Assembly (NCBI GenBank): GCA_023052935.1
Contig: CM041294.1
Span: 19,678,635-19,742,634, forward strand
Length of the DNA: 64,000 nucleotides
Direction: 5' to 3'
Origin: Piezodorus guildinii
Taxonomy: Eukaryota > Arthropoda > Insecta > Hemiptera > Pentatomidae
Positions 1 to 64,000 of this stretch are shown piece after piece. Position 1 is the first letter of the stretch, and each line of letters starts with the position of its first letter. The notes beneath the pieces are model-generated. The model was given only the letters and a program-made list of their open reading frames with translations, was not told the origin of the DNA and searched no databases. A program made the position numbers and the translations under genes.

Positions 1-355
1 ACGTCAGCCGATGGTTACGTGTCATACTTAATCGCGGTGTGATCTCAGAGGACAGAAAAATAAAAATAATGGAAGAGACACAAATCATACAGGGCATGTT
101 AGAAATAGGGGGCAAGGATGTACCCAACTGCTCCTCCACACGGTCTTCATTTATTCCTTCAATTTAGAATTAATTAAGAAGATCTATCTTCTAGCCGCAT
201 TCTAATGTAAATTTCAGCTGTACCTTTTTGTAAGCTAATCTGTTACTATTGTATATCAGATAATAAGTTCACTACAGAAACGAAAAAAAAAAAAAAAAAC
301 TATTGTGCGCATGTTGGTAGATTTTAAAGTTTGTAAATCGTTGTATATTATTTCA
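1..355. other. AT-rich sequence with no recognisable gene
   Basis: No coding frame or known repeat was recognised. There is an A run at about 282-298. Short open frames here lie inside low-complexity sequence and are not supported. Confidence 0.5.
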
Positions 356-666
356 TTTTTACTTTCACTTACTATATATAGTAAGGGGAAGTATTGCGAT
401 CGTGAAAATTTTCGAATTCCAGTTTTCAACGGAAATACACGTTTTAGGGTCCCCTGAGTCCAAATACCCAAGTCCCGCAAAAAGGTCTGTGTGTGTGGTA
501 ACTCCCGGGCGGAAACGGTAACTCCTATGAAACTGAAATTTCATATTTAAGACAATTATACGCCCGAGACGTGACAAAACTTTTTTCATCAAAATGAGCT
601 TACCAGAAGAGGCACTTTATACCATGCATTTTCTCGAAAACGGTAACGACGATTTTGATTAAACTC
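356..666 (+). repeat. Family H repeat, left-end fragment
   Basis: It begins with the family's left terminus (T-run, ACTTTCACTTAC, then the palindrome CTTACTATATATAGTAAG). It continues through the same 300 bp seen at 1366-1690 and stops near 666, so the right two thirds are missing. A 75-codon open frame on the minus strand (365-592) is shared with the copy at 1375-1602; I treat it as part of the repeat, not a host gene. Confidence 0.75.
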
Positions 667-1365
667 TTAAAAGGTGCATCAGCTGCTGAATGGCCGAGTT
701 TAAACTCGCACAGAAATATTACTCGAAAATCGCGTGTTTCCATGTTCATATTTGGAGGTATACTAAAAAGTGGGTAACTGATTGGGAAGCTAATGTTTAT
801 AATACAAAGGTAGAGGATTAGTAACTGTTTACTTTAAATATGTAAACATTGGATGAAAACAACAGAGACATGCAAAATCCTTTGTATTTCAGAAACTATA
901 AAAACGGACATTTCATGTGAAAAAAACCCAATACCTTCAGTCGTTTGGCCCTAGTTTACTTTACATTGGATTTCATTTTGAAGCAGACGTCGATATGAAC
1001 CATTGCGGATTTAATCAAATTTTGGATTCTGTTTGGAAACCGTCCGCTCGCTTGCAATCGGACGGAGTACTATCTAATCCGTATTCATTTAAAGGAATAT
1101 TTAGTACCTTTGGAAAATGATGAACTTCTGGGATATGACCTAACCTCTCTTCTATCAAAAAATAAAAAATGTTGGATAACAAGGGGTTGTTTCTTATTCC
1201 CTTTGTGAATCGGTGAAGAACAACCTGAAAGGTCGCTAGAAAATCAGTTTAGGGCTAAGTAGGGCGCCCAATGCAATATTAATAGATTCCTTTTTCCTCT
1301 TCTGCTTATATTCGGGGAAAACTGGAAGGAACGTTCTGCAGCTTCATCGTAACAACTGAAACGGT
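667..1365. other. Unassigned stretch between two family H copies
   Basis: A 67-codon open frame at 917-1120 has no recognisable motif and no start context to support it. Nothing else is identifiable. Confidence 0.4.
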
Positions 1366-2262
1366 TTTTTACTTTCACTTACTATATATAGTAAGGAGAA
1401 GTATTGCGATCGTGAAAATTTTCGAATTCCAGTTTTCAACGGAAATACACTTTTTAGGGTCCCCTGAGTCCAAATAGCAAAGTCCCGCAAAAAGGTCTGT
1501 GTGTGTGGTAACTCCCGGGCGGAAACGGTAAGTCCTATGAAACTGAAATTTCATATTTAAGACAACTATACGCCCGAGACGTGACAAAACTTTTTTCATC
1601 AAAATGAGCTTACCAGAAGAGGCACTTTATACCATGCATTTTGCACCTTTTTTCGATTTTCTCAAAAACGGTTCCGACGATTTTGATTAAACTCGCTATA
1701 TCGATGTAAAATTAAATGGGCTTTAATATCATGTAGGTTTTATTTGGATAAAAATGGTCTGACAGGGCTTAAATACCGATATTTTAAATTGTCTTCCCCT
1801 AAAGTACCTTTAATTTTGTAGATTCAGTAATAATAACTAGATTATCTTGTTAACGCTGATGAGAAACCGGTAAATATATAAATTGAATAAATTCGATACC
1901 CAACTAAAGGAGAAAACAGAAAAAATATTTTTTAATGTAATTTTTCGTTTTTGAACATAAGAGCAGTAATATACATGTATGACATGCTGTTGGAAAGCTA
2001 AAGATTTTAGAAAAAATATCATCTCATTCACAAGCTTTTAAAAGTTAATAGAGAGTGATGAAATGAACATAAAACTAACTGATTATTTTAAATAATAATA
2101 TAATCGATTTTTTAATAAAACACATGTTTATTATAGAAATTTAATTTAATTAATTCCTTTATAGTTTCACGTATTTTTATCTTTAACTGTATTTGAAAAT
2201 TCTTTCATTGATTTTAAAAATGGAGGTAAGTGAAAGTCGTGTGTTGCCCGCACCAGATTTTT
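1366..2262 (+). repeat. Family H repeat, full length (Helentron-like, non-autonomous)
   Basis: This is an 897-bp copy that serves as reference for the family. The left end is a T-run followed by ACTTTCACTTAC and an 18-bp perfect palindrome (CTTACTATATATAGTAAG). The right end has the inverted partner GTAAGTGAAAGT, set inside the terminus. That is followed by a short hairpin (GTGTG, loop, CGCAC) and CAGATTTTT. Offset terminal inverted repeats, a 3' hairpin and insertion next to T-runs are features described for Helentron-associated elements (HINE/INE-1-like). No transposase or Rep/helicase is encoded. The class is inferred; the repeat itself is certain from its multiple copies. Confidence 0.7.
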
Positions 2263-2739
2263 AGAAATGTTTTTCGATAGCTTGAAATTTAAGTGAACAA
2301 TTGTTTGACAGAAAAATAGATACAACATTTTCTATAGTTTATATTTTTGCAATACCCAAACGTGATTACGAACTTCGAAGGTATATGAGAGTTGGAAAAA
2401 AAAAACAACAAAACAAATAATGAAGTAATCGTTCTACGTTCGCAAAAGAAATAAAACGAAATGAAAAACACTCTTTTTTTTTTTTTTTAAGTAATAACAA
2501 TTTTTATTGAGAAAATTTTACAATCTGTCCCAATTTGGACATTAATAGTATTGCTGAATGATATCAAACATACTACATTCATACAATATTTACACAAGAT
2601 AAAATTACAATAAAATATATACACAATAATGAATCAATACAAAAGTCAATAATTCACTTATACCTATATACACATACACACACTCATACATACATCACAT
2701 TGAGTGGAGAATCTAGCCAGTGCTAGAACTCCAATATAT

Positions 2740-5424
2740 TTACAAAAGGTCGCGGGGCCACTGCCGTTTCAACCTTCTAGGTGGGTTGTATGGATGAGTG
2801 GAGCTGGATAGGGATTGAGCTAAAGGATTAGGATGATGAATGAGGTTCTGGTGGAATTTGGAAAATTTGGATGGAATTAGGTCTGAAATAAATGGAACAT
2901 TAAGGTCGTGGTGCAAGGTATAATTGGAGACATAATAAGGAGCATTTACTATTGTACGGAGGACTTTGGATTGAAAGGATTGAATGCGTTTGATGTTAGA
3001 ACGTTTAGCTGTCCCCCACAGTTCAAGTCCGTAGGTCCAGATGGGCTTCAGTATTGTCTTGTAGATTAATAATTTGTTTTCAACTGTAAGTTCAGATTTT
3101 CTGTTGAGTAGTCGGTATAACTGTCCGAATCGTCGGTTGAGTTCTTGTCTTTTAAGTCTTGTATGTGGGTTCCAAGTCAATCTTTTGTCTAACAGTAAGC
3201 CAAGATACCGGACTGTATCTGAGAGAGGAATCGGTAATGAGTTGAAATAAACTGGCGGACAGGATTTTCGTCTAAGAGTAAAGGTTATGTGTTTACATTT
3301 GGCTTCGTTCACCTTTACACGCCAGTTATTACACCAGTGTTCGATAAGGAAAAGGTGTCTCTGAAGGTTTAAGGATGCTGTTTCAGGATTGGAACTGGAT
3401 GATAGGATGGCGGTGTCGTCTGCAAAAGTTGCCAGAAAGGTATCAGGATGTGTAGGAATATCAGCAGTGTAAAGGATGTAGAGGATGGGTCCCAAGACGC
3501 TGCCTTGAGGAACACCGGCCTCAACGGGATAAAGGTTAGAAAATTCTTCACCACAGCGAACTCGGAAGGAACGGTTCGAGAGATAGGATCGGAGAATGAG
3601 GTATAGGGACTGGGGTAAATGGGTTTTCAGCTTGAAGAGTAATCCAGTGTGCCATACCCGGTCAAAAGCTTGCGCAATGTCCAGAAACGCACCAGAACAA
3701 TACTCTTTGCATTCAAGAGCTGAGGAAATATGGTCTACAACTCGGAGCCCCTGTTGAACTGTGGAATGCTGAGGACGGAATCCAAACTGATGGGAAGGAA
3801 GATTTTGAGATTCTAATATGGGTAGGATACGTTTAAGAAGAAGCCTTTCGAAGATTTTTGAGAGGATGGGGAGTAGACTAATAGGCCTGTAGGATGAAGT
3901 GTTGTTGGAAGGTTTACCTGGTTTTAAAAAAAGGATGATGATGGAATGTTTCCATAACAGAGGAAAATAGGTGGTACGGAGGATGCAGTTATAAATATAA
4001 GTAAGGAATATAATAGCTTTCTGCGGAAGTTGTCGGAGGATCTGGGGAGTAAGGAGATCGTGTCCAGGAGATTTACGGAGAGTCAGTTTTTGGAGAAGAT
4101 ATTTGACCTCAGAGGGATTAATAGCTTTAGGAGGTAGGGAAAGTGGAATCGGTGACATAAGAAAGTCTTGCACTTTTGCGGTGTGATTGATGTGGGATTC
4201 CGGGTTAGGAGTGAATACTTTGGAGAGGTGTGTGGCGAATTCCTCGGCTTTATCTTCATCAGACGCAGCCCAGGAGTCATCACCACGTCGGAGAGGATGG
4301 GAAACATGATGGTATTTTAGGATCTTTTTCGTGACATTCCACAGGGAATTATCACGAGCTGATAGAGAGGAGAGGTAGGAATTAAAGGACTGGGAACGGA
4401 AGTTCGCCAACTCCCTCTTCAATTGTCTACAATAGAAGTTATAGGAGCGGCGATCTGTTGGGTGTCGGGTGCGCTGCCATAATGATCTTGCTCGGCGTTT
4501 GGTGTGGATAAGGTCTATAATAGGTTGTGGAAAATGATTTTGGTCTGGATTTATATTGGAGTGTTTAGGAGAGGAAGCAGTCCAGACAGCTTGTTGGATG
4601 GCGGTGGTAAAGGAATAGACGGAATTATCTAGGTCATCTTGGGTTTTGAGGGTTACTCTGAGGTCAATATTATCGGTCAGGATTTGGCGGAAAAGGTTCC
4701 AGTTGACAGGGCCTCGGATGAATGATGGTGGAATGGGTTTTGGAATTGGAGTGAGAGATACTTTTAGGATCAGTGGACTATGGTCTGAGGATAGTTCATC
4801 AAGGCGAGTTAAAGACAAGTTGAGAGAGCCTAATCCGCTGTGGATAAAGAAGTCGAGGATGTCAGGATTGCGGTTAGGATCGGTTGGCCAGTAGGTAGGG
4901 GAGTCAGGAGGCAGGATATTAAAATTTCGGGAGTTGAGTGCAGACAGCAAATTTCGTCCCCGAGAATTCGTGGTTCTGGAACCCCACTGCTGATGCTTGG
5001 CGTTTAAGTCTGCACCCAGAATGAAACGATTTCCTAAGGAATCCAGGAAGGATACAAATTCAGAATTGGAAATGGAATGTTTAGGAGGGCAATATGCAGA
5101 TGTGAGGGTTACCGGAAAGGAAAAAGTCTTGATTACTATGGATGTGGCTTGTAGGAAATCATAGGTGGGAAGTGGGAGTAAATGATGAGAGAGGGATTGG
5201 TGGACAATGATAGCAGAACCGGCATGGGCTTTACCGTCTGGGTGGTCAGTACGGTATGTCATGTATTGCGGTATTTTGAAGTACTGTTTAGTCGTTAGTC
5301 TTGTTTCAGTTATAAGTGCAACATCGATTGTTTTGTCTTGCAACAACGCTGTCAGTTCGTCAGTATGATTTCTAACACCATTCGCATTCCAAAGGAGAAT
5401 GGATAAGGAGTTAGGTGAAGTCAT
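2740..5424 (-). CDS. Jockey-type ORF2: APE-like endonuclease and reverse transcriptase
   Basis: An 894-residue protein that nicks target DNA and reverse-transcribes the element RNA at the nick (target-primed reverse transcription). The endonuclease occupies about residues 5-222: WNANG at 12-16, E40 in ITETR, GADLNA at 137-142 and the SDHSPL box at 213-218. The RT spans about 450-780: the SYRPISLLP box at 511-519, catalytic D582 in AFLDIAQAFD, GVPQGSVLGP at 637-646 and FADD at 667-670. The C-terminal WTYGLELWG region follows, and no RNase H domain is seen. The start ATG directly follows the ORF1 stop (TAA-ATG, no gap, same frame), suggesting stop-restart translation. Length is normal for Jockey ORF2 and all catalytic residues looked for are present. 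Confidence 0.93.
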   Translation of the reverse strand: MTSPNSLSILLWNANGVRNHTDELTALLQDKTIDVALITETRLTTKQYFKIPQYMTYRTDHPDGKAHAGSAIIVHQSLSHHLLPLPTYDFLQATSIVIKTFSFPVTLTSAYCPPKHSISNSEFVSFLDSLGNRFILGADLNAKHQQWGSRTTNSRGRNLLSALNSRNFNILPPDSPTYWPTDPNRNPDILDFFIHSGLGSLNLSLTRLDELSSDHSPLILKVSLTPIPKPIPPSFIRGPVNWNLFRQILTDNIDLRVTLKTQDDLDNSVYSFTTAIQQAVWTASSPKHSNINPDQNHFPQPIIDLIHTKRRARSLWQRTRHPTDRRSYNFYCRQLKRELANFRSQSFNSYLSSLSARDNSLWNVTKKILKYHHVSHPLRRGDDSWAASDEDKAEEFATHLSKVFTPNPESHINHTAKVQDFLMSPIPLSLPPKAINPSEVKYLLQKLTLRKSPGHDLLTPQILRQLPQKAIIFLTYIYNCILRTTYFPLLWKHSIIILFLKPGKPSNNTSSYRPISLLPILSKIFERLLLKRILPILESQNLPSHQFGFRPQHSTVQQGLRVVDHISSALECKEYCSGAFLDIAQAFDRVWHTGLLFKLKTHLPQSLYLILRSYLSNRSFRVRCGEEFSNLYPVEAGVPQGSVLGPILYILYTADIPTHPDTFLATFADDTAILSSSSNPETASLNLQRHLFLIEHWCNNWRVKVNEAKCKHITFTLRRKSCPPVYFNSLPIPLSDTVRYLGLLLDKRLTWNPHTRLKRQELNRRFGQLYRLLNRKSELTVENKLLIYKTILKPIWTYGLELWGTAKRSNIKRIQSFQSKVLRTIVNAPYYVSNYTLHHDLNVPFISDLIPSKFSKFHQNLIHHPNPLAQSLSSSTHPYNPPRRLKRQWPRDLL

Positions 5425-6741
5425 TTAAGGATTTTTCAAGGCAGGGATTAGATTCGATACTAGATTTGTAAGGAGTGATATAAGTGGCATAACAAGAGAT
5501 TTGATTTCGGAGATGAACGATGTCATTAGACTGGTAAGATCTGTGACGTTTGATGGTGGAGGGATATGAGAAATTTGATGTTGAGGAGTTTTTTGAAGAT
5601 TAGGTAAACTTTGAGGGATAGATTCTTGTACAATAGATTGAGAATGTTGAGGAAAATGTTGTTCCGGCAGTGCCTCGACTTCATGATTCTGGTTACCACC
5701 TCCAAGCAAGTGGGCAAATGACACGTTAGAATTTACAAGTTTTGATGGTTCTCTTCTGCTTCTGGTTGGTACAGCTGTTTCATTCGGATCCTGAGGTTTT
5801 TGGTATCTGGTTCTGAGTTTCTTGTAGATTTCACATCCCTTGTAGTTAGCCGGGTGGTCCTTGAGGCACAGAGCACATACAGCGGGTGCTGATCTTGATC
5901 TTGTACATTCTTCTGTTTTATGCTGTTCACCGCATTTCACACAGCGTGGTATGTGATGGCAATAACTTTTGGTATGACCATATGCCTGACAGTTATGGCA
6001 CTGGACTATTTCTTTCTTTGTGTAAGGTTTTTCAACTTTTACACGGGTATAGTACAGTCTGCTGAGGTCATAGATTTTTTCGACTCCTGCTGATGGTTCC
6101 AGGTCCACGAAGAATAGAGGCAGTGGACTTTTATCTTTTAGAACGTTGGTGACTTGCCTCACTTGGAATCCTAATTCTGTCAGTTCTTCTTTGATTGCTT
6201 CAACGGGTGTTGAGGAATGTAGGTTTCTGATTACGACCCTTAATGCTCTCTCTTGGCGCAGCTGATAAGTATGAAAGTCAGCTTTGGTCTCAGTCAGATA
6301 TTTTACAATCTTTCTGTAGGTTTCAGCAGTAGTCGGAGATATTTTAGTATCATTGGTTCTACTTATACAATAATAACTATTAGGATCTGTTACTTTGTTT
6401 AAATGCGCACACATCAGTTTAAAATTTTTAATATTTTTAACAAATATTGGTGGAGGTAGTGGTTCTCTGGGTATAGGAGAAGATTCCATGGTTTCTTTTT
6501 CATTTTGGAGGATCTGAAATGGATTCGGTGTAAAAAACGGAGATTCATCAGTTATTCCTTGTGATGATGTGCTGGGCTGTGGTTCAGAACCTAATGAGGT
6601 AGCTGACGCGGTCGCTGGTGGAATCATTTTTTTATTTTGTTCACGGCGGGGTCTCTGTTTTGTGGGAGACGAGTTAGAACCTGCAGATCTAGATCTTTTA
6701 CTTGCAGACTTTGAGGACATGACTTGATGAAAATATCTCAT
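5425..6741 (-). CDS. Jockey-type ORF1: gag-like RNA-binding protein with zinc knuckles
   Basis: A 438-residue nucleic-acid-binding protein expected to form the RNP with the element RNA. The basic, Ser/Pro-rich N-terminus (about 1-100) is followed by a region like the PRE_C2HC domain of Jockey gags (about 165-240). Three cysteine knuckles follow: C248-C261 (CX2CX4HX4C), C267-C279 (CX2CX3HX4C) and C289-C303 (CX2CX3HX6C). The C-terminus is Gln/His/Pro-rich with a hydrophobic end. The first ATG of the frame is used; a second ATG at residue 8 is an alternative start. The ORF ends exactly where ORF2 begins. It is intact. The knuckle spacing is seen directly; the domain name is family knowledge. Confidence 0.9.
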   Translation of the reverse strand: MRYFHQVMSSKSASKRSRSAGSNSSPTKQRPRREQNKKMIPPATASATSLGSEPQPSTSSQGITDESPFFTPNPFQILQNEKETMESSPIPREPLPPPIFVKNIKNFKLMCAHLNKVTDPNSYYCISRTNDTKISPTTAETYRKIVKYLTETKADFHTYQLRQERALRVVIRNLHSSTPVEAIKEELTELGFQVRQVTNVLKDKSPLPLFFVDLEPSAGVEKIYDLSRLYYTRVKVEKPYTKKEIVQCHNCQAYGHTKSYCHHIPRCVKCGEQHKTEECTRSRSAPAVCALCLKDHPANYKGCEIYKKLRTRYQKPQDPNETAVPTRSRREPSKLVNSNVSFAHLLGGGNQNHEVEALPEQHFPQHSQSIVQESIPQSLPNLQKTPQHQISHIPPPSNVTDLTSLMTSFISEIKSLVMPLISLLTNLVSNLIPALKNP

Positions 6742-7029
6742 TGATTAAGAAAATAATAATAATAAATAAATAATGAGATAAGAATTAAAGATAAAAGAAA
6801 GATAATTAAAAGAAAAGCAAGCCCGAGCTTGCCGAGCTAGCGGCAATCAGCTGATCAGTGACCCTTCTTTCACTTTTTCGTGATTGTACAAAGTAAATTA
6901 TAACTTTGCTTACCGAAACTTCTCCAATATTCACTGCCGTAATATTCCTGAGGTCTAGTGATGTTCTCCAGACTGAATTCTAGCGAATTCCTACTGAAAA
7001 AAGCAAAAATCTGAGAGGAAAAACACTCT

Positions 7030-7445
7030 AGAAGCGTATAACAAATAATATCAGTTAAAACAATTGAAGCAAACAACGATATGAAAACATTTTCCGAATT
7101 GTCTGAAAGATTGTAATAAAAGTTGTAATTTAAAAAACTCCAATATATTTTTTTCTCATAACATTAATTATACGCGGATCTCGTTACTGCGTATGGAGAG
7201 CGTCCCACGGTTGGCGGATGTGGGGATGGTCGGTGGAATTTCCTCGGAAGCTCCTCCCGGCTAAGTCCGATGGACTCGATGACCAACAGTAAGAGCGCGG
7301 CCCTCCAGGCTTGCTGGAGGGTGTGATGTAGGTTCGAACGCTCTACTCACATATTTTAGTTTACAAAATACCACCAACAATCATGGATTCCTGTGAGGTA
7401 AAACGCCCATAAATAAAGTCCCGGTTAAAGGTGGGAAATGCGTGT
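7030..7445. other. Unassigned stretch with a GC-richer block at about 7190-7350
   Basis: 7190-7350 is clearly GC-richer than its surroundings and contains GGTTCGAAC at 7331-7339, like a pol III B box. No A box lies at a normal distance. It may be a SINE or the 5' part of the RTE-like fragment that follows; I cannot decide. Confidence 0.3.
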
Positions 7446-7942
7446 TATTATTCAGTTGCTAAGTTATTTAGCTCGCGGCTTCTATCTAAAAACTTAAAGG
7501 TTAGAATTTATAAAAATATTATTCTTCCGACGGTTCTTTACGGATGTTAAACGTCGCCGCTTACTAAGGATGAACAACTTAAGGTTTTCGAAAGTAAGGT
7601 ACTGCGTAAAATATTTGGACCAAAGGGAGATGAGGCCACTAGGGAGTTTAGAAGGTTGCACAACGCGGAATTGCGGAACTTGTATCCTGTGAATATAATT
7701 GAGTTGATAGCATCGCAGAGACTCAAATGGGCGCGTAAAGTGATTGGGCTTGGTGAGGAACGGATTCCAAGAAAGTTGGTACTCGCTGAACCGACTGGTA
7801 GGCGTCCGAAAGGCAGGCCAAAGCGTCGATGGGAGGATTGCGTTAAGGCTGATCTCGGGGGCTTGGGCTTGAACGGTGAACATTGGACGAGTCTGTGTAG
7901 GCAGACTTTGGTGGTATCGGCATCGAACCTCCGGGTTCGGTA
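7446..7942 (+). pseudogene. 3' end of an RTE-like LINE reverse transcriptase (5'-truncated)
   Basis: Translation gives the post-RT C-terminal region typical of RTE-like LINEs: a LPTVLYGC segment, KVFESKVLRKIFGP, then a basic GRRPKGRPKRRWED motif and a Trp-containing end. One in-frame TAA replaces the codon after YGC (near 7548), so it is dead. The 3' end runs into a short TAA/TTA-type tail (GTAAGCCTATTATTATTA), normal for microsatellite-tailed LINEs. An inverted piece of the same 3' end sits at 53854-54084. Confidence 0.75.
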
Positions 7943-8625
7943 AGCCTATTATTATTAATAATTATACGCTCTTACTTACAGTGTTTCTTATTTTCAAAAA
8001 TAGCTGGAATAAGTATTTTATATCGATTGTTGAATTTTTATTGAAGGAATTTTTTTTTTGTTTTTTTGTATGTTGTATTACTGAAAATCTTAAACATCTT
8101 GTTCTACTCAAAATCAATGCAAGTCTCATAAATATACTTTATGATCTTAGGAGATCGTTGAGATATCGATATTAACAAACAAATTTTAGTGTTAGAGGAA
8201 CAATAAATGTGTTTATTTCGAAATTTGTCGTTGTTGTTGTTGTTTTGGTTTTAAGGACAAAAAACTGCGAGTGGTTATTGTTGCCCAAAACATCTTCAGA
8301 AAACGATTAACTTACCTATGATAAGGAGAAAACAAAAATATATTATAATAAAAAAAATTAATAAAAAAAATATTATAAAAAATAATAATAAATAAAAAAA
8401 TAAAAAATGAAATTTGTCAATAAATATAAAAAATAATATAAAAATAATAATATAAAAAATAAAAAGAAATTTGTTGTTATTTATGTTGTTAATTTGAATT
8501 ATCGGCCAATACCATCAAACAGCATCCTGTACGGCTCATATTATACATAAGTTGTTTATAGTAATTAATGCAATTATATAATCTACAGCTTAATTGCAAA
8601 TCCTAGCCGAATACTCTTATATATA
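7943..8625. other. Very AT-rich stretch with AAT/AAAAT simple sequence
   Basis: Degenerate AAT and AAAAT tandem runs occupy about 8335-8470, and there is a (TTG)n run at about 8227. No gene was recognised. Confidence 0.5.
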
Positions 8626-9338
8626 TTGTTTAACACTCAAATATGCACATCTTAACTTCCTTTTATTATATATTTATTTTCTTTCACAATTTGTTACATC
8701 GTTATTCAACCTTTCGGGGTTCTTTCCACATTATCAAGACTGAAACAATTTTTTTTAAAGTTTAACTAGTGAAAATACATTATTTAAATATTTGTCTTTG
8801 AAAATTATCTTCATTAATTTGTCATTATTAATTTAAAACTGATTAATATGATTTACCTTTTTTAAAAACACTTTTAAATATATCACTCATTATTTTACAT
8901 TTATAGTTTACTGCTATTCGTCCACGTGGAAGTTTATTGGCTGTCTGTTTATATATTTTTCCAATTTTACGCTTTGTACCTTTCTTGTATTCCTATGTAA
9001 TCCCTGTGGCCTGTATTTATTTTTATTTCTAATAAAATAGTTATATATTCTAATTATGGATTATTGTTATATTTTTTTTTTAAATTTTACTTTATTTATG
9101 ATGTATGTGTAATGTGTTCCTAGGTTTTTTGTATCTGTTTTCAAATTTATTGTCCTGCTATTATTTTTGGTTATGTGTATCACCTTTAGTAATGTTCTAT
9201 TTCTATTGTTTTGTGATGTATCTATAATTTCTCTTATTTGAACACCGAAACGTTGAAAAACGATGTAACAAATTGTGAACGAAAATATATATATTACAAA
9301 AGGAAGTTAAGGTGTGCATATTTGAGTGTGAAATATTA
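8626..9338. repeat. Foldback repeat with ~97-bp inverted arms (Penelope-derivative-like)
   Basis: 8626-8722 and 9240-9338 are inverted copies of each other at roughly 88% identity by eye, sharing blocks such as CACTCAAATATGCACA and CACAATTTGTTACATCG. The inner end of the right arm reads CCGAAACGTTG, the same GAAAC end found at the hammerhead-like motifs of the Penelope elements at 42-53 kb. No intact CTGATGA box is present, so any ribozyme is dead. The 0.5 kb between the arms is AT-rich and non-coding. Confidence 0.6.
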
Positions 9339-9424
9339 AGTAAAAATTCCTGAAAAATTAAAAAAAAGAAAAGAAAATATATATTGTTATGTATTATGTA
9401 CATACTTAGGGATGTGGATTCATC

Positions 9425-9790
9425 ATTTGATAATTATTATATTAAATAAATAGTAATAAGCCTTTGTCGGCGATAGTTCAAAAGGTGTCAACCCTCCAGT
9501 TTCCCCATCGGTCTGGGATAACAGAGACCCTGGTAGTTCCCCCCAGCGGCAACCGACAAGAATATTGAGGGTGGTCAAAAGATAAAAATGAAGAGGATGA
9601 GAAACAAGAATCAAATAGGTCAGTAAAGTTCCACACGAGAAGAGAAGAATCAAACAAAGATCGAGCAGATGTCGGTTCGGGGTCAAAGCTGAGAGCAGCT
9701 GGAGGTATGAGAGCCTAGGAGGGACGTCTGAGACAATTACCACCTCCGCCAGTCGACTGAGTTTCAAAAGGTAAGTATGTATTGTGATAT
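9425..9790. other. GC-richer non-coding block with a TAATA-like tail
   Basis: Base composition here is far less AT-biased than the flanks. On the minus strand the block ends in GGCTTATTACTATTT, resembling the RTE-like LINE tail at 7934-7950, so it may be the 3' UTR of another LINE or a SINE mobilised by one. A 126-codon minus-strand open frame (9423-9803) shows no recognisable domain and is not called. Confidence 0.35.
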
Positions 9791-9933
9791 TTTTTGGTGG
9801 CAAGGTTAACTATAGTAAATCCCTCAGTATTCTCAGGCATTGTTGTATATGTGTAAGTTAAATTTAAATAATGATGTCATTTATTGAAACTTGTCTAATT
9901 TAATTTCTAATTAAAGGTTTCAGTAATATTAGT

Positions 9934-9935
<2 letters not shown>

Positions 9936-9970
<35 letters not shown>
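9936..9970. repeat. (AT)n microsatellite
   Basis: About 17 uninterrupted AT units. Confidence 0.95.
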
Positions 9971-9972
<2 letters not shown>

Positions 9973-10431
9973 GCATATATACATGCAGAGTAAAATTAAA
10001 GTAAACAAGATTCAATTAATACGTTATTATAATAATTATTAACATACACATATAAATTATATTAACACATTGCCTAGAACTTTGATTGAGAATACTGAGG
10101 GACATTTTCACTACTACGTTTGCCATACAATATTACAACAAGAAATAACTTTAAAAAAGTCAGCTGGCGAAGGTTCTGTTCTTGGCTCTTAGATCTCCAG
10201 CTGCTCTCTCTCTGACCTCCAGACGAACATCTCTTCTTCTAGATGGAACCCGACTCACATCTTCTTGAGGTTGGAATAAGACTGCCTCTTCTTGAGGATA
10301 AAACTTGACTGCCTATTTCAAATCTTCTCCTCATCGTTAACACCTCGGGCGGGGCTGATATGGAAAGTACCCCAAGCCAAGGGTCCCGAGGTACATATTG
10401 CTGGAGGCCCCCATAGAGGTAAACGCCTTTT

Positions 10432-10432
<1 letters not shown>
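9971..10432. other. Unassigned stretch, GC-richer from 10150
   Basis: 10150-10432 is GC-richer and non-repetitive within the window. The motif GAGAATACTGAGG occurs at about 10089 and 12360, and in inverted form near 9825, so pieces of an unrecognised old repeat may be present. Confidence 0.35.

Positions 10433-10433
<1 letters not shown>

Positions 10434-10509
<76 letters not shown>
10434..10509. repeat. (AT)n microsatellite, about 38 units
   Basis: An uninterrupted dinucleotide run. Open frames reading through it on both strands are artefacts. Confidence 0.97.
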
Positions 10510-10511
<2 letters not shown>

Positions 10512-10674
10512 GAAACATTAAGGATTTTTATTTTTCAAACCTTAACTTTGAGGAATATTATTCTGCATTATACATTTGTAAATACAATTCTTGCTAGATT
10601 TTTTAAAATTTTTACAGTGCTCATTGTATTGGTTAGGTTTAAATCATTCATCATATTTAAAAGTTCTTAAATTA

Positions 10675-11574
10675 TTGGGTTGATGCAAAATTAATGCAGG
10701 TCATCCTCTATTGCAATATCTTAATTCCAATTGTGTAAACAAAGCTAATCCTAACATTGATCATTATTATACCAAAACAAACCTTATCTAATACCCTCTC
10801 TTTCACCATGAATTTGTTTAGTAAAATCGTTTTGTTCAGTGTGTTCAAAGGTCTTGAATCGAAAATGTCAAAGTGCGATTTTCGTCAAATTTATTTTTAC
10901 GAATTTAAATTAGGGCGCAGCGCTGCGCAAACGGCTCGTAATATTAATGAAGTGTGGGGTCAGGGGGCTATTAATGAGTGCACGGTGCAGCGTTGGTTCC
11001 AGAAGTTTCGCAGAGGAGATTTCGACCTCGAAGACAAGGAAGGTCGGGGCCGTCATCTTGCTCTGGACAACGACCAGCTGAGGTCAAAAGTGGAAGAAGA
11101 CCCAACCAAAACCACACGAGAAATGGCGGCGGAACTCGAAACTCAAAAATTGCAACGTCTTTGCCCAGCATTGATGAATCGGAAGGGGCCGATCCTGCTC
11201 CACGATAACGCCAGACCACACGTTGCACAACCAACGCTTCGACGACTGCACGAGTTGGGCTACGAAGTTCTCCAACATCCGCCTTATTCACCTGACCTCT
11301 CTCCTACAGACTTCCACTTTTTCAGGCATCTGGACAACTTTTTGAGGGAGAAAAATTTTCAAAACCAGGACGACATTGAAAATTCTTTTCGTGATTTCAT
11401 TGAGTCCAGGGATTCGGATTTTTTTTCTAATGGAATAAGAAAGCTTGTTGAACGTTGGCAAAAGTGCATTGATTCAGATGGAAATTATTTTGATTAAATA
11501 TATATGGTTAAAGTAAAGATATGGCGTATTTACAATACCTACTAAAAACCTGCATTAATTTTGCATCAACCCAA
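10675..11574 (+). mobile_element. Mariner element, internally deleted, copy 1
   Basis: This 900-bp element has perfect 27-bp terminal inverted repeats (starting TTGGGTTGATGCAAAATT) and a TA duplication at 10673-10674 and 11575-11576. A full mariner is about 1.3 kb; roughly 0.4 kb of transposase is missing from the middle. It sits inside a family H right-end fragment (about 10610-10674 and 11577-11627). Confidence 0.92.
10865..11497 (+). CDS. Deleted mariner transposase (DNA-binding domain joined to C-terminal half)
   Basis: A 210-residue open frame starting MSKCDFR; a full-length DD34D mariner transposase has about 345. Residues 1 to about 93 keep the N-terminal helix-turn-helix pair (QTARNIN and TVQRWFQKFRRGD segments). 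The frame then jumps, in phase, from MAAEL to KLQRLCPAL. The deletion removes the block with the first catalytic Asp, which normally lies in a TCDEKW-type motif. The second (LLHDNARPH) and third (YSPDLSPTDFHFF) catalytic boxes remain. It cannot be a working transposase but could still bind the terminal repeats. An upstream in-frame ATG at 10757 would add 36 residues; MSKCDFR is the family's usual start. Confidence 0.85.
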   Translation: MSKCDFRQIYFYEFKLGRSAAQTARNINEVWGQGAINECTVQRWFQKFRRGDFDLEDKEGRGRHLALDNDQLRSKVEEDPTKTTREMAAELETQKLQRLCPALMNRKGPILLHDNARPHVAQPTLRRLHELGYEVLQHPPYSPDLSPTDFHFFRHLDNFLREKNFQNQDDIENSFRDFIESRDSDFFSNGIRKLVERWQKCIDSDGNYFD

Positions 11575-11576
11575 TA

Positions 11577-11627
11577 ATTTCAACAACGGAGGTAAGTGAA
11601 AGTCGTGTGTTGCGTGCGTCAAATTTT
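11577..11627 (+). repeat. Family H repeat, right-end piece beside mariner copy 1
   Basis: It contains GGTAAGTGAAAGTCGTGTGT and the terminal hairpin. With similar sequence just left of the mariner (about 10610-10674), it forms one H fragment that the mariner split. Confidence 0.7.
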
Positions 11628-12045
11628 AATTTAAGATTATAAGCGGTATATAAAACAGAAAACAACACCATACTGTTATGTACAAAGCCGAGATAAGACT
11701 ACGAAACCAGGACAGACAAAAGTCCCCCTTTCCCCTCTTCCCGAGAAGGGACAATTAATCACTCATCAAATTCAGTTATAAGAAGCCTGCCACTTTGGCC
11801 AATCTTCTTCAAAGCTCTCTTAAAGTCATTTATCAAGTTCAGCAGAATCCTCTTCTCTAGTAAACTGCATAGTTAATCCTAGAACAATCTGGAATATACT
11901 ACTCGTTGAAAATTTCATCATGAAATTATAGTGCCTCTTACTATGTTTCGGTGGCATAAAGGGAAATTAAGTATTTTTCTTATAATACACATTTATTTTT
12001 TAAATAGTACACATAAAAACACACTATTCACATAAAACATAGTTC
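11628..12045. other. Unassigned stretch
   Basis: AT-rich, with no coding frame or repeat recognised. Confidence 0.4.
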
Positions 12046-12059
12046 AGTGAGACATTGTT

Positions 12060-12341
12060 TGTTTATTTATTTAACGTCACTTTATGCTACTATGGCTAAT
12101 CGGACGATGCTACAGTGGGAGTCCTAAATTTTGCCTATCCAGGCTATATTAGGATAGGGATCTTTAACGAGTACCTGACATCGCACAGGCACGGGACCAC
12201 CTTTAAACGTCCCCACCGAAGGACGGCATAACTGAGGATTTTTTACTCCCATTAAAAAATCCTAGGGCTACCTGCGGGTTAGAACCCGTGACCTTTGGCA
12301 TAGGAGGCTGTTATGCTAACCAACCTGCTACAGATAACCCT
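12060..12341 (-). mobile_element. tRNA-headed SINE (SINE-1), minus strand
   Basis: On the minus strand it has a pol III head with an A-box-like GGTTAGCATAACAGCC and a B-box-like GGGTTCTAACCC. An internal block around GCCGTCC...GGACGTTTAAA and a (TAAA)n tail follow. It is flanked by an exact 14-bp duplication AGTGAGACATTGTT (12046-12059 and 12342-12355). Two further copies are at 19037 and 19545. The middle block resembles the conserved central domains of metazoan SINE superfamilies; which one is not resolved. Confidence 0.85.
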
Positions 12342-12355
12342 AGTGAGACATTGTT

Positions 12356-12856
12356 ATTATCGAGAATACTGAGGTTCTGATTCACCACATAATATAACTT
12401 AAAAGTACCTTTAGACATATCTGCATAATTGTTCCCTGGTTGACCCCCCCCCGACCCTCCGTCCGCGGCTGGACTTCCGATTCCTATACTATCCGGGCTA
12501 AGACTTCTCCCAGGTAAAGGGCTATCTCTCCCAAGCAGTGGAGAGGTGCATTTTTTTTCATGTCGCCCGGAAACTGCTTTATTTTGTACAATTCAAAAAT
12601 ATTTCTTGACCTCCCAGTATTCTTGATACATACCGCTCTATATAGGGTATAATCTTAGGACTGTTTACATATTCATTAGTAGAGATCAAATAAGTTTCCA
12701 TCGAACCCATGAAACCTGCCAATTCGGCCTTGCAAAGAAACAAAATAATGCTTTACCTGATCATAAAGTGGTAAGTAATTAACAGTGGCAAAGTCAAAAA
12801 ACTTTTTTAAAAACTGCAAGAATATATCAGAAAATCAAAATTTAATTAGGTGAATA
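12356..12856. other. Unassigned stretch with a short C-run block
   Basis: A run of nine C lies near 12443-12451, followed by about 90 bp of GC-richer DNA. No gene was recognised. Confidence 0.35.
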
Positions 12857-13600
12857 TCAGCCATTGAAGAATGGTGTCAAAACTGGAGAATCAAAATAAA
12901 TCCCATCAAAAGACCTTCACTCTACGTCGTAAACCTATGACTTCCTGCCCCACCGTATCCTTTAACAATATCCTACTTACTCCTGTTGAACAGATTCGGT
13001 ACTTAGGACTCCACCTCGACAAACGCCTAACATGGAATCCTCATACTAGACTGAAACGACAGGAAACTGCTCGTAGATACAGATTACTACAACACTTACT
13101 TGACAAACGCTCAAAACTTCCTACTTACTACAAAAAACTCATTTATATCACAATTATCAGGCCTATTTGGACCTATGGCATTGAGCTATCGGGGTCTACT
13201 AAACCATCGAATTCCTCTCGCATCCAATCCTTGCAGTCCAAAATCCTTTGTAAAATCCTCAATGCTCCTTACTTTGTTACTAATAAAATCATCCATAAAG
13301 AACTAATTATCCCATTATTTGAAGACTTGGCCCGTTACAGATATACCTCTTTCATTCCAAACTCCCTGCCCATTCAAACCCGCTTATCTGTGACCTCTCC
13401 TCCATATCAATGCCCGACAACCCACCGCGGCGCCTTAAAAGAAGATGGCCAAGAGACCTCCTAACATAAATTAGACATTGGAGTGCTACCAATGGGTAGT
13501 TTCTTCTCAGGACTACCATGTGTTCTAATCATATATAAAGCCTGTTTACTTGTTGTATTTATTTAATAAAGTTGTAAATTTCTTTAAATAAATAAATTTT
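12857..13600 (+). pseudogene. Jockey-B LINE, 3' fragment of ORF2
   Basis: The longest open piece (12871-13464) matches the C-terminal third of a Jockey RT. It shares LRRK, QIRYLGLHLDKRLTWNPHTR and the WTYGIEL segment with Jockey-A but is clearly a different family. A short deletion breaks the frame near 12897 and others follow near the end. The 3' UTR runs to an (AAAT)-rich tail near 13600 with an AATAAA signal. Other Jockey-B pieces lie at 22118, 26695, 26949, 37091 and 56545/58362. Confidence 0.8.
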
Positions 13601-16353
13601 AAAAAAGTAGGTGGTCTGATATTAAAATATAGTCAATACAGAAGTAAAATTATGACTGCGCACAGTGGAAAATATGACCGATTTAGGAGGACGAAATTCT
13701 GAAACTTGTACATATTTAACCTTTGGGGTCCCAGATTACGGAAAAAATATGAAAAAAAATATAAGAAATTTTTTTAAAAACTAATTGATTTCTTTTATTT
13801 TATTTTTTGTTGAGATATATTACAATTTGTTACAAAATGAACAATAATAATATTGATAAGAGACCACATTCATACTATATAATTAATTTCTAGACACGTT
13901 TAGCGAGCGCACATTGGTCAAACATGAAATTTATTCGCTAAAATCTAAAACTTCCCTACATTTTACGTTTTAAGTCCCAGAATACAGGAAAAATAATACA
14001 AAAAAAATCTAATCATGGCTCGGAGTTGCTGAAACCTGCTAATAGACGTATTTTATATCATTTAGGAAACTCTTAAAATTATAGATTTAAAACGTTTGAT
14101 TCGAAGTGTTGTGCCTGACAAAAAATATGTATCACCAAACATCGCAAAATTCTTTGTAATATTTAAAGACTAGAAGGATTGATGAAACAAATCCTTGGGA
14201 TAACTTGGGGGCATACATTTACAAATTGCTAAATGAACTCTACAGGTAGATTGCAATATATATTCAATAACGAGCGTCTAAATATAATGTCTTACCTGTC
14301 TCAGCAATGACCATTGTTAAATAAAAGCAAAAAGACTTTGTGCTAAACACACCTTGAACACAATAAATGGCTATTGAATAAAGATAATCTTAATGTTATT
14401 AGGCACTTGTGTGAACAGGAATGATTCACTCATTTTCTATTTATTTGTAAAAACGGTATGGCTGGAAATATTAGTATTAAGGGTCTTACCAACTAGTAAT
14501 AAAAAGGTAAAGCACGAGAAAATTACAAACTTTTAACTTGACTTTTATCTACCTAAATTGGAGATTTTGACCACTGTGAAGCGGTAAAAATATACTACGG
14601 CTTTTTAAATTATAAAAGGCTAAAGAATCCATAGCCTATTTATCAAAATTATTTATATAACATAATCAAATTATTTTTATATGAAATCCTTCAAAAGAGT
14701 ACGGCTTAAGATAGATTTCTGCAGTAATCTTTCTGTATATCAATTTTTTTTAAATACCGACCCAGAACTAAATTCGTAATTACAATTATCCGACATAAGC
14801 CAAAAGCTTTTTCCTAATCTTGGGAAATATGCATGCGCATCGTTAATAACTATACTCGTCACACGCGAATCACAATCATGTTATCGGATTTACAACTCCC
14901 GTCGATAAAAAATATGCGTACTCGCTGGCACAACTTTTCTTTTCTCTTACTCCTACTAGTGACAACCCAATAGTTCAAAAAATAGGCGATTACGACAAGA
15001 AAACCCTAAAACGTTACGTACATAAACGTACAAAATATGTACTACTAGGCTAATTTGAAAATGTAAAAAAGAAATAATATATTAGCATATAACCAAAATA
15101 TGTATTTGTATTGTTTTGTTTCCACTTAGTTATTTTTTTTTTTACTATAATATGTTTTGTTTTAATTGTTTTTTTCTAACTGTAATTATTTTGTTATTAC
15201 TGAAATTCTTTTTTTTCTTTTTTTTGTGTAGGTTTTTGTTTTCAGATTTTTCCTACTGTTCAAAAGTAACATGGGCTACAATTACCACTAACCCCTACTG
15301 TAAATATAACATAAAAGTAACATGTAATTGGTGCAATTACCACAACATGTATAAATTTTGAGGCAGGTGGCCGTTTGTAAAAATAGTACTGAAAAATAAA
15401 AATCTTAAAAAAAAAAAAAATCTTGGGAAAACTATATGCGAACATTTTTTGCTCGGAAAAATTGGTTTCAGGAAAGAATGATCTACGTTTGCAAATCATA
15501 TATTTGAAAAGTTAGAATATTGATAAGAATAATATTTTTTTATTAACTAACTCTAAATATTTTTGCCCAAATTTCTATTAAAGCATGGTAAGATCAATTT
15601 TTTTTTCCTTTCATTTTATGCACATGTTGAACTGATTGTAATTTCAGCCGTAATAAGTACCGTCTTTTATGCCTATACTTAATTTTTCGAAAAGATAAAA
15701 TTAAGAGCTTTGTGCAAACGGCATAATATTCCACTCGGAATATTAACGCAGCCTATAACAGAGTTCCTTTTTTATGATTCTCAATAAGATAAAACGTTTT
15801 ATGTGACTTTTTTTTTTATTTCAGCGGTTATATCAGGAACTTTTTTAAGATTTACGAAATCTTTACGACAGTTCAAAGTTTGAGATTAAAAAAAAAAATA
15901 AATGAATATGAAGGAATGCATATAAGTTAAAAAAATATTATTTGTATAAATAAAAAGGGATATATAGCAAGTTAATGATCTATTAAGAAAGAGAGTCTCA
16001 GGATTTATTAATTTTTATTTATATCTTAGTCATACGTGACGTAAAATCTTGGGAACAGTCAATTATTTTATTTTTTTATATATGAATTTCCAAACATTAA
16101 AATATATAATTTTAGCGTTATTTCATGAGAAATGATACAAAAGTGTCTGAGTGAAAGAAATATGTAACTAATACGGATTGCACATCAATCTCATTAGCGC
16201 AGCTGATATTAATTTCGTGTCTACGACTCAAAACCTGGTCTATCCTGACTTTTTTTAAGTATTTTAGTTCATTGTTAAATAGTATTACTTTAAATAGGGT
16301 AAGAATTTTTGGAATATTGGATTGGTAGATATATGGCTCATTTTCAAATAGTA
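13601..16353. other. 2.7 kb AT-rich stretch without recognisable genes
   Basis: There are many homopolymer T and A runs and no domain-bearing frame. Open frames at 15116-15361 (+) and 15260-15499 (-) are Phe/Leu-rich by-products of T-runs. No repeat shared with the rest of the window was noticed. Confidence 0.45.
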
Positions 16354-17252
16354 TTGGGTTGATGCAAAATTAATGCAGGTTTCCTCTATTGCAATATCTT
16401 AATTCCAATTGTGTAAACAAAGCTAATCCTAAAATTGATCATTATTATACCAAAACAAACCTTATCTAATACCCTCTCTTTCACCATGAATTTGTTTAGT
16501 AAAATCGTTTTGTTCAGTGTGTTCAAAGGTCTTGAATCGAAAATGTCAAAGTGCGATTTTCGTCAAATTTATTTTTACGAATTTAAATTAGGGCGCAGCG
16601 CTACGCAAACGGCTCGTAATATTAATGAAGTGTGGGGTCAGGGGGCTATTAATGAGTGCACGGTGCAGCGTTGGTTCCAGAAGTTTCGCAGAGGAGATTT
16701 CGACCTCGAAGACAAGGAAGGTCGGGGCCGTCATCTTGCTCTGGACAACGACCAGCTGAGGTCAAAAGTGGAAGAAGACCCAACCAAAACCACACGAGAA
16801 ATGGCGGCGGAACTCGGAACTCAAAAATTGCAACGCCTTTGCCCAGCATTGATGAATCGGAAGGGGCCGATCCTGCTCCACGATAACGCCAGACCACACG
16901 TTGCACAACCAACGCTTCGACGACTGCACGAGTTGGGCTACGAAGTTCTCCAACATCCGCCTTATTCACCTGACCTCTCTCCTACAGACTTCCACTTTTT
17001 CAGGCATCTTGACAACTTTTTGAGGGAGAAAAATTTTCAAAACCAGGACGACATTGAAAATTCTTTTCGTGATTTCATTGAGTCCAGGGATTCGGATTTT
17101 TTTTCTGGTGGAATAAGAAAGCTTGTTGAACGTTGGCAAAAGTGCATTGATTCAGATGGAAATTATTTTGATTAAATATATATGGTTAAAGTAAAGATAT
17201 GGCGTATTTACAATACCTGCTAAAAACCTGCATTAATTTTGCATCAACCCAA
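16354..17252 (+). mobile_element. Mariner element, internally deleted, copy 2
   Basis: An 899-bp sister of copy 1 (10675-11574) with about ten differences by eye. It has the same terminal repeats, the same internal deletion joint, and TA duplications at 16352-16353 and 17253-17254. The shared deletion shows that the deleted form itself has transposed. Confidence 0.92.
16543..17175 (+). CDS. Deleted mariner transposase, copy 2
   Basis: A 210-residue open frame like that of copy 1, with three differences seen: Ala to Thr in the first helix region, Glu to Gly at the deletion joint, and Asn to Gly near the C-terminus. The joint has the same phase and the first catalytic Asp is again missing. A frame staying open in two separately inserted copies may reflect youth rather than selection. 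Confidence 0.85.
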   Translation: MSKCDFRQIYFYEFKLGRSATQTARNINEVWGQGAINECTVQRWFQKFRRGDFDLEDKEGRGRHLALDNDQLRSKVEEDPTKTTREMAAELGTQKLQRLCPALMNRKGPILLHDNARPHVAQPTLRRLHELGYEVLQHPPYSPDLSPTDFHFFRHLDNFLREKNFQNQDDIENSFRDFIESRDSDFFSGGIRKLVERWQKCIDSDGNYFD

Positions 17253-17254
17253 TA

Positions 17255-18620
17255 TATATGAACTTTTAACTTTTTCTAAAATATTATATATTTGACTGAA
17301 CCAATATTGGTGTTCATCTTTGAGTGTTATATAGCAGGTTTCGGTAATTCTATCGTCTTGCATACTGATTATTTATTTTTTTTTTTTTTTTATACTGTTC
17401 AATACAAGTTCTAATACTTTAATGGGAGAATGACCGAGACTAAACTCCAGTCTACTAGTTCGAATATCAATAATTTGGTTTGGCTTCAAGTTGTTTGATA
17501 AGATTAAGGTAACTCTTAAAAAATGGGTTAAAATTAATTCTGAAACAAACTAAATCTCTTAAAAATGAGGGGATAATGCTTACAATATCAAAATTTCCGC
17601 GAAAAGAAGTACAATGATAAAAAATTATACTAAGAAAAAAAATTAAGCCTAAGACACCTTTCTAACTTTTTTTAAATTTATTTATTTATTTATTTTTTTT
17701 TTTATAGAGTTTTGGTTAATGTAAATGTTACGAGTTTGAGATATATTCCCAACACATGTCTTTAGTCGCGAAGCTGACTTAAAATAAATGTATTAGCAGG
17801 TATAAAATAATTAATAAAATGTTTTATCTATTTTGTTATATTCAGAAAATAATAGGGAAAGCTTGTAAAAAATATCATAAAAATTTTGAGCGAACTATTT
17901 AAAATTTTTGCGATTTTCAATGGATTCACACACTGTTAAAAATATTTTTTATTTGAAATGTTTTTACTAAAAGTTCTGCTCTCTGATAAAATCTGATGTA
18001 ACATAAATAAGCAATAGTAATATTATCAGAACTAGGATCAGCGATAAGGAAGTTAGCTAGTAGAGGAGTTAATCCTTGAAACATATCTTTATTAAAAACG
18101 AAAGGATCGAATATGAATTTAACGGACCATAATAAAACAGAATAGAAAATGCAATAAATAACAAATGTTGTTTATTGAAGAAACAGTGAAGTGCACAATT
18201 CCGTGACCTCTCCGATGCCCAAGAGATCAGCGATGCAGTGGGCTTTAAGCTTTTGTTTTTCAGCTTTATTTCCCCATCGTGTTCGGTGCTGGATTTCATT
18301 CGACGAGGGCACCATAAAAAAAAATATTACTCCACTTGAATACAGAGGGTAAAGTATATTTACGTTTTGGGGAGCAGCAAGAATGATCCGCAGCTTTCGT
18401 ATGTATTCACGAATCTCGGATAAAATGTCAGGAGATGTGGGAATATTTAATACAAAATATAGTTTTACTCTATCAATAAAGGTAGTTTGACGAATCGAGA
18501 TATATCAGATGAACTTTGCAACTGGGGTCACTTAGTAGATGAGCCTCACTTTATTAATACCATTATGATGGAACTAATATTAGTAATAAGATGAAGTTTT
18601 GTATAATTACTAATATTAAA
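17255..18620. other. AT-rich stretch without recognisable genes
   Basis: T-runs occur at about 17369-17390 and 17692-17704. 18160-18310 is less AT-rich and holds a 76-codon minus-strand frame (18069-18299) with no recognisable motif; it may be part of an unidentified SINE. Confidence 0.4.
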
Positions 18621-18623
18621 TAC

Positions 18624-18840
18624 AAGGCTGGCTGAGTTGGCTAGCGCGTGTGAACAGTCCGCTGGTTGTCCAGCAACGTATTTAGCGAATTGAAGTTGAA
18701 ATAATTTCGAGCTCAGGTCACGGTGTCCGGGGGGAGAGAGAGGGTTATAACTCGGCCTTAATCCCTCACCCTATCTCCCTGGCCCGAGAAACCAAAGTGT
18801 TTTATTAAAGCGTGTAAAATACTCACATAGACCTCTTCTG
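18624..18840 (+). mobile_element. tRNA-headed SINE-like element
   Basis: The head GGCTGAGTTGGCTAGCGCG is like a pol III A box, and a weak B-box-like AGCTCAGGTCACGG follows about 75 bp later. A GC-rich body ends near 18800. Only one copy is in the window, so the element is inferred from the head. Confidence 0.5.
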
Positions 18841-18887
18841 TCGTAATTACAAGGAAATTTGTAATAATTTCTGTTTATGACTTTAAA

Positions 18888-19035
18888 AAAATCATCTGGT
18901 GCGCTTAACACACGACTTTCACTTACCTCCGTTGTTATAATCAATTTAAGAATTTGTAAATACAGTAAAAGAGGAAAATAAATTGTTAAAAATTAAATAA
19001 ATAGAGTTTATATAGAGACATGGGAGTTTTAATAG
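18888..19035 (-). repeat. Family H repeat, right-end fragment (reverse)
   Basis: It starts with ATCTGGTGCGC and ACACACGACTTTCACTTACC, the reverse of the H right terminus, and runs about 150 bp inward to the SINE-1 copy at 19037. H-like sequence resumes beyond that SINE (about 19334-19370), so the SINE inserted into H. Confidence 0.7.
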
Positions 19036-19036
19036 A

Positions 19037-19333
19037 GAAATAGTATCACTTGTAGCTGGGTAGTTAGCATAACAGCCTCATATGCCATAGGTCACGGGTT
19101 CAAACCCGCACGTGGTCCTAGGATTTTTTAATGGGAGTAAAAAATTCTTAGTTATGCCGTTCTTTGGAGGGGACGTTAAAAGGTGTTTCTGAGCCTGTGT
19201 GATGTCAGGTACTCGTTAAAGATCCCTCTCCTGATAAAACCTAAATAGACCATATTTAGGACTCCCACTGTAGCCTCGTCTGATTAGCCATAGTAGCATA
19301 AAGTGATGTTAAAGAAATAAACAAACAAACAAA
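19037..19333 (+). mobile_element. SINE-1 copy, plus strand
   Basis: Head with GTTAGCATAACAGCC and GGGTTCAAACCC; central block with GGGGACGTTAAAAGG; tail AAATAAACAAACAAAC. The sequence on either side (around 19015 and 19335, GAGACATG) looks like a decayed duplication. Confidence 0.85.
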
Positions 19334-19544
19334 ATGGAGACATGTGTTTTATCTCTATATTTTTTTGGTATAATATTCTTATTTAAACTGTAATTTTGTT
19401 GAACTAAAATGATTTAAGAAATTTTGTTGAACTCAGATTCACGAAAAATAAAGAAAAATAAGAATTAATTAAGATCATTTCAATTAAACCTTCAAAACAA
19501 ATATGATTGGTTATAAAAAAAAAAAAAAAAAAAAAATTATAAAG

Positions 19545-19826
19545 GGATCACTTGTAGCTGGGTGGTTAGCATAACAGCCTCCTATGCCAAAGATCACGGG
19601 TTCAAACCCGCAGTTGGTCCTTGGATTTTTTAATCGGAGTAAAAAATCCTTAGATGTGCCGTCCTTCGGGGGGACGTTAAAAGGTGGTCCCGAGCCTGTG
19701 CGATGTCAGGTACTCGTTAAAGATCCCTATCCTAATAAAACCTGGATAGGCAAAATTTAGGACTCCCACTGTAGCATCGTCCGATTAGCCACAGTAGCAT
19801 AAAGTAGACGCTAAATAAATAAACAA
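19545..19826 (+). mobile_element. SINE-1 copy, plus strand
   Basis: Same family as 19037 and 12060, with a clean A-box-like and B-box-like head (GGTTAGCATAACAGCC; GGGTTCAAACCC) and tail AAATAAATAAAC. It lies only about 210 bp after the preceding copy, with an A22-23 run just upstream (about 19517-19539). Confidence 0.85.
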
Positions 19827-20586
19827 AATAATGATAAAAATATATAATATAAGAAGTAAAAGATCAATATTTGAAAAAAAACAATACTAAAAACATGATG
19901 AAAAAATGGTGATAAAGACCAGGTAATGGATGAAAAATCATTACATTATTTAAATACATATATTTTAGCAATAATTTTAAAAAATAAAAATGAAAGAAAA
20001 AAAGGAAGTAATATATTCTAGCTGAAGGATTATTTGTATTAATCAATAATAATTAATAATTTATTTGTTATTAATTATTTCTGTAACAACTCTGATAGAG
20101 AAAACTTTTCTTTTGTAGTAACAAAACGGCTATTAAATATATGACTGTTATATGAAGTAGGGAACTGGTGGATTTGATTGCCTTTGCATATCATTCAGGC
20201 CCTGTGGGTGATTTGATTGGGTGCCTAATACCTCAGCTGGCTAAATTGGGACCGTATTTACCAAGAGCATGTAACATTTGCAAATCACCAATTGAGTACC
20301 AATCAGATCCTGTTCCGAATATTTAATAGGGTCCAAGGATTTGCTTCTATGAAATTAATTAAATTATGAATACAAAAAGAAGTATATTTATTATTCAGAT
20401 TTTATATTATTATTTATTACTTATCACTTAAATTGCTTTCCATTTGAAGGAGATCAGATAGCTTAACAATATTTTTTACAAAAAATGTTTTTTTGAGGTT
20501 GATTATATGTTTCTAAATTAATTCATTTTTAATTTACTTTTTAAGATGGTATTATTTTTAAAATGATTCCTTTTTAATTGTTTATA
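19827..20586. other. AT-rich stretch without recognisable genes
   Basis: 20160-20340 contains the words GATTTGATTG (twice) and a partly inverted copy (CAAATCACCAATTGAGTACC), possibly an old MITE. Nothing else was seen. Confidence 0.35.
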
Positions 20587-21405
20587 ATTTTTACTTTCAC
20601 TTACTATATATACTAAGGGAAAGTATTGCGATCTCGAAAATTTTCGAATTCCAGTTTTCAACGGAAATACACAAGGACACCCTAATCCTGAGTCAGCAAC
20701 CTAGTCCCGCAAAAAGGTCTAGGGTGTATGTGTGTGTGTGCGTGGTAACTCCCGGGCGGAAACGAAACCTTTTTCATCAAAATGAGCTTACCAGAAGAGC
20801 CACTTTATACCATGCATTTTGCACCTTTTTTTCGATTTTCTCAAAAACGGTTCCGACGATTTTGATTAAACTCACTATATCTATGTAAAATTTATTAGGC
20901 TTTAACATCGTGCAAGATTCATTCTGATTAAAATAGTCTGACAGGGCTGAAGTGCCGATATTTTAATTTTGTAGATTCTATAAAAATAACCATATTATCT
21001 TGTTAGCATTGATAAATAACAGCTAAATATGTAAGTTGTGCGAATTTGAAAAACAACTAAAAGAGAAAACTGATAAATATATTTTTTTAATACAATTTTT
21101 TGTTTTTGAACATAAGAACAGTAATATACGTGTATTATATACCGTTTGAAAGCTAAAGATTTTAGAAAAAATATTATCTTATAGACAACTTTTAAAAGAT
21201 AATAGACAGTGACGAAATCCGATAAAACTAATGATTATTTTAAATAATTATATAATAGATTTTTAATAAAACACATATTTCTATAGAAATTCAATTTAAT
21301 TAGTTCTTTAATGGTTTCATTTTTAAATCTAACCGTATTTGAAAATTCTCTAATATTTATAAAAACGTAGTTTAGTGAAAGTCGTGTGTTTCCCGAACCA
21401 GATTT
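20587..21405 (+). repeat. Family H repeat, nearly full length
   Basis: Both ends are present: TTTTTACTTTCACTTAC on the left; AGTGAAAGTCGTGTGTTTCC and CCAGATTTTT on the right. About 80 bp shorter than the reference copy through small internal deletions. Confidence 0.8.
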
Positions 21406-21957
21406 TTTTTTTCACATTTACAACTCTATTCAATTTCAAAAAGTTCAAATTAAATTTAATCACATAATGCTTTAAAACATTTGTTCAATTGACTTTCTTT
21501 TTCTTTCTTTTTTTTCAAAATATGAGGGTAATACTACTTTAATTCTTTTCAACGAATAATATCTCGTTTTTTTTTTCAATTTAATTTTTTTTTTAGCGTC
21601 TTATTCTTATTGTATGTTACATATAACCAGTATTCCTCAGAAAATTTCAATGTGTGGAGACTTATTATTTTCTTAATGTTGTTAATAATACAATTTTCCT
21701 GATTTGTTGCCATTTTAGAAACTTGTCTTTTGCTGATTGTCTTAATTTTATCGTTTTAAAAACTCAATAATAGCATTCGTGAATAAATAGGCTGAGTCCA
21801 ATCAATTTTCATTTCTGAGGCCCATTCCATTAGATTTTACTTCTCCTAGTTATTATTGGGTGTCATAAAATGAACTCAAGATTTAATTTAATTACAAAAC
21901 CGCTCCATTCTTCTTTTTCTTTGTAAATTTAACTGCTGAGAGTTTTGATTTATTATA
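21406..21957. other. AT-rich stretch without recognisable genes
   Basis: T-runs only; nothing recognised. Confidence 0.4.
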
Positions 21958-22055
21958 GATGGATCGCCATTCGATCGAATAGCGTGTTTTAATTGTTGAA
22001 CAATATCTTCAAAATAATGAAGATCTTGTTACCGCAGTTCTAGAACTGTTCAGAT
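21958..22055 (+). pseudogene. N-terminal fragment of a Tc1/mariner-like transposase (helix-turn-helix)
   Basis: Translates as MDRHSIE, a stop, then RVLIVEQYLQNNEDLVTAVL. It matches the start of transposase-linked helix-turn-helix domains of the MDR-x-VEQR-x-x-IVEQY type (DUF4817-like, from family knowledge). It ends at about 22055, where family H sequence begins. Too short to classify further. Confidence 0.5.
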
Positions 22056-22117
22056 TGTTGTCATAAGTATGAAATTTCAGTTTAATAGGACTTTTCGTTT
22101 TCGCGCTGGAGTTACCA

Positions 22118-22454
22118 CTCTACTTTGTCACCAATAAAATAATTCATAAAGACCTAAATATTCCCATTAGTCGCAGATCTAGCCCGAACTAGATATTCCT
22201 CCTTTTATTCCAAATTACCCGTCCACTCCAAGCCACTCGTCCGCAAACTCTCATCTCCTATTCCTGATCATCTTCCTAAGCGGCTGAAAGACGATGGCCT
22301 CGAGACCAACTTAGCTGAATAATCTTTGAAGTGCTACCACTGGGTAGTTTCTTCACATGGCTGTATCACACCAATTTGATCTATTAGCACATTAACTTAA
22401 TGTATTTTATTGTATAATACAGTTGTAAATTTCTTTTAAATAAATAAATAAAAA
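22118..22454 (+). pseudogene. Jockey-B LINE, 3' end inserted in a family H copy
   Basis: About 200 bp of ORF2 C-terminus (starting ACTTTGTCACCAATAAAAT) plus the 3' UTR, which contains TTGTAAATTTC, and an (AAAT)n tail. It is flanked by a short duplication, GTTACCAC, at 22111-22118 and about 22456-22463. This is a strongly 5'-truncated insertion. Confidence 0.75.
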
Positions 22455-22510
22455 AGTTACCACCCACCCACACACAGACATTTTATCGGGACTTGGTCAT
22501 TTGGACTAAA

Positions 22511-22815
22511 AAAAAAAAAAAAACCTGTACCACTACAACCCATGAAGGGTCTTGGGCTCAGTACATGTAGAAAGTCGTACTGTTTCTAGGCCAACAGCAG
22601 TGCAATGAGGTGATTAGGCCTTAATCACGCTCAGCCGTCAGGTTTTTCCCCAATGTTTGTGGGTACCACACTGCCCCAGGAGGTTCTCCATACCCTAGGG
22701 TCGCCCCCCTCCCCGACTGAATTAACAGAATAAATAATATGTCGCCACAGCCGGGATTCAAACCCAGGACCCGGAGCACAGCAGGCTAGCGCTCCATCTA
22801 CTGGACCACGCCATT
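22511..22815 (-). mobile_element. tRNA-headed SINE (SINE-2), minus strand
   Basis: On the minus strand the head reads GTGGTCCAGTAGATGGAGCG followed by GGGTTTGAATCCC (B box), with an internal GC-rich body. The tail is an A-run complement at 22511-22525. The flanks TTTGGACTA and TTTAGACTA are a near-exact duplication within the H copy. Confidence 0.8.
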
Positions 22816-23187
22816 CCCTTTAGACTAAGGAGACCCTAAAACGTGTATTTCCGTTTAAACCTTAATTTCGAAAATTTTCACGACCGCAATACTTTCCCTT
22901 AATATATATTTCATGTATAGTTTAGTGAAAGTAAAAATATATCAACATATCACTGTCGGTTAAAATAAATCTTACTTAGCATTTGAATAAGATAATCTTT
23001 TTGAAGAGCCCAGTGAGGAAATGAACGTAGTTTTATTTCAGTTCCTTTGGAATGTCACATCACACATCTCTGGCTAACATATGCCACTCTCTTCCTTAAA
23101 CACCAGGAACCAATAGGTAACATGTGCTGCACATATCTCACAATAAAAAATATCATTGATAGGTTAAATATATCATAAATATCATAT

Positions 23188-23880
23188 ATGAAATGAAATG
23201 AAATGAAAAGAAATTTTATTCTGGGACAGCTAGTCCCCTAAGAATAATATAAATGTACAATATAAGATTTTACTTCTGGCTATCTAGAATTTATCAGATT
23301 ATATACAGCATTTTATGGATTACACATTATGATATATATGGATCTGCATATATATAAATATATACAAGCACAAAGTCATATTAGAACTGTAAATAAATCC
23401 AAAAAATAAAATATATTAAAACAAAACAAAAAAATAAAATAAAATAAAGAAAATTGAGATAAAAATAAAGAGGCCAGATAGCTAAGTTTATAAAGGCACG
23501 GCAGATTGATGTTCGAGGAGATGGATAAATAGATGATGTTTGAAGGAAGTTAAGGATTGGCATGTACGAATCGACATGGGCAAGGAATTCCAAAATGAGG
23601 ATTCACGTATGACGAAAGATCTCTTAAAGGAAGCAGTTCTGTGGGATGGAATGAGCAGGTTCAAGGGTTGGGATCTTGTGTTGATGGAGTGGACAGAGGA
23701 GAGTGGGGTAAACAAATTGTAAATATAGAGGGGTTTTTTGGTTCTGAAGGATTGGTAGAGTTAAGTTCCTAGGAAGTATTGCCGTCGGAATTTAGGATAG
23801 AGCCACTTCAACTCGGCATACCAGGCTGAGACATGAGAGCGCCGAGGGATTCCGAAGATAAATCTAATAAAACAGTTCAT
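23188..23880 (-). pseudogene. CR1-like LINE, 3' end of ORF2 with pentanucleotide tail
   Basis: Minus-strand translation, in pieces, gives the end of a CR1/L2-like RT: WLYPKFRRQYFLGTLLYQS, then HSINTRSQPLNLLIPSHRTA, then FVIRESSFWNSLPMSIR. The 3' end carries a (TTTCA)n tail at about 23188-23210, usual for this LINE group. It is truncated at its 5' end. A relative lies at 31100-31345. Confidence 0.7.
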
Positions 23881-24544
23881 TAATATGAGTATAGGTTAAT
23901 TAAAATCCGCTCAGTTAAGATGAAATGTGTGTAAAAGGAAGAATTGCATGTCTGATTAATTCCCAGTCCATGCTGCATTCATGTGAACTAAACCATTCTT
24001 CCTAAAATTTTATCATGAAATTAAAATATTCTACACCCCAAAAAAATCATATTTCTAGATGCGAATTACCTAAAAAGTAGGACAATCAAGAAGAAAAGGT
24101 AAATAAGCCGAAAGTCTGCGTGGTCTCAAGTAAAAACAGTATAATCCATGATTAGTAAAATCCTTACCTAACAAGTCGCCTAATCACCTGGCTAACGAGG
24201 CAGTCTTCCAAAGTATCATTCATCCTTTCCTCTCTTTTCTTTACCGTTCCATTTAATTAGAATCCAGGGGGGAAAATGGGTTTTCTTACCCAAAGCCAAT
24301 TTGAATTTTTATTCAAAAACAGAAGTTTTCTTTTGTCTGTATTTTGAATGGATACAGAATGAACATTTGTAAAATTTCAAAGAATTAAAAAAACAAAACA
24401 GAAGTGATAGAATGAAAAATATAACATAATTAGAATTTCCATTAAAAGAGATAAGAGTGGAATTATTTTATTGATATTAAAGAAATAATGATTCAATAGA
24501 AAATGCAATTAAATATTTTACATTCAATGAGCAGCTTTTCTACT
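23881..24544. other. Unassigned AT-rich stretch
   Basis: No gene or repeat was recognised. Confidence 0.4.
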
Positions 24545-24837
24545 TCGAAAAAAGGTTCAAAAGGCATGGTATAAAGTAGCTTTTCTGGTTAGCTCATTTT
24601 TATGAAAAAGGTTTTGTAACGTCTCGGGCGTATATTTGTCTTAAATATGAAATTTCAGTTCCATAGGACTTTAGTTTTCGCCCGGGAGTTACACACACAC
24701 AGACCTTTTTGCGATACTTGGTTATTTGGACTCAGGGGACCCTAAAATGTGTATTTCCGTTGAAAATTGGAATTCGAAAATCCTCACGATCGCAATACTT
24801 TCCCTTACTATATATAGTAAGTGAAAGTAAAAAAAAA
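24545..24837 (-). repeat. Family H repeat, left-end fragment (reverse)
   Basis: About 290 bp ending in TATATATAGTAAGTGAAAGT and A-run. The right two thirds of the element are absent. Confidence 0.75.
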
Positions 24838-25169
24838 TATTTTTTTATAATGTGACAATATATATTTTTATATATGCAATATACATGACTGATTAAATGA
24901 TCCTTGAAAATGGCAAAGGCCGAAACGTAGAAGAGAGAAAAAAGAAAAGGTTTGTTGAGTGTAAAATATGGATCGTTTTTTTATTTAAAAAGAACTTAGA
25001 AATTATTTAAGTCAGAAAATAACAAGTTTGTGCACAGCCAGAAATTAAGAAATTAAACGGATTTATTTATTGTTGTGAGTCTCACGTATCGGTATTGCAT
25101 CAAGCCTCCTCCTGAGTATGACAAATGTGAATTTAAAGCATAAAATAAAAAATACGACTCTGAGAGAGA
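24838..25169. other. AT-rich stretch
   Basis: CCGAAACGTAG at about 24919 recalls the Penelope-type end, but the matching CTGATGA box is absent. No gene was recognised. Confidence 0.35.
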
Positions 25170-25440
25170 CCACTTTGGTGAGGGATGCTGTGGGTTGTAT
25201 AAGGAAGCTGAAATGGGAATAGGCTGGCCATTTAATGCGAATAAAAGACCCCAGGTGGAGCAAGGCAATTACCGAATGGACACCTCTCGGAAAGCAATGT
25301 AAGCAAGGAGGGCAACTCAAAAGATGGTCGGACGAAATTAAGAAACAAGAAGGAATATCTTGGCATAGGAAAACAGAAGACCGAAAATATTGGGAATTAA
25401 AATGCCAAGATATTGAAAAACCAGCGGCGAACTCATAACC
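25170..25440 (+). pseudogene. LINE ORF2 C-terminal fragment
   Basis: Translates as a conserved LINE tail: AGHLMRIKDPRWSKAITEW, then GGQLKRWSDEIKK and WHRKTEDRKYWE. A stop replaces a Trp or Arg just before AGH. The clade is not certain (RTE- or Jockey-like tails share this form). Confidence 0.65.
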
Positions 25441-25555
25441 CAGAATGTACGGCTGGTCACCGATCAAGACTATTCCTCCTTCAGGAGAGGCCTACACATT
25501 AGTAGAAAACCATTTTATTTTTATTTATCTAAAGATAAAAATTTTTATGTAATCA

Positions 25556-25557
<2 letters not shown>

Positions 25558-25634
<77 letters not shown>
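25558..25634. repeat. T77 homopolymer
   Basis: 77 consecutive T. Read as A77 on the minus strand it could be the tail of a minus-strand retroelement, but no element body was recognised beside it. Its length in the assembly is unreliable. Confidence 0.9.
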
Positions 25635-25636
<2 letters not shown>

Positions 25637-26690
25637 AATTTCAATAAAAAAAGATGTTAGTAAATTTTATTTAAAAAGTTTTTTACAATATTTGGTCACA
25701 TTGTTTTCTTTTTACTTACATCAATTATTAAAAGTGTTTTTAAAATAAAAATAAATATATATAAACTTTATGTACCAACAAAAATTGTAAATATGTGTAA
25801 ATAAAGGCTTATCTTATCTTATTGCATCAACCAGTACATAAACAAATCCAGCCGGACATAAACAAATAATAAAATGAATCATATGTAATAAAATGTTAAT
25901 TCAGTCAACACCTATTTATTTTATTTCAAATTCAGCATTTTACGTCCTTATCTGTTGGTATTATGACAAGTACAGTTTAATCTACAGGTAACAAGCCTTT
26001 CTTAACTATAGAGGTAATGCCTAAATTCATTAGGTGTGACCTTCAAAAAACAAATTACAATCATCGGATCCGTGATGAGTTTAAATGGGTGACTTATGAC
26101 TTTTAGATTGTTAAAAAAAAAAACAATATAACTTTCTTCGGGCAACACTGTCTCCTATCTTAGATACTTTATGAACTACCGCTATAAATACATTCATGTG
26201 TTGCTATATTATTCGTCTGTTAATATTAAAAACTTGAGTAAATTCCACTGCACGTCAAATATAGCATGATTAGATTTCTAGCAATGCCTTTTTAAAGTAA
26301 AAAAACAGCAAAGAATGTACACAGAAAACTCTTGGAATGTACATAAGACAAATCATCATGTGTGATAAAACGAGTTTTGAGTTGCGTTCCCGTAGGAAAG
26401 GAATCCAACAGCTACTTCTTTTCAATATACTAAAATACATCTTCGTCTATCATCCAGCAATATTTTAATGATAATAATGGATATTCCATTTCTAATGTGG
26501 AATAAGATAAATTCTTTGATCCCCGAGATTTTTAAATAAGATCATATAACAAGCACATTAGTTACCGACTATGTTGTGGCCAGCATATCAGTTTTCTTTG
26601 CTCATGATTCAACCCAGGTGGACGGCATTATACATTTTTAAAGGGAGAGCAAATCCTTTAAGCAGTCCATCGTATGATACGTAAAATGAT
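25635..26690. other. 1 kb unassigned AT-rich stretch
   Basis: No domain-bearing frame or window-wide repeat was seen. Confidence 0.4.
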
Positions 26691-26694
26691 GGTC

Positions 26695-28050
26695 GCGGGG
26701 CTATGTAGAGAGGTACCCATCGGTAACGCTCTTTACATAGTTTAGACTAGAAGGCCTAGGGGCCATCTTCTTTTCAGACGCCTAGGAGGATTATCAGGAA
26801 TTAAAGTGGAAGAAAGTATTGAAACTGGAGCATTATATTGGGAATGGAGTTTGTCATGAAAGGAATGATATCTGGTTTGGGCCAAATCAGCAAAATACGG
26901 AACATTAAGGTCTTTATGGATCAGTTTATTCGTTACTTAGTAAGGAGTTCCTCCATCCAACATACTGTCTCATCCTCCAGTCCTACCTCTCTGATAGAAC
27001 CTTTAAAATCAACCACAATAGTTCCTATTCATCCCCTTTTACTCAGTCTGCTGGTGCTCCTCAAGGCAGTATCCTAGAACCCATTCTCTACACAGTCTAT
27101 ACAGCTGAAATCCCAACCCATCCTAACACATTCCTTTCTACCTATGCCGATGAACTTGCGTGCTAACAGTTAAAAACGATCCTAGTATTGCCTCTCAAAA
27201 CCTCTAATCCCACATCAGAGACTTTGAAGTATAGTGTTAGAATTGGAGAATTAAAATCAACTCCAATAAATCCCACCAGATTACCTTTACCCTTCGTCGT
27301 AAACCTGTGACATCCAGCCCTACAGTGTCCTTTAATGATATTCCGCTTGTCCCTGTTGAACAGATCCGTTATTTAGGCCTCCTGCTAGACAAACGTCTTA
27401 CATGGAATCCGTATACAACACTGAAAAGACAAGAAACTGCTCGCCGATTTCGGTTACTTCAACATTTACTTGACAAACGCTCTAACCTTTATCTTTACTA
27501 CAAAAAAATAATTTACATGACAACCATAAGGCCTATCTGGACTTACGGAGTTGAGTTTTGGGGCTCTACTAAACCAGCAAACTCTTCTCGTATCCAATCC
27601 TTACAATCCAAAATCCTTCGCAAAATCCTTAACGCTCCTTACTTTGTCACCAATAAAATCATCCACAATGACCTTAATGTTCCATATGTTGCTTATTTGG
27701 CCTGTACCAGGTATCACTCCTTGCATGAAAAACTCCACTCCCACTCTAATCCACTAGTTTCAATCCTTGTTTCCACTTCAATTCCCGACAATCCGCAGAG
27801 GAGTCTGAAAAGAAGATGGCCTCCAGACCTTCTTGTGTAGATTCACTACTAGAGTGCTGCCAATGGGCAGTCTCTCTTCATGTTTTTTTCATGTGTATTA
27901 TCATTGTAGCATATTTACTTGATGTATGAACATACAGTTGTAAATTTCAATAAATTAATTTAAAAAAAAAAAAGTAAGGAGTATTGAGAATTTTAGGAAG
28001 GATTGGATACAGGAAGGATTTGATGGTTTAGTAGAACCCCAAAGCTCTAC
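26695..28050 (-). pseudogene. Jockey-B LINE fragment (minus), split by a second Jockey-B insertion
   Basis: 26695-26948 (ORF2 C-terminus: RRLKRRWP-type end and upstream HKDLNVP) and 27973-28050 (WGSTKPSNP segment) are consecutive parts of one minus-strand copy. The plus-strand copy at 26949-27972 separates them, with AGTAAGGAGT duplicated at both joints. Confidence 0.78.
26949..27972 (+). pseudogene. Jockey-B LINE, 5'-truncated, nested in another Jockey-B copy
   Basis: It starts inside the RT domain, with an AVLLK-like frame around a degraded PQGSILEPILYTVYTAEI box and a TYADELA remnant of the catalytic YADD. It stays open at 27307-27840 (QIRYLGLLLDKRLTWNPYT, WTYGVEFWGS, RRWPPDLLV end). The 3' UTR ends in an A-run at 27962-27973. 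The 10-bp duplication AGTAAGGAGT lies at 26939-26948 and 27973-27982. The catalytic box is mutated and the upstream part frameshifted. Confidence 0.82.
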
Positions 28051-28846
28051 CCCGTATAAAAATCATTAGTTCCAAAAACACTCGGAGGTTTTAGAAATAA
28101 TAAATCCTAATAAGAAAGCATTTGAGTCACTCCGCTTTTTCTTCTTTATCAGGGTAATATATTCTGAGTAATAATCGAACTCGGGAATCGGACGAAAAAT
28201 GGTCCTCATTAGAAACTTAGCCCAAAGCCTATTAATTACCTGGTCATGGACGAACCAATGAAAGGGAAACCAGGAATGACCGTGGTTATAAATGGATGCA
28301 GCGGCTGGGACATCTCGGGTCCAATTAACTTTTTTAATTGGGAGAGGGTGGGAGCAATTAGTGAGTTGGTTTTTGGCTAGGAGCGGTCCTTAATAACTGG
28401 AGCAGATTTACATAAGAGAGCGCTCCCTGCAATCGATACCAGATCGAAAGATAATTAAAGAGCTCACTTCGCCCAGAATTAATTTATCCTGTAATACGAG
28501 ACCTCCACTCCACTCGCTTCCAACCACTCACTATTGTCTTAGAGAGTTCTCCCTCCTACGGACCTATCTCGAGTCTCAGATTTCCCTGATTCGAAAAACT
28601 CCAACTGATACAGATTACAGTTACTTTATTTTTATAATGGATTATGGATTAATGACTTGTTGCGATGATGATAAAAAGTTGGCTGTAGGTACAAATGAAG
28701 AAATTGTATGTGTGTGCAATCAAATAAATATTTTAATTATGATGAAGTTTTTGTTGACCGTTGAGAAATTAGATGATGAAGATGGTAGGGGGTACGGTCA
28801 TAAAATAGAAACACACATTTAAAACAAGTGCTATTTTAATTATTTG
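28051..28846. other. Unassigned stretch, partly GC-richer
   Basis: 28150-28620 is less AT-rich than its neighbours but lacks a recognisable frame. The 61-codon frame at 28637-28822 (+) has a few acidic stretches and no known motif. It could be an exon, but I see no supporting splice pattern. Confidence 0.35.
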
Positions 28847-28886
28847 CTTACGTTTCGGCCTACATTGTGGGCCTTCATCAGGGCTA
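28847..28886 (-). ncRNA. Hammerhead-ribozyme-like motif
   Basis: The minus strand reads CTGATGA, then a hairpin (AGGCC...GGCC pairing across an ACAATGTA loop), then GAAAC. These are the two conserved core boxes of a hammerhead with stem II between them. The core spans 28852-28881. The same layout marks the Penelope-like ends at 42-53 kb, but no Penelope coding sequence adjoins this one. Confidence 0.5.
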
Positions 28887-30183
28887 AAAGAAACAAGATA
28901 ACAACCAATGTAATTATATACTTAATAATGCGTTAGGTATATAATAATAATATGACAGTAGTATAATATGGGAACATAAATAAAATTAAATGTAAAATGA
29001 TAATAAGATGACAGTTATAAAGTATGGAAATAAACAAAATTAAGATGATAGTTGTACAGTCTGGAAGTAAACAGAATTGAGATGATAATATTGCAATAAG
29101 AATATATAAAGAGAGACTAAGAAAATGAAAAAATGACAAAGGAAAAATATGTGAACAATTACAATTTTAAATATGAACAATTTTGAAGGATATATGACGG
29201 TAATATATTAAAAACATAGTTAAGAGTATAGGTAATATATAAAAAGAACATAGTCGTTAAAAAGAGAAACAGAATCAATAAAAAAAATAAGAAGTGATGT
29301 TTTTCTGTTTGAAAACCGTTCATTGCGGGGAACGGAAAATATGGAAACTAGAATGTTCGTTAGAGCTTTTCCAAGAAGCTGTATTATGTTTACTGATTCG
29401 ATTGTTTGTTGAAGAAAAAAAAAAAAAACTAAAGGATTGGCCAATGATTTTTTAATACATATTAATAATATAAAATAGCAGACTAAGATTAAAAAATGCA
29501 GAATTAGTGAAAAAAAGAGAAAAATAGGAAGCGAAAAATATATAGGTATGACTATAAAGGGGAAGATGTAAGTGATAGTGACGAGGTAAAGATTAAAAGA
29601 TATTAGGTAATAACGAATGACGATGATTAATGACGATTAGATAATAACGAATGACGATAAGCATTTTAATTTAATGAATCTAAAAATTATATAAAGCGAA
29701 AACATTTAAAGAAATTAATAATACAGTATAAAGAGGTATTATTTATAGTAAGTAATGAAAGAAAAAGTACAATGTTCATAGGTGCGAGAAATTATAATAA
29801 TAATTAGAAGAAAATCTGAATAACAGCCAGAAGCACTCGGCAATCAGCTGTGTCTCAGCCACCAAATGTATTTCACTTATACTCATTATATACATGTGTA
29901 ATCTGCATTAGTTTCATAATATTTACTTAGTCCCTTATGAGACATTTCCGTTTAAACATCGCGAAAAATGAATTTTGCCACTTTTTGAAATTCTCTTACA
30001 AAAAAGGATTAGATAACATAGATGAATGAATGAAAAATAATTTGTATGCTGCGATATTTCGTTCCCTAAAAATACAATAAACAGAGGAAGTCTAATTTAT
30101 ATTTTATAGATTCTTCCTTATAATTATTTAGTCAAGTAAATTATATATGGCTAATATGAATAAAAGATACAAAAACAAAACAA
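28887..30183. other. 1.3 kb very AT-rich stretch downstream of the hammerhead-like motif
   Basis: Degenerate repeats of GATGACAGTTATAAAG-like and GATTAGATAATAACG-like words occur (about 28950-29120 and 29600-29660). No coding frame was recognised. Confidence 0.4.
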
Positions 30184-31084
30184 AAAATCTGGTGCGAGTA
30201 ACACTCGACTTTTACTTACCTCCGTTTTCAAAATCAATTAAAGAATTTTTAAGTACAGTGAGAGATAAAAATTATTGAAAACATTTAAGAATTAATTAAA
30301 TCGAATTTCTATAGAAACATGTGTTCTATTAAAAAATCTATTATATTATTATCTAAAATAATCAGTTAGTTTTATCGGCTTTTCATCACTCTCCATTACC
30401 TTTTACTAGCTTGTGTAAAAGATAATATTTTTTGTAAAATCTTTAGCTTTCAAACGGTATATCATACGTGTATATTACTGTTATTGTGTTCAAAAACAAA
30501 AAAATGCATTAAAAAAATATTTTTTCATTTTTCTCCAATAGTTTTTTTTTTTTTTTCAAATTCGCACAACCTACATATTTAGTACTGTTACTTATCAATG
30601 CTAACAAGATAATATGGGTATTTTTATAGAATCTACAAAATTAAAGATACTTTAGAGGGAAACATTTTGAAACATCGTCATTTAAGCCCTGTTAGAGCAT
30701 TATAATCAGAATGAAACTAACACGATGTTAAAGCTCATTAAATTTTACATTGATATAGCGAGTTTAATCAAAATCGTCGGAACCGTTTTCGATAAAATCG
30801 AAAATGGTGCAAAATGCATGGTGTAAAGTGGCTCTTCTGGTAAGCTCATTTGATGAAAAAGGTTTTGTAACGTCTCGGGCGTATATTTGTCTTAAATATC
30901 AAATCTCAGTTTCATAGGACTTTTCGTTTCTGTCCGGGAGTTACCACACACACACACACCTTTTTGCGGGACTTGGTTAATTGGACTCAGAAGACCCTGT
31001 GTATTTCTGTTGAAAACTGGAATCCAAAAAGTTTCACATTCGCAATACTTTCCCTTACCATACATAGTAAGTGGAAGTAAAAAC
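30184..31084 (-). repeat. Family H repeat, full length (reverse)
   Basis: About 900 bp with both ends: AAATCTGGTGCGAGTAACAC at 30186 and AGTAAGTGGAAGTAAAAAC at 31068-31084. Together with 1366-2262 it fixes the length and ends of the family. Confidence 0.85.
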
Positions 31085-31099
31085 AAACGGATAACAACT

Positions 31100-31345
31100 T
31101 CAAATGAGTTTTGTTCAGTATTATCAGAGTATAGATTTATTACATAAGTGCAGACGACTTTGGAGGAGGTGGTTAAATAATTGGTGTTTGAATGTGGTTA
31201 GGGATGACACTTTTCGGAGGGAGGTCGGTAAAGAGTTGCAAAGTATGGTAGCACGGATAATGAAAGACTTTTGGAAGGATGCTATTCTATGAGATGGAAG
31301 GAATAGATCGATTGGTTGGGATCTTGTACTTAGGGTGTGCACGAA
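31100..31345 (-). pseudogene. CR1-like LINE, ORF2 C-terminal fragment
   Basis: The minus-strand frame at 31124-31408 contains STRSQPIDLFLPSHRIASFQ, then FIIRATILCNSLP and FKHQLFNHLL. It is clearly related to the frame at 23488-23715. It ends abruptly against the RTE-like fragment that begins near 31350. Confidence 0.65.
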
Positions 31346-31349
31346 AGAG

Positions 31350-32290
31350 TGTATAGATCGAAATCGAAGCCATGGATATAAATAATGGACTAAGACAGGG
31401 AGACGCACTGACTCCCATGCTGTTCAACCTAGTTCTAGACAAGGTTTTGAAGAGTTCCAGGTTAGACGGAAGTGGCACAATTCTGAACAAGTCACTGCAA
31501 ATAATGGCTTATGCAGATGTGTGATGATGGTAGGAAGAAGCAAACAGAGGAGGCATACGTAGCTCTGAGAGAGGAAGCAAGAAGGGCAGGTCTTGAGATT
31601 AATGTCGGGAAGACCAAGTTAATGATAGTGGAGAGAATAAGAAGGCAGCACCCCTCTTTCTGCAACATTGGCGGAGAAAATATAAAAGTAGTTTCGGCCT
31701 TCCCCTACCTCGGATCCTTGATGACACTAGAAGCGAACGAAGTGGAGGAAGTGAAAAGAAGGATTCTAGCAGGTAACAGAGCGTACTTTGCCCTAGGGAA
31801 CCTGGTAAGGAGTAATCTGCTCTCCCGTGCCACCAAGACTCACGTGTACAAAACCCTTATAAGACCAGTGGTAACCTATGGTAGTGAAACATGGATTCTT
31901 AACAAGGCAACAGCTGAAAGGCTTGATAGATTTGAAAGGAAGGTGTTGCGAAGGATCTATGGAGGCGTGTGTGAGGGAGATGGGAGATGGCGCATGCGAA
32001 AAAACAGAGAAATTTATGAACTATTTAATGGGCTGCGCTTATCTGACGCCATAAGGATGAATAGGTAAAGGTGGTATGGACATTTGAATAGGATGAGGAC
32101 AGGCAGGTGAAGAAGACCTACCAAGGAACAATCTTAGCCACACGAAAAAAGGGGAGGCCAAAAGCACGATGGAGAGACAAGGTCCTAGAAGATATGCGGC
32201 ACGCGGGCATCCGTATGGTGGAGGAGGACTGTGGCAGCCTATGTTGAGGCAGGCCAAGGACCACTTCGGTCTGTAGTGCCAGAAAAAGAA
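31350..32290 (+). pseudogene. RTE-like LINE reverse transcriptase, 5'-truncated
   Basis: The reading starts with NNGLRQGDALTPMLFNLVLD (RT box 4-5) and reaches a broken catalytic YAD. There a small indel near 31517 destroys the second Asp and shifts the frame. It is then open at 31511-32068 with GLEINVGKTKLM, FPYLGSL, THVYKTLIRPVVTYGSETW and the C-terminal FERKVLRRIYG, followed by stops near 32068. The 3' end lies before an AT microsatellite at 32365. Related to the Craft/RTE type of the 7446 fragment but a different family. Confidence 0.78.
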
Positions 32291-32353
32291 GATGAAGATA
32301 CGATTTCGATTCTATTGACCTGTATCCAAATTAACAATGTTACATTATATAAA

Positions 32354-32364
<11 letters not shown>

Positions 32365-32400
<36 letters not shown>
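32365..32400. repeat. (AT)n microsatellite
   Basis: About 18 units; possibly the tail region of the preceding LINE. Confidence 0.9.
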
Positions 32401-32404
<4 letters not shown>

Positions 32405-32715
32405 TCTAAAAATTAATACCTGCTATCGAGAAAGCCCCTGATGAGCCAATCAATTTTTAATTCAATTTTGTTATTTATTGCAAAAACTAAATTAACAGGT
32501 CAAGAATGTTAAAAATTACATAAAGGAAGGCACTGCCCGAGATTTTTTTCTCAACTGCATAAGGAAAAGTCAAATTATAAAGAAGCCCATTTATTTTTTA
32601 CCTCAGTTATAAATTTATACTTTTTATTAATCTGATTAACTTTTACTGAGCCAGACCCTATGAAAATGCCATAATTTAAGCCAAATAATATATACTTAAT
32701 ATAGAAAAAATATAT
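32401..32715. other. Unassigned AT-rich stretch
   Basis: Nothing recognised. Confidence 0.4.
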
Positions 32716-32912
32716 ATTATAGGTGGAATAATCAGGAGTCAGTCATTATTTGAATTTTTTAAATATTTTTTTAATTTTCTGTCGTCTCAGTTTATGCTTG
32801 GATATGGCTCAGTAATGCCCGATGATGGCTCACAAGCTTGTGCCGAAACGTAGGAAAAATTAAAAAAAAGACTGACTCCTGATTTTTTCATCTATAATAG
32901 TTTCTACAGTCA
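32716..32912 (+). repeat. Small foldback element with Penelope-type end and hammerhead-like motif
   Basis: The arms at 32716-32765 and 32853-32903 are inverted copies (GGAATAATCAGGAGTCAGTC against GACTGACTCCTGATT). Between them lies TCAGTTTATGCTTGG with GGCTCAGTAATG, shared with the Penelope-like 3' region at 49110-49140. Then comes CCGATGATGGCTCACAAGCTTG with GAAAC at 32845-32849. The core box reads CCGATGA instead of CTGATGA, so self-cleavage is doubtful. It ends with ATAATAGTTTCTACAGTC, like the large Penelope insertion. No protein is encoded. Confidence 0.7.
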
Positions 32913-33795
32913 ACAAGAAAAAAATATATACTTTTTGATTTATATTATATTTTGAAAATCCTGTAATATTAATAACTGTTTGATCCTCGAAACAGACTCC
33001 GGGATAATAAATTGAATAGCCATTGGCTTACACCGGCAGAGGACAGAGGTGAGATTCCCTGGGGGCAGATTAGGCTGTCCATAACATAGGTTAGGGGAAG
33101 CGTGTGGGTGTCTTGTGATATCTGCTGGCTAGCAGCCAGCCTCTGGTTATTGCTTTATCACGATATCTGCTCTGGTCACTCTTCTACAGTTTGCTCCTCG
33201 TACAGACGGATTTATTTATAAATGTAATTTATGATTACCTTTCCGCTACCAAATCATTATTAACGTAGCCAGAAATATTCTCTCTAATCCCTCTTAATGC
33301 AATGGAGGAGATTTTGGGAAGACCTGGGTGTCGACATAGGCGATATAGCGGTGTTAGCAGAAAATGTGATTTTGGACTCCCTGGGGATTAACCACCATCA
33401 CCTGTATGGCAATTAAATGGTGAATGTGATTATATTTTGCTTATGTAATGTGCGCACCAAAGGTATAATTTACAATATAGTGCTAGAGAGAAATAAAATA
33501 AAAGTAATGCAAAGGGCTAAAAGAGAAAAAAAAAATTGTAAATATAAATTTGTATTAGAATAAGGGAAAAAAAAATGAAAATGTATGTAAAATAGGTCCA
33601 AGTGATTGATAAGTATGATGTGTTATTTAAGCAACCCGATGTATTTGGGCCGCATTGCCAAACAAATAAAGCATTTCTCTCTGGTTGTCTCATGAATGTT
33701 TTGCCACATTGTAAGAACTGATACCTAGTATTATATTGTTATTACACCTAGTAGTATGCTGCACCATTTAAGGTCTAACATTTGTCTTATTAACT
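32913..33795. other. Unassigned stretch, GC-richer at 33000-33430
   Basis: 33300-33415 reads in one frame as WRRFWEDLGVDIGDIAVL and on to a stop near 33417, and AATAAAGCATTT lies at 33664. This could be the 3' end of an unidentified retroelement; I cannot place it. Confidence 0.35.
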
Positions 33796-33799
33796 TTAA

Positions 33800-33969
33800 C
33801 TCTTTGAGTGCTGAATACACGTGGCCTAAGTGATCTGTACGGACGGCACGCGACTGTTACTGGCGACCATAGTCCATACTGATAACATCTGCTAAGCACG
33901 TATTTGCGTCCACAGCCTATATCGATGGCTTTCGCTGGACGTATATATGCACCCAAAGCAATCAAAGGG
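33800..33969. mobile_element. piggyBac-like MITE candidate
   Basis: Ends are imperfect inverted repeats (CTCTTTGAGTGCT on the left; CCCTTTGATTGCT as the reverse of the right). They are flanked by TTAA at 33796-33799 and TCAA at 33970-33973. piggyBac elements insert at TTAA and start CCCTTT. No coding content; a 106-codon minus-strand frame overlaps it by chance. Confidence 0.45.
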
Positions 33970-34149
33970 TCAAATAGAACAAAACAGCACATATGACCCG
34001 TAGTACAATTTTCAACGATTAGGGAGGAAACTAAAATTGAAAGTTTTTGTTGTTTAATTAAAACCACGAATAACAGCAAAAAAAACAAAAAAAAAAAAAA
34101 CCATAATTAGTTTTCCTCTCTAACCGCTGAAAAAAAGAACTTGAACCAT

Positions 34150-34425
34150 ATAAACCCTAGGCCTCGCGGTGTAATCTCCTGGGAGATACAGGCACGTTTC
34201 ACGATGCATTTTGTAGTGTAGGGTCATCACTCCCTACGGCTAATTATTGTGAGTGGCCATCATTTGGCTGACGGGTCTCACATACCCGGGGGAGAGGCTG
34301 TGAGTGAATCCCCATTTATTTACATCCTTATAAAAGCCCCGTCGGGACTGAAATTCCATCTCACAACCTTTAGCATGAGAGACTAGCGCGCAAGCCACTC
34401 AGCCACGGGCTCCCCTTTTAAAATA
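34150..34425 (-). mobile_element. tRNA-headed SINE (Leu/Ser-like head), minus strand
   Basis: On the minus strand it begins GGAGCCCGTGGCTGAGTGGC, a good A box, and TAGTCTCTCATGCTAAAGG. The B box is degenerate. The GC-rich body ends near 34150. A short sequence upstream (34055-34150) recurs at 34934-35010, suggesting two relatives of one family. Confidence 0.65.
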
Positions 34426-34614
34426 TGACTAGACATTAATAATACAACTATTAAGCACATTTTTTCTTTTTTTCAAAATTCTTGCCTCCTCGCATATTTG
34501 ATTAGCCAATAAATATTTGTTTTGCGCCATTAAAAGCCTATTAAATGACCAATTTTTTCTAAGATCCGGAGAATCTAAAACTTAACGATAGAAGAGTAAC
34601 AGCTCAGTAAAATG

Positions 34615-34786
34615 TAGGGACTGGGTGGCTGAGCGGGTTAACTCGTGAGTCAACGCGTTGCCCATCAATCTGATTTACTAATCAAAGATAAAAACGATTT
34701 CGAGTTCACGTCTCGCTGCCGAGGAACTTTTATCACAGCAATTATCCCCCAACCACTCCCCCTGCGAGGGAAAAAAAAAAAATTAG
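34615..34786 (+). mobile_element. tRNA-headed SINE-like element, plus strand
   Basis: Head GGGTGGCTGAGCGGGTTAAC (A box) with GATTTCGAGTTCACGTC as a weak B box. A C-rich tail and an A-run follow at 34771-34780. One copy only. Confidence 0.6.
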
Positions 34787-35263
34787 AAATACTAAAATTT
34801 AATTGTTTGCCTGACGTTGTGAGACATTTACTTTCTCATGTTAGAGTTTGAATTTTCAACCTCTCCTTTTTTTGGTACCACTTGTTTTTCTATGCTTGCA
34901 CGTCAAGTAGATATATTTTAGTTATTCTGATGAAAACCACGGATCACAGCAAAACCCTCAAAATTGTATTTTCTACCCTAACCGCCGGGAATCGAACAAT
35001 GGGTCCAATGAACTTTTTACTTCCACATAATGTCTAATATCTGCTTTCACAATATGACGAGACATTTATGAGATACCCTGTATATGACTAAATATGGCTC
35101 AACGAATATGTATGGATATCGTCCAGCAACATCGTTAAATTTTGAATTTATAGAAAGGTCAGTACTGTTGTCATCTTATATTTTTAAAGAAAATAATTTT
35201 TTTTTTTATTCGGGTTGAAATATCGATAGCTACTAGCTTAGTAAATTAAATAGGAGAAGATAA
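34787..35263. other. Unassigned stretch
   Basis: 34934-35010 repeats 34055-34150 (ACCACGGATCACAGCAAAA against ACCACGAATAACAGCAAAA). Nothing else was seen. Confidence 0.35.
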
Positions 35264-35614
35264 TGTTAACGCCACTTATACCAGAATAATTATCTATTCT
35301 AAATTCCTCACATACTTTGAACAAATGTTTTTATCAAGTATTCATTGATCAGGATAATAAGAGAAAAACATATGTGCTGTACAGTTGGAAAAGTGTTTAC
35401 TACCTATTTGTTATTACCTAACCATTATACCTTTTACCTTGTTTTTCATATTTACCTATTGAACCAATTACCATACTCATTTATTTGTCTATCCAATCAC
35501 CAATTTATCTATTTGGGAATATATAGTTTGGTACAACAAGCAAGTCCTATGAATCAGCTCAGCTTTCAGGCATAGCGTAAGGAGATCCTAAGGACGACCC
35601 CGCTGGCTCCAACA
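35264..35614 (+). repeat. 5' LTR of the BEL/Pao mini-element
   Basis: 351 bp, from TGTTAACGCCACTTATACC to CTGGCTCCAACA. The next bases, TTGGTCCTCCAGG, are where the tRNA primer site should be; I could not assign the tRNA. Confidence 0.85.
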
Positions 35615-35699
35615 TTGGTCCTCCAGGCATAGGATTTGGGTTAATTTATATTCGTATTTTTATAATTTATCATGACAGAAGCTTCTAAACAAGCTTTTC

Positions 35700-36258
35700 G
35701 GTACCATTTCGGAACTTTCAAATGCGTTTACCAAGGTGGAAGCGATGTAAAACAGCCGTCCACTCTACCCTACATCAAATGATCATGAAGATTGTCAACC
35801 ACTCACTCCCGGGACATTTCCTGATAGGCAGACCACTGAATGCGTTACCTGAACCTAATTTACAAGAAGTTACTCACAACCGTCTTTCTCGTTGGCAACA
35901 CATTCGAGAGAGGACTCAAACCTTTTGGCGACGCTGGAGAGATCAGTAATTTAGTCACCTTATGGTGAGGAGCAAGTAGTACAAGCCTTCCAAAAACTTT
36001 AGAATTGGGGACATTGTTTCATTGAATGATGTTTCATCGGCTCCTTGTTTATGGCCTTATGCGAAAATTACCGACGTTCACCCTGGATCTGACGGTGTTG
36101 TCCGCATTGTGACCTTACAAACGAAAACCGGTTCATTCAAGAGGTACGTAGGTCAACTTGTGTCTACAGCCACTATTGCGGGACTCACAAGAAGCCACCA
36201 GCTGAAACCATTGAATCGTCACCATCTAGTGAGTTCAGAATATAGGTGGGCGGGATGT
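35700..36258 (+). pseudogene. BEL/Pao integrase C-terminal remnant
   Basis: The frame contains LPGHFLIGRPLNALPEP, RLSRWQHIRERTQTFWRRW, then FRIGDIVSLNDV, LWPYAKITDVHPGSDGVVR and KTGSFKRYVGQLV. These are the signature of the BEL/Pao integrase end. Two in-frame stops (TAA at about 35947 and TAG at about 35977, the latter in place of a Trp) break it. The coding end overlaps the purine tract before the 3' LTR, as in intact family members. Confidence 0.85.
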
Positions 36259-36608
36259 TAACGCCACTTATACCAGAATAATTATCTATTCTAAATTCCT
36301 CACATACTTTGAACAAATGTTTTTATCAAGTATTCATTGATCAGGATGATAAGAGAATAACATATGTGCTGTACAGTTGGAAAAGTGTTTACTACCTATT
36401 TGTTATTACCTAACCATTATACCTTTTACTTTGTTTTTTTCATATTCACCTATTAAACCAATTACCATACTCATTTATTTGTTTATCCAATCACCAATTT
36501 ATCTATTTGGGAATACATAGTTTGGTACAACAAGCAAGTCCTATGAATCAGCTCAGCTTTCAGGCACAGCGTAAGGAGATCCTAAGGACGACCCCACTGG
36601 CTCCAACA
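36256..36608 (+). repeat. 3' LTR of the BEL/Pao mini-element
   Basis: 353 bp and very similar to the 5' LTR; differences include small T-run length changes near 36430. Confidence 0.85.
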
Positions 36609-37090
36609 GAGAATATAACAAGAAATGTCTCTGGTAATTTTCTATTTTTAGCATTAAAAAATCATGCCGTTGCGGTTATATCTAAGTCAGCATGTTTTTC
36701 TGTGATTTGCCTTTATGAAGCTAATAAATTGTACATTCAAATTTTATTTTTTAACTCCTACTATCTATTAATGCTTTCTTTAATTTATATCAATTAGAAT
36801 TTTATACTAAATGTTAAATAAATCTATATATGTTATTGATTTGTATTGTATTAATCATAATTTATTCTTTTTTTTATTTATCTATGGTCCGTACTTCAGA
36901 ATATCCTCTTGCTAGCAGGTGGCCTCTCGCGACATATTCCAATCTTCTGAGCCTTCATATTCATAAAGGAAATATTCTCCTGGAGAGTGCAGGGGAATCT
37001 TAACAATTCCTCGATCTTGCTATAGCAGATTTGTTCCGGTTTCTCTTTAGGAAAGTCATTAAAATATTTGATTTTATTTTTACAAATAAT
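36609..37090. other. Unassigned AT-rich stretch
   Basis: No supported gene. 36890-37030 is slightly GC-richer. Confidence 0.35.
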
Positions 37091-38010
37091 ATTTTTTTTA
37101 AACATATTTATTGATATTTACACCTGTATAATTATATACAACAAGTAAATGTGATGATATAGTAATCTGACATGAAATACATGAAGAGACGCCACCCATC
37201 GGCAGCACTCTAAAAATATTTTAAACTAGAAGGTCTCGGTTTATCGCCTTTTCAGACACCTCGGTATCTGGTTCGGGCTAATTCAGTAACATATGGGATA
37301 TTAAGGTCTTTATGGATGAGCTTATTCGTGTCAAAGTAAGGAGCGTTAAGGATTTTGGTTGTAAGGTTTGGATACGAGAAGAATTTAATGGTTTTGTAGA
37401 GTCCCATAGCTCTACTCCGTAAGTCCATATCGGCCTTATGATGGTCATATAAATAAATCTTTTGTAATTAAGTGGAAGATTGAAGCGTTTGTCCAATATG
37501 TGTTGGAGTAGTCGAAAACGTCGGGCAGTTTCTTGTCTTTTCAATCTTGTATGGGGATTCCAAGTCAGACGTTTGTCAAAGTGGAGTCCGAGGTATCGAA
37601 TCTGTTCAACAGGGGCTAGTATAGTGTCATTAAAGGATACTGTGGGGCAGGAAGTCATTAGTTTACGGCGAAGGGTAAAGGTTATTTGGTGGGATTTGTT
37701 AGAATTAATTTTAATCCTCCATTTCTGACACCATACTTCAAGGTCTCGGATGTGGGATTGAAGAGTGTGGGAGGCAGTAAATGGATCATTATCTACCGAT
37801 AGCACACACGTGTCATCAGCATAAGTAGAAAGGAAAGTGTTAGGATGGGTTGGGATATTAGCTGTATAGACTGTATAAAGGACAGGTCCTAGGATGCTGC
37901 CTTGGGGAACACCAGCAGATTGAGAAAAAAGGAAGGAATGGGAGCTGTGGTGATTTATTTGGAAAGATCTATCAGCAAGGTAGGACTGTATAATAAGAAA
38001 ATAAGTAGGA
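37091..38010 (-). pseudogene. Jockey-B LINE, 5'-truncated copy (minus)
   Basis: Minus-strand reading gives SAGVPQGSILGPVLYTVYTA, then STYADDTCVLSVDNDP (the catalytic YADD is intact), then ITFTLRRK, QIRYLGLHFDKRLTWNPHTR and WTYGVELWDS, with frameshifts near 37400. The T-run at 37091 is the poly(A) end and AATAAA-like sequence is present. It is the best-preserved Jockey-B RT core in the window. A possible 7-bp duplication ACAAATA lies at 37082-37088 and 38014-38020. Confidence 0.82.
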
Positions 38011-38928
38011 GGGACAAATAGGCGGAGAAATAATGATCGAAAAATCTATGTTATTATATGTATATTAGGTGAGCCCCTGCGAATTTCTTATTCATGTTAT
38101 GAGTCGAATTTTAAAGAATCACGCAGACCGGACACAATTGAGACGTAGAGTTCCAAAAGGTACTATATCCACTATAGACACTTTTACAGGAAATGCAAAA
38201 ATATGTCATTTATTTATTACAGGACCAATTTACTTGATTCTTTTATTATTAAAATCTAAAGTTGTTTTTTTACTAGATTAACAGCTTATTGGTCCAAATT
38301 ATTGCACTTTTGGGTAACGTGGATATAGTACTTGTTGTTTAAAACAACCTTAAAGGTGATTATTAGATTATAACCATTGATCAAAATAATAGCAGAAATT
38401 TAAGACGTGCTAAATGAACTAATAAAAATGCATAAAATGAAGAAAACAATAAATTAATGGTAATAAATCCCGGGGTTAGGTGCTTTTGCTGTATAATGGG
38501 TAATATAGTAAGTACATTTTGAAAGAAAATTCAAGGAAAGGTTATCTGTTTACAGATGATATAGTACTTTTTGGAAAGAAATATTTTTAGTACTTTTTGG
38601 AATGAGATGAAATGTGGATTTAGTATCTTTTGGAATGAAAAGTAATTTTCAAATACGTTTTTAAAAGGTTTCTATATTTTTTAGATAACATCTGATGACG
38701 GATTTAGATAAAACTAAATTATTTGTATACAAATATGTCAACATTTCAATTTAAAAATAAATGACCTGTAGTAGCTTTTGGAAATCTCAATTACTAACAG
38801 ACTGACCATCGAATCAATAAAAATCGAAAGATTTCATAGTAAATAAAAAATCACGATAAATAAAAATAAGACTGAAACAATATTATTTACAAAGAGAAAG
38901 ATATCACTCTATACCTAAACATTATATT
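38011..38928. other. Unassigned stretch
   Basis: The frame at 38069-38281 has no recognisable domain. TAGTACTTTTTGGAA recurs three times in degenerate form at about 38560-38640. Confidence 0.35.
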
Positions 38929-39583
38929 AAAAATCTGGTGCGAGCAACACACGACTTTCACTTACCTTCATTTTTGAAACCAATAAAAGGATTTTCTAAT
39001 ACAGTTAGAGATTAAAAAACGTGAAACCATTAAAGAATTGATTAAATTGAATTTATATAGAAACATTTTTTTTATTAAAAAATTTATAATATTATTATCT
39101 AAAATAATCAGTTAAATTATAAAATCTACAAAATTAAAGGTACTTTACAGAGGAAAAACGGTAAAATATCGGCATTTAAGCCCTGTCAGACCATTTTAAT
39201 CAGAATGAAAACTACGTGATATTACAGCCCATTAAATTTTACACCGATATAGCGAGTTTAATCAAAATCGTCGGAACCTTTTTCGAGAAAATCGAAAAAA
39301 GGTGCAAAATACATGGTATAAAGTGGATATCTTCTGGTAAGGTCATTTTGATGAAAAAGGTTTTGTAACGTCTCGGGCATATATTTGTCTTAAATATGAA
39401 ATTTCAGTTTCATAGGACTTACCGTTTTCGCCCGGGAGTTACCACACACACGACCTTTTTGCGGGACTTGGTTATTTGGACTCAAGAGACCCTAAAACGT
39501 GTATTTCCGTTGAAAACTGGAATTCGAAAATTTTCACGATCGCAATACTTCCCCTTACTATATATAGTAAGTAAAAGTAAAAA
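38929..39583 (-). repeat. Family H repeat with internal deletion (reverse)
   Basis: Both ends are present (AAATCTGGTGCGAGCAACAC; TATATAGTAAGTAAAAGTAA), but only 655 bp remain because about 250 bp of the middle is missing. Confidence 0.8.
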
Positions 39584-40084
39584 TAATCATTTAGCTTGGT
39601 CAAATAATTTCAAATATCGGGGAAGTCATGTGTAAATGACTTTTACCCAGAAAACAAATTATGTGTGTAACAAAGCCAACCGAGTCCTATGTACTCTAGA
39701 TTCATATTTTAATTGACACTCTAAATTAAATGTATAAATAAATTATTTTTATATAAAGCGTGTATATAAGTATTCTTATTTACGCATGCCCGATATATAC
39801 CCATATGTGTAAATCGAACAACAAAAAACTGCAAACACTCCAAAATAAAAGTTTAGGAATCAGTGGATATTATCCATATTATATTGAAATTAAAACCATG
39901 CGTTCAGAATTTGGTACACCTCTTATTAAATAATACATTAACAAAATTAGTAAGCAATTCTTTTTCATTGGTATATCTAACAAAAATTATCTTCTATGAA
40001 TATTGGAAATTATATGAAAAATAGTACAAGGCGGTATGTCCAAAAACGAAATAAACATATCTTATTGTTTGATACATACAAGTT
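39584..40084. other. Unassigned AT-rich stretch
   Basis: Nothing recognised. Confidence 0.35.
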
Positions 40085-40638
40085 TCGTCAACATTCAGTT
40101 ATTTTTTTACGCTATTCACTCTCCATTATATTTTACAATTTTTTTTATAAGATAACATTTTTTCTGAAATCGTTAGCTTGCCAACGGTATATTATGCATC
40201 TATATATCTATTGTCATGTTAGAAACATAAAAATTACCTAAACCAATATTTTTGATCTTTTCTCTTATAGTTTTTTATAGAGTTAGTCTAGCATTATATA
40301 TTTACCCGTGTTTTATCAATGCTAACACAATAATATTGTTATTTTTTTTTAATTCTACAAAATTAGAGGTACTTTAGAAGAAGGAAATTAAAAAATTCGC
40401 CATTTAAGTCTTCTCAGACTATTTCAATCAAAATAAAACCTACGTCGTATTAAATTTTAACATCGAGAAAGCAAATTAGATCATTATCTGTTTTAGAGAA
40501 AATTATGAAAAGGTGTAAAATGGTATAAAGTTGATCTTCCGGTCAGCCGAATTAAAAAAAAAAAAAAAAAAAAAAATGATGTAACATCTCGGGAGCATAT
40601 TTGTCTTAAATATTAAATTTCAGTTCCGTACGACTTTT

Positions 40639-40665
<27 letters not shown>
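40085..40665 (-). repeat. Family H repeat, old degenerate copy (reverse)
   Basis: H interior words are recognisable (CACTCTCCATTA, ACGGTATATTATGCAT, GTAACATCTCGGGAGCATAT, TTAAATTTCAGTTCCGTACG) with many changes and an A-run insertion at about 40554-40576. It ends in a (CA)n run at about 40641-40668, with the H terminus lost. Confidence 0.6.
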
Positions 40666-40670
<5 letters not shown>

Positions 40671-41016
40671 TAAGAATATAGACACTCGTCGCTGGGCTCA
40701 AAAGATACCGGCAGGAACTCAAAGCTGGAACAAGAACAAGATCTAGATACTAAAGTAAAGCTGGTTGTTATCACGTAGTCATCAATTCCATGTATAAAGA
40801 AAAATAATAAATTGCATTAAACACACAAAATAAAAAGTTATTTCATCTAGTACCTATCATTAGTAAATCGGTATAGAAAAGTAATCTTTCCGACAAGGAT
40901 TTTTAAATGTTATAATAAAAACAGGTGTAAGGTAAGATTGCAATTGATATATTTAAAATAGTAGGTTTCTAATATCTTCCAAAAAAAGCTTTTACAGAAA
41001 AATTTAACAAGTCAAC

Positions 41017-41042
41017 GTTTCGGGTGCCTTCCCCATCATCAG
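41017..41042 (-). ncRNA. Hammerhead-ribozyme-like motif, left arm
   Basis: Minus strand: CTGATGA, a stem II with GGG paired to CCC, then GAAAC. Both core boxes are intact. Confidence 0.5.
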
Positions 41043-41263
41043 GACTCACTGAGTTCTCTGACAAGTTAAAAATCCATTTTTATAATTTAAAAATGTTGTC
41101 AAAAAGTCTTTAAAATAAAATTATATTGCACAGAGAACAACAATCATCCCACCTCACATATTATTTGGCCTCTTATCTAGGCCTATAATATGATGACTAT
41201 AACTTTATGACATTTTTAAATTATAAAAATGGATTTTTAACTTGTCAGAGAACTCAGTGAGTC

Positions 41264-41289
41264 CTGATGATGGGGAAGGCCCCCGAAAC
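41264..41289 (+). ncRNA. Hammerhead-ribozyme-like motif, right arm
   Basis: Plus strand: CTGATGA at 41264-41270 and GAAAC at 41285-41289, with a GGG/CCC stem between. Confidence 0.5.
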
Positions 41290-41335
41290 GTTAACTCGTT
41301 AAAGTTTTTCTGTAAAAGCTTTTTTTTGGAAGATT

Positions 41336-42362
41336 TTAGTTATATGTTATATAAATGTTATGAATAACCGTATTGGAAAAAAAATGAGGGTTTAAATGAA
41401 TATATATTTTGAATTATGCCAACATGTTTTAATTAACGATAGATTTTTTTAAAAAAATTTATTAACAGAGTGTAATTATAACTAAGGGACTTGAAAGAGA
41501 CCTAGCAGAGCGTATGGCCAAGTTTACTGCATAATTACTTATTAAACTACCCTTAGCATTTCCCATCTTCTTGGCATTAGTCATTTCAGTCTGGAATAAC
41601 TTGAGGGATAGTTAAGGGCGAGGATATAGGGCATATTGAGCTGCTTCATATGTAAATTCCAATTTACATATGTTTGCAGATGGCATTCGTTTACCAATTG
41701 AAAAGATTCTTCGGGTGTAATCCCCCCTTCCGGGAGGATGAATGATTTATCAGCGAGAAAAGTTTGCTAATGGTATGCTAATTAACAGTAACAGAAGGTG
41801 GGGGATGAGATTTAACACAATCTTAAAGTAGACCCGGCTAATTAATTACAGTTATTTAAGGAGGGGAGCCTGGTCGGTTGGATAAGACTTCAGGGCCGGA
41901 ATTCGACTGAAGTTACGTTTCCATCTAGTAGGACTGAATTATCTTGAATTCATTTCTTTTGGCCTAATACAGTGTTGATCAAACTAAATTTATACACATT
42001 TATATGATTTAAATTTAAAAAATATATTATATATTAACATTGTTATATATTTAAATTATATATTTAACTATTTAATTATGTTAATTACATAATTATGTTT
42101 AACAGGTTTTCACCTTAGCGCTCTAATTGGTTATCGATGCCATCGATGTGTTCGACATAGAACGCTGGTATCTCTTGAGTCTTGTTGTCTCTCAAAATGT
42201 GGAGGACAAGATTGGTTCAGGGTCTCCTTGCTTGATTTTAAATATTGCTATCATATGCTTGTAATAAATAAATAAATGTATATAAGGTGTTTTTATGTTG
42301 TTTTCCCTGAAAATAGTCGCTGGCAAATCGGATCAAGCCACTTTGATTCAGACGATTCAAAC
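41336..42362. other. 1 kb unassigned stretch, moderately AT-rich
   Basis: 41480-41950 is less AT-rich than its surroundings and non-repetitive here; no frame with a recognisable domain. It could be unique host sequence. Confidence 0.4.
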
Positions 42363-42374
42363 TTAAATTACATG
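42363..42374 (+). repeat. Left target duplication of the Penelope complex
   Basis: TTAAATTACATG, identical to 52875-52886, in direct orientation. Confidence 0.85.
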
Positions 42375-42463
42375 TATTGAGGGTGTATAGTCGACTGTAG
42401 AAACTATTATAGGTGGAATAGTCAGGAATCAGTCATTTTTAAAAAGTTTTTAATTTTGCCAAC

Positions 42464-42494
42464 GTTTCGGCTCAAGCTTGTGAGCCATCATCAG
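42464..42494 (-). ncRNA. Hammerhead-ribozyme-like motif at the 3' end of copy A
   Basis: Minus strand: CTGATGA, stem II (GGCTC paired with GAGCC around ACAAGCTT), then GAAAC. Hammerhead ribozymes in the terminal repeats of Penelope-like elements are established knowledge. The other strands (stems I and III) were not resolved by eye. Confidence 0.6.
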
Positions 42495-43119
42495 GGCTAC
42501 AAACATCAGAACAAAAGAGATACATATTAATATGATAATGAAAATTTTCTTCTGAATGTAGTGACAATGATAACATTTGAAATAAAACAGAAAATATACC
42601 AACATACTTACATATTATAGATACAAATAATGATAATATGATACATAATCTGATGATGATAAGCATAACAAATTTTACAGAACTTTAGACTTTAATATAA
42701 AAGTAAAAAAACATATATATATAAACGTACCATTACTGAGCCATGTCCAAGCATAAACTGAGGAAAACCATAAACATAGGTAGTATGGGGAGGGGTTCGT
42801 GTAAAAACCCTGAAGGTTTTCCCCTCTAAGTGTAAATACTACAGCTTATCTTTGTTTTTAAAAAGTTTTACAAAATTATATAATGGAAAAAACAAAATAA
42901 TATATCCGTATGTACAATAAGGTTGAACATTTTTAACAGAAAATTATAAACACTAGAATCTGAGGTATTTAAAAGATCATGAGGTATATAATAAAAAACA
43001 AAATAAAATAAATAAATAACAAAAACAAGAACCAGAGGTGTTGTAAACAAAAAGATAAATATACAGTAAATAAATAAAATATACATTACACAAGCAATTT
43101 GTACAATAAAGTGATAGAG

Positions 43120-45689
43120 TTATAATTTAAGGAGACGGAAGATGTTAGCATACGAGGGAGAAATTATCTCTTTGTCAGTTTTATGATTTACGGGAACTCG
43201 ATCTTTTTCCATATGGATATATATAGCTTCGGAGAGGAGTCGCTTTTTGTAGTTAGGTACGGTGGCTAGGATTTCAGGATTATCAAAATCAAAATGATGG
43301 TCAAGGGATATAGCGTGCTCGGATAATTTTGAGGAAAATGGGTTACGGGTAGATATTGTGTATTTGTGCTGATAAATTCTTTTTTTGAGATAGTTTTTGG
43401 TCTCGCCTATGTAACATGAATTACAATTTGGGGAAGAGCAGGGAATACGATAAACTAAATTTGATTTTTGTAGGAAAGGGATGGGATCTTTTAATTTTGA
43501 ATATAGATTCTTTAATTTGTTACTATGTTTTAAAACTAAGCGGAGATGGGGAAAGCTAGAGGATAAGACTTTTTTAATTTTTTGAGATAGAGATGGGATG
43601 TATGGAATGGATCTGTACTGGGGAACTATGGCGGTTTGTGGAGAGTGTGCGGGGATGGAGTGAGGGTTTGAAGAAGTTTTAATGAGGTTCTTGATTAATT
43701 GGTCAGGAAAATTATTAGATTTTTGTTAGTCGGGTTAAATTATCTTGGTGAAATTTTGTATCGGAAAGTGTTAAGGAACGGTGTATGAGGTTTTTGGCTA
43801 CACTGATTTTCTGGTGATGTGGGTGTAAGGAAAAATAATTAAGGAGACGGCCAGAATAAGTAGGTTTGGTGTACCAGTTAGTGGATAGTGAATTATCGGA
43901 ATTTCTTATGATAAGGAGGTCGAGGAACGGAAGTGAGTTATTGTTTTCTGTTTCAATGGTAAATTGGAGTCGAGGATGGTATGAGTTGAAAGAAGTCAAG
44001 ATATTAGGGATGGCTTTGGGGTTGAGGATCAGGAAAAGGTCATCAACATATTTTTTAATGAAAAAAATATCTGCGGAAAAGTTAGGTATAACGGTGTCAA
44101 GAAGGTGATTGAGGACGATGTTGGAGAGATCAGGAGCAAGACAGTTTCCCATGGCTAAACCCGAAATTTGTTTATAAAATTTCTCTTGGAAACATAGGTA
44201 GCCAGAGTTACAGCACAGAGAGAGGGATTCAAGGTATGAGGATTGGTTGAGGGAGGTATGTGGTTCTAAGGTCAGCCAATTTTCATCGATTATTTTAAGA
44301 GCACGGTCAGTAGGGATGTTGGTAAAAAGGTTTACAGCATCTAGGGAGGCTAAAATGAAATTTTGAGGAATAGTTAGGGATTTCAGTTCTTCAAGGAGTT
44401 GCTGTGAATTTTGGATGTCATATGGGTTATTTTGGCTGAGTTTTTGTAAGGGAGAAAGAAGGAATGAACTGAGTTTTGAGGATGGTGAGTTGATATTTGA
44501 AATTATGGGACGTAATGGGTTTCCTGGTTTATGGATTTTAGGTAAGCCGTAACATCGGGGAGCAACTGAATTATAGGAGATGAGGTTTTTGTAGGTAGAG
44601 AGAGTGATCTGTTTGGATTCGTGGAGATATTTTAAATGCTGGTTAAATTTAGTGGTGAGAGAGGATGTAGGATCGCGTTTGGTAGGAAGGTATGTGGTTT
44701 TGTCAGAAAGAAGGAAATTTAGTTTTTCATCGTATTCTGCCCGGTCCATGATAACGGTTTTGTTTCCTTTATCTGCACGGGTGACTATTATATGGTTATT
44801 GGTTTTGAGAAAGGATCGGGTAGAGGATAGGTCCTTAGTAAATTGAGGTGAAAATGGAGAAGGGTTAGACGGAGGGTTTTGTAAGTAATTGGTAATAATA
44901 TTAGAGGTTCGGGTACGGGAAATCATTCGTTTTTCATCGTCAGGAATCAAAAGAGTGTCCTGATGGATGAATTCAAGGTCGGTTATAAGAGATGGTATTA
45001 GTTTTTTTGAATTTGGTAAAAGGGATATTGAAATTTGGACCTAAGCTGAGAATATTATTGACATGTTGAGGGAGTTTAACGGAGGAGATGTTGTGAACCC
45101 AATCAGGATCCCCGGAAGGATATATCTTATTCGCGTTAAAGTTTTCTTTAAGTTGTTTAAATTTATTTGCTAATATACTTTTTTTCTTTGATTTATGAGA
45201 TATATAGATATTATTAATGCAAGAGTTTAGTGAGGAAATATCGTCAGTAGAGAGAATGGAATAAAAGGAGTTAAATAAATAATTAATTTTCTTTTTTACT
45301 GCTTGAATGAGGAAAATCGTTTCTTTGATATGTAGGTTAAGGAGTGATTTTTTAAAACGGAATTGGATGCTTTCAAGTTTTGAGAGAAATTTTTTGTTAA
45401 CATTAAAGTTGTTAAAATTGTTGGAAATGAAGGGGGGGAATAAAGAATGAGAGCGGCATTTTAGAAGGAATATGAGCGACTCCTCTTTGTTGGCTAATTG
45501 TTTATAAAGATGGGAAATACGGTTAAGAAGAGGTTTTTTATCAGGATATTTTGATTTTAGAATTACAAAAGAGTTTACCTCAGTTCTAATGTTATTTTCT
45601 GATGTCGCTGTGATTGTTGCTGGAGATGAAGTAACAGTAAGTGATGAATCGGCGTCCGGTGTTGTGAAGGTGACACTGGTGATGAACAT
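43120..45689 (-). pseudogene. Penelope-like RT-endonuclease, copy A (two frameshifts)
   Basis: The N-terminal part is open at 44973-45689 and the RT part at 43715-44950; the endonuclease lies at 43120-43715. RT motifs: PRCYGLPKIHKPGNPLRPI, GLAMGNCLAPDLSNIVLNHL and catalytic YVDD. The C-terminal GIY-YIG-type region reads NLVYRIPCSS then CYIGETKNYLKKRIYQHK. An extra base near 45020 shifts the frame. A loss of 8 bp (CTAAAATC, between short AAAATC repeats) near 43731 puts a stop between RT and endonuclease. The GIY-YIG domain is the endonuclease of Penelope-type elements and would cut the target. Confidence 0.88.
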
Positions 45690-45875
45690 GTAGTGGTAGG
45701 TTTATAAGATGAAGAGTACATATCTCAGATGTGATGGTTTCTGAAGTTTGCGATGATGAAGTTGAGGTCCCAAGTAGAGTGAATTATATTGAGGGTGTAT
45801 AGTCGACTGTAGAAACTATTATAGGTAGAATAGTCAGGAATCAGTCATTTTTAAAAAGTTTTTAATTTTGCCAAC

Positions 45876-45906
45876 GTTTCGGCTCAAGCTTGTGAGCCAT
45901 CATCAG
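45876..45906 (-). ncRNA. Hammerhead-ribozyme-like motif between copies A and B
   Basis: Identical core to 42464-42494. It lies upstream of copy A's coding region and at the 3' end of copy B, as expected for a shared terminal repeat in a tandem. Confidence 0.6.
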
Positions 45907-46534
45907 GGCTACAAACATCAGAACAAAAGAGATACATATTAATATGATAATGAAAATTTTCTTCTGAATGTAGTGACAATGATAACATTTGAAATAAAAC
46001 AGAAAATATACCAACATACTTAAATATTATAGATACAAATAATGATAATATGATACATAATCTGATGATGATAAGCATAACAAATTTTACAGAACTTTAG
46101 ACTTTAATATAAAAGTAAAAAAAACAAAAAAAAAAAAACATATATATTATAAACGTACCATTACTGAGCCATGTCCAAGCATAAACTGAGGAAAACCATA
46201 AACATAGGTAGTATGGGAGGGGTTCGTGTAAAAACCTGAAGGTTTTCCCCTCTAAGTGTAAATACTACAGCTTATCTTTGTTTTTTAAAGTTTTACAAAA
46301 TTATATAATGGAAAAAACAAAATAATATTCCGTATGTACATAAGGTTGAACATTTTACAGAAAATTATAAACACTAATCTGAGGTATTAAAAGATCATGA
46401 GGTATATAATAAAAAACAAAATAAAATAAATAAATAACAAAAACAAGAACCAGAGGTTTGTAACAAAAAGATAAATATACAGTAAATAATAAAATATACA
46501 TTACACAAGCAATTTGTACAATAAAGTGATAGAG

Positions 46535-47484
46535 TTATAATTTAAGGAGACGGAAGATGTTGCATACGAGGAGAAATTATCTCTTTGTCAGTTTTATGAT
46601 TTACGGGAACTCGATCTTTTTCCATATGGATATATAAGCTTCGGAGAGGAGTCGCTTTTGTAGTTAGTACGGTGGCTAGGATTTTAGGATTATCAAAATC
46701 AAAATGATGGTCAAGGGATATAGCGTGTTCGGATAATTTTGAGGAAATGGGTTACGGGTAGATATTGTGTATTTGTGCTGATAATTCTTTTTTTGAGATA
46801 GTTTTTGTCTCGCCTATGTAACATGAATTACAATTTGGGAAGAGCAGGGAATACGATAAACTAAATTTGATTTTGTAGGAAAGGGATGGATCTTTTAGTT
46901 TGAATATAGATTCTTTAATTTGTTACTATGTTTTAAAACTAAGCGGAGATGGGGAAAGCTAGAGGATAAGACTTTTTTAATTCTTTGAGATAGAGATGGG
47001 ATGTATGGAATGGATCTGTACTGGGAAACTATGGCGGTTTGTGGAGAGTGTGCGGGGATGGAGTGAGGGTTTGAAGAAGTTTTAATGAGGTTCTTGATTA
47101 ATTGGTCAGGAAAATTATTAGATTTTAGGATTTTTGTTAGTCGGTTAAATTATCTTGTGAAATTTTGTATCGGAAAGTGTTAAGGAAACGGTGTATGAGG
47201 TTTTTGGCTACACTGATTTTTGGTGATGTGGGTGTAAGGAAAAAATAATTAAGGAGACGACCAGAATAAGTAGGTTTGGTGTACCAGTTAGTGGATAGTG
47301 AATTATCGGAATTTCTTATGATAAGGAGGTCGAGGAACGGAAGTGAGTTATTGTTTTCTGTTTCAATGGTAAATTGGAGTCGAGGATGGTATGAGTTGAA
47401 AGAAGTCAAGATATTAGGGATGGCTTTGGGGTTGAGGATCAGGAAAAGGTCATCAACATATTTTTTAATGAAAAAAATATCTGC
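46535..47484 (-). pseudogene. Penelope-like copy B (partial, many small deletions)
   Basis: Endonuclease and RT C-terminal region up to the bases just before YVDD, where the orientation flips at 47484/47485. It is interrupted by many 1-2 base losses (for example around 46340-46390, 46640-46670 and 46800-46880). It keeps the 8-bp segment that A and C lack. Only 47137-47409 stays open. Confidence 0.82.
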
Positions 47485-48748
47485 CTAACTATTCCTCAAA
47501 ATTTCATTTTAGCCTCCCTAGATGCTGTAAACCTTTTTACCAACATCCCTACTGACCGTGCTCTTAAAATAATCGATGAAAATTGGCTGACCTTAGAACC
47601 ACATACCTCCCTCAACCAATCCTCATACCTTGAATCCCTCTCTCTGTGCTGTAACTCTGGCTACCTATGTTTCAAGAGAAATTTTATAAACAAATTTCGG
47701 GTTTAGCCATGGGAAACTGTCTTGCTCCTGATCTCTCCAACATCGTCCTCAATCACCTTCTTGACACGTTATACCTAACTTTTCCGCAGATATTTTTTTC
47801 ATTAAAAAATATGTTGATGACCTTTTCCTGATCCTCAACCCCAAAGCCATCCCTAATATCTTGACTTCTTTCAACTCATACCATCCTCGACTCCAATTTA
47901 CCATTGAAACAGAAAACAATAACTCACTTCCGTTCCTCGACTCCTTATCATAAGAAATTCCGATAATTCACTATCCACTAACTGGTACACCAAACCTACT
48001 TATTCTGGTCCCTCCCCTTAATTATTTTTCCTTACACCCACATCACCAGAAAATCAGTGTAGCCAAAAACCTCATACACCGTTCCTTAACACTTTCCGAT
48101 ACAAAATTTCACCAAGATAATTTAACCCGACTAACAAAAATCCTAAAATCTAATAATTTTCCTGACCAATTAATCAAGAACCTCATTAAAACTTCTTCAA
48201 ACCCTCACTCCATCCCCGCACACTCTCCACAAACCGCCATAGTTCCCCAATACAGATCCATTCCATACATCCCATCTCTATCTCAAAAAATTAAAAAAGT
48301 CTTATCCTCTAGCTTTCCCCATCTCCGCTTAGTTTTAAAACATAGTAACAAATTAAAGAATCTATATTCAAAACTAAAAGATCCCATCCCTTTCCTACAA
48401 AAATCAAATTTAGTTTATCGTATTCCCTGCTCTTCCCCAAATTGTAATTCATGTTACATAGGCGAGACCAAAAACTATCTCAAAAAAAGAATTTATCAGC
48501 ACAAATACACAATATCTACCCGTAACCCATTTTCCTCAAAATTATCCGAGCACGCTATATCCCTTGACCATCATTTTGATTTTGATAATCCTGAAATCCT
48601 AGCCACCGTACCTAACTACAAAAAGCGACTCCTCTCCGAAGCTATATATATCCATATGGAAAAAGATCGAGTTCCCGTAAATCATAAAACTGACAAAGAG
48701 ATAATTTCTCCCTCGTATGCTAACATCTTCCGTCTCCTTAAATTATAA
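47485..48748 (+). pseudogene. Penelope-like copy B' (partial, forward)
   Basis: Starts within the RT (IPQNFILASLDAVNLFTN region) and runs through YVDD to the endonuclease stop at 48748. Single-base losses fall only before about 48010; from there to 49470 it is essentially identical to copy C. The RT-endonuclease joint is intact (LTKILKSNNF), unlike A and C. Confidence 0.82.
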
Positions 48749-49375
48749 CTCTATCACTTTATTGTACAAATTGCTTGTGTAATGTATATTTTATTTATTT
48801 ACTGTATATTTATCTTTTTGTTTACAACACCTCTGGTTCTTGTTTTTGTTATTTATTTATTTTATTTTGTTTTTTATATATATACCTCATGATCTTTTAA
48901 ATACCTCAGATTCTAGTGTTTATAATTTTCTGTTAAAAATGTTCAACCTTATTGTACATACGGATATATTATTTTGTTTTTTCCATTATATAATTTTGTA
49001 AAACTTTTTAAAAACAAAGATAAGCTGTAGTATTTACACTTAGAGGGGAAAACCTTCAGGGTTTTTACACGAACCCCTCCCCATACTACCTATGTTTATG
49101 GTTTTCCTCAGTTTATGCTTGGACATGGCTCAGTAATGGTACGTTTATATATATATGTTTTTTTTACTTTTATATTAAAGTCTAAAGTTCTGTAAAATTT
49201 GTTATGCTTATCATCATCAGATTATGTATCATATTATCATTATTTGTATCTATAATATGTAAGTATGTTGGTATATTTTCTGTTTTATTTCAAATGTTAT
49301 CATTGTCACTACATTCAGAAGAAAATTTTCATTATCATATTAATATGTATCTCTTTTGTTCTGATGTTTGTAGCC

Positions 49376-49406
49376 CTGATGATGGCTCACAAGCTTGAGC
49401 CGAAAC
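49376..49406 (+). ncRNA. Hammerhead-ribozyme-like motif between copies B' and C
   Basis: CTGATGA at 49376-49382, stem II GGCTC/GAGCC, GAAAC at 49402-49406. It precedes copy C's coding region by about 150 bp. Confidence 0.6.
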
Positions 49407-49560
49407 GTTGGCAAAATTAAAAACTTTTTAAAAATGACTGATTCCTGACTATTCCACCTATAATAGTTTCTACAGTCGACTATACACCCTCAATATAATT
49501 CACTCTACTTGGGACCTCAACTTCATCATCGCAAACTTCAGAAACCATCACATCTAAGAT

Positions 49561-52161
49561 ATGTACTCTTCATCTTATAAACCTACCACTACATGTTCAT
49601 CACCAGTGTCACCTTCACAACATACGGACGCCGATTCATCAGTTACTGTTACTTCATCTCCAGCAACAATAACAGCGACATCAGAAAATAACATTAGAAC
49701 TGAGGTAAACTCTTTTGTAATTCTAAAATCAAAATATCCTGATAAAAAACCTCTTCTTAACCGTATTTCCCATCTTTATAAACAATTAGCCAACAAAGAG
49801 GAGTCGCTCATATTCCTTCTAAAATGCCGCTCTCATTCTTTATTCCCCCCTTCATTTCCAACAATTTCAACAACTTTAATGTTAACAAAAAATTTCTCTC
49901 AAAACTTGAAAGCATCCAATTCCGTCTTAAAAAATCACTCCTTAACCTACATATCAAAGAAACGATTTTCCTCATTCAAGCAGTAAAAAAGAAAATTAAT
50001 TATTTATTTAACTCCTTTTATTCCATTCTCTCTACTGACGATATTTCCTCACTAAACTCTTGCATTAATAATATCTATATTTCTCATAAATCAAAGAAAA
50101 AAAGTATATTAGCAAATAAATTTAAACAACTTAAAGAAAACTTTAACGCGAATAAGATATATCCTTCCGGGGATCCTGATTGGGTTCACAACATCTCCTC
50201 CGTTAAACTCCCTCAACATGTCAATAATATTCTCAGCTTAGGTCCAAACTTCAATATCCCTTTTACAAATTCAAAAAAACTAATACCATCTCTTATAACC
50301 GACCTTGAGTTCATCCATCAGGACACTCTTTTGATTCCTGACGATGAAAAACGAATGATTTCCCGTACCCGAACCTCTAATATTATTACCAATTACTTAC
50401 AAAACCCTCCGTCTAACCCTTCTCCATTTTCACCTCAATTTACTAAGGACCTATCCTCTACCCGATCCTTTCTCAAAACCAATAACCATATAATAGTCAC
50501 CCGTGCAGATAAAGGAAACAAAACCGTTATCATGGACCGGGCAGAATACGATGAAAAACTAAATTTCCTTCTTTCTGACAAAACCACATACCTTCCTACC
50601 AAACGCGATCCTACATCCTCTCTCACCACTAAATTTAACCAGCATTTAAAATATCTCCACGAATCCAAACAGATCACTCTCTCTACCTACAAAAACCTCA
50701 TCTCCTATAATTCAGTTGCTCCCCGATGTTACGGCTTACCTAAAATCCATAAACCAGGAAACCCATTACGTCCCATAATTTCAAATATCAACTCACCATC
50801 CTCAAAACTCAGTTCATTCCTTCTTTCTCCCTTACAAAAACTCAGCCAAAATAACCCATATGACATCCAAAATTCACAGCAACTCCTTGAAGAACTGAAA
50901 TCCCTAACTATTCCTCAAAATTTCATTTTAGCCTCCCTAGATGCTGTAAACCTTTTTACCAACATCCCTACTGACCGTGCTCTTAAAATAATCGATGAAA
51001 ATTGGCTGACCTTAGAACCACATACCTCCCTCAACCAATCCTCATACCTTGAATCCCTCTCTCTGTGCTGTAACTCTGGCTACCTATGCTTCCAAGAGAA
51101 ATTTTATAAACAAATTTCGGGTTTAGCCATGGGAAACTGTCTTGCTCCTGATCTCTCCAACATCGTCCTCAATCACCTTCTTGACACCGTTATACCTAAC
51201 TTTTCCGCAGATATTTTTTTCATTAAAAAATATGTTGATGACCTTTTCCTGATCCTCAACCCCAAAGCCATCCCTAATATCTTGACTTCTTTCAACTCAT
51301 ACCATCCTCGACTCCAATTTACCATTGAAACAGAAAACAATAACTCACTTCCGTTCCTCGACCTCCTTATCATAAGAAATTCCGATAATTCACTATCCAC
51401 TAACTGGTACACCAAACCTACTTATTCTGGCCGTCTCCTTAATTATTTTTCCTTACACCCACATCACCAGAAAATCAGTGTAGCCAAAAACCTCATACAC
51501 CGTTCCTTAACACTTTCCGATACAAAATTTCACCAAGATAATTTAACCCGACTAACAAAAATCTAATAATTTTCCTGACCAATTAATCAAGAACCTCATT
51601 AAAACTTCTTCAAACCCTCACTCCATCCCCGCACACTCTCCACAAACCGCCATAGTTCCCCAGTACAGATCCATTCCATACATCCCATCTCTATCTCAAA
51701 AAATTAAAAAAGTCTTATCCTCTAGCTTTCCCCATCTCCGCTTAGTTTTAAAACATAGTAACAAATTAAAGAATCTATATTCAAAATTAAAAGATCCCAT
51801 CCCTTTCCTACAAAAATCAAATTTAGTTTATCGTATTCCCTGCTCTTCCCCAAATTGTAATTCATGTTACATAGGCGAGACCAAAAACTATCTCAAAAAA
51901 AGAATTTATCAGCACAAATACACAATATCTACCCGTAACCCATTTTCCTCAAAATTATCCGAGCACGCTATATCCCTTGACCATCATTTTGATTTTGATA
52001 ATCCTGAAATCCTAGCCACCGTACCTAACTACAAAAAGCGACTCCTCTCCGAAGCTATATATATCCATATGGAAAAAGATCGAGTTCCCGTAAATCATAA
52101 AACTGACAAAGAGATAATTTCTCCCTCGTATGCTAACATCTTCCGTCTCCTTAAATTATAA
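49561..52161 (+). pseudogene. Penelope-like RT-endonuclease, copy C (near-intact)
   Basis: The longest Penelope reading frame here. Frame 1 is open from ATG 49561 to about 49850, where a C-run is one base shorter than in copy A and shifts the frame. The second frame is open to 51566 and holds the whole RT (YVDD at 51231-51242). The third part (about 51570-52161) holds the GIY-YIG-type endonuclease (CYIGET at about 51864-51881) and ends FRLLKL. The same 8-bp loss as in copy A stops the frame at 51566. Total coding potential is about 860 residues, the normal size for a Penelope ORF. Confidence 0.9.
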
Positions 52162-52786
52162 CTCTATCACTTTATTGTACAAATTGCTTGTGTAATGTAT
52201 ATTTTATTTATTTACTGTATATTTATCTTTTTGTTTACAACACCTCTGGTTCTTGTTTTTGTTATTTATTTATTTTATTTTGTTTTTTATTATATACCTC
52301 ATGATCTTTTAAATACCTCAGATTCTAGTGTTTATAATTTTCTGTTAAAAATGTTCAACCTTATTGTACATACGGATATATTATTTTGTTTTTTCCATTA
52401 TATAATTTTGTAAAACTTTTTAAAAACAAAGATAAGCTGTAGTATTTACACTTAGAGGGGAAAACCTTCAGGGTTTTTACACGAACCCCTCCCCATACTA
52501 CCTATGTTTATGGTTTTCCTCAGTTTATGCTTGGACATGGCTCAGTAATGGTACGTTTATATATATATGTTTTTTTACTTTTATATTAAAGTCTAAAGTT
52601 CTGTAAAATTTGTTATGCTTATCATCATCAGATTATGTATCATATTATCATTATTTGTATCTATAATATGTAAGTATGTTGGTATATTTTCTGTTTTATT
52701 TCAAATGTTATCATTGTCACTACATTCAGAAGAAAATTTTCATTATCATATTAATATGTATCTCTTTTGTTCTGATGTTTGTAGCC

Positions 52787-52817
52787 CTGATGATGGCTCA
52801 CAAGCTTGAGCCGAAAC
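52787..52817 (+). ncRNA. Hammerhead-ribozyme-like motif at the 3' end of copy C
   Basis: Same core and stem II as the three other copies, about 57 bp inside the right boundary of the insertion. Confidence 0.6.
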
Positions 52818-52874
52818 GTTGGCAAAATTAAAAACTTTTTAAAAATGACTGATTCCTGACTATTCCACCTATAA

Positions 52875-52886
52875 TTAAATTACATG
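52875..52886 (+). repeat. Right target duplication of the Penelope complex
   Basis: TTAAATTACATG, a direct copy of 42363-42374. The unrelated flanks outside it argue against a simple assembly palindrome. Confidence 0.85.
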
Positions 52887-52959
52887 CCTATACAAGATGA
52901 ACTAAGCTAAATAAACTCGGTTTATTAAATAAAGGATAGTAAGTATAAGTTCAGGGCTT

Positions 52960-53180
52960 AGTGGGAGCTCGTGGCAATGTGGTAAACACTAGTTAACCAA
53001 GTCAAAGGTTGTGAGTTCAAATCCCTGAACCAAGCTAGACTTTTTAGACATATAATTAACAGGCGAATCACTCACTACTACTCTTCGGATATATGGGTTC
53101 GGCCAGCCACCTAGTGGTAACACTCAAAAATAGGTGCAGGGAGTGATGATAATTCTCTACAAAATACATCCAGAATCGCG
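52960..53180 (+). mobile_element. tRNA-headed SINE-like element
   Basis: Head GAGCTCGTGGCAATGTGGTA (A-box-like), and about 40 bp later GTGAGTTCAAATCCC (B box). The body extends to about 53175. Single copy in the window. Confidence 0.65.
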
Positions 53181-53402
53181 ATGGAACAACCCAGAAATCA
53201 ACGTCGGGCGGCTAAGGATATGTTTCATAGGTCTCAGTGTTGTTAAAAACATTTTGAAGATTTATTGATAATATGTCTTGTATGAACGATTCATCTTTAG
53301 AAGTGTCCAACCGGCGTCCCTAAAACCTTGTTATCCACTTCTTGATATTAACTTCTAATAATACTGAATGTCTTTTTTAAATTCTTGAGTCTATTATCTT
53401 TT

Positions 53403-54175
53403 TTTTACTTTCACTTACCTATATATGAAATATATAGTAAGGGAAAGTATTGTGATAGTGAAACTTTCGAATTCCAGTTTACAACGGAAATACACGTTTA
53501 AGGGTCACCTGAGTCCTAATAACCAAGTCGGAAAAAGGTCTGTGTGTGTGTGTGTGTGGTTAGTCTAACGAGAAAACGAAAAGAGGTACAAAACTGAAAT
53601 TTCATATTTGAGAAAGCTATATGACTCAGATGCTACAGCAAATTTTTCACTACAAACGGCTGATCGGAATTGCTACTTTATACTAGAAAAAAAAATTTAG
53701 AAAAATATTATCTAATACGCGAAATTGTAAAGGCTAATGGAGATGAAAAGCTGATAAAACTAACTGATTGTTGTAGATAAAAATATAATAGATTATTTAA
53801 TAAAACACATTTTTCGATTGAAATTCAATTTAATTATTTCTGTAACGATTTATTTTTGTCTCTAAACAATAATAATAATAGGCTTACCAAACCCGAAGGT
53901 TCGATGCCATTACCACCAAACATCGCCTGCATAGACTCGCCAATTGTTCGCCGGTCAAGCTCAAGCCCCCGAGATCAGCCTTAATGCAATCCTCCCATCG
54001 ACGTTTCGGCCTACCTTTCAGACGCCTACCAGTCGGTTCAGCGAATACCAACTTTCTCAGAATTCGTTCCTCACCGAGCCCAACAACGATTTATCTCTGA
54101 ATGGATTTAAAAATTCTTAAACTGATTTTAACAATGGATGTAAGAGAAAGTCGTGTGTTGCGCGCACTGGATATT
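53403..54175 (+). repeat. Family H repeat interrupted by an RTE-like insert
   Basis: Left terminus TTTACTTTCACTTACC with a widened palindrome; right terminus GTAAGAGAAAGTCGTGTGTT and CACTGGATATTTTT. 53854-54084 is a later insertion. Confidence 0.8.
53854..54084 (-). pseudogene. RTE-like LINE 3' end (231 bp, minus) inserted in family H
   Basis: Reverse copy of the 7720-7950 sequence: the GRRPKGRPKRRWED region and the Trp-containing end. It includes the (TTA)n tail, seen here as AATAATAATAATAGGC. The 10-bp duplication AACGATTTAT lies at 53844-53853 and 54085-54094. A severely 5'-truncated insertion. Confidence 0.82.
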
Positions 54176-55083
54176 TTTCAGCTAGAGTCAAGAATTCATG
54201 TGTCAGGATCATACCTAATTTTTCCAGATGGATCGCCATCTATGGATAATACCGTTCTAGTGGAAAAAAAATACGGAAAATATTCAAAGATTTTTACAAA
54301 TCCCTAAGCCGAAAAGCATTGCTCCAAATCGAAAACCCATCTCCTCCGAGACAAGCTAATATAAAAATCGATGTTGGACAGAGACGTCCATTCTAAAAAC
54401 AAGAGGACTGACTCCCCAGGTACGGAGGAGCGTAGCCAAATCGTCGGCTCAAGATAGGGAGAGCTTTAATGCCTTTTCGATAGCGACTCACATTACCGAA
54501 ACCTGACCTGCCTCAATCCTGATATATGCCGGAGCCCTCTCGGTAATCTTTCTATCGATATATAAAGCACTTATAAATATTGTCCGATGAAGGTAAGTAA
54601 TGTCAGACATTTATAGAGGCTTCTGTCGGAATGGTGCATCCAATATTCATATTTTAGAAGGCTATATTAAGAGGATACCCAGTTACAATAAATATTGTAC
54701 TTTCAATGTATTTTATTCGGTGCGGCTAGGGTATGTAAGTGATCTGAAGGTATATCTGTATAAAGTAATTATAGAGGATAGTTATGTAAAATTTCTGGTA
54801 TAATTTATTTATTTATGTATAAAAAGAGCCCAACATGCGAATTGTGCAATGAAAGGAGATGATATTACAGACATAGCATTTACCTTACAATATCATGAAC
54901 ATATCAGTATACATAAACAAAAACAAAATATAATAAAATAAAACAATAGAATCAAGAGGAATAAACAATTACTTTAAACATTCAAAATCATAATAATAAT
55001 TTTAAAAAATTACAATTCAGGCAGTCATAGGGACTTTTTTTTAAATTATAGATCAAATCATAATCATACAAAAATAAATTAAA
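54176..55083. other. Unassigned stretch with a candidate promoter
   Basis: 54240-54540 is less AT-rich and non-repetitive here. The 67-codon frame at 54600-54803 has no known motif. 54810-55080 is AT-rich. Confidence 0.35.
54553..54598 (+). promoter_or_regulatory. Candidate core promoter followed by a consensus splice donor
   Basis: TATCGATA (54553-54560, identical to the DRE core known from fly promoters) overlaps TATAAAGC. About 25 bp further comes ATGAAG, then a consensus donor AG/GTAAGT at 54591-54597. The combination could start a short first exon, but no downstream exon was recognised. Confidence 0.25.
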
Positions 55084-55165
55084 TAAAACCATCTGCCGGG
55101 TTCAGACCCGTGACTTTAAGCATAGAAGGCTATTATACTTACAATTACACCACAGTTAACCCCTA
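55084..55165 (-). mobile_element. SINE-1-like head fragment, minus strand
   Basis: On the minus strand: GTAAGTATAATAGCC and GTCACGGGTCTGAACCCGGC, corresponding to the A and B boxes of SINE-1. The body is absent. Confidence 0.6.
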
Positions 55166-56544
55166 CTAATCTCGTGATATAGATATAACTAAATATAGGA
55201 AATCTTTAGAATAACCCGTCGTACATCCAATGATCGTTGGTACTAATTGTGCCAATGAAAAGTTCTCTGGTTGTGGACTGTATGATAAAAAAATACTAAT
55301 AAAAACTTTAAATTTAGATTCTGCCCAGAATAAGGAATCTCCAAGCCGTTTTACAAGTAAATTTAAGATAGACAGCAGTTTACCTAGTCGCCTTCTTGTG
55401 TCTTCTCGAACGGGCCCACTCAGGCTCGGCAGTCTCCTCCAACTGCTCCTAGATTTTATCTTGTAAAACTTAGGAGAACCTAAATTCTTAAATCGAGTCC
55501 CTTTATCGTGACCGGGAATCGTATATCACTACAAATATCGTCACGGACTACAAAAGCATACAATCGGGACAGAATCCCAATTCACACTGACGCTATAGCA
55601 AAAACAAAACATCGTCTAATTAAACATCTGTGCCGTAACCAAGGCTCAATCTAATTAAATTTAAATCAAAATAAATATTATTTAATTTTAATTCGCGTAA
55701 TCGGGAACAATCGTAAAGACTATAAAATCACAATTTAACGAATCTAAAATAATCCTCGAAAAAATTTGAAGTCCCTTCAAATCTACCTTCGGTTATACCC
55801 TACTATAATTAATGAAGCTGTTTGAGATCGATGTTTATTAAAGTTTTTTTTTCAAAGTTCTTTAATTTTAATGTACAATAATATAAAAGTTCAAGCGATA
55901 TGAAAAATAGCATGAATTAAAAAAAAAATCATTTAAATATATTACAATGGATACAATGGTGGATATAAATAATATGTTCGAGACCACGAAATTGGCCATC
56001 CTTTATAGAACTATTCTTATATAGGAATATTACTAAGATTACTGAGGAAGTTTGGAATATGTTAAAAATCAACTCACTTATTCTTTGGTAGTGGACAGGT
56101 TTAGTGAATGACTCAATGGTTACAGGACATCCCAATGGTCTTGATTGTCCAGGGCGGAATGCGTCCCTTGGTACAAGATACGGGTTCCATATCCTTGTGG
56201 ACGGAGTTTTAAGCTTAGGGCAAGGGTCTGTTGGAAGAATGCTATCGTCTTCTGTTGGACCCTCTGAAATATCAATTGTAATAAGATCACTAATATCTAT
56301 ACTTTTTTTTTAATCTCCCTCGTTCATACCTATACATTACATATATCTCACTGGCAGATTTAAAAAAAGATTTATTAACAGATATGTTTTTAGTTAGTCT
56401 GTTGTGTTAGTTAAGGGATTATTTTGGGAACACATCCTGTACACGACTGTGTAAAGTTAGGTTAGGTTAGGATATCAGATGTATGTATGGCTTATACACC
56501 TGATATCCCATCCCTTCCTATATATTAATGCTTTTATACTGAGC
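55166..56544. other. 1.4 kb unassigned stretch
   Basis: 55370-55560 and 56100-56280 are GC-richer but hold no recognisable frame. (TTAGG)3 lies at about 56457-56471. Confidence 0.35.
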
Positions 56545-58515
56545 TGACGTATGCTAATGACACTTGTGAGCTAGCAGTAAACAATGAATGAACAATTGCA
56601 TCCAAAACTCTTCAATCCTAGATCAGAGATCTTGAGTCGAAATTACAGGATTAAAATAAACTACAAAGATTCCATGAAATGTCCTTTTTTCCCTCTGCTT
56701 GTCTGACGCACTGCAGTCTCTTACTAGGCTTATTGTGCGTTGTCCATAATCCTCTTAATACAGACCTATTGTCAAGGTGAATCTGACCAAACTATAGGGG
56801 TTAATCAGTTCACACAACTGGGGATCTATAATACTGTCGCCGCCAAATTGGTAAAACCTTATCTTGGCAATTTCTGGACAACTGAATGTCACATGATATG
56901 CAGCTTCATCTTCCTTCTTGCAGAATCTGCATGTAGGTGAAGCCACCGACCCCATATTATGGAGATGCCTGTTAAGCTGCCCGTATTTATTTATTTATGA
57001 CTCTCCCCTGCCTTGAGGCAATACGGGTACTTGCAGCTACGGGTAGCATAGACAACTCACAACTGCTATGAAACTAATCAAACAGCATGCTAGTGGGTCT
57101 TCGGATGTTCGGTGGCCCTCTTCATTCTTCTCTCCGACCTCAAGTTGAAGAGGCTTGGACCAATCTATTCCTTCCACCCTTATACGCTTCGCCACCACAC
57201 GCTGTCAAAGGCGGAGGATATGCCGAACAGAATCAGCAAAACATATTTCTCACTTTCTTCGACGTCATGGCTTATGTTCAGCAGGGCATCTACGGTTCCC
57301 CTTCCTTTGGTTGATCCATACTGCCGTGGATGGGCAGCTCGCAAATAGACCGGTCGTAGGCTTGAGGCATTTAAAGTTTCTAAAATTTTGCTCTTTACCG
57401 GTCTGTAAGACTTTGATTTTTGCCTGTCTTTGTCTCCTCCTTTGTACAGAAGCCTTATGTCAGCAATCTTCCAGTTTTTTGGAAAGTATCCCCTATCCAA
57501 GCAATCATTGAACAATGATAGCAATCTATCTTCGATATAGGGAAGACTGTTCCTTATAATTGCTGAGTCAATGAAATCTAATCCTGGAGCATGACCAGTC
57601 TTTTGTCTATCCATAGCAGCACGGATGTCCCATATGTCCCATATTTGGGATAAGTCCGTACCAGGTGGGCATGCTGTAGTGCGTCTAATAAAACAATCGT
57701 CTGCGCTATCCTGAGATGGGTCATCTCTGGGGTAGGTCTCCGAAATAAATATCTTTGCCGCCTCTTCAAGGGTGGTGGAGTCATTCCTTTGATTGAATTC
57801 TTTGCAGTCGAGTCAACTTAGCCAAGACCACTGTACGGGATACCCCAAGGATTCTTGGAGGACTCCTCGACGATGAAATCGTCCCAAGATTTCCGTTTTA
57901 TTAAACGCATCGCGTTTCGGTAAGCCTTGGCTTTTGACTTATACTCGACTCGAAGTGTAGCTCGCATTACGTCACATTACACCTCTGATACGATCGCTGA
58001 GCCTTGTAGAGCTCTCTCTTCATAATGGTTAAGCCCGGCGTCCACCATGGGACAGGTCGAGCTCGCACCTTCCGGTGCTGGAGAGTCTCCTCAGCGGCAT
58101 CACGGATGACAGTGTCCTGTATACAGTCCTGTCACTCTCCTCAGAGTTATCCTCCCCATTGAGAGTACATCTTGGAGTGATGCTGCTTTCCATTATCCCT
58201 CCAGTATTGCCTGGATCTATTGCCATCAGGCGCCTTGCATATAGCATAGGTGATTCTTATTCCAAACACAGGTTCAGATGCAAATGGTAACTGAGCAGAA
58301 CCCCTCCTTGCGAGGCTATCAGCTCTTTCATTACCTAAGATTCCTGAGAGACCAGGCACCCATCAAATACCATTTACCCTTCATCGTAAAGCCCCACAGT
58401 ATCCTTTAATAACACTCCTCATATTTAATGTCCTCATACATAACTAAAATAGCAAGAAACTGCTCGCCGTTTTAGGCGACTTCAACACACAAGACAAACG
58501 TTCCAATGTTAGGCA
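56545..58515 (+). pseudogene. Jockey-B LINE fragment split by an R1/I-like LINE
   Basis: 56545-56690 reads like the catalytic region (YANDTCEL where YADDTC is expected; IRDLE). 58362-58515 continues with FTLRRK and a degraded remainder. The two pieces are consecutive in Jockey-B, so the sequence between them is a later insertion. Confidence 0.65.
56700..58361 (-). pseudogene. R1/I-like LINE, rearranged remnant (minus)
   Basis: Read on the minus strand in order. 58359-58150 has an RNase H-like end (GLSGILGNERADSLARRGS). 58090-57790 has the linker between endonuclease and RT (RARPVPWWTPGLN, then YRNAMRLIKRKSWDDF). 57785-57180 has the RT start (APGLDFIDSAIIRNSLP, IADIRLLYKGGD, STKGRGTVDALL, ISSAFDSVWW). 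56990-56755 has the C-terminal knuckle (LNRHLHNMG, CRFCKKEDEAAYHVTFSCP). RNase H normally follows the RT, so finding it first shows a rearrangement. The RT core, including its catalytic Asp-Asp box, is missing and frames are broken. Confidence 0.75.
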
Positions 58516-59605
58516 TTAGAAGCAATTTAGTAATTACAATATCAATATATTTATATTCATTATGTATGATAACCTAATTTAAAAATCTTAAAATTTCGCA
58601 TTAACTTACCTGGTGAGAAGTCAGTTTTGTACAAAGATTTAACTCCTTGTAAATACTTAAAAGCTTCTACATCATCCTGTAAATGCACAAGGTTTATGTA
58701 ATTATTATCGTTACATGATTTTTCAAATAAATAATAAAATTATAATAAAAAACTGGAAGTGTACAAATATATATTATTAAATTTGTAATTAACAATTATG
58801 TAAAATATATATTAAAACTACAAAAAATATAACAATGCCGCAGTTAATAGAGGAAAAAAAATTAAATAATGTTCATAAGTTTGGACACCATGATGTTACC
58901 ATAAATAAATCTGTATGTCAGAAGTAAAAAAAACTAAAACATAATTAAAGAAGACATCTATAAGGACATTTCAACAACGTGGTTAGGGTGTTAAAAGAAT
59001 TTCTTTAAATGATATAAAATTTCATTATTTCTTTATTTACTTAATTTTTTTATTACAAATGTTTTCGACTAAATTTGTGATTTACACAAAAATACATAAA
59101 TAGTTACGTGTTTTTTTTTTATTACTTTCAGTCGATTTTTGCCATCCCAATAACCTTATTACAGGGCTAAAAGATGCAAGAAATGTCAGAAATTGTGAAG
59201 AATAATTCTACTCAGCTTTTTGTCTTAATGAAATCATACGACTCCGACTTATAGGTTGGTTTAGGAAGTTATTTTGAATTGTCAAGGCAATATTAGGCAA
59301 TATGTAAGTTTATTTTCCTATAAAACTGGGCTTTGGCTCTATGTCCCCTATGTTGACGGGGAAAATTCACTATATTAATACATGAAACGCTATCAGTTAA
59401 AAAATTTAATTATTTCATTAAAAAAAAAAGCTAATGGTTATTATCACCCTCACATCTTAAAAAAAAAAAGGACGATTTACCGAAATAAAGTCAGCAAAAA
59501 AATAAACGCTGCAAATTATTACACAATGGTTTATTATTTCCAAATAACAATATTGGGGTATAACTGTTTATAAGGCTGTTGATAGGCAATTAAATGAAAA
59601 GAAAG

Positions 59606-59608
<3 letters not shown>
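58516..59608. other. 1.1 kb AT-rich stretch without recognisable genes
   Basis: Nothing supported. A 63-codon frame at 59382-59573 is Lys-rich low complexity. Confidence 0.4.
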
Positions 59609-59686
<78 letters not shown>

Positions 59687-59691
59687 TTTTT
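59609..59691. repeat. (AT)n microsatellite followed by a T-run
   Basis: About 34 AT units, then T13. Confidence 0.95.
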
Positions 59692-61342
59692 ATTTCTTCA
59701 GAAATCTTTATTAACATTTATGTATTTTTCTTAAATTTATGACAATTATTTCATTTTACTATTTTTCTTTATATTTTATTTCTATTTATACCGTTCCTTT
59801 TCTAATATTACCTTAGCGATAAAAGATTAAAGATACACAGGCGTTGATGACCTTGAAGTTTTACGCCTTAAAGCCCAAACAAACAAACAAACAAGAAAGC
59901 ACTAATTCAAAGCATGATATCGTAACACTACCACTGATTTTAAAACGCAATATCTAAGCTAGTTGTAAACCAAATTCGATTATTCTTTTTTCATTTGGTC
60001 CAAAATTTTTTGGAGAATAGCTCTTGGATCTCCTGGAAACCTAAACTGCTTTGTACTTGTGAATGGCAAAGTTTAGTTTGTCTTTACCGAGTGTATATCA
60101 TATATCATTAGTTCAAGACAATTGTTTTGATGCTAATAAAGTTTCTATTCATTTTCATTGTATTATTGACATTTTATACTTTTAATACTTTTTTTTTTTT
60201 TTTTTTATCGCTCTTTACTGGTTCTAAAAACCTTACACACTTTTCTCTATCTTCAAAAATAACTGAATTATGAGCGTATTTATGTGACAAATATCAATTT
60301 TATTCTTCTTTTTTTCTCTTTTATTATATTAAAAAACAATAATGATTTTTTTTCTATCTTAGAAAATATTGTAGTTACAAGCGTATATATAATCGAGATT
60401 TCAATTTTTCATTTTTTTTCTTTTCTTTTTTCTCTTTTATATAATTATTTGCGTTTTGTTGGTTAAAAAAAAACACTAATAAATTTATTTTCTATCTTCA
60501 AAAATACCTGAGTTATTGAATAAAATCCTTTTAATCGGCCGCCATTTTAAAACTAACCAGCTGATATCAACGTCTAGGTGTTAGGGTCATCGTTGAATGG
60601 ACTTGTATTTTTGTGGCGAATTTAAAAAAATATTGGTCCAGTAGTTTCGGAGATATGCCGCGGACGGCGTACGGAGGGCAAACAGATTTTTTTTTTATTC
60701 TTTACTCGGATTCTACGCATCTTGAAACGTAAACCCTGAAAATTTGAGCAGGAGTAATATTTTTATTTTATTTATTTATTTTTTTTTTTGGTCGATTACA
60801 AAGGTTGATTATTGAAAATAATAAACCAAAATTAAATCATTATAAAAAAATATATTAAAAAAAATGGGTTTAAAAGTATAATTACGTAATTTGTATTGAA
60901 TGAAAAACGGTTGAATTATATTAGCAGAAATAAACGAATATTCTTCATAAATTAGTTGGTACTTGTTCATTGTCGCTCAATTCTTTAGAGACCTGACGAG
61001 TACGCCACATTTTTCAATTTCTTTCTGTTCCTTGGCCGGGTTTCAAAAATATGGCTTACTGTTAGAGTCGCTTAACATTAAGGCGGAACCCTTCATGAGT
61101 TAATGTACTAATTATAAAATGTTAAGGAACTAAACATTATTAACTATATTGATAAATAATGTGAGGGGAACGACGTATTATTATGGAATTATTTAGAATA
61201 AGTTACAATTTTTATCAGAATAATAATTCTATAAATACCGTCCTAATTCCTGTTTGAATTATAACATCATAATTCGTTAGTTAAAAACTTTAATTGTTTA
61301 CGAGAACAACAATAAAATCCTTCGTTTATATTTAATCAGTTA
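59692..61342. other. AT-rich stretch with a degenerate tandem-like repeat
   Basis: TTCTATCTTCAAAAATACC-like units followed by TGAGTTATTGA recur at about 60240, 60350 and 60488. 60540-60690 contains GGTCCAGTAGTTTCGGAGAT followed by GGACGGCGTACGGAGGG. Such text is common at the 3' ends of old arthropod repeats, though I cannot name the family. Confidence 0.4.
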
Positions 61343-61462
61343 GTGACCTTCACCATCTCGTCAGGTTTTTCATTACCTACCGGAAAAGTTTTCTGTAATT
61401 TTCACCAATCTTCTCCGAGTCAGGATAGAGAGGAGAAAAGTTTGATAATTTTATACGAAACA

Positions 61463-61615
61463 ATGAAATATTTCTTTGTAATCTTTTTCATTTGTGCCGT
61501 TAAAAGTTTCTCGACCCTTCAGAATACCCTGGGACTTGGTGCAATCAAAAGACTTGTATCAAACAGAAAACGAGTTCGACTGATTAGTAAAGTTCCTCTG
61601 AGCGTGGCACGATAA
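61463..61615 (+). CDS. Candidate small secreted cationic peptide precursor
   Basis: A 50-residue frame. Residues 1 to about 17 (MKYFFVIFFICAVKSFS) look like a signal peptide with a short polar end for cleavage. The remaining ~33 residues are strongly basic, with KR at 30-31 and RKR at 36-38 that could be processing sites, and contain no Cys. The frame also extends upstream to an ATG at 61343, but the internal start makes biological sense. No homologue is recognised and no TATA/initiator pair is clear. It could be a neuropeptide-like or antimicrobial-like precursor, the first exon of a longer gene, or chance. Base composition here is less AT-rich than the flanks. Confidence 0.35.
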   Translation: MKYFFVIFFICAVKSFSTLQNTLGLGAIKRLVSNRKRVRLISKVPLSVAR

Positions 61616-62352
61616 GAACGAGCAATCCAATAATAGGAATAAAAGTAAAATTATAATTTTAGAAAAAAACTTCATTTTCTCTACGAATTCAGAATAAACA
61701 TGAATCGTTTTAACTAATTTTACTACTATAATACATATGGAACATCAGTAAATTTTATCATTAAGGTAAAATCGGTATTTCAAATTAGCAACCTTAATGT
61801 GTTGCAGATAAAGTAATGACTTTAACTATACTAATGTATGTAATTTATGTTTAGAATAAAATTAGTTTACATAGAAGGAATTTAAATTTAGCTTTTTCAC
61901 CGTATAGACAAAAAAAATATCCTCCTGGTGATTTGGAACAGTGATTTCCTTAGAACTCTTCAGTTATTCGAAGTTTTCAAAAATGATTTTTGATGAAATA
62001 TTAATCGAAAAACAGACAATATTTTAAAAGCGTAGTCTTTAATGGCCAAAACACAAGACTTTCACTTCCATCGGTTGTTAAAATCGCTTTCAGAACTTCT
62101 TAATAAGTCAGAGTTAAAAAAAAAAAATTAACAAAAATTACATCACTTTGCGTAGTAAACATACGTTTTAGATGGAATGATATAACAATATAAAATTGTT
62201 ATGTGCAATAATCACCAAAGTTTATGCTCCGTTCGTTGTTTTACATTACGTTCCACAACCTTGGAAATAAGATATATTTTTCTCTTGAAATCTGAGCTAT
62301 CCAAAGCTATACATCTACTTTTTTTACTACTTACCACTATTCTGATGCCCGG
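61616..62352. other. AT-rich stretch, possible old family H end at 62040
   Basis: 62045-62100 (ACACAAGACTTTCACTTCC and TCGGTTGTTAAAATC) resembles the reverse of the H right end with changes. Nothing else was recognised. Confidence 0.35.

Positions 62353-62404
<52 letters not shown>
62353..62404. repeat. A52 homopolymer followed by (CA)n and (AT)n
   Basis: 52 consecutive A, then ACACACACACACACAC and AT dinucleotides to about 62452. Frames through it are artefacts. Confidence 0.9.
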
Positions 62405-62406
<2 letters not shown>

Positions 62407-62460
62407 ACACACACACACACATATTATATATATATTATATATATATATATATAAGTTAGA

Positions 62461-62654
62461 TGTATATAGTTGTTAATAAGCCCTTTAGTTTTAAGATAAT
62501 TCTACTAGTGTAAGATAATTCTAATATGTAAACATAAGTCTACTATAAATAGGAGTGTACAAAGATAATAAAGACAGTTCAGTTCTAGATGTCGTTGTGA
62601 TTACTTGCCCTAAACCCCCCTTTTTTTAGTCCTACGAGTTCAGTCTATCGTAAC
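62461..62654 (+). repeat. Probable 5' LTR of a Ty3/gypsy retrotransposon
   Basis: The left end is a guess at TGTATATAGTTG; the right end is fixed only by the primer site that follows. The segment has a TATA box (ACTATAAATAGG, about 62533-62544) and an AATAAAG polyadenylation signal at about 62566-62572, as an LTR should. The partner LTR lies outside the window. Confidence 0.55.
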
Positions 62655-62672
62655 TGGTGCCGAAACCCGGGA
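62655..62672 (+). promoter_or_regulatory. Primer binding site complementary to tRNA-Phe
   Basis: TGGTGCCGAAACCCGGGA is the complement of the 3' end of insect tRNA-Phe (ending TTTCGGCA plus CCA), from general knowledge of that tRNA. It immediately follows the LTR and primes minus-strand DNA synthesis. Confidence 0.8.
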
Positions 62673-62755
62673 ATCACTTGATAACTTCTAAATTCGCGTA
62701 ACTTATACAGTGACGATTTTAGAAATTAGCACTATTCCCGCGATACGGTCAGAAG

Positions 62756-63985
62756 ATGGTCGACCCGCAAATTGATGAAGAGAAGAAGCAGCTGGAATAC
62801 AGGCTGGCGCAGGCATCGGTCGAGCGATCAAAACTGGAGGCCCAACTCACCAAGGCAAATGAGACGACGCAGCTGGAACTTGCTAAAATACGAACTCAGA
62901 ACTCCGCGTTCATTCACGAAGTAATTAGCCAGCTAGAACCCTTCGGCGGAGTTATAGGTGATCTAGAACATTTTATTAAGGGCGGGGACCAGATCAAGAG
63001 TTTGATACTAGCACGCCAAGAAAGCGGCGTGTTATCAGAACCAGACGCAAAACTTCTGGAAGCTTCGCTAGTAGGCCGAATTTCTAGGAGGGTGCTAAAT
63101 ACGATCCAGGGCGACTTGTCCCAAACCTGGGATACGTTGAAAATAAGGCTGAAGAAGCTGTACGGTGGGGGTAGATGGACCCCCGAAGAGGATGTATTTT
63201 ACCTTCTGAAGGAGCGGAGGACCCCAGACCAATCTGAGGGCGAATTCGCCGAAAAACTTCTGGTGCTATACAATAGACTGGGAGAAAAGATGGTGGAGAC
63301 CTTCGGGCCAGCGGAGGGGGCCCAAAAGATGGAATTCGTAAGGGGCATATTGAAGGTCCAATTGAACCACTATACTGACAGGCCTGGTTCTCTCCCTAGG
63401 GACAGGGATTTCGTCGAATGTGCCCACGACCTCGTCGACGCTCGGGAACGCAACGAGGCACGATTCGAGAGACCGGAGGCAGAATGGACGGAGGTGAGGT
63501 CACCCAGGAGAAGGCTACGGAGCCCACCCAGGCGTAATACGAGTGGCAGAGGACCCGACAGAAGAGGGCCAAACGACAGAAGGCAGATGAGAGGCACAGA
63601 TGATAGGAGACGGCGCGGCGAAAAGCGGTGTTACGAATGTAACAAAACGGGCCACGTGGCAGCTCAATGTAACCTCACGCGATGCTACGAGTGCGGAAGA
63701 CGAGGCCACGTAGCGAGAGAGTGTCCGAGGCGCAATCCCCGTTCGAGTAGGAGAGAGCAGCAGCCGGAACCAATGGAGGTTAATCTTCAGGACTGGAGCA
63801 GCAGAAGAGCCGGAGGGAGGAGGAGCAGCGGCCGATATGCCAGCGAAGAGTCATCAGGAGAGGAGAGTGTCTCATCTGAGCGCAGCAGTTCGGCTACGAG
63901 GCGAAATGAGGTGAGTAGAGGGGTTCCCTGGAGGGGAGGCCCATCCGGGGCGGAAGTCGCGGCGCGGCGTCCGCATTCAGATTGA
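62756..63985 (+). CDS. Ty3/gypsy Gag polyprotein
   Basis: A 409-residue retrotransposon capsid/nucleocapsid precursor. Residues about 6-50 look like a coiled coil; 55-230 have the composition of a retrotransposon capsid (WDTLKIRLKKLYGG; EGEFAEKLLVLYNRLGEKM). An Arg-rich stretch (250-290) precedes two CCHC knuckles, C292-C305 and C310-C323 (both CX2CX4HX4C). A Ser/Arg-rich tail follows. The start ATG lies 83 bp after the primer site with no earlier in-frame ATG. The frame is intact and markedly GC-richer than the AT-rich surroundings. pol should follow beyond the window; only 15 bases remain after the stop, so the gag-pol joint cannot be seen. Confidence 0.88.
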   Translation: MVDPQIDEEKKQLEYRLAQASVERSKLEAQLTKANETTQLELAKIRTQNSAFIHEVISQLEPFGGVIGDLEHFIKGGDQIKSLILARQESGVLSEPDAKLLEASLVGRISRRVLNTIQGDLSQTWDTLKIRLKKLYGGGRWTPEEDVFYLLKERRTPDQSEGEFAEKLLVLYNRLGEKMVETFGPAEGAQKMEFVRGILKVQLNHYTDRPGSLPRDRDFVECAHDLVDARERNEARFERPEAEWTEVRSPRRRLRSPPRRNTSGRGPDRRGPNDRRQMRGTDDRRRRGEKRCYECNKTGHVAAQCNLTRCYECGRRGHVARECPRRNPRSSRREQQPEPMEVNLQDWSSRRAGGRRSSGRYASEESSGEESVSSERSSSATRRNEVSRGVPWRGGPSGAEVAARRPHSD

Positions 63986-64000
63986 GGACGCGATAATGGG

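What the first reader, a model, noticed from the sequence alone, without database searches (positions are those of the whole stretch)
42375..52874. A 10.5 kb Penelope complex built as a giant inverted repeat but inserted as one unit
Seen: reverse A + reverse B face forward B' + forward C with a ~300-bp loop, inside a single direct duplication TTAAATTACATG. Known: Penelope elements often form tandems and may carry inverted end pieces. Inferred: a tandem was copied back on itself (snap-back or template switch during target-primed synthesis) before or during insertion. Palindromes of two Penelope units per arm with a target duplication are, to my knowledge, not a standard form.
Basis: partly seen in the sequence, partly recalled or inferred. 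Interest (0 to 1): 0.87.

Follow-up and report, generated by a model that had tools for sequence, protein, structure and literature searches.

The report
Giant head-to-head Penelope retrotransposon insertion
A 10.5 kb jumping-gene insertion made of two mirror-image arms turns out to be an oversized version of a known Penelope layout, and its two unequal ends suggest that the element copied itself into both strands of a cut at once.

Summary
Two Penelope arms, each a 5'-truncated copy followed by a full copy, stand head to head at 42375-52874 inside one 12-bp duplication, TTAAATTACATG. Head-to-head ends inside a TSD are a described form: A. vaga Penelope has an inverted pLTR, a TSD and an optional ~31-bp 'tail' at one end (PMC3846280). 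What is unusual against what I read is arm length.

This insertion has that signature: the left outer end carries a 32-nt tail that the right lacks. A 202-bp Penelope insertion at 32.7 kb repeats the plan, with a perfect 12-bp TSD. Simple snap-back fails: the right arm alone holds the ~300-nt loop, so it would be the template, yet the left 'copy' has a tail the template lacks.

I favour two-sided target-primed reverse transcription: both target strands prime on tandem RNA, one at each of the two start sites seen in vitro for a lizard Penelope (PMC11167929), and the cDNAs are then end-joined. Caveats: no reads; the genome search did not complete; sequence near the centre looks like low-quality consensus; a 9-bp hairpin lies 4 nt from the joint.

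The parts
42363..42374 (.). left target site duplication TTAAATTACATG
42375..42406 (-). 32-nt 'tail' at the outer 3' end of the left arm; absent at the right outer end
   Evidence: tail concept from PMC3846280 and PMC11167929
42375..45786 (-). unit A: full-length copy of the left arm, with the 8-bp deletion shared with C
43715..45040 (-). RT ORF of A (441 aa, YVDD motif)
   Evidence: (RVT_1 E 3.5e-7)
43120..43725 (-). GIY-YIG endonuclease ORF of A (201 aa), in another frame from the RT ORF because of the 8-bp deletion
   Evidence: no Pfam match at E<=1e-3; the copy in C, which has the same letters, was scanned at a looser cut-off
42462..42494 (-). hammerhead-like core of A
   Evidence: 7 matches in the window, none in 100 shuffles
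45787..47484 (-). unit B: 5'-truncated copy of the left arm; indel-rich, probably low-quality consensus at 46138-47260
45874..45906 (-). hammerhead-like core of B
47458..47480 (.). hairpin with 9-bp arms and 5-nt loop inside B, 4 nt from the centre joint
   Evidence: chance not tested
47484..47485 (.). head-to-head joint, 1 nt microhomology (C), no target DNA
47485..49495 (+). unit B': 5'-truncated copy of the right arm, starting about 300 nt further upstream than B
47954..48748 (+). ORF of B' joining RT C-terminus and GIY-YIG endonuclease (264 aa), without the 8-bp deletion
   Evidence: (GIY-YIG E 0.0012, 19.5 bits, under the curated 22.6)
49376..49408 (+). hammerhead-like core of B'
49464..49495 (+). 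the tail sequence inside the tandem, between B' and C
49496..52874 (+). unit C: full-length copy of the right arm, ending at the no-tail position ...CACCTATAA
49782..51566 (+). RT ORF of C (594 aa, YVDD)
   Evidence: no Pfam match
51556..52161 (+). GIY-YIG endonuclease ORF of C (201 aa)
   Evidence: E 0.0023, 18.6 bits, under the curated 22.6
52787..52819 (+). hammerhead-like core of C
52875..52886 (.). right target site duplication TTAAATTACATG
32705..32930 (.). comparison locus: 202-bp head-to-head Penelope insertion (32717-32918) with 12-bp TSD AAAAAATATATA at 32705-32716 and 32919-32930; left end without tail, right end 21 nt longer, of which 17 nt align with the tail

Best explanation
The complex is one insertion of an endonuclease-bearing Penelope-like element in its known head-to-head form, with unusually long arms. 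Proposed steps: (1) the element protein cuts both strands of an AT-rich target, leaving 12-nt 3' overhangs (inferred from the 12-bp TSD); (2) each target 3' end primes its own reverse transcription on a tandem, at least dimeric Penelope RNA, the left starting at the with-tail site and the right 32 nt upstream at the no-tail site; (3) each cDNA runs through a full unit into the unit upstream and stops at a different place; (4) the two free cDNA ends are joined head to head with 1 nt of microhomology; (5) filling in the overhangs makes the TSD. Shown here: the structure, TSD, unequal ends, shared tandem order and joint. Inferred: the steps. Two-strand cutting and extension and two adjacent start sites are shown in vitro for an Anolis Penelope by PMC11167929, not here.
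For: Single perfect 12-bp TSD; the two 1-kb flanks share no BLAST hit (E<=1e-3) and no 14-mer in either orientation. Outer ends at two positions 32 nt apart, with and without tail; A. vaga Pen2a has a 31-bp tail, and the Anolis tail equals the interval between two in-vitro RT start sites. The no-tail end falls at the same nucleotide (...CACCTATAA, within 1-2 nt of ambiguity) in a diverged insertion at 32.7 kb, which also has one longer, tail-like end and a 12-bp TSD, so the 32-nt difference is unlikely to be random trimming. Snap-back geometry fails. A and C share an 8-bp deletion that B and B' lack, so both arms carry the same tandem order. Joint with 1 nt microhomology; no palindrome spans it beyond 4-bp arms (245 of 300 random places do as well).
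Against: No reads and no genome search, so the joint is not proven physically. A two-ended joined product is not reported in the parts of PMC11167929 that I read. Copying two RNAs of one source does not predict that 12 of 13 A/C differences sit in the first 816 columns (P 3.6e-7; the boundary was chosen after seeing them). Only one locus in the window discriminates against snap-back. A 9-bp-arm hairpin lies 4 nt inside B; A. vaga authors read palindromes at such junctions as signs of self-priming. The no-tail end is ambiguous by 1 nt at the TSD.
Confidence: 0.56

Rival explanations
1. Snap-back or self-priming: one strand of the tandem (cDNA, or antisense RNA as proposed for A. vaga) folds back near its 5' end and is copied, giving a hairpin that is opened and inserted.
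For: Head-to-head orientation and a ~300-nt loop are what self-priming on an antisense strand gives; Arkhipova et al. 2013 favour it for A. vaga, from palindromes at inverted junctions. A hairpin with 9-bp arms lies 4 nt inside B (47458-47480). The 32.7-kb copy is compatible with it, its plus arm being the longer at both ends.
Against: The loop lies only in the right arm, so the right arm would be the template, yet the left arm has 32 nt at its outer end that the right lacks. At the joint itself there is 1 nt of possible pairing, and no palindrome spans it beyond 4-bp arms. Priming at the 9-bp hairpin would not by itself give the ~300-nt offset. Rescue needs a loss at the right end that leaves the TSD perfect and stops at the same nucleotide as the 32.7-kb copy.
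Confidence: 0.15
2. Assembly inflation: the true locus is an ordinary Penelope insertion (short inverted arm plus partial tandem), and the assembler lengthened the left arm with sequence of the right arm or of other copies.
For: B is littered with indels (43 of 45 events lie at 46138-47260; 16 of 20 single-base deletions adjoin the same base against a background of 0.526, P 0.011). A/C differences cluster next to that zone. Outer arms are nearly identical. A. vaga copies with long tandem/inverted structures, all but one, could not at first be assembled whole.
Against: Both outer joints carry the TSD and the two expected kinds of end; the inner ends are unequal; flanks are not mirrored. Low accuracy beside an inverted-duplication joint is also what nanopore reads of a real one show (PMC7229812, passages). 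The platform here is unknown.
Confidence: 0.17
3. Growth after insertion: a canonical copy with a short inverted pLTR inserted first; later break-induced replication or gene conversion copied the right arm into the left.
For: A and C are nearly identical over the outer ~2.6 kb but not in the first 816 columns of the unit, as a conversion tract would give.
Against: Needs two events and a new non-homologous centre joint; the left arm ends in a different place from the right; one event explains the TSD and ends.
Confidence: 0.08
4. Two separate Penelope insertions in opposite orientation, the second at the edge of the first.
For: Penelope does insert into Penelope (A. vaga Pen2a in Pen3).
Against: TTAAATTACATG stands only at the outer edges; the centre shows 1 nt of shared sequence and no target DNA; both arms have the same beta-alpha order.
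Confidence: 0.03

Closest known systems
Penelope Pen2a_Av of Adineta vaga (PMC3846280, text on Figure 2a)
   Same: Two direct pLTRs with an ORF between, an inverted pLTR at the 5' side, a 9-bp TSD around the whole, and an optional 31-bp tail on one of the inverted pLTRs
   Different: The inverted part there is 181 bp; here it is 5.1 kb, a full unit plus a truncated one; TSD 12 bp
Poseidon PAc of Anolis carolinensis (PMC11167929)
   Same: Tandem copies, hammerhead motif, RT then GIY-YIG, AT-rich target, and a tail lying between two start sites
   Different: PAc is shown in vitro with short templates; this is a genomic product of another host, with no activity tested
Pen3_Av / Pen4_Av of A. vaga (PMC3846280)
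   Different: Two Pen3 copies there are permuted, overlapping parts in inverted orientation on detached contigs; here the whole structure has both flanks and a TSD
Twin-primed (inverted) LINE-1 insertions (recalled, no paper read)
   Same: Both target strands prime cDNA synthesis and the cDNAs are joined head to head
   Different: In twin priming the second primer anneals inside the RNA and the arms carry different parts of one RNA; here both arms start at the element's 3' end and overlap by about 5 kb

Membership tests
Endonuclease-bearing Penelope-like element | Penelope-type reverse transcriptase | tested here: met
   RVT_1 E 3.5e-7 for the A ORF, but no Pfam match for the longer C ORF; 298 homologues at E<=1e-3 among 7989 candidates scored, best 5.5e-107 at 37% identity; YVDD in A and C aligned with four homologues
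Endonuclease-bearing Penelope-like element | C-terminal GIY-YIG endonuclease | tested here: met
   PF01541 E 0.0012 (B') and 0.0023 (C), 19.5 and 18.6 bits, both under the curated 22.6 and not listed at E<=1e-3 for A or C; the motif block aligns with three of four homologues, P0001 being cut short there
Endonuclease-bearing Penelope-like element | Partial tandem: 5'-truncated copy upstream of a full copy, giving pLTRs | tested here: met
   B-A and B'-C in the two arms
Endonuclease-bearing Penelope-like element | Minimal hammerhead ribozyme motif in the pLTR | tested here: met
   Core motif in all four pLTRs of the complex; 7 matches in the window against 0 in 100 shuffles. No Rfam match; the lone fold of the B' motif prefers another structure, the other four show a stem II. 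Cleavage not tested
Endonuclease-bearing Penelope-like element | Inverted pLTR and optional 30-40 bp tail at one end inside a TSD | tested here: met
   32-nt tail at the left end only, 12-bp TSD
Endonuclease-bearing Penelope-like element | Able to transpose now | not testable with these tools
   A and C have split ORFs, B and B' are 5'-truncated; source copy could not be searched
Snap-back / self-primed hairpin insertion | The copy arm contains nothing that the loop-bearing arm lacks | tested here: not met
   Loop in the right arm, tail only in the left arm
Snap-back / self-primed hairpin insertion | Palindrome at the inverted junction | tested here: inconclusive
   None spanning the joint beyond 4-bp arms; a hairpin with 9-bp arms ends 4 nt away inside B
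Twin-primed LINE-1-type inversion | Arms carry different, hardly overlapping parts of one RNA | tested here: not met
   Arms overlap over 5110 aligned columns and both start at the 3' end
Long-read fold-back artefact | Flanking DNA mirrored beyond the arms | tested here: not met
   1-kb left and right flanks share no BLAST hit and no 14-mer, direct or inverted
Long-read fold-back artefact | No clean read crosses the centre | not testable with these tools
   no reads held

The most novel reading that the evidence does not exclude
Head-to-head Penelope structures in general are products of two-sided target-primed reverse transcription, one cDNA from each target strand and often one from each of the two start sites, then end-joined; this locus is a genomic example whose tail and loop lie on opposite arms, which simple self-priming cannot give.
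Probability: 0.45. Interest if true: 0.72.

Novelty: new variant of a known kind. Interest (0 to 1): 0.5.

Why it matters
How Penelope elements complete an insertion is open: the 2013 A. vaga paper hypothesises self-priming, and the 2024 in-vitro paper leaves the later steps 'yet to be validated experimentally'. A copy with tail and loop on opposite arms separates the two ideas and gives a rule that can be scored on every head-to-head copy in any genome. Head-to-head placement of two units might also give double-stranded RNA if read through (inference).

Tried and rejected
Rejected: snap-back as the simple cause (tail and loop on opposite arms); two nested insertions (no second TSD); twin priming of the LINE-1 kind (arms overlap fully); TIR transposon (the ORFs are RT and GIY-YIG). 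Rfam found no hammerhead in the region; the motif was found by pattern. Lone folds of five motifs gave z-scores of -2.48, -0.57, -1.12, -1.39 and -0.29; the lowest, that of B', comes from a fold that is not the hammerhead, while the other four show a stem II, so folding gives little support; the support is the conserved core over varying stems. A joined-flank 'empty site' matched only its own two halves and one weak 67% stretch at 34.2-34.4 kb. Searches for relatives with DNA attached gave nothing: genome contigs by protein (46 pattern matches, 0 relatives), viral contigs and genome contigs by hammerhead pattern (0 each). Host not identified: the best hit of the neighbouring 894-aa RT ORF is an unnamed protein (82%); named hits are a record called Pantoea sp. 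Taur (77%; probably insect DNA in a bacterial assembly, my inference), Ranatra chinensis (54 and 57%) and Uroleucon formosanum (47-48%) among the 120 listed, so perhaps a hemipteran. Literature on two-sided priming of Penelope: in the listings of searches I saw no paper proposing it; 'Penelope-like elements' with 'twin priming' gave 0 papers; two Penelope papers that I asked for are not held, others were not looked up.

Full report
WHAT IS THERE. The 12-mer TTAAATTACATG occurs twice on the + strand of the window and nowhere on the minus strand, at 42363-42374 and 52875-52886. Between them lie two arms in inverted orientation. The left arm reads on the minus strand as A (42375-45786, a whole ~3.41 kb unit) preceded by B (45787-47484, truncated at its 5' side). 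The right arm reads on the plus strand as B' (47485-49495, truncated) followed by C (49496-52874, whole). The arms align over 5110 columns at 98.6%; the outer ungapped 2618 bp pair has 5 mismatches, 4 of them in its inner 52 bp. The flanks, 1 kb each, share no BLAST hit and no 14-mer. Two random 12-mers of this window are identical with probability 1.1e-5.

WHAT THE ELEMENT IS. The units encode a Penelope-type reverse transcriptase (RVT_1 E 3.5e-7 for A, though the C ORF gives no Pfam match; 298 homologues among 7989 candidates scored, best 5.5e-107 at 37% identity, an annotated Coccinella septempunctata protein) and a GIY-YIG endonuclease (E 0.0012 in B', 0.0023 in C, both below the curated score) in the order RT then EN, as the four aligned homologues have it as far as they reach (P0001 is cut short before the GIY-YIG block). 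Each of the four pLTRs carries a hammerhead-like core, CTGATGATGG...CCGAAACGT; the window has 7 such matches and 100 dinucleotide shuffles have none. Rfam does not report it, and the isolated B' motif prefers another fold, but a review states that all available PLE sequences carry hammerhead motifs, usually minimal ones lacking helix III (PMC6155905, passages). In an alignment of five motifs from the window (one for the four copies here, one at 32.8 kb, one at 28.9 kb, two at 41 kb) 19 columns are invariant, covering the core except one base changed in the 32.8-kb copy, while the stems differ. No copy here is whole: A and C share an 8-bp deletion that separates the RT frame from the EN frame; B and B' lack the deletion but are 5'-truncated. 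The insertion looks young: between A and C, after the first 816 columns, one column differs.

THE ENDS ARE THE KEY. The left outer end reads (in element sense) ...CACCTATAA TAGTTTCTACAGTCGACTATACACCCTCAATA | target. The right outer end reads ...CACCTATAA | target. The left arm thus has a 32-nt tail (31 if the ambiguous T is counted to the right arm) that the right lacks. In A. [quoted passage not shown] The present locus has one outer end of each kind.

A SECOND CASE IN THE SAME WINDOW. At 32717-32918 lies a 202-bp Penelope derivative whose pieces are 81-97% identical to the pLTR. Its left end, on the minus strand, stops at the same ...CACCTATAA position as C, within 2 nt. Its right end, on the plus strand, runs 21 nt further, of which 17 align with the tail. 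It is flanked by AAAAAATATATA at 32705-32716 and 32919-32930. That 12-mer is AT-rich and so weaker evidence than TTAAATTACATG, but on the + strand of the window it occurs only at these two places (once more on the minus strand). A third pair of inverted pLTR-like ends with hammerhead cores lies at about 40915-41339 (arms 40947-41125 and 41184-41356); its TSD candidates are one 12-mer with one mismatch where the arms seem to diverge (40903-40914 and 41340-41351) and others of equal score, one a perfect 10-mer, so it is only suggestive. A lone remnant lies at 28.8 kb. The head-to-head plan thus recurs in these elements; the arm length at 42.4-52.9 kb is what is unusual.

WHY NOT SNAP-BACK. If one strand had folded back and been copied, the arm holding the loop is the template and the other arm cannot contain anything the template lacks. 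B' starts about 300 nt further upstream than B (301 in the window; 303 in unit coordinates), so the right arm holds the loop and must be the template. Yet the left arm ends with 32 nt that the right lacks. Taking the left arm as template fails for the same reason at the inner end. The same argument holds for the antisense-RNA self-priming model of the 2013 paper. Later loss at the right end would have to leave the TSD perfect and stop at the nucleotide where the 32.7-kb copy stops. The joint has 1 nt of shared sequence, and the longest palindrome spanning it has 4-bp arms, which 245 of 300 random places match or exceed. Against my reading, a hairpin with 9-bp arms (47458-47480) ends 4 nt from the joint inside B. 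It belongs to the unit sequence, and I did not test its chance; it may have stopped the reverse transcriptase, or it may hint at self-priming. The 32.7-kb copy is compatible with both models.

PROPOSED MECHANISM. Cutting the two strands 12 nt apart with 3' overhangs leaves each target end with the future TSD as its 3' end. The top strand primes at the with-tail site and becomes the left arm; the bottom strand primes at the no-tail site and becomes the right arm. Both copy RNA with unit beta (without the deletion) upstream of unit alpha (with it): A and C are alpha, B and B' are beta. The cDNAs stop at different points in beta and are joined. The structure is shown; the order of steps is inference supported by the in-vitro work on a relative.

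RESULTS THAT DO NOT FIT WELL. Of 13 differing columns between A and C, 12 are in the first 816 of 3410 (P 3.6e-7, boundary chosen after seeing them). Two transcripts of one source do not predict that; a template switch, a conversion tract or uneven polishing would. B has 24 deletion, 16 substitution and 5 insertion events against the majority of the other copies (one insertion is the 8 bp shared with B'; several substitutions look to me like alignment shifts beside indels); 43 of the 45 lie at 46138-47260. Of 20 single-base deletions 16 adjoin the same base, against a background of 0.526 (P 0.011). B' has a few small differences of the same kind up to ~48.0 kb. This looks like long-read consensus error around the centre. 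Nanopore reads lose accuracy beside true inverted duplications (PMC7229812, passages), so the zone is compatible with a real palindrome, but the platform is unknown and an assembly that lengthened the left arm would leave the same trace. I give that 0.17.

VERDICT. Observation confirmed; 'one unit' supported; 'not a standard form' wrong in kind and right in size; snap-back disfavoured. Interest 0.5: a known architecture, but a specimen that separates two published ideas of Penelope replication. In the listings of my searches I saw no paper that proposes two-sided priming as the origin of the head-to-head form; I read only the papers named here, and two others that I asked for are not held.

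Noticed in passing
32705-32930: Miniature head-to-head Penelope insertion with perfect 12-bp TSD, one end without and one with a tail-like extension; its hammerhead core has one changed base (CCGATGA for CTGATGA).
   Followed up: yes
40915-41339: Another inverted pair of Penelope-like ends of a different family, hammerhead cores at 41015-41042 (-) and 41264-41291 (+); TSD only suggestive.
   Followed up: partly
28808-28889: Lone Penelope pLTR remnant with a hammerhead core on the minus strand (28850-28881) and a differing stem II.
   Followed up: partly
45003-47270 and 47.6-48.05 kb: Stretch around the palindrome centre with clustered differences and homopolymer deletions, probably low-quality consensus; cause not settled.
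   Followed up: partly
47458-47480: Hairpin with 9-bp arms in the RT coding sequence of B, ending 4 nt from the centre joint; a possible stop or priming site.
   Followed up: no
2740-6744: Apparently intact non-LTR retrotransposon on the minus strand: 439-aa ORF with CCHC-like knuckles (recalled motif) followed by an 894-aa endonuclease/RT ORF, 82% identical to an unnamed protein.
   Followed up: partly
2740-5424: A 77% identical RT is filed under 'Pantoea sp. Taur', probably insect DNA in a bacterial assembly.
   Followed up: no
10739-11497 and 16417-17175: Two nearly identical 252-aa mariner-like ORFs (family recalled from motifs) about 5.7 kb apart, in direct orientation; possibly a recent duplication or an internally deleted non-autonomous pair.
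   Followed up: no
62723-63985: 420-aa ORF with two CCHC-like knuckles, gag-like (recalled motif), close to the window end.
   Followed up: no
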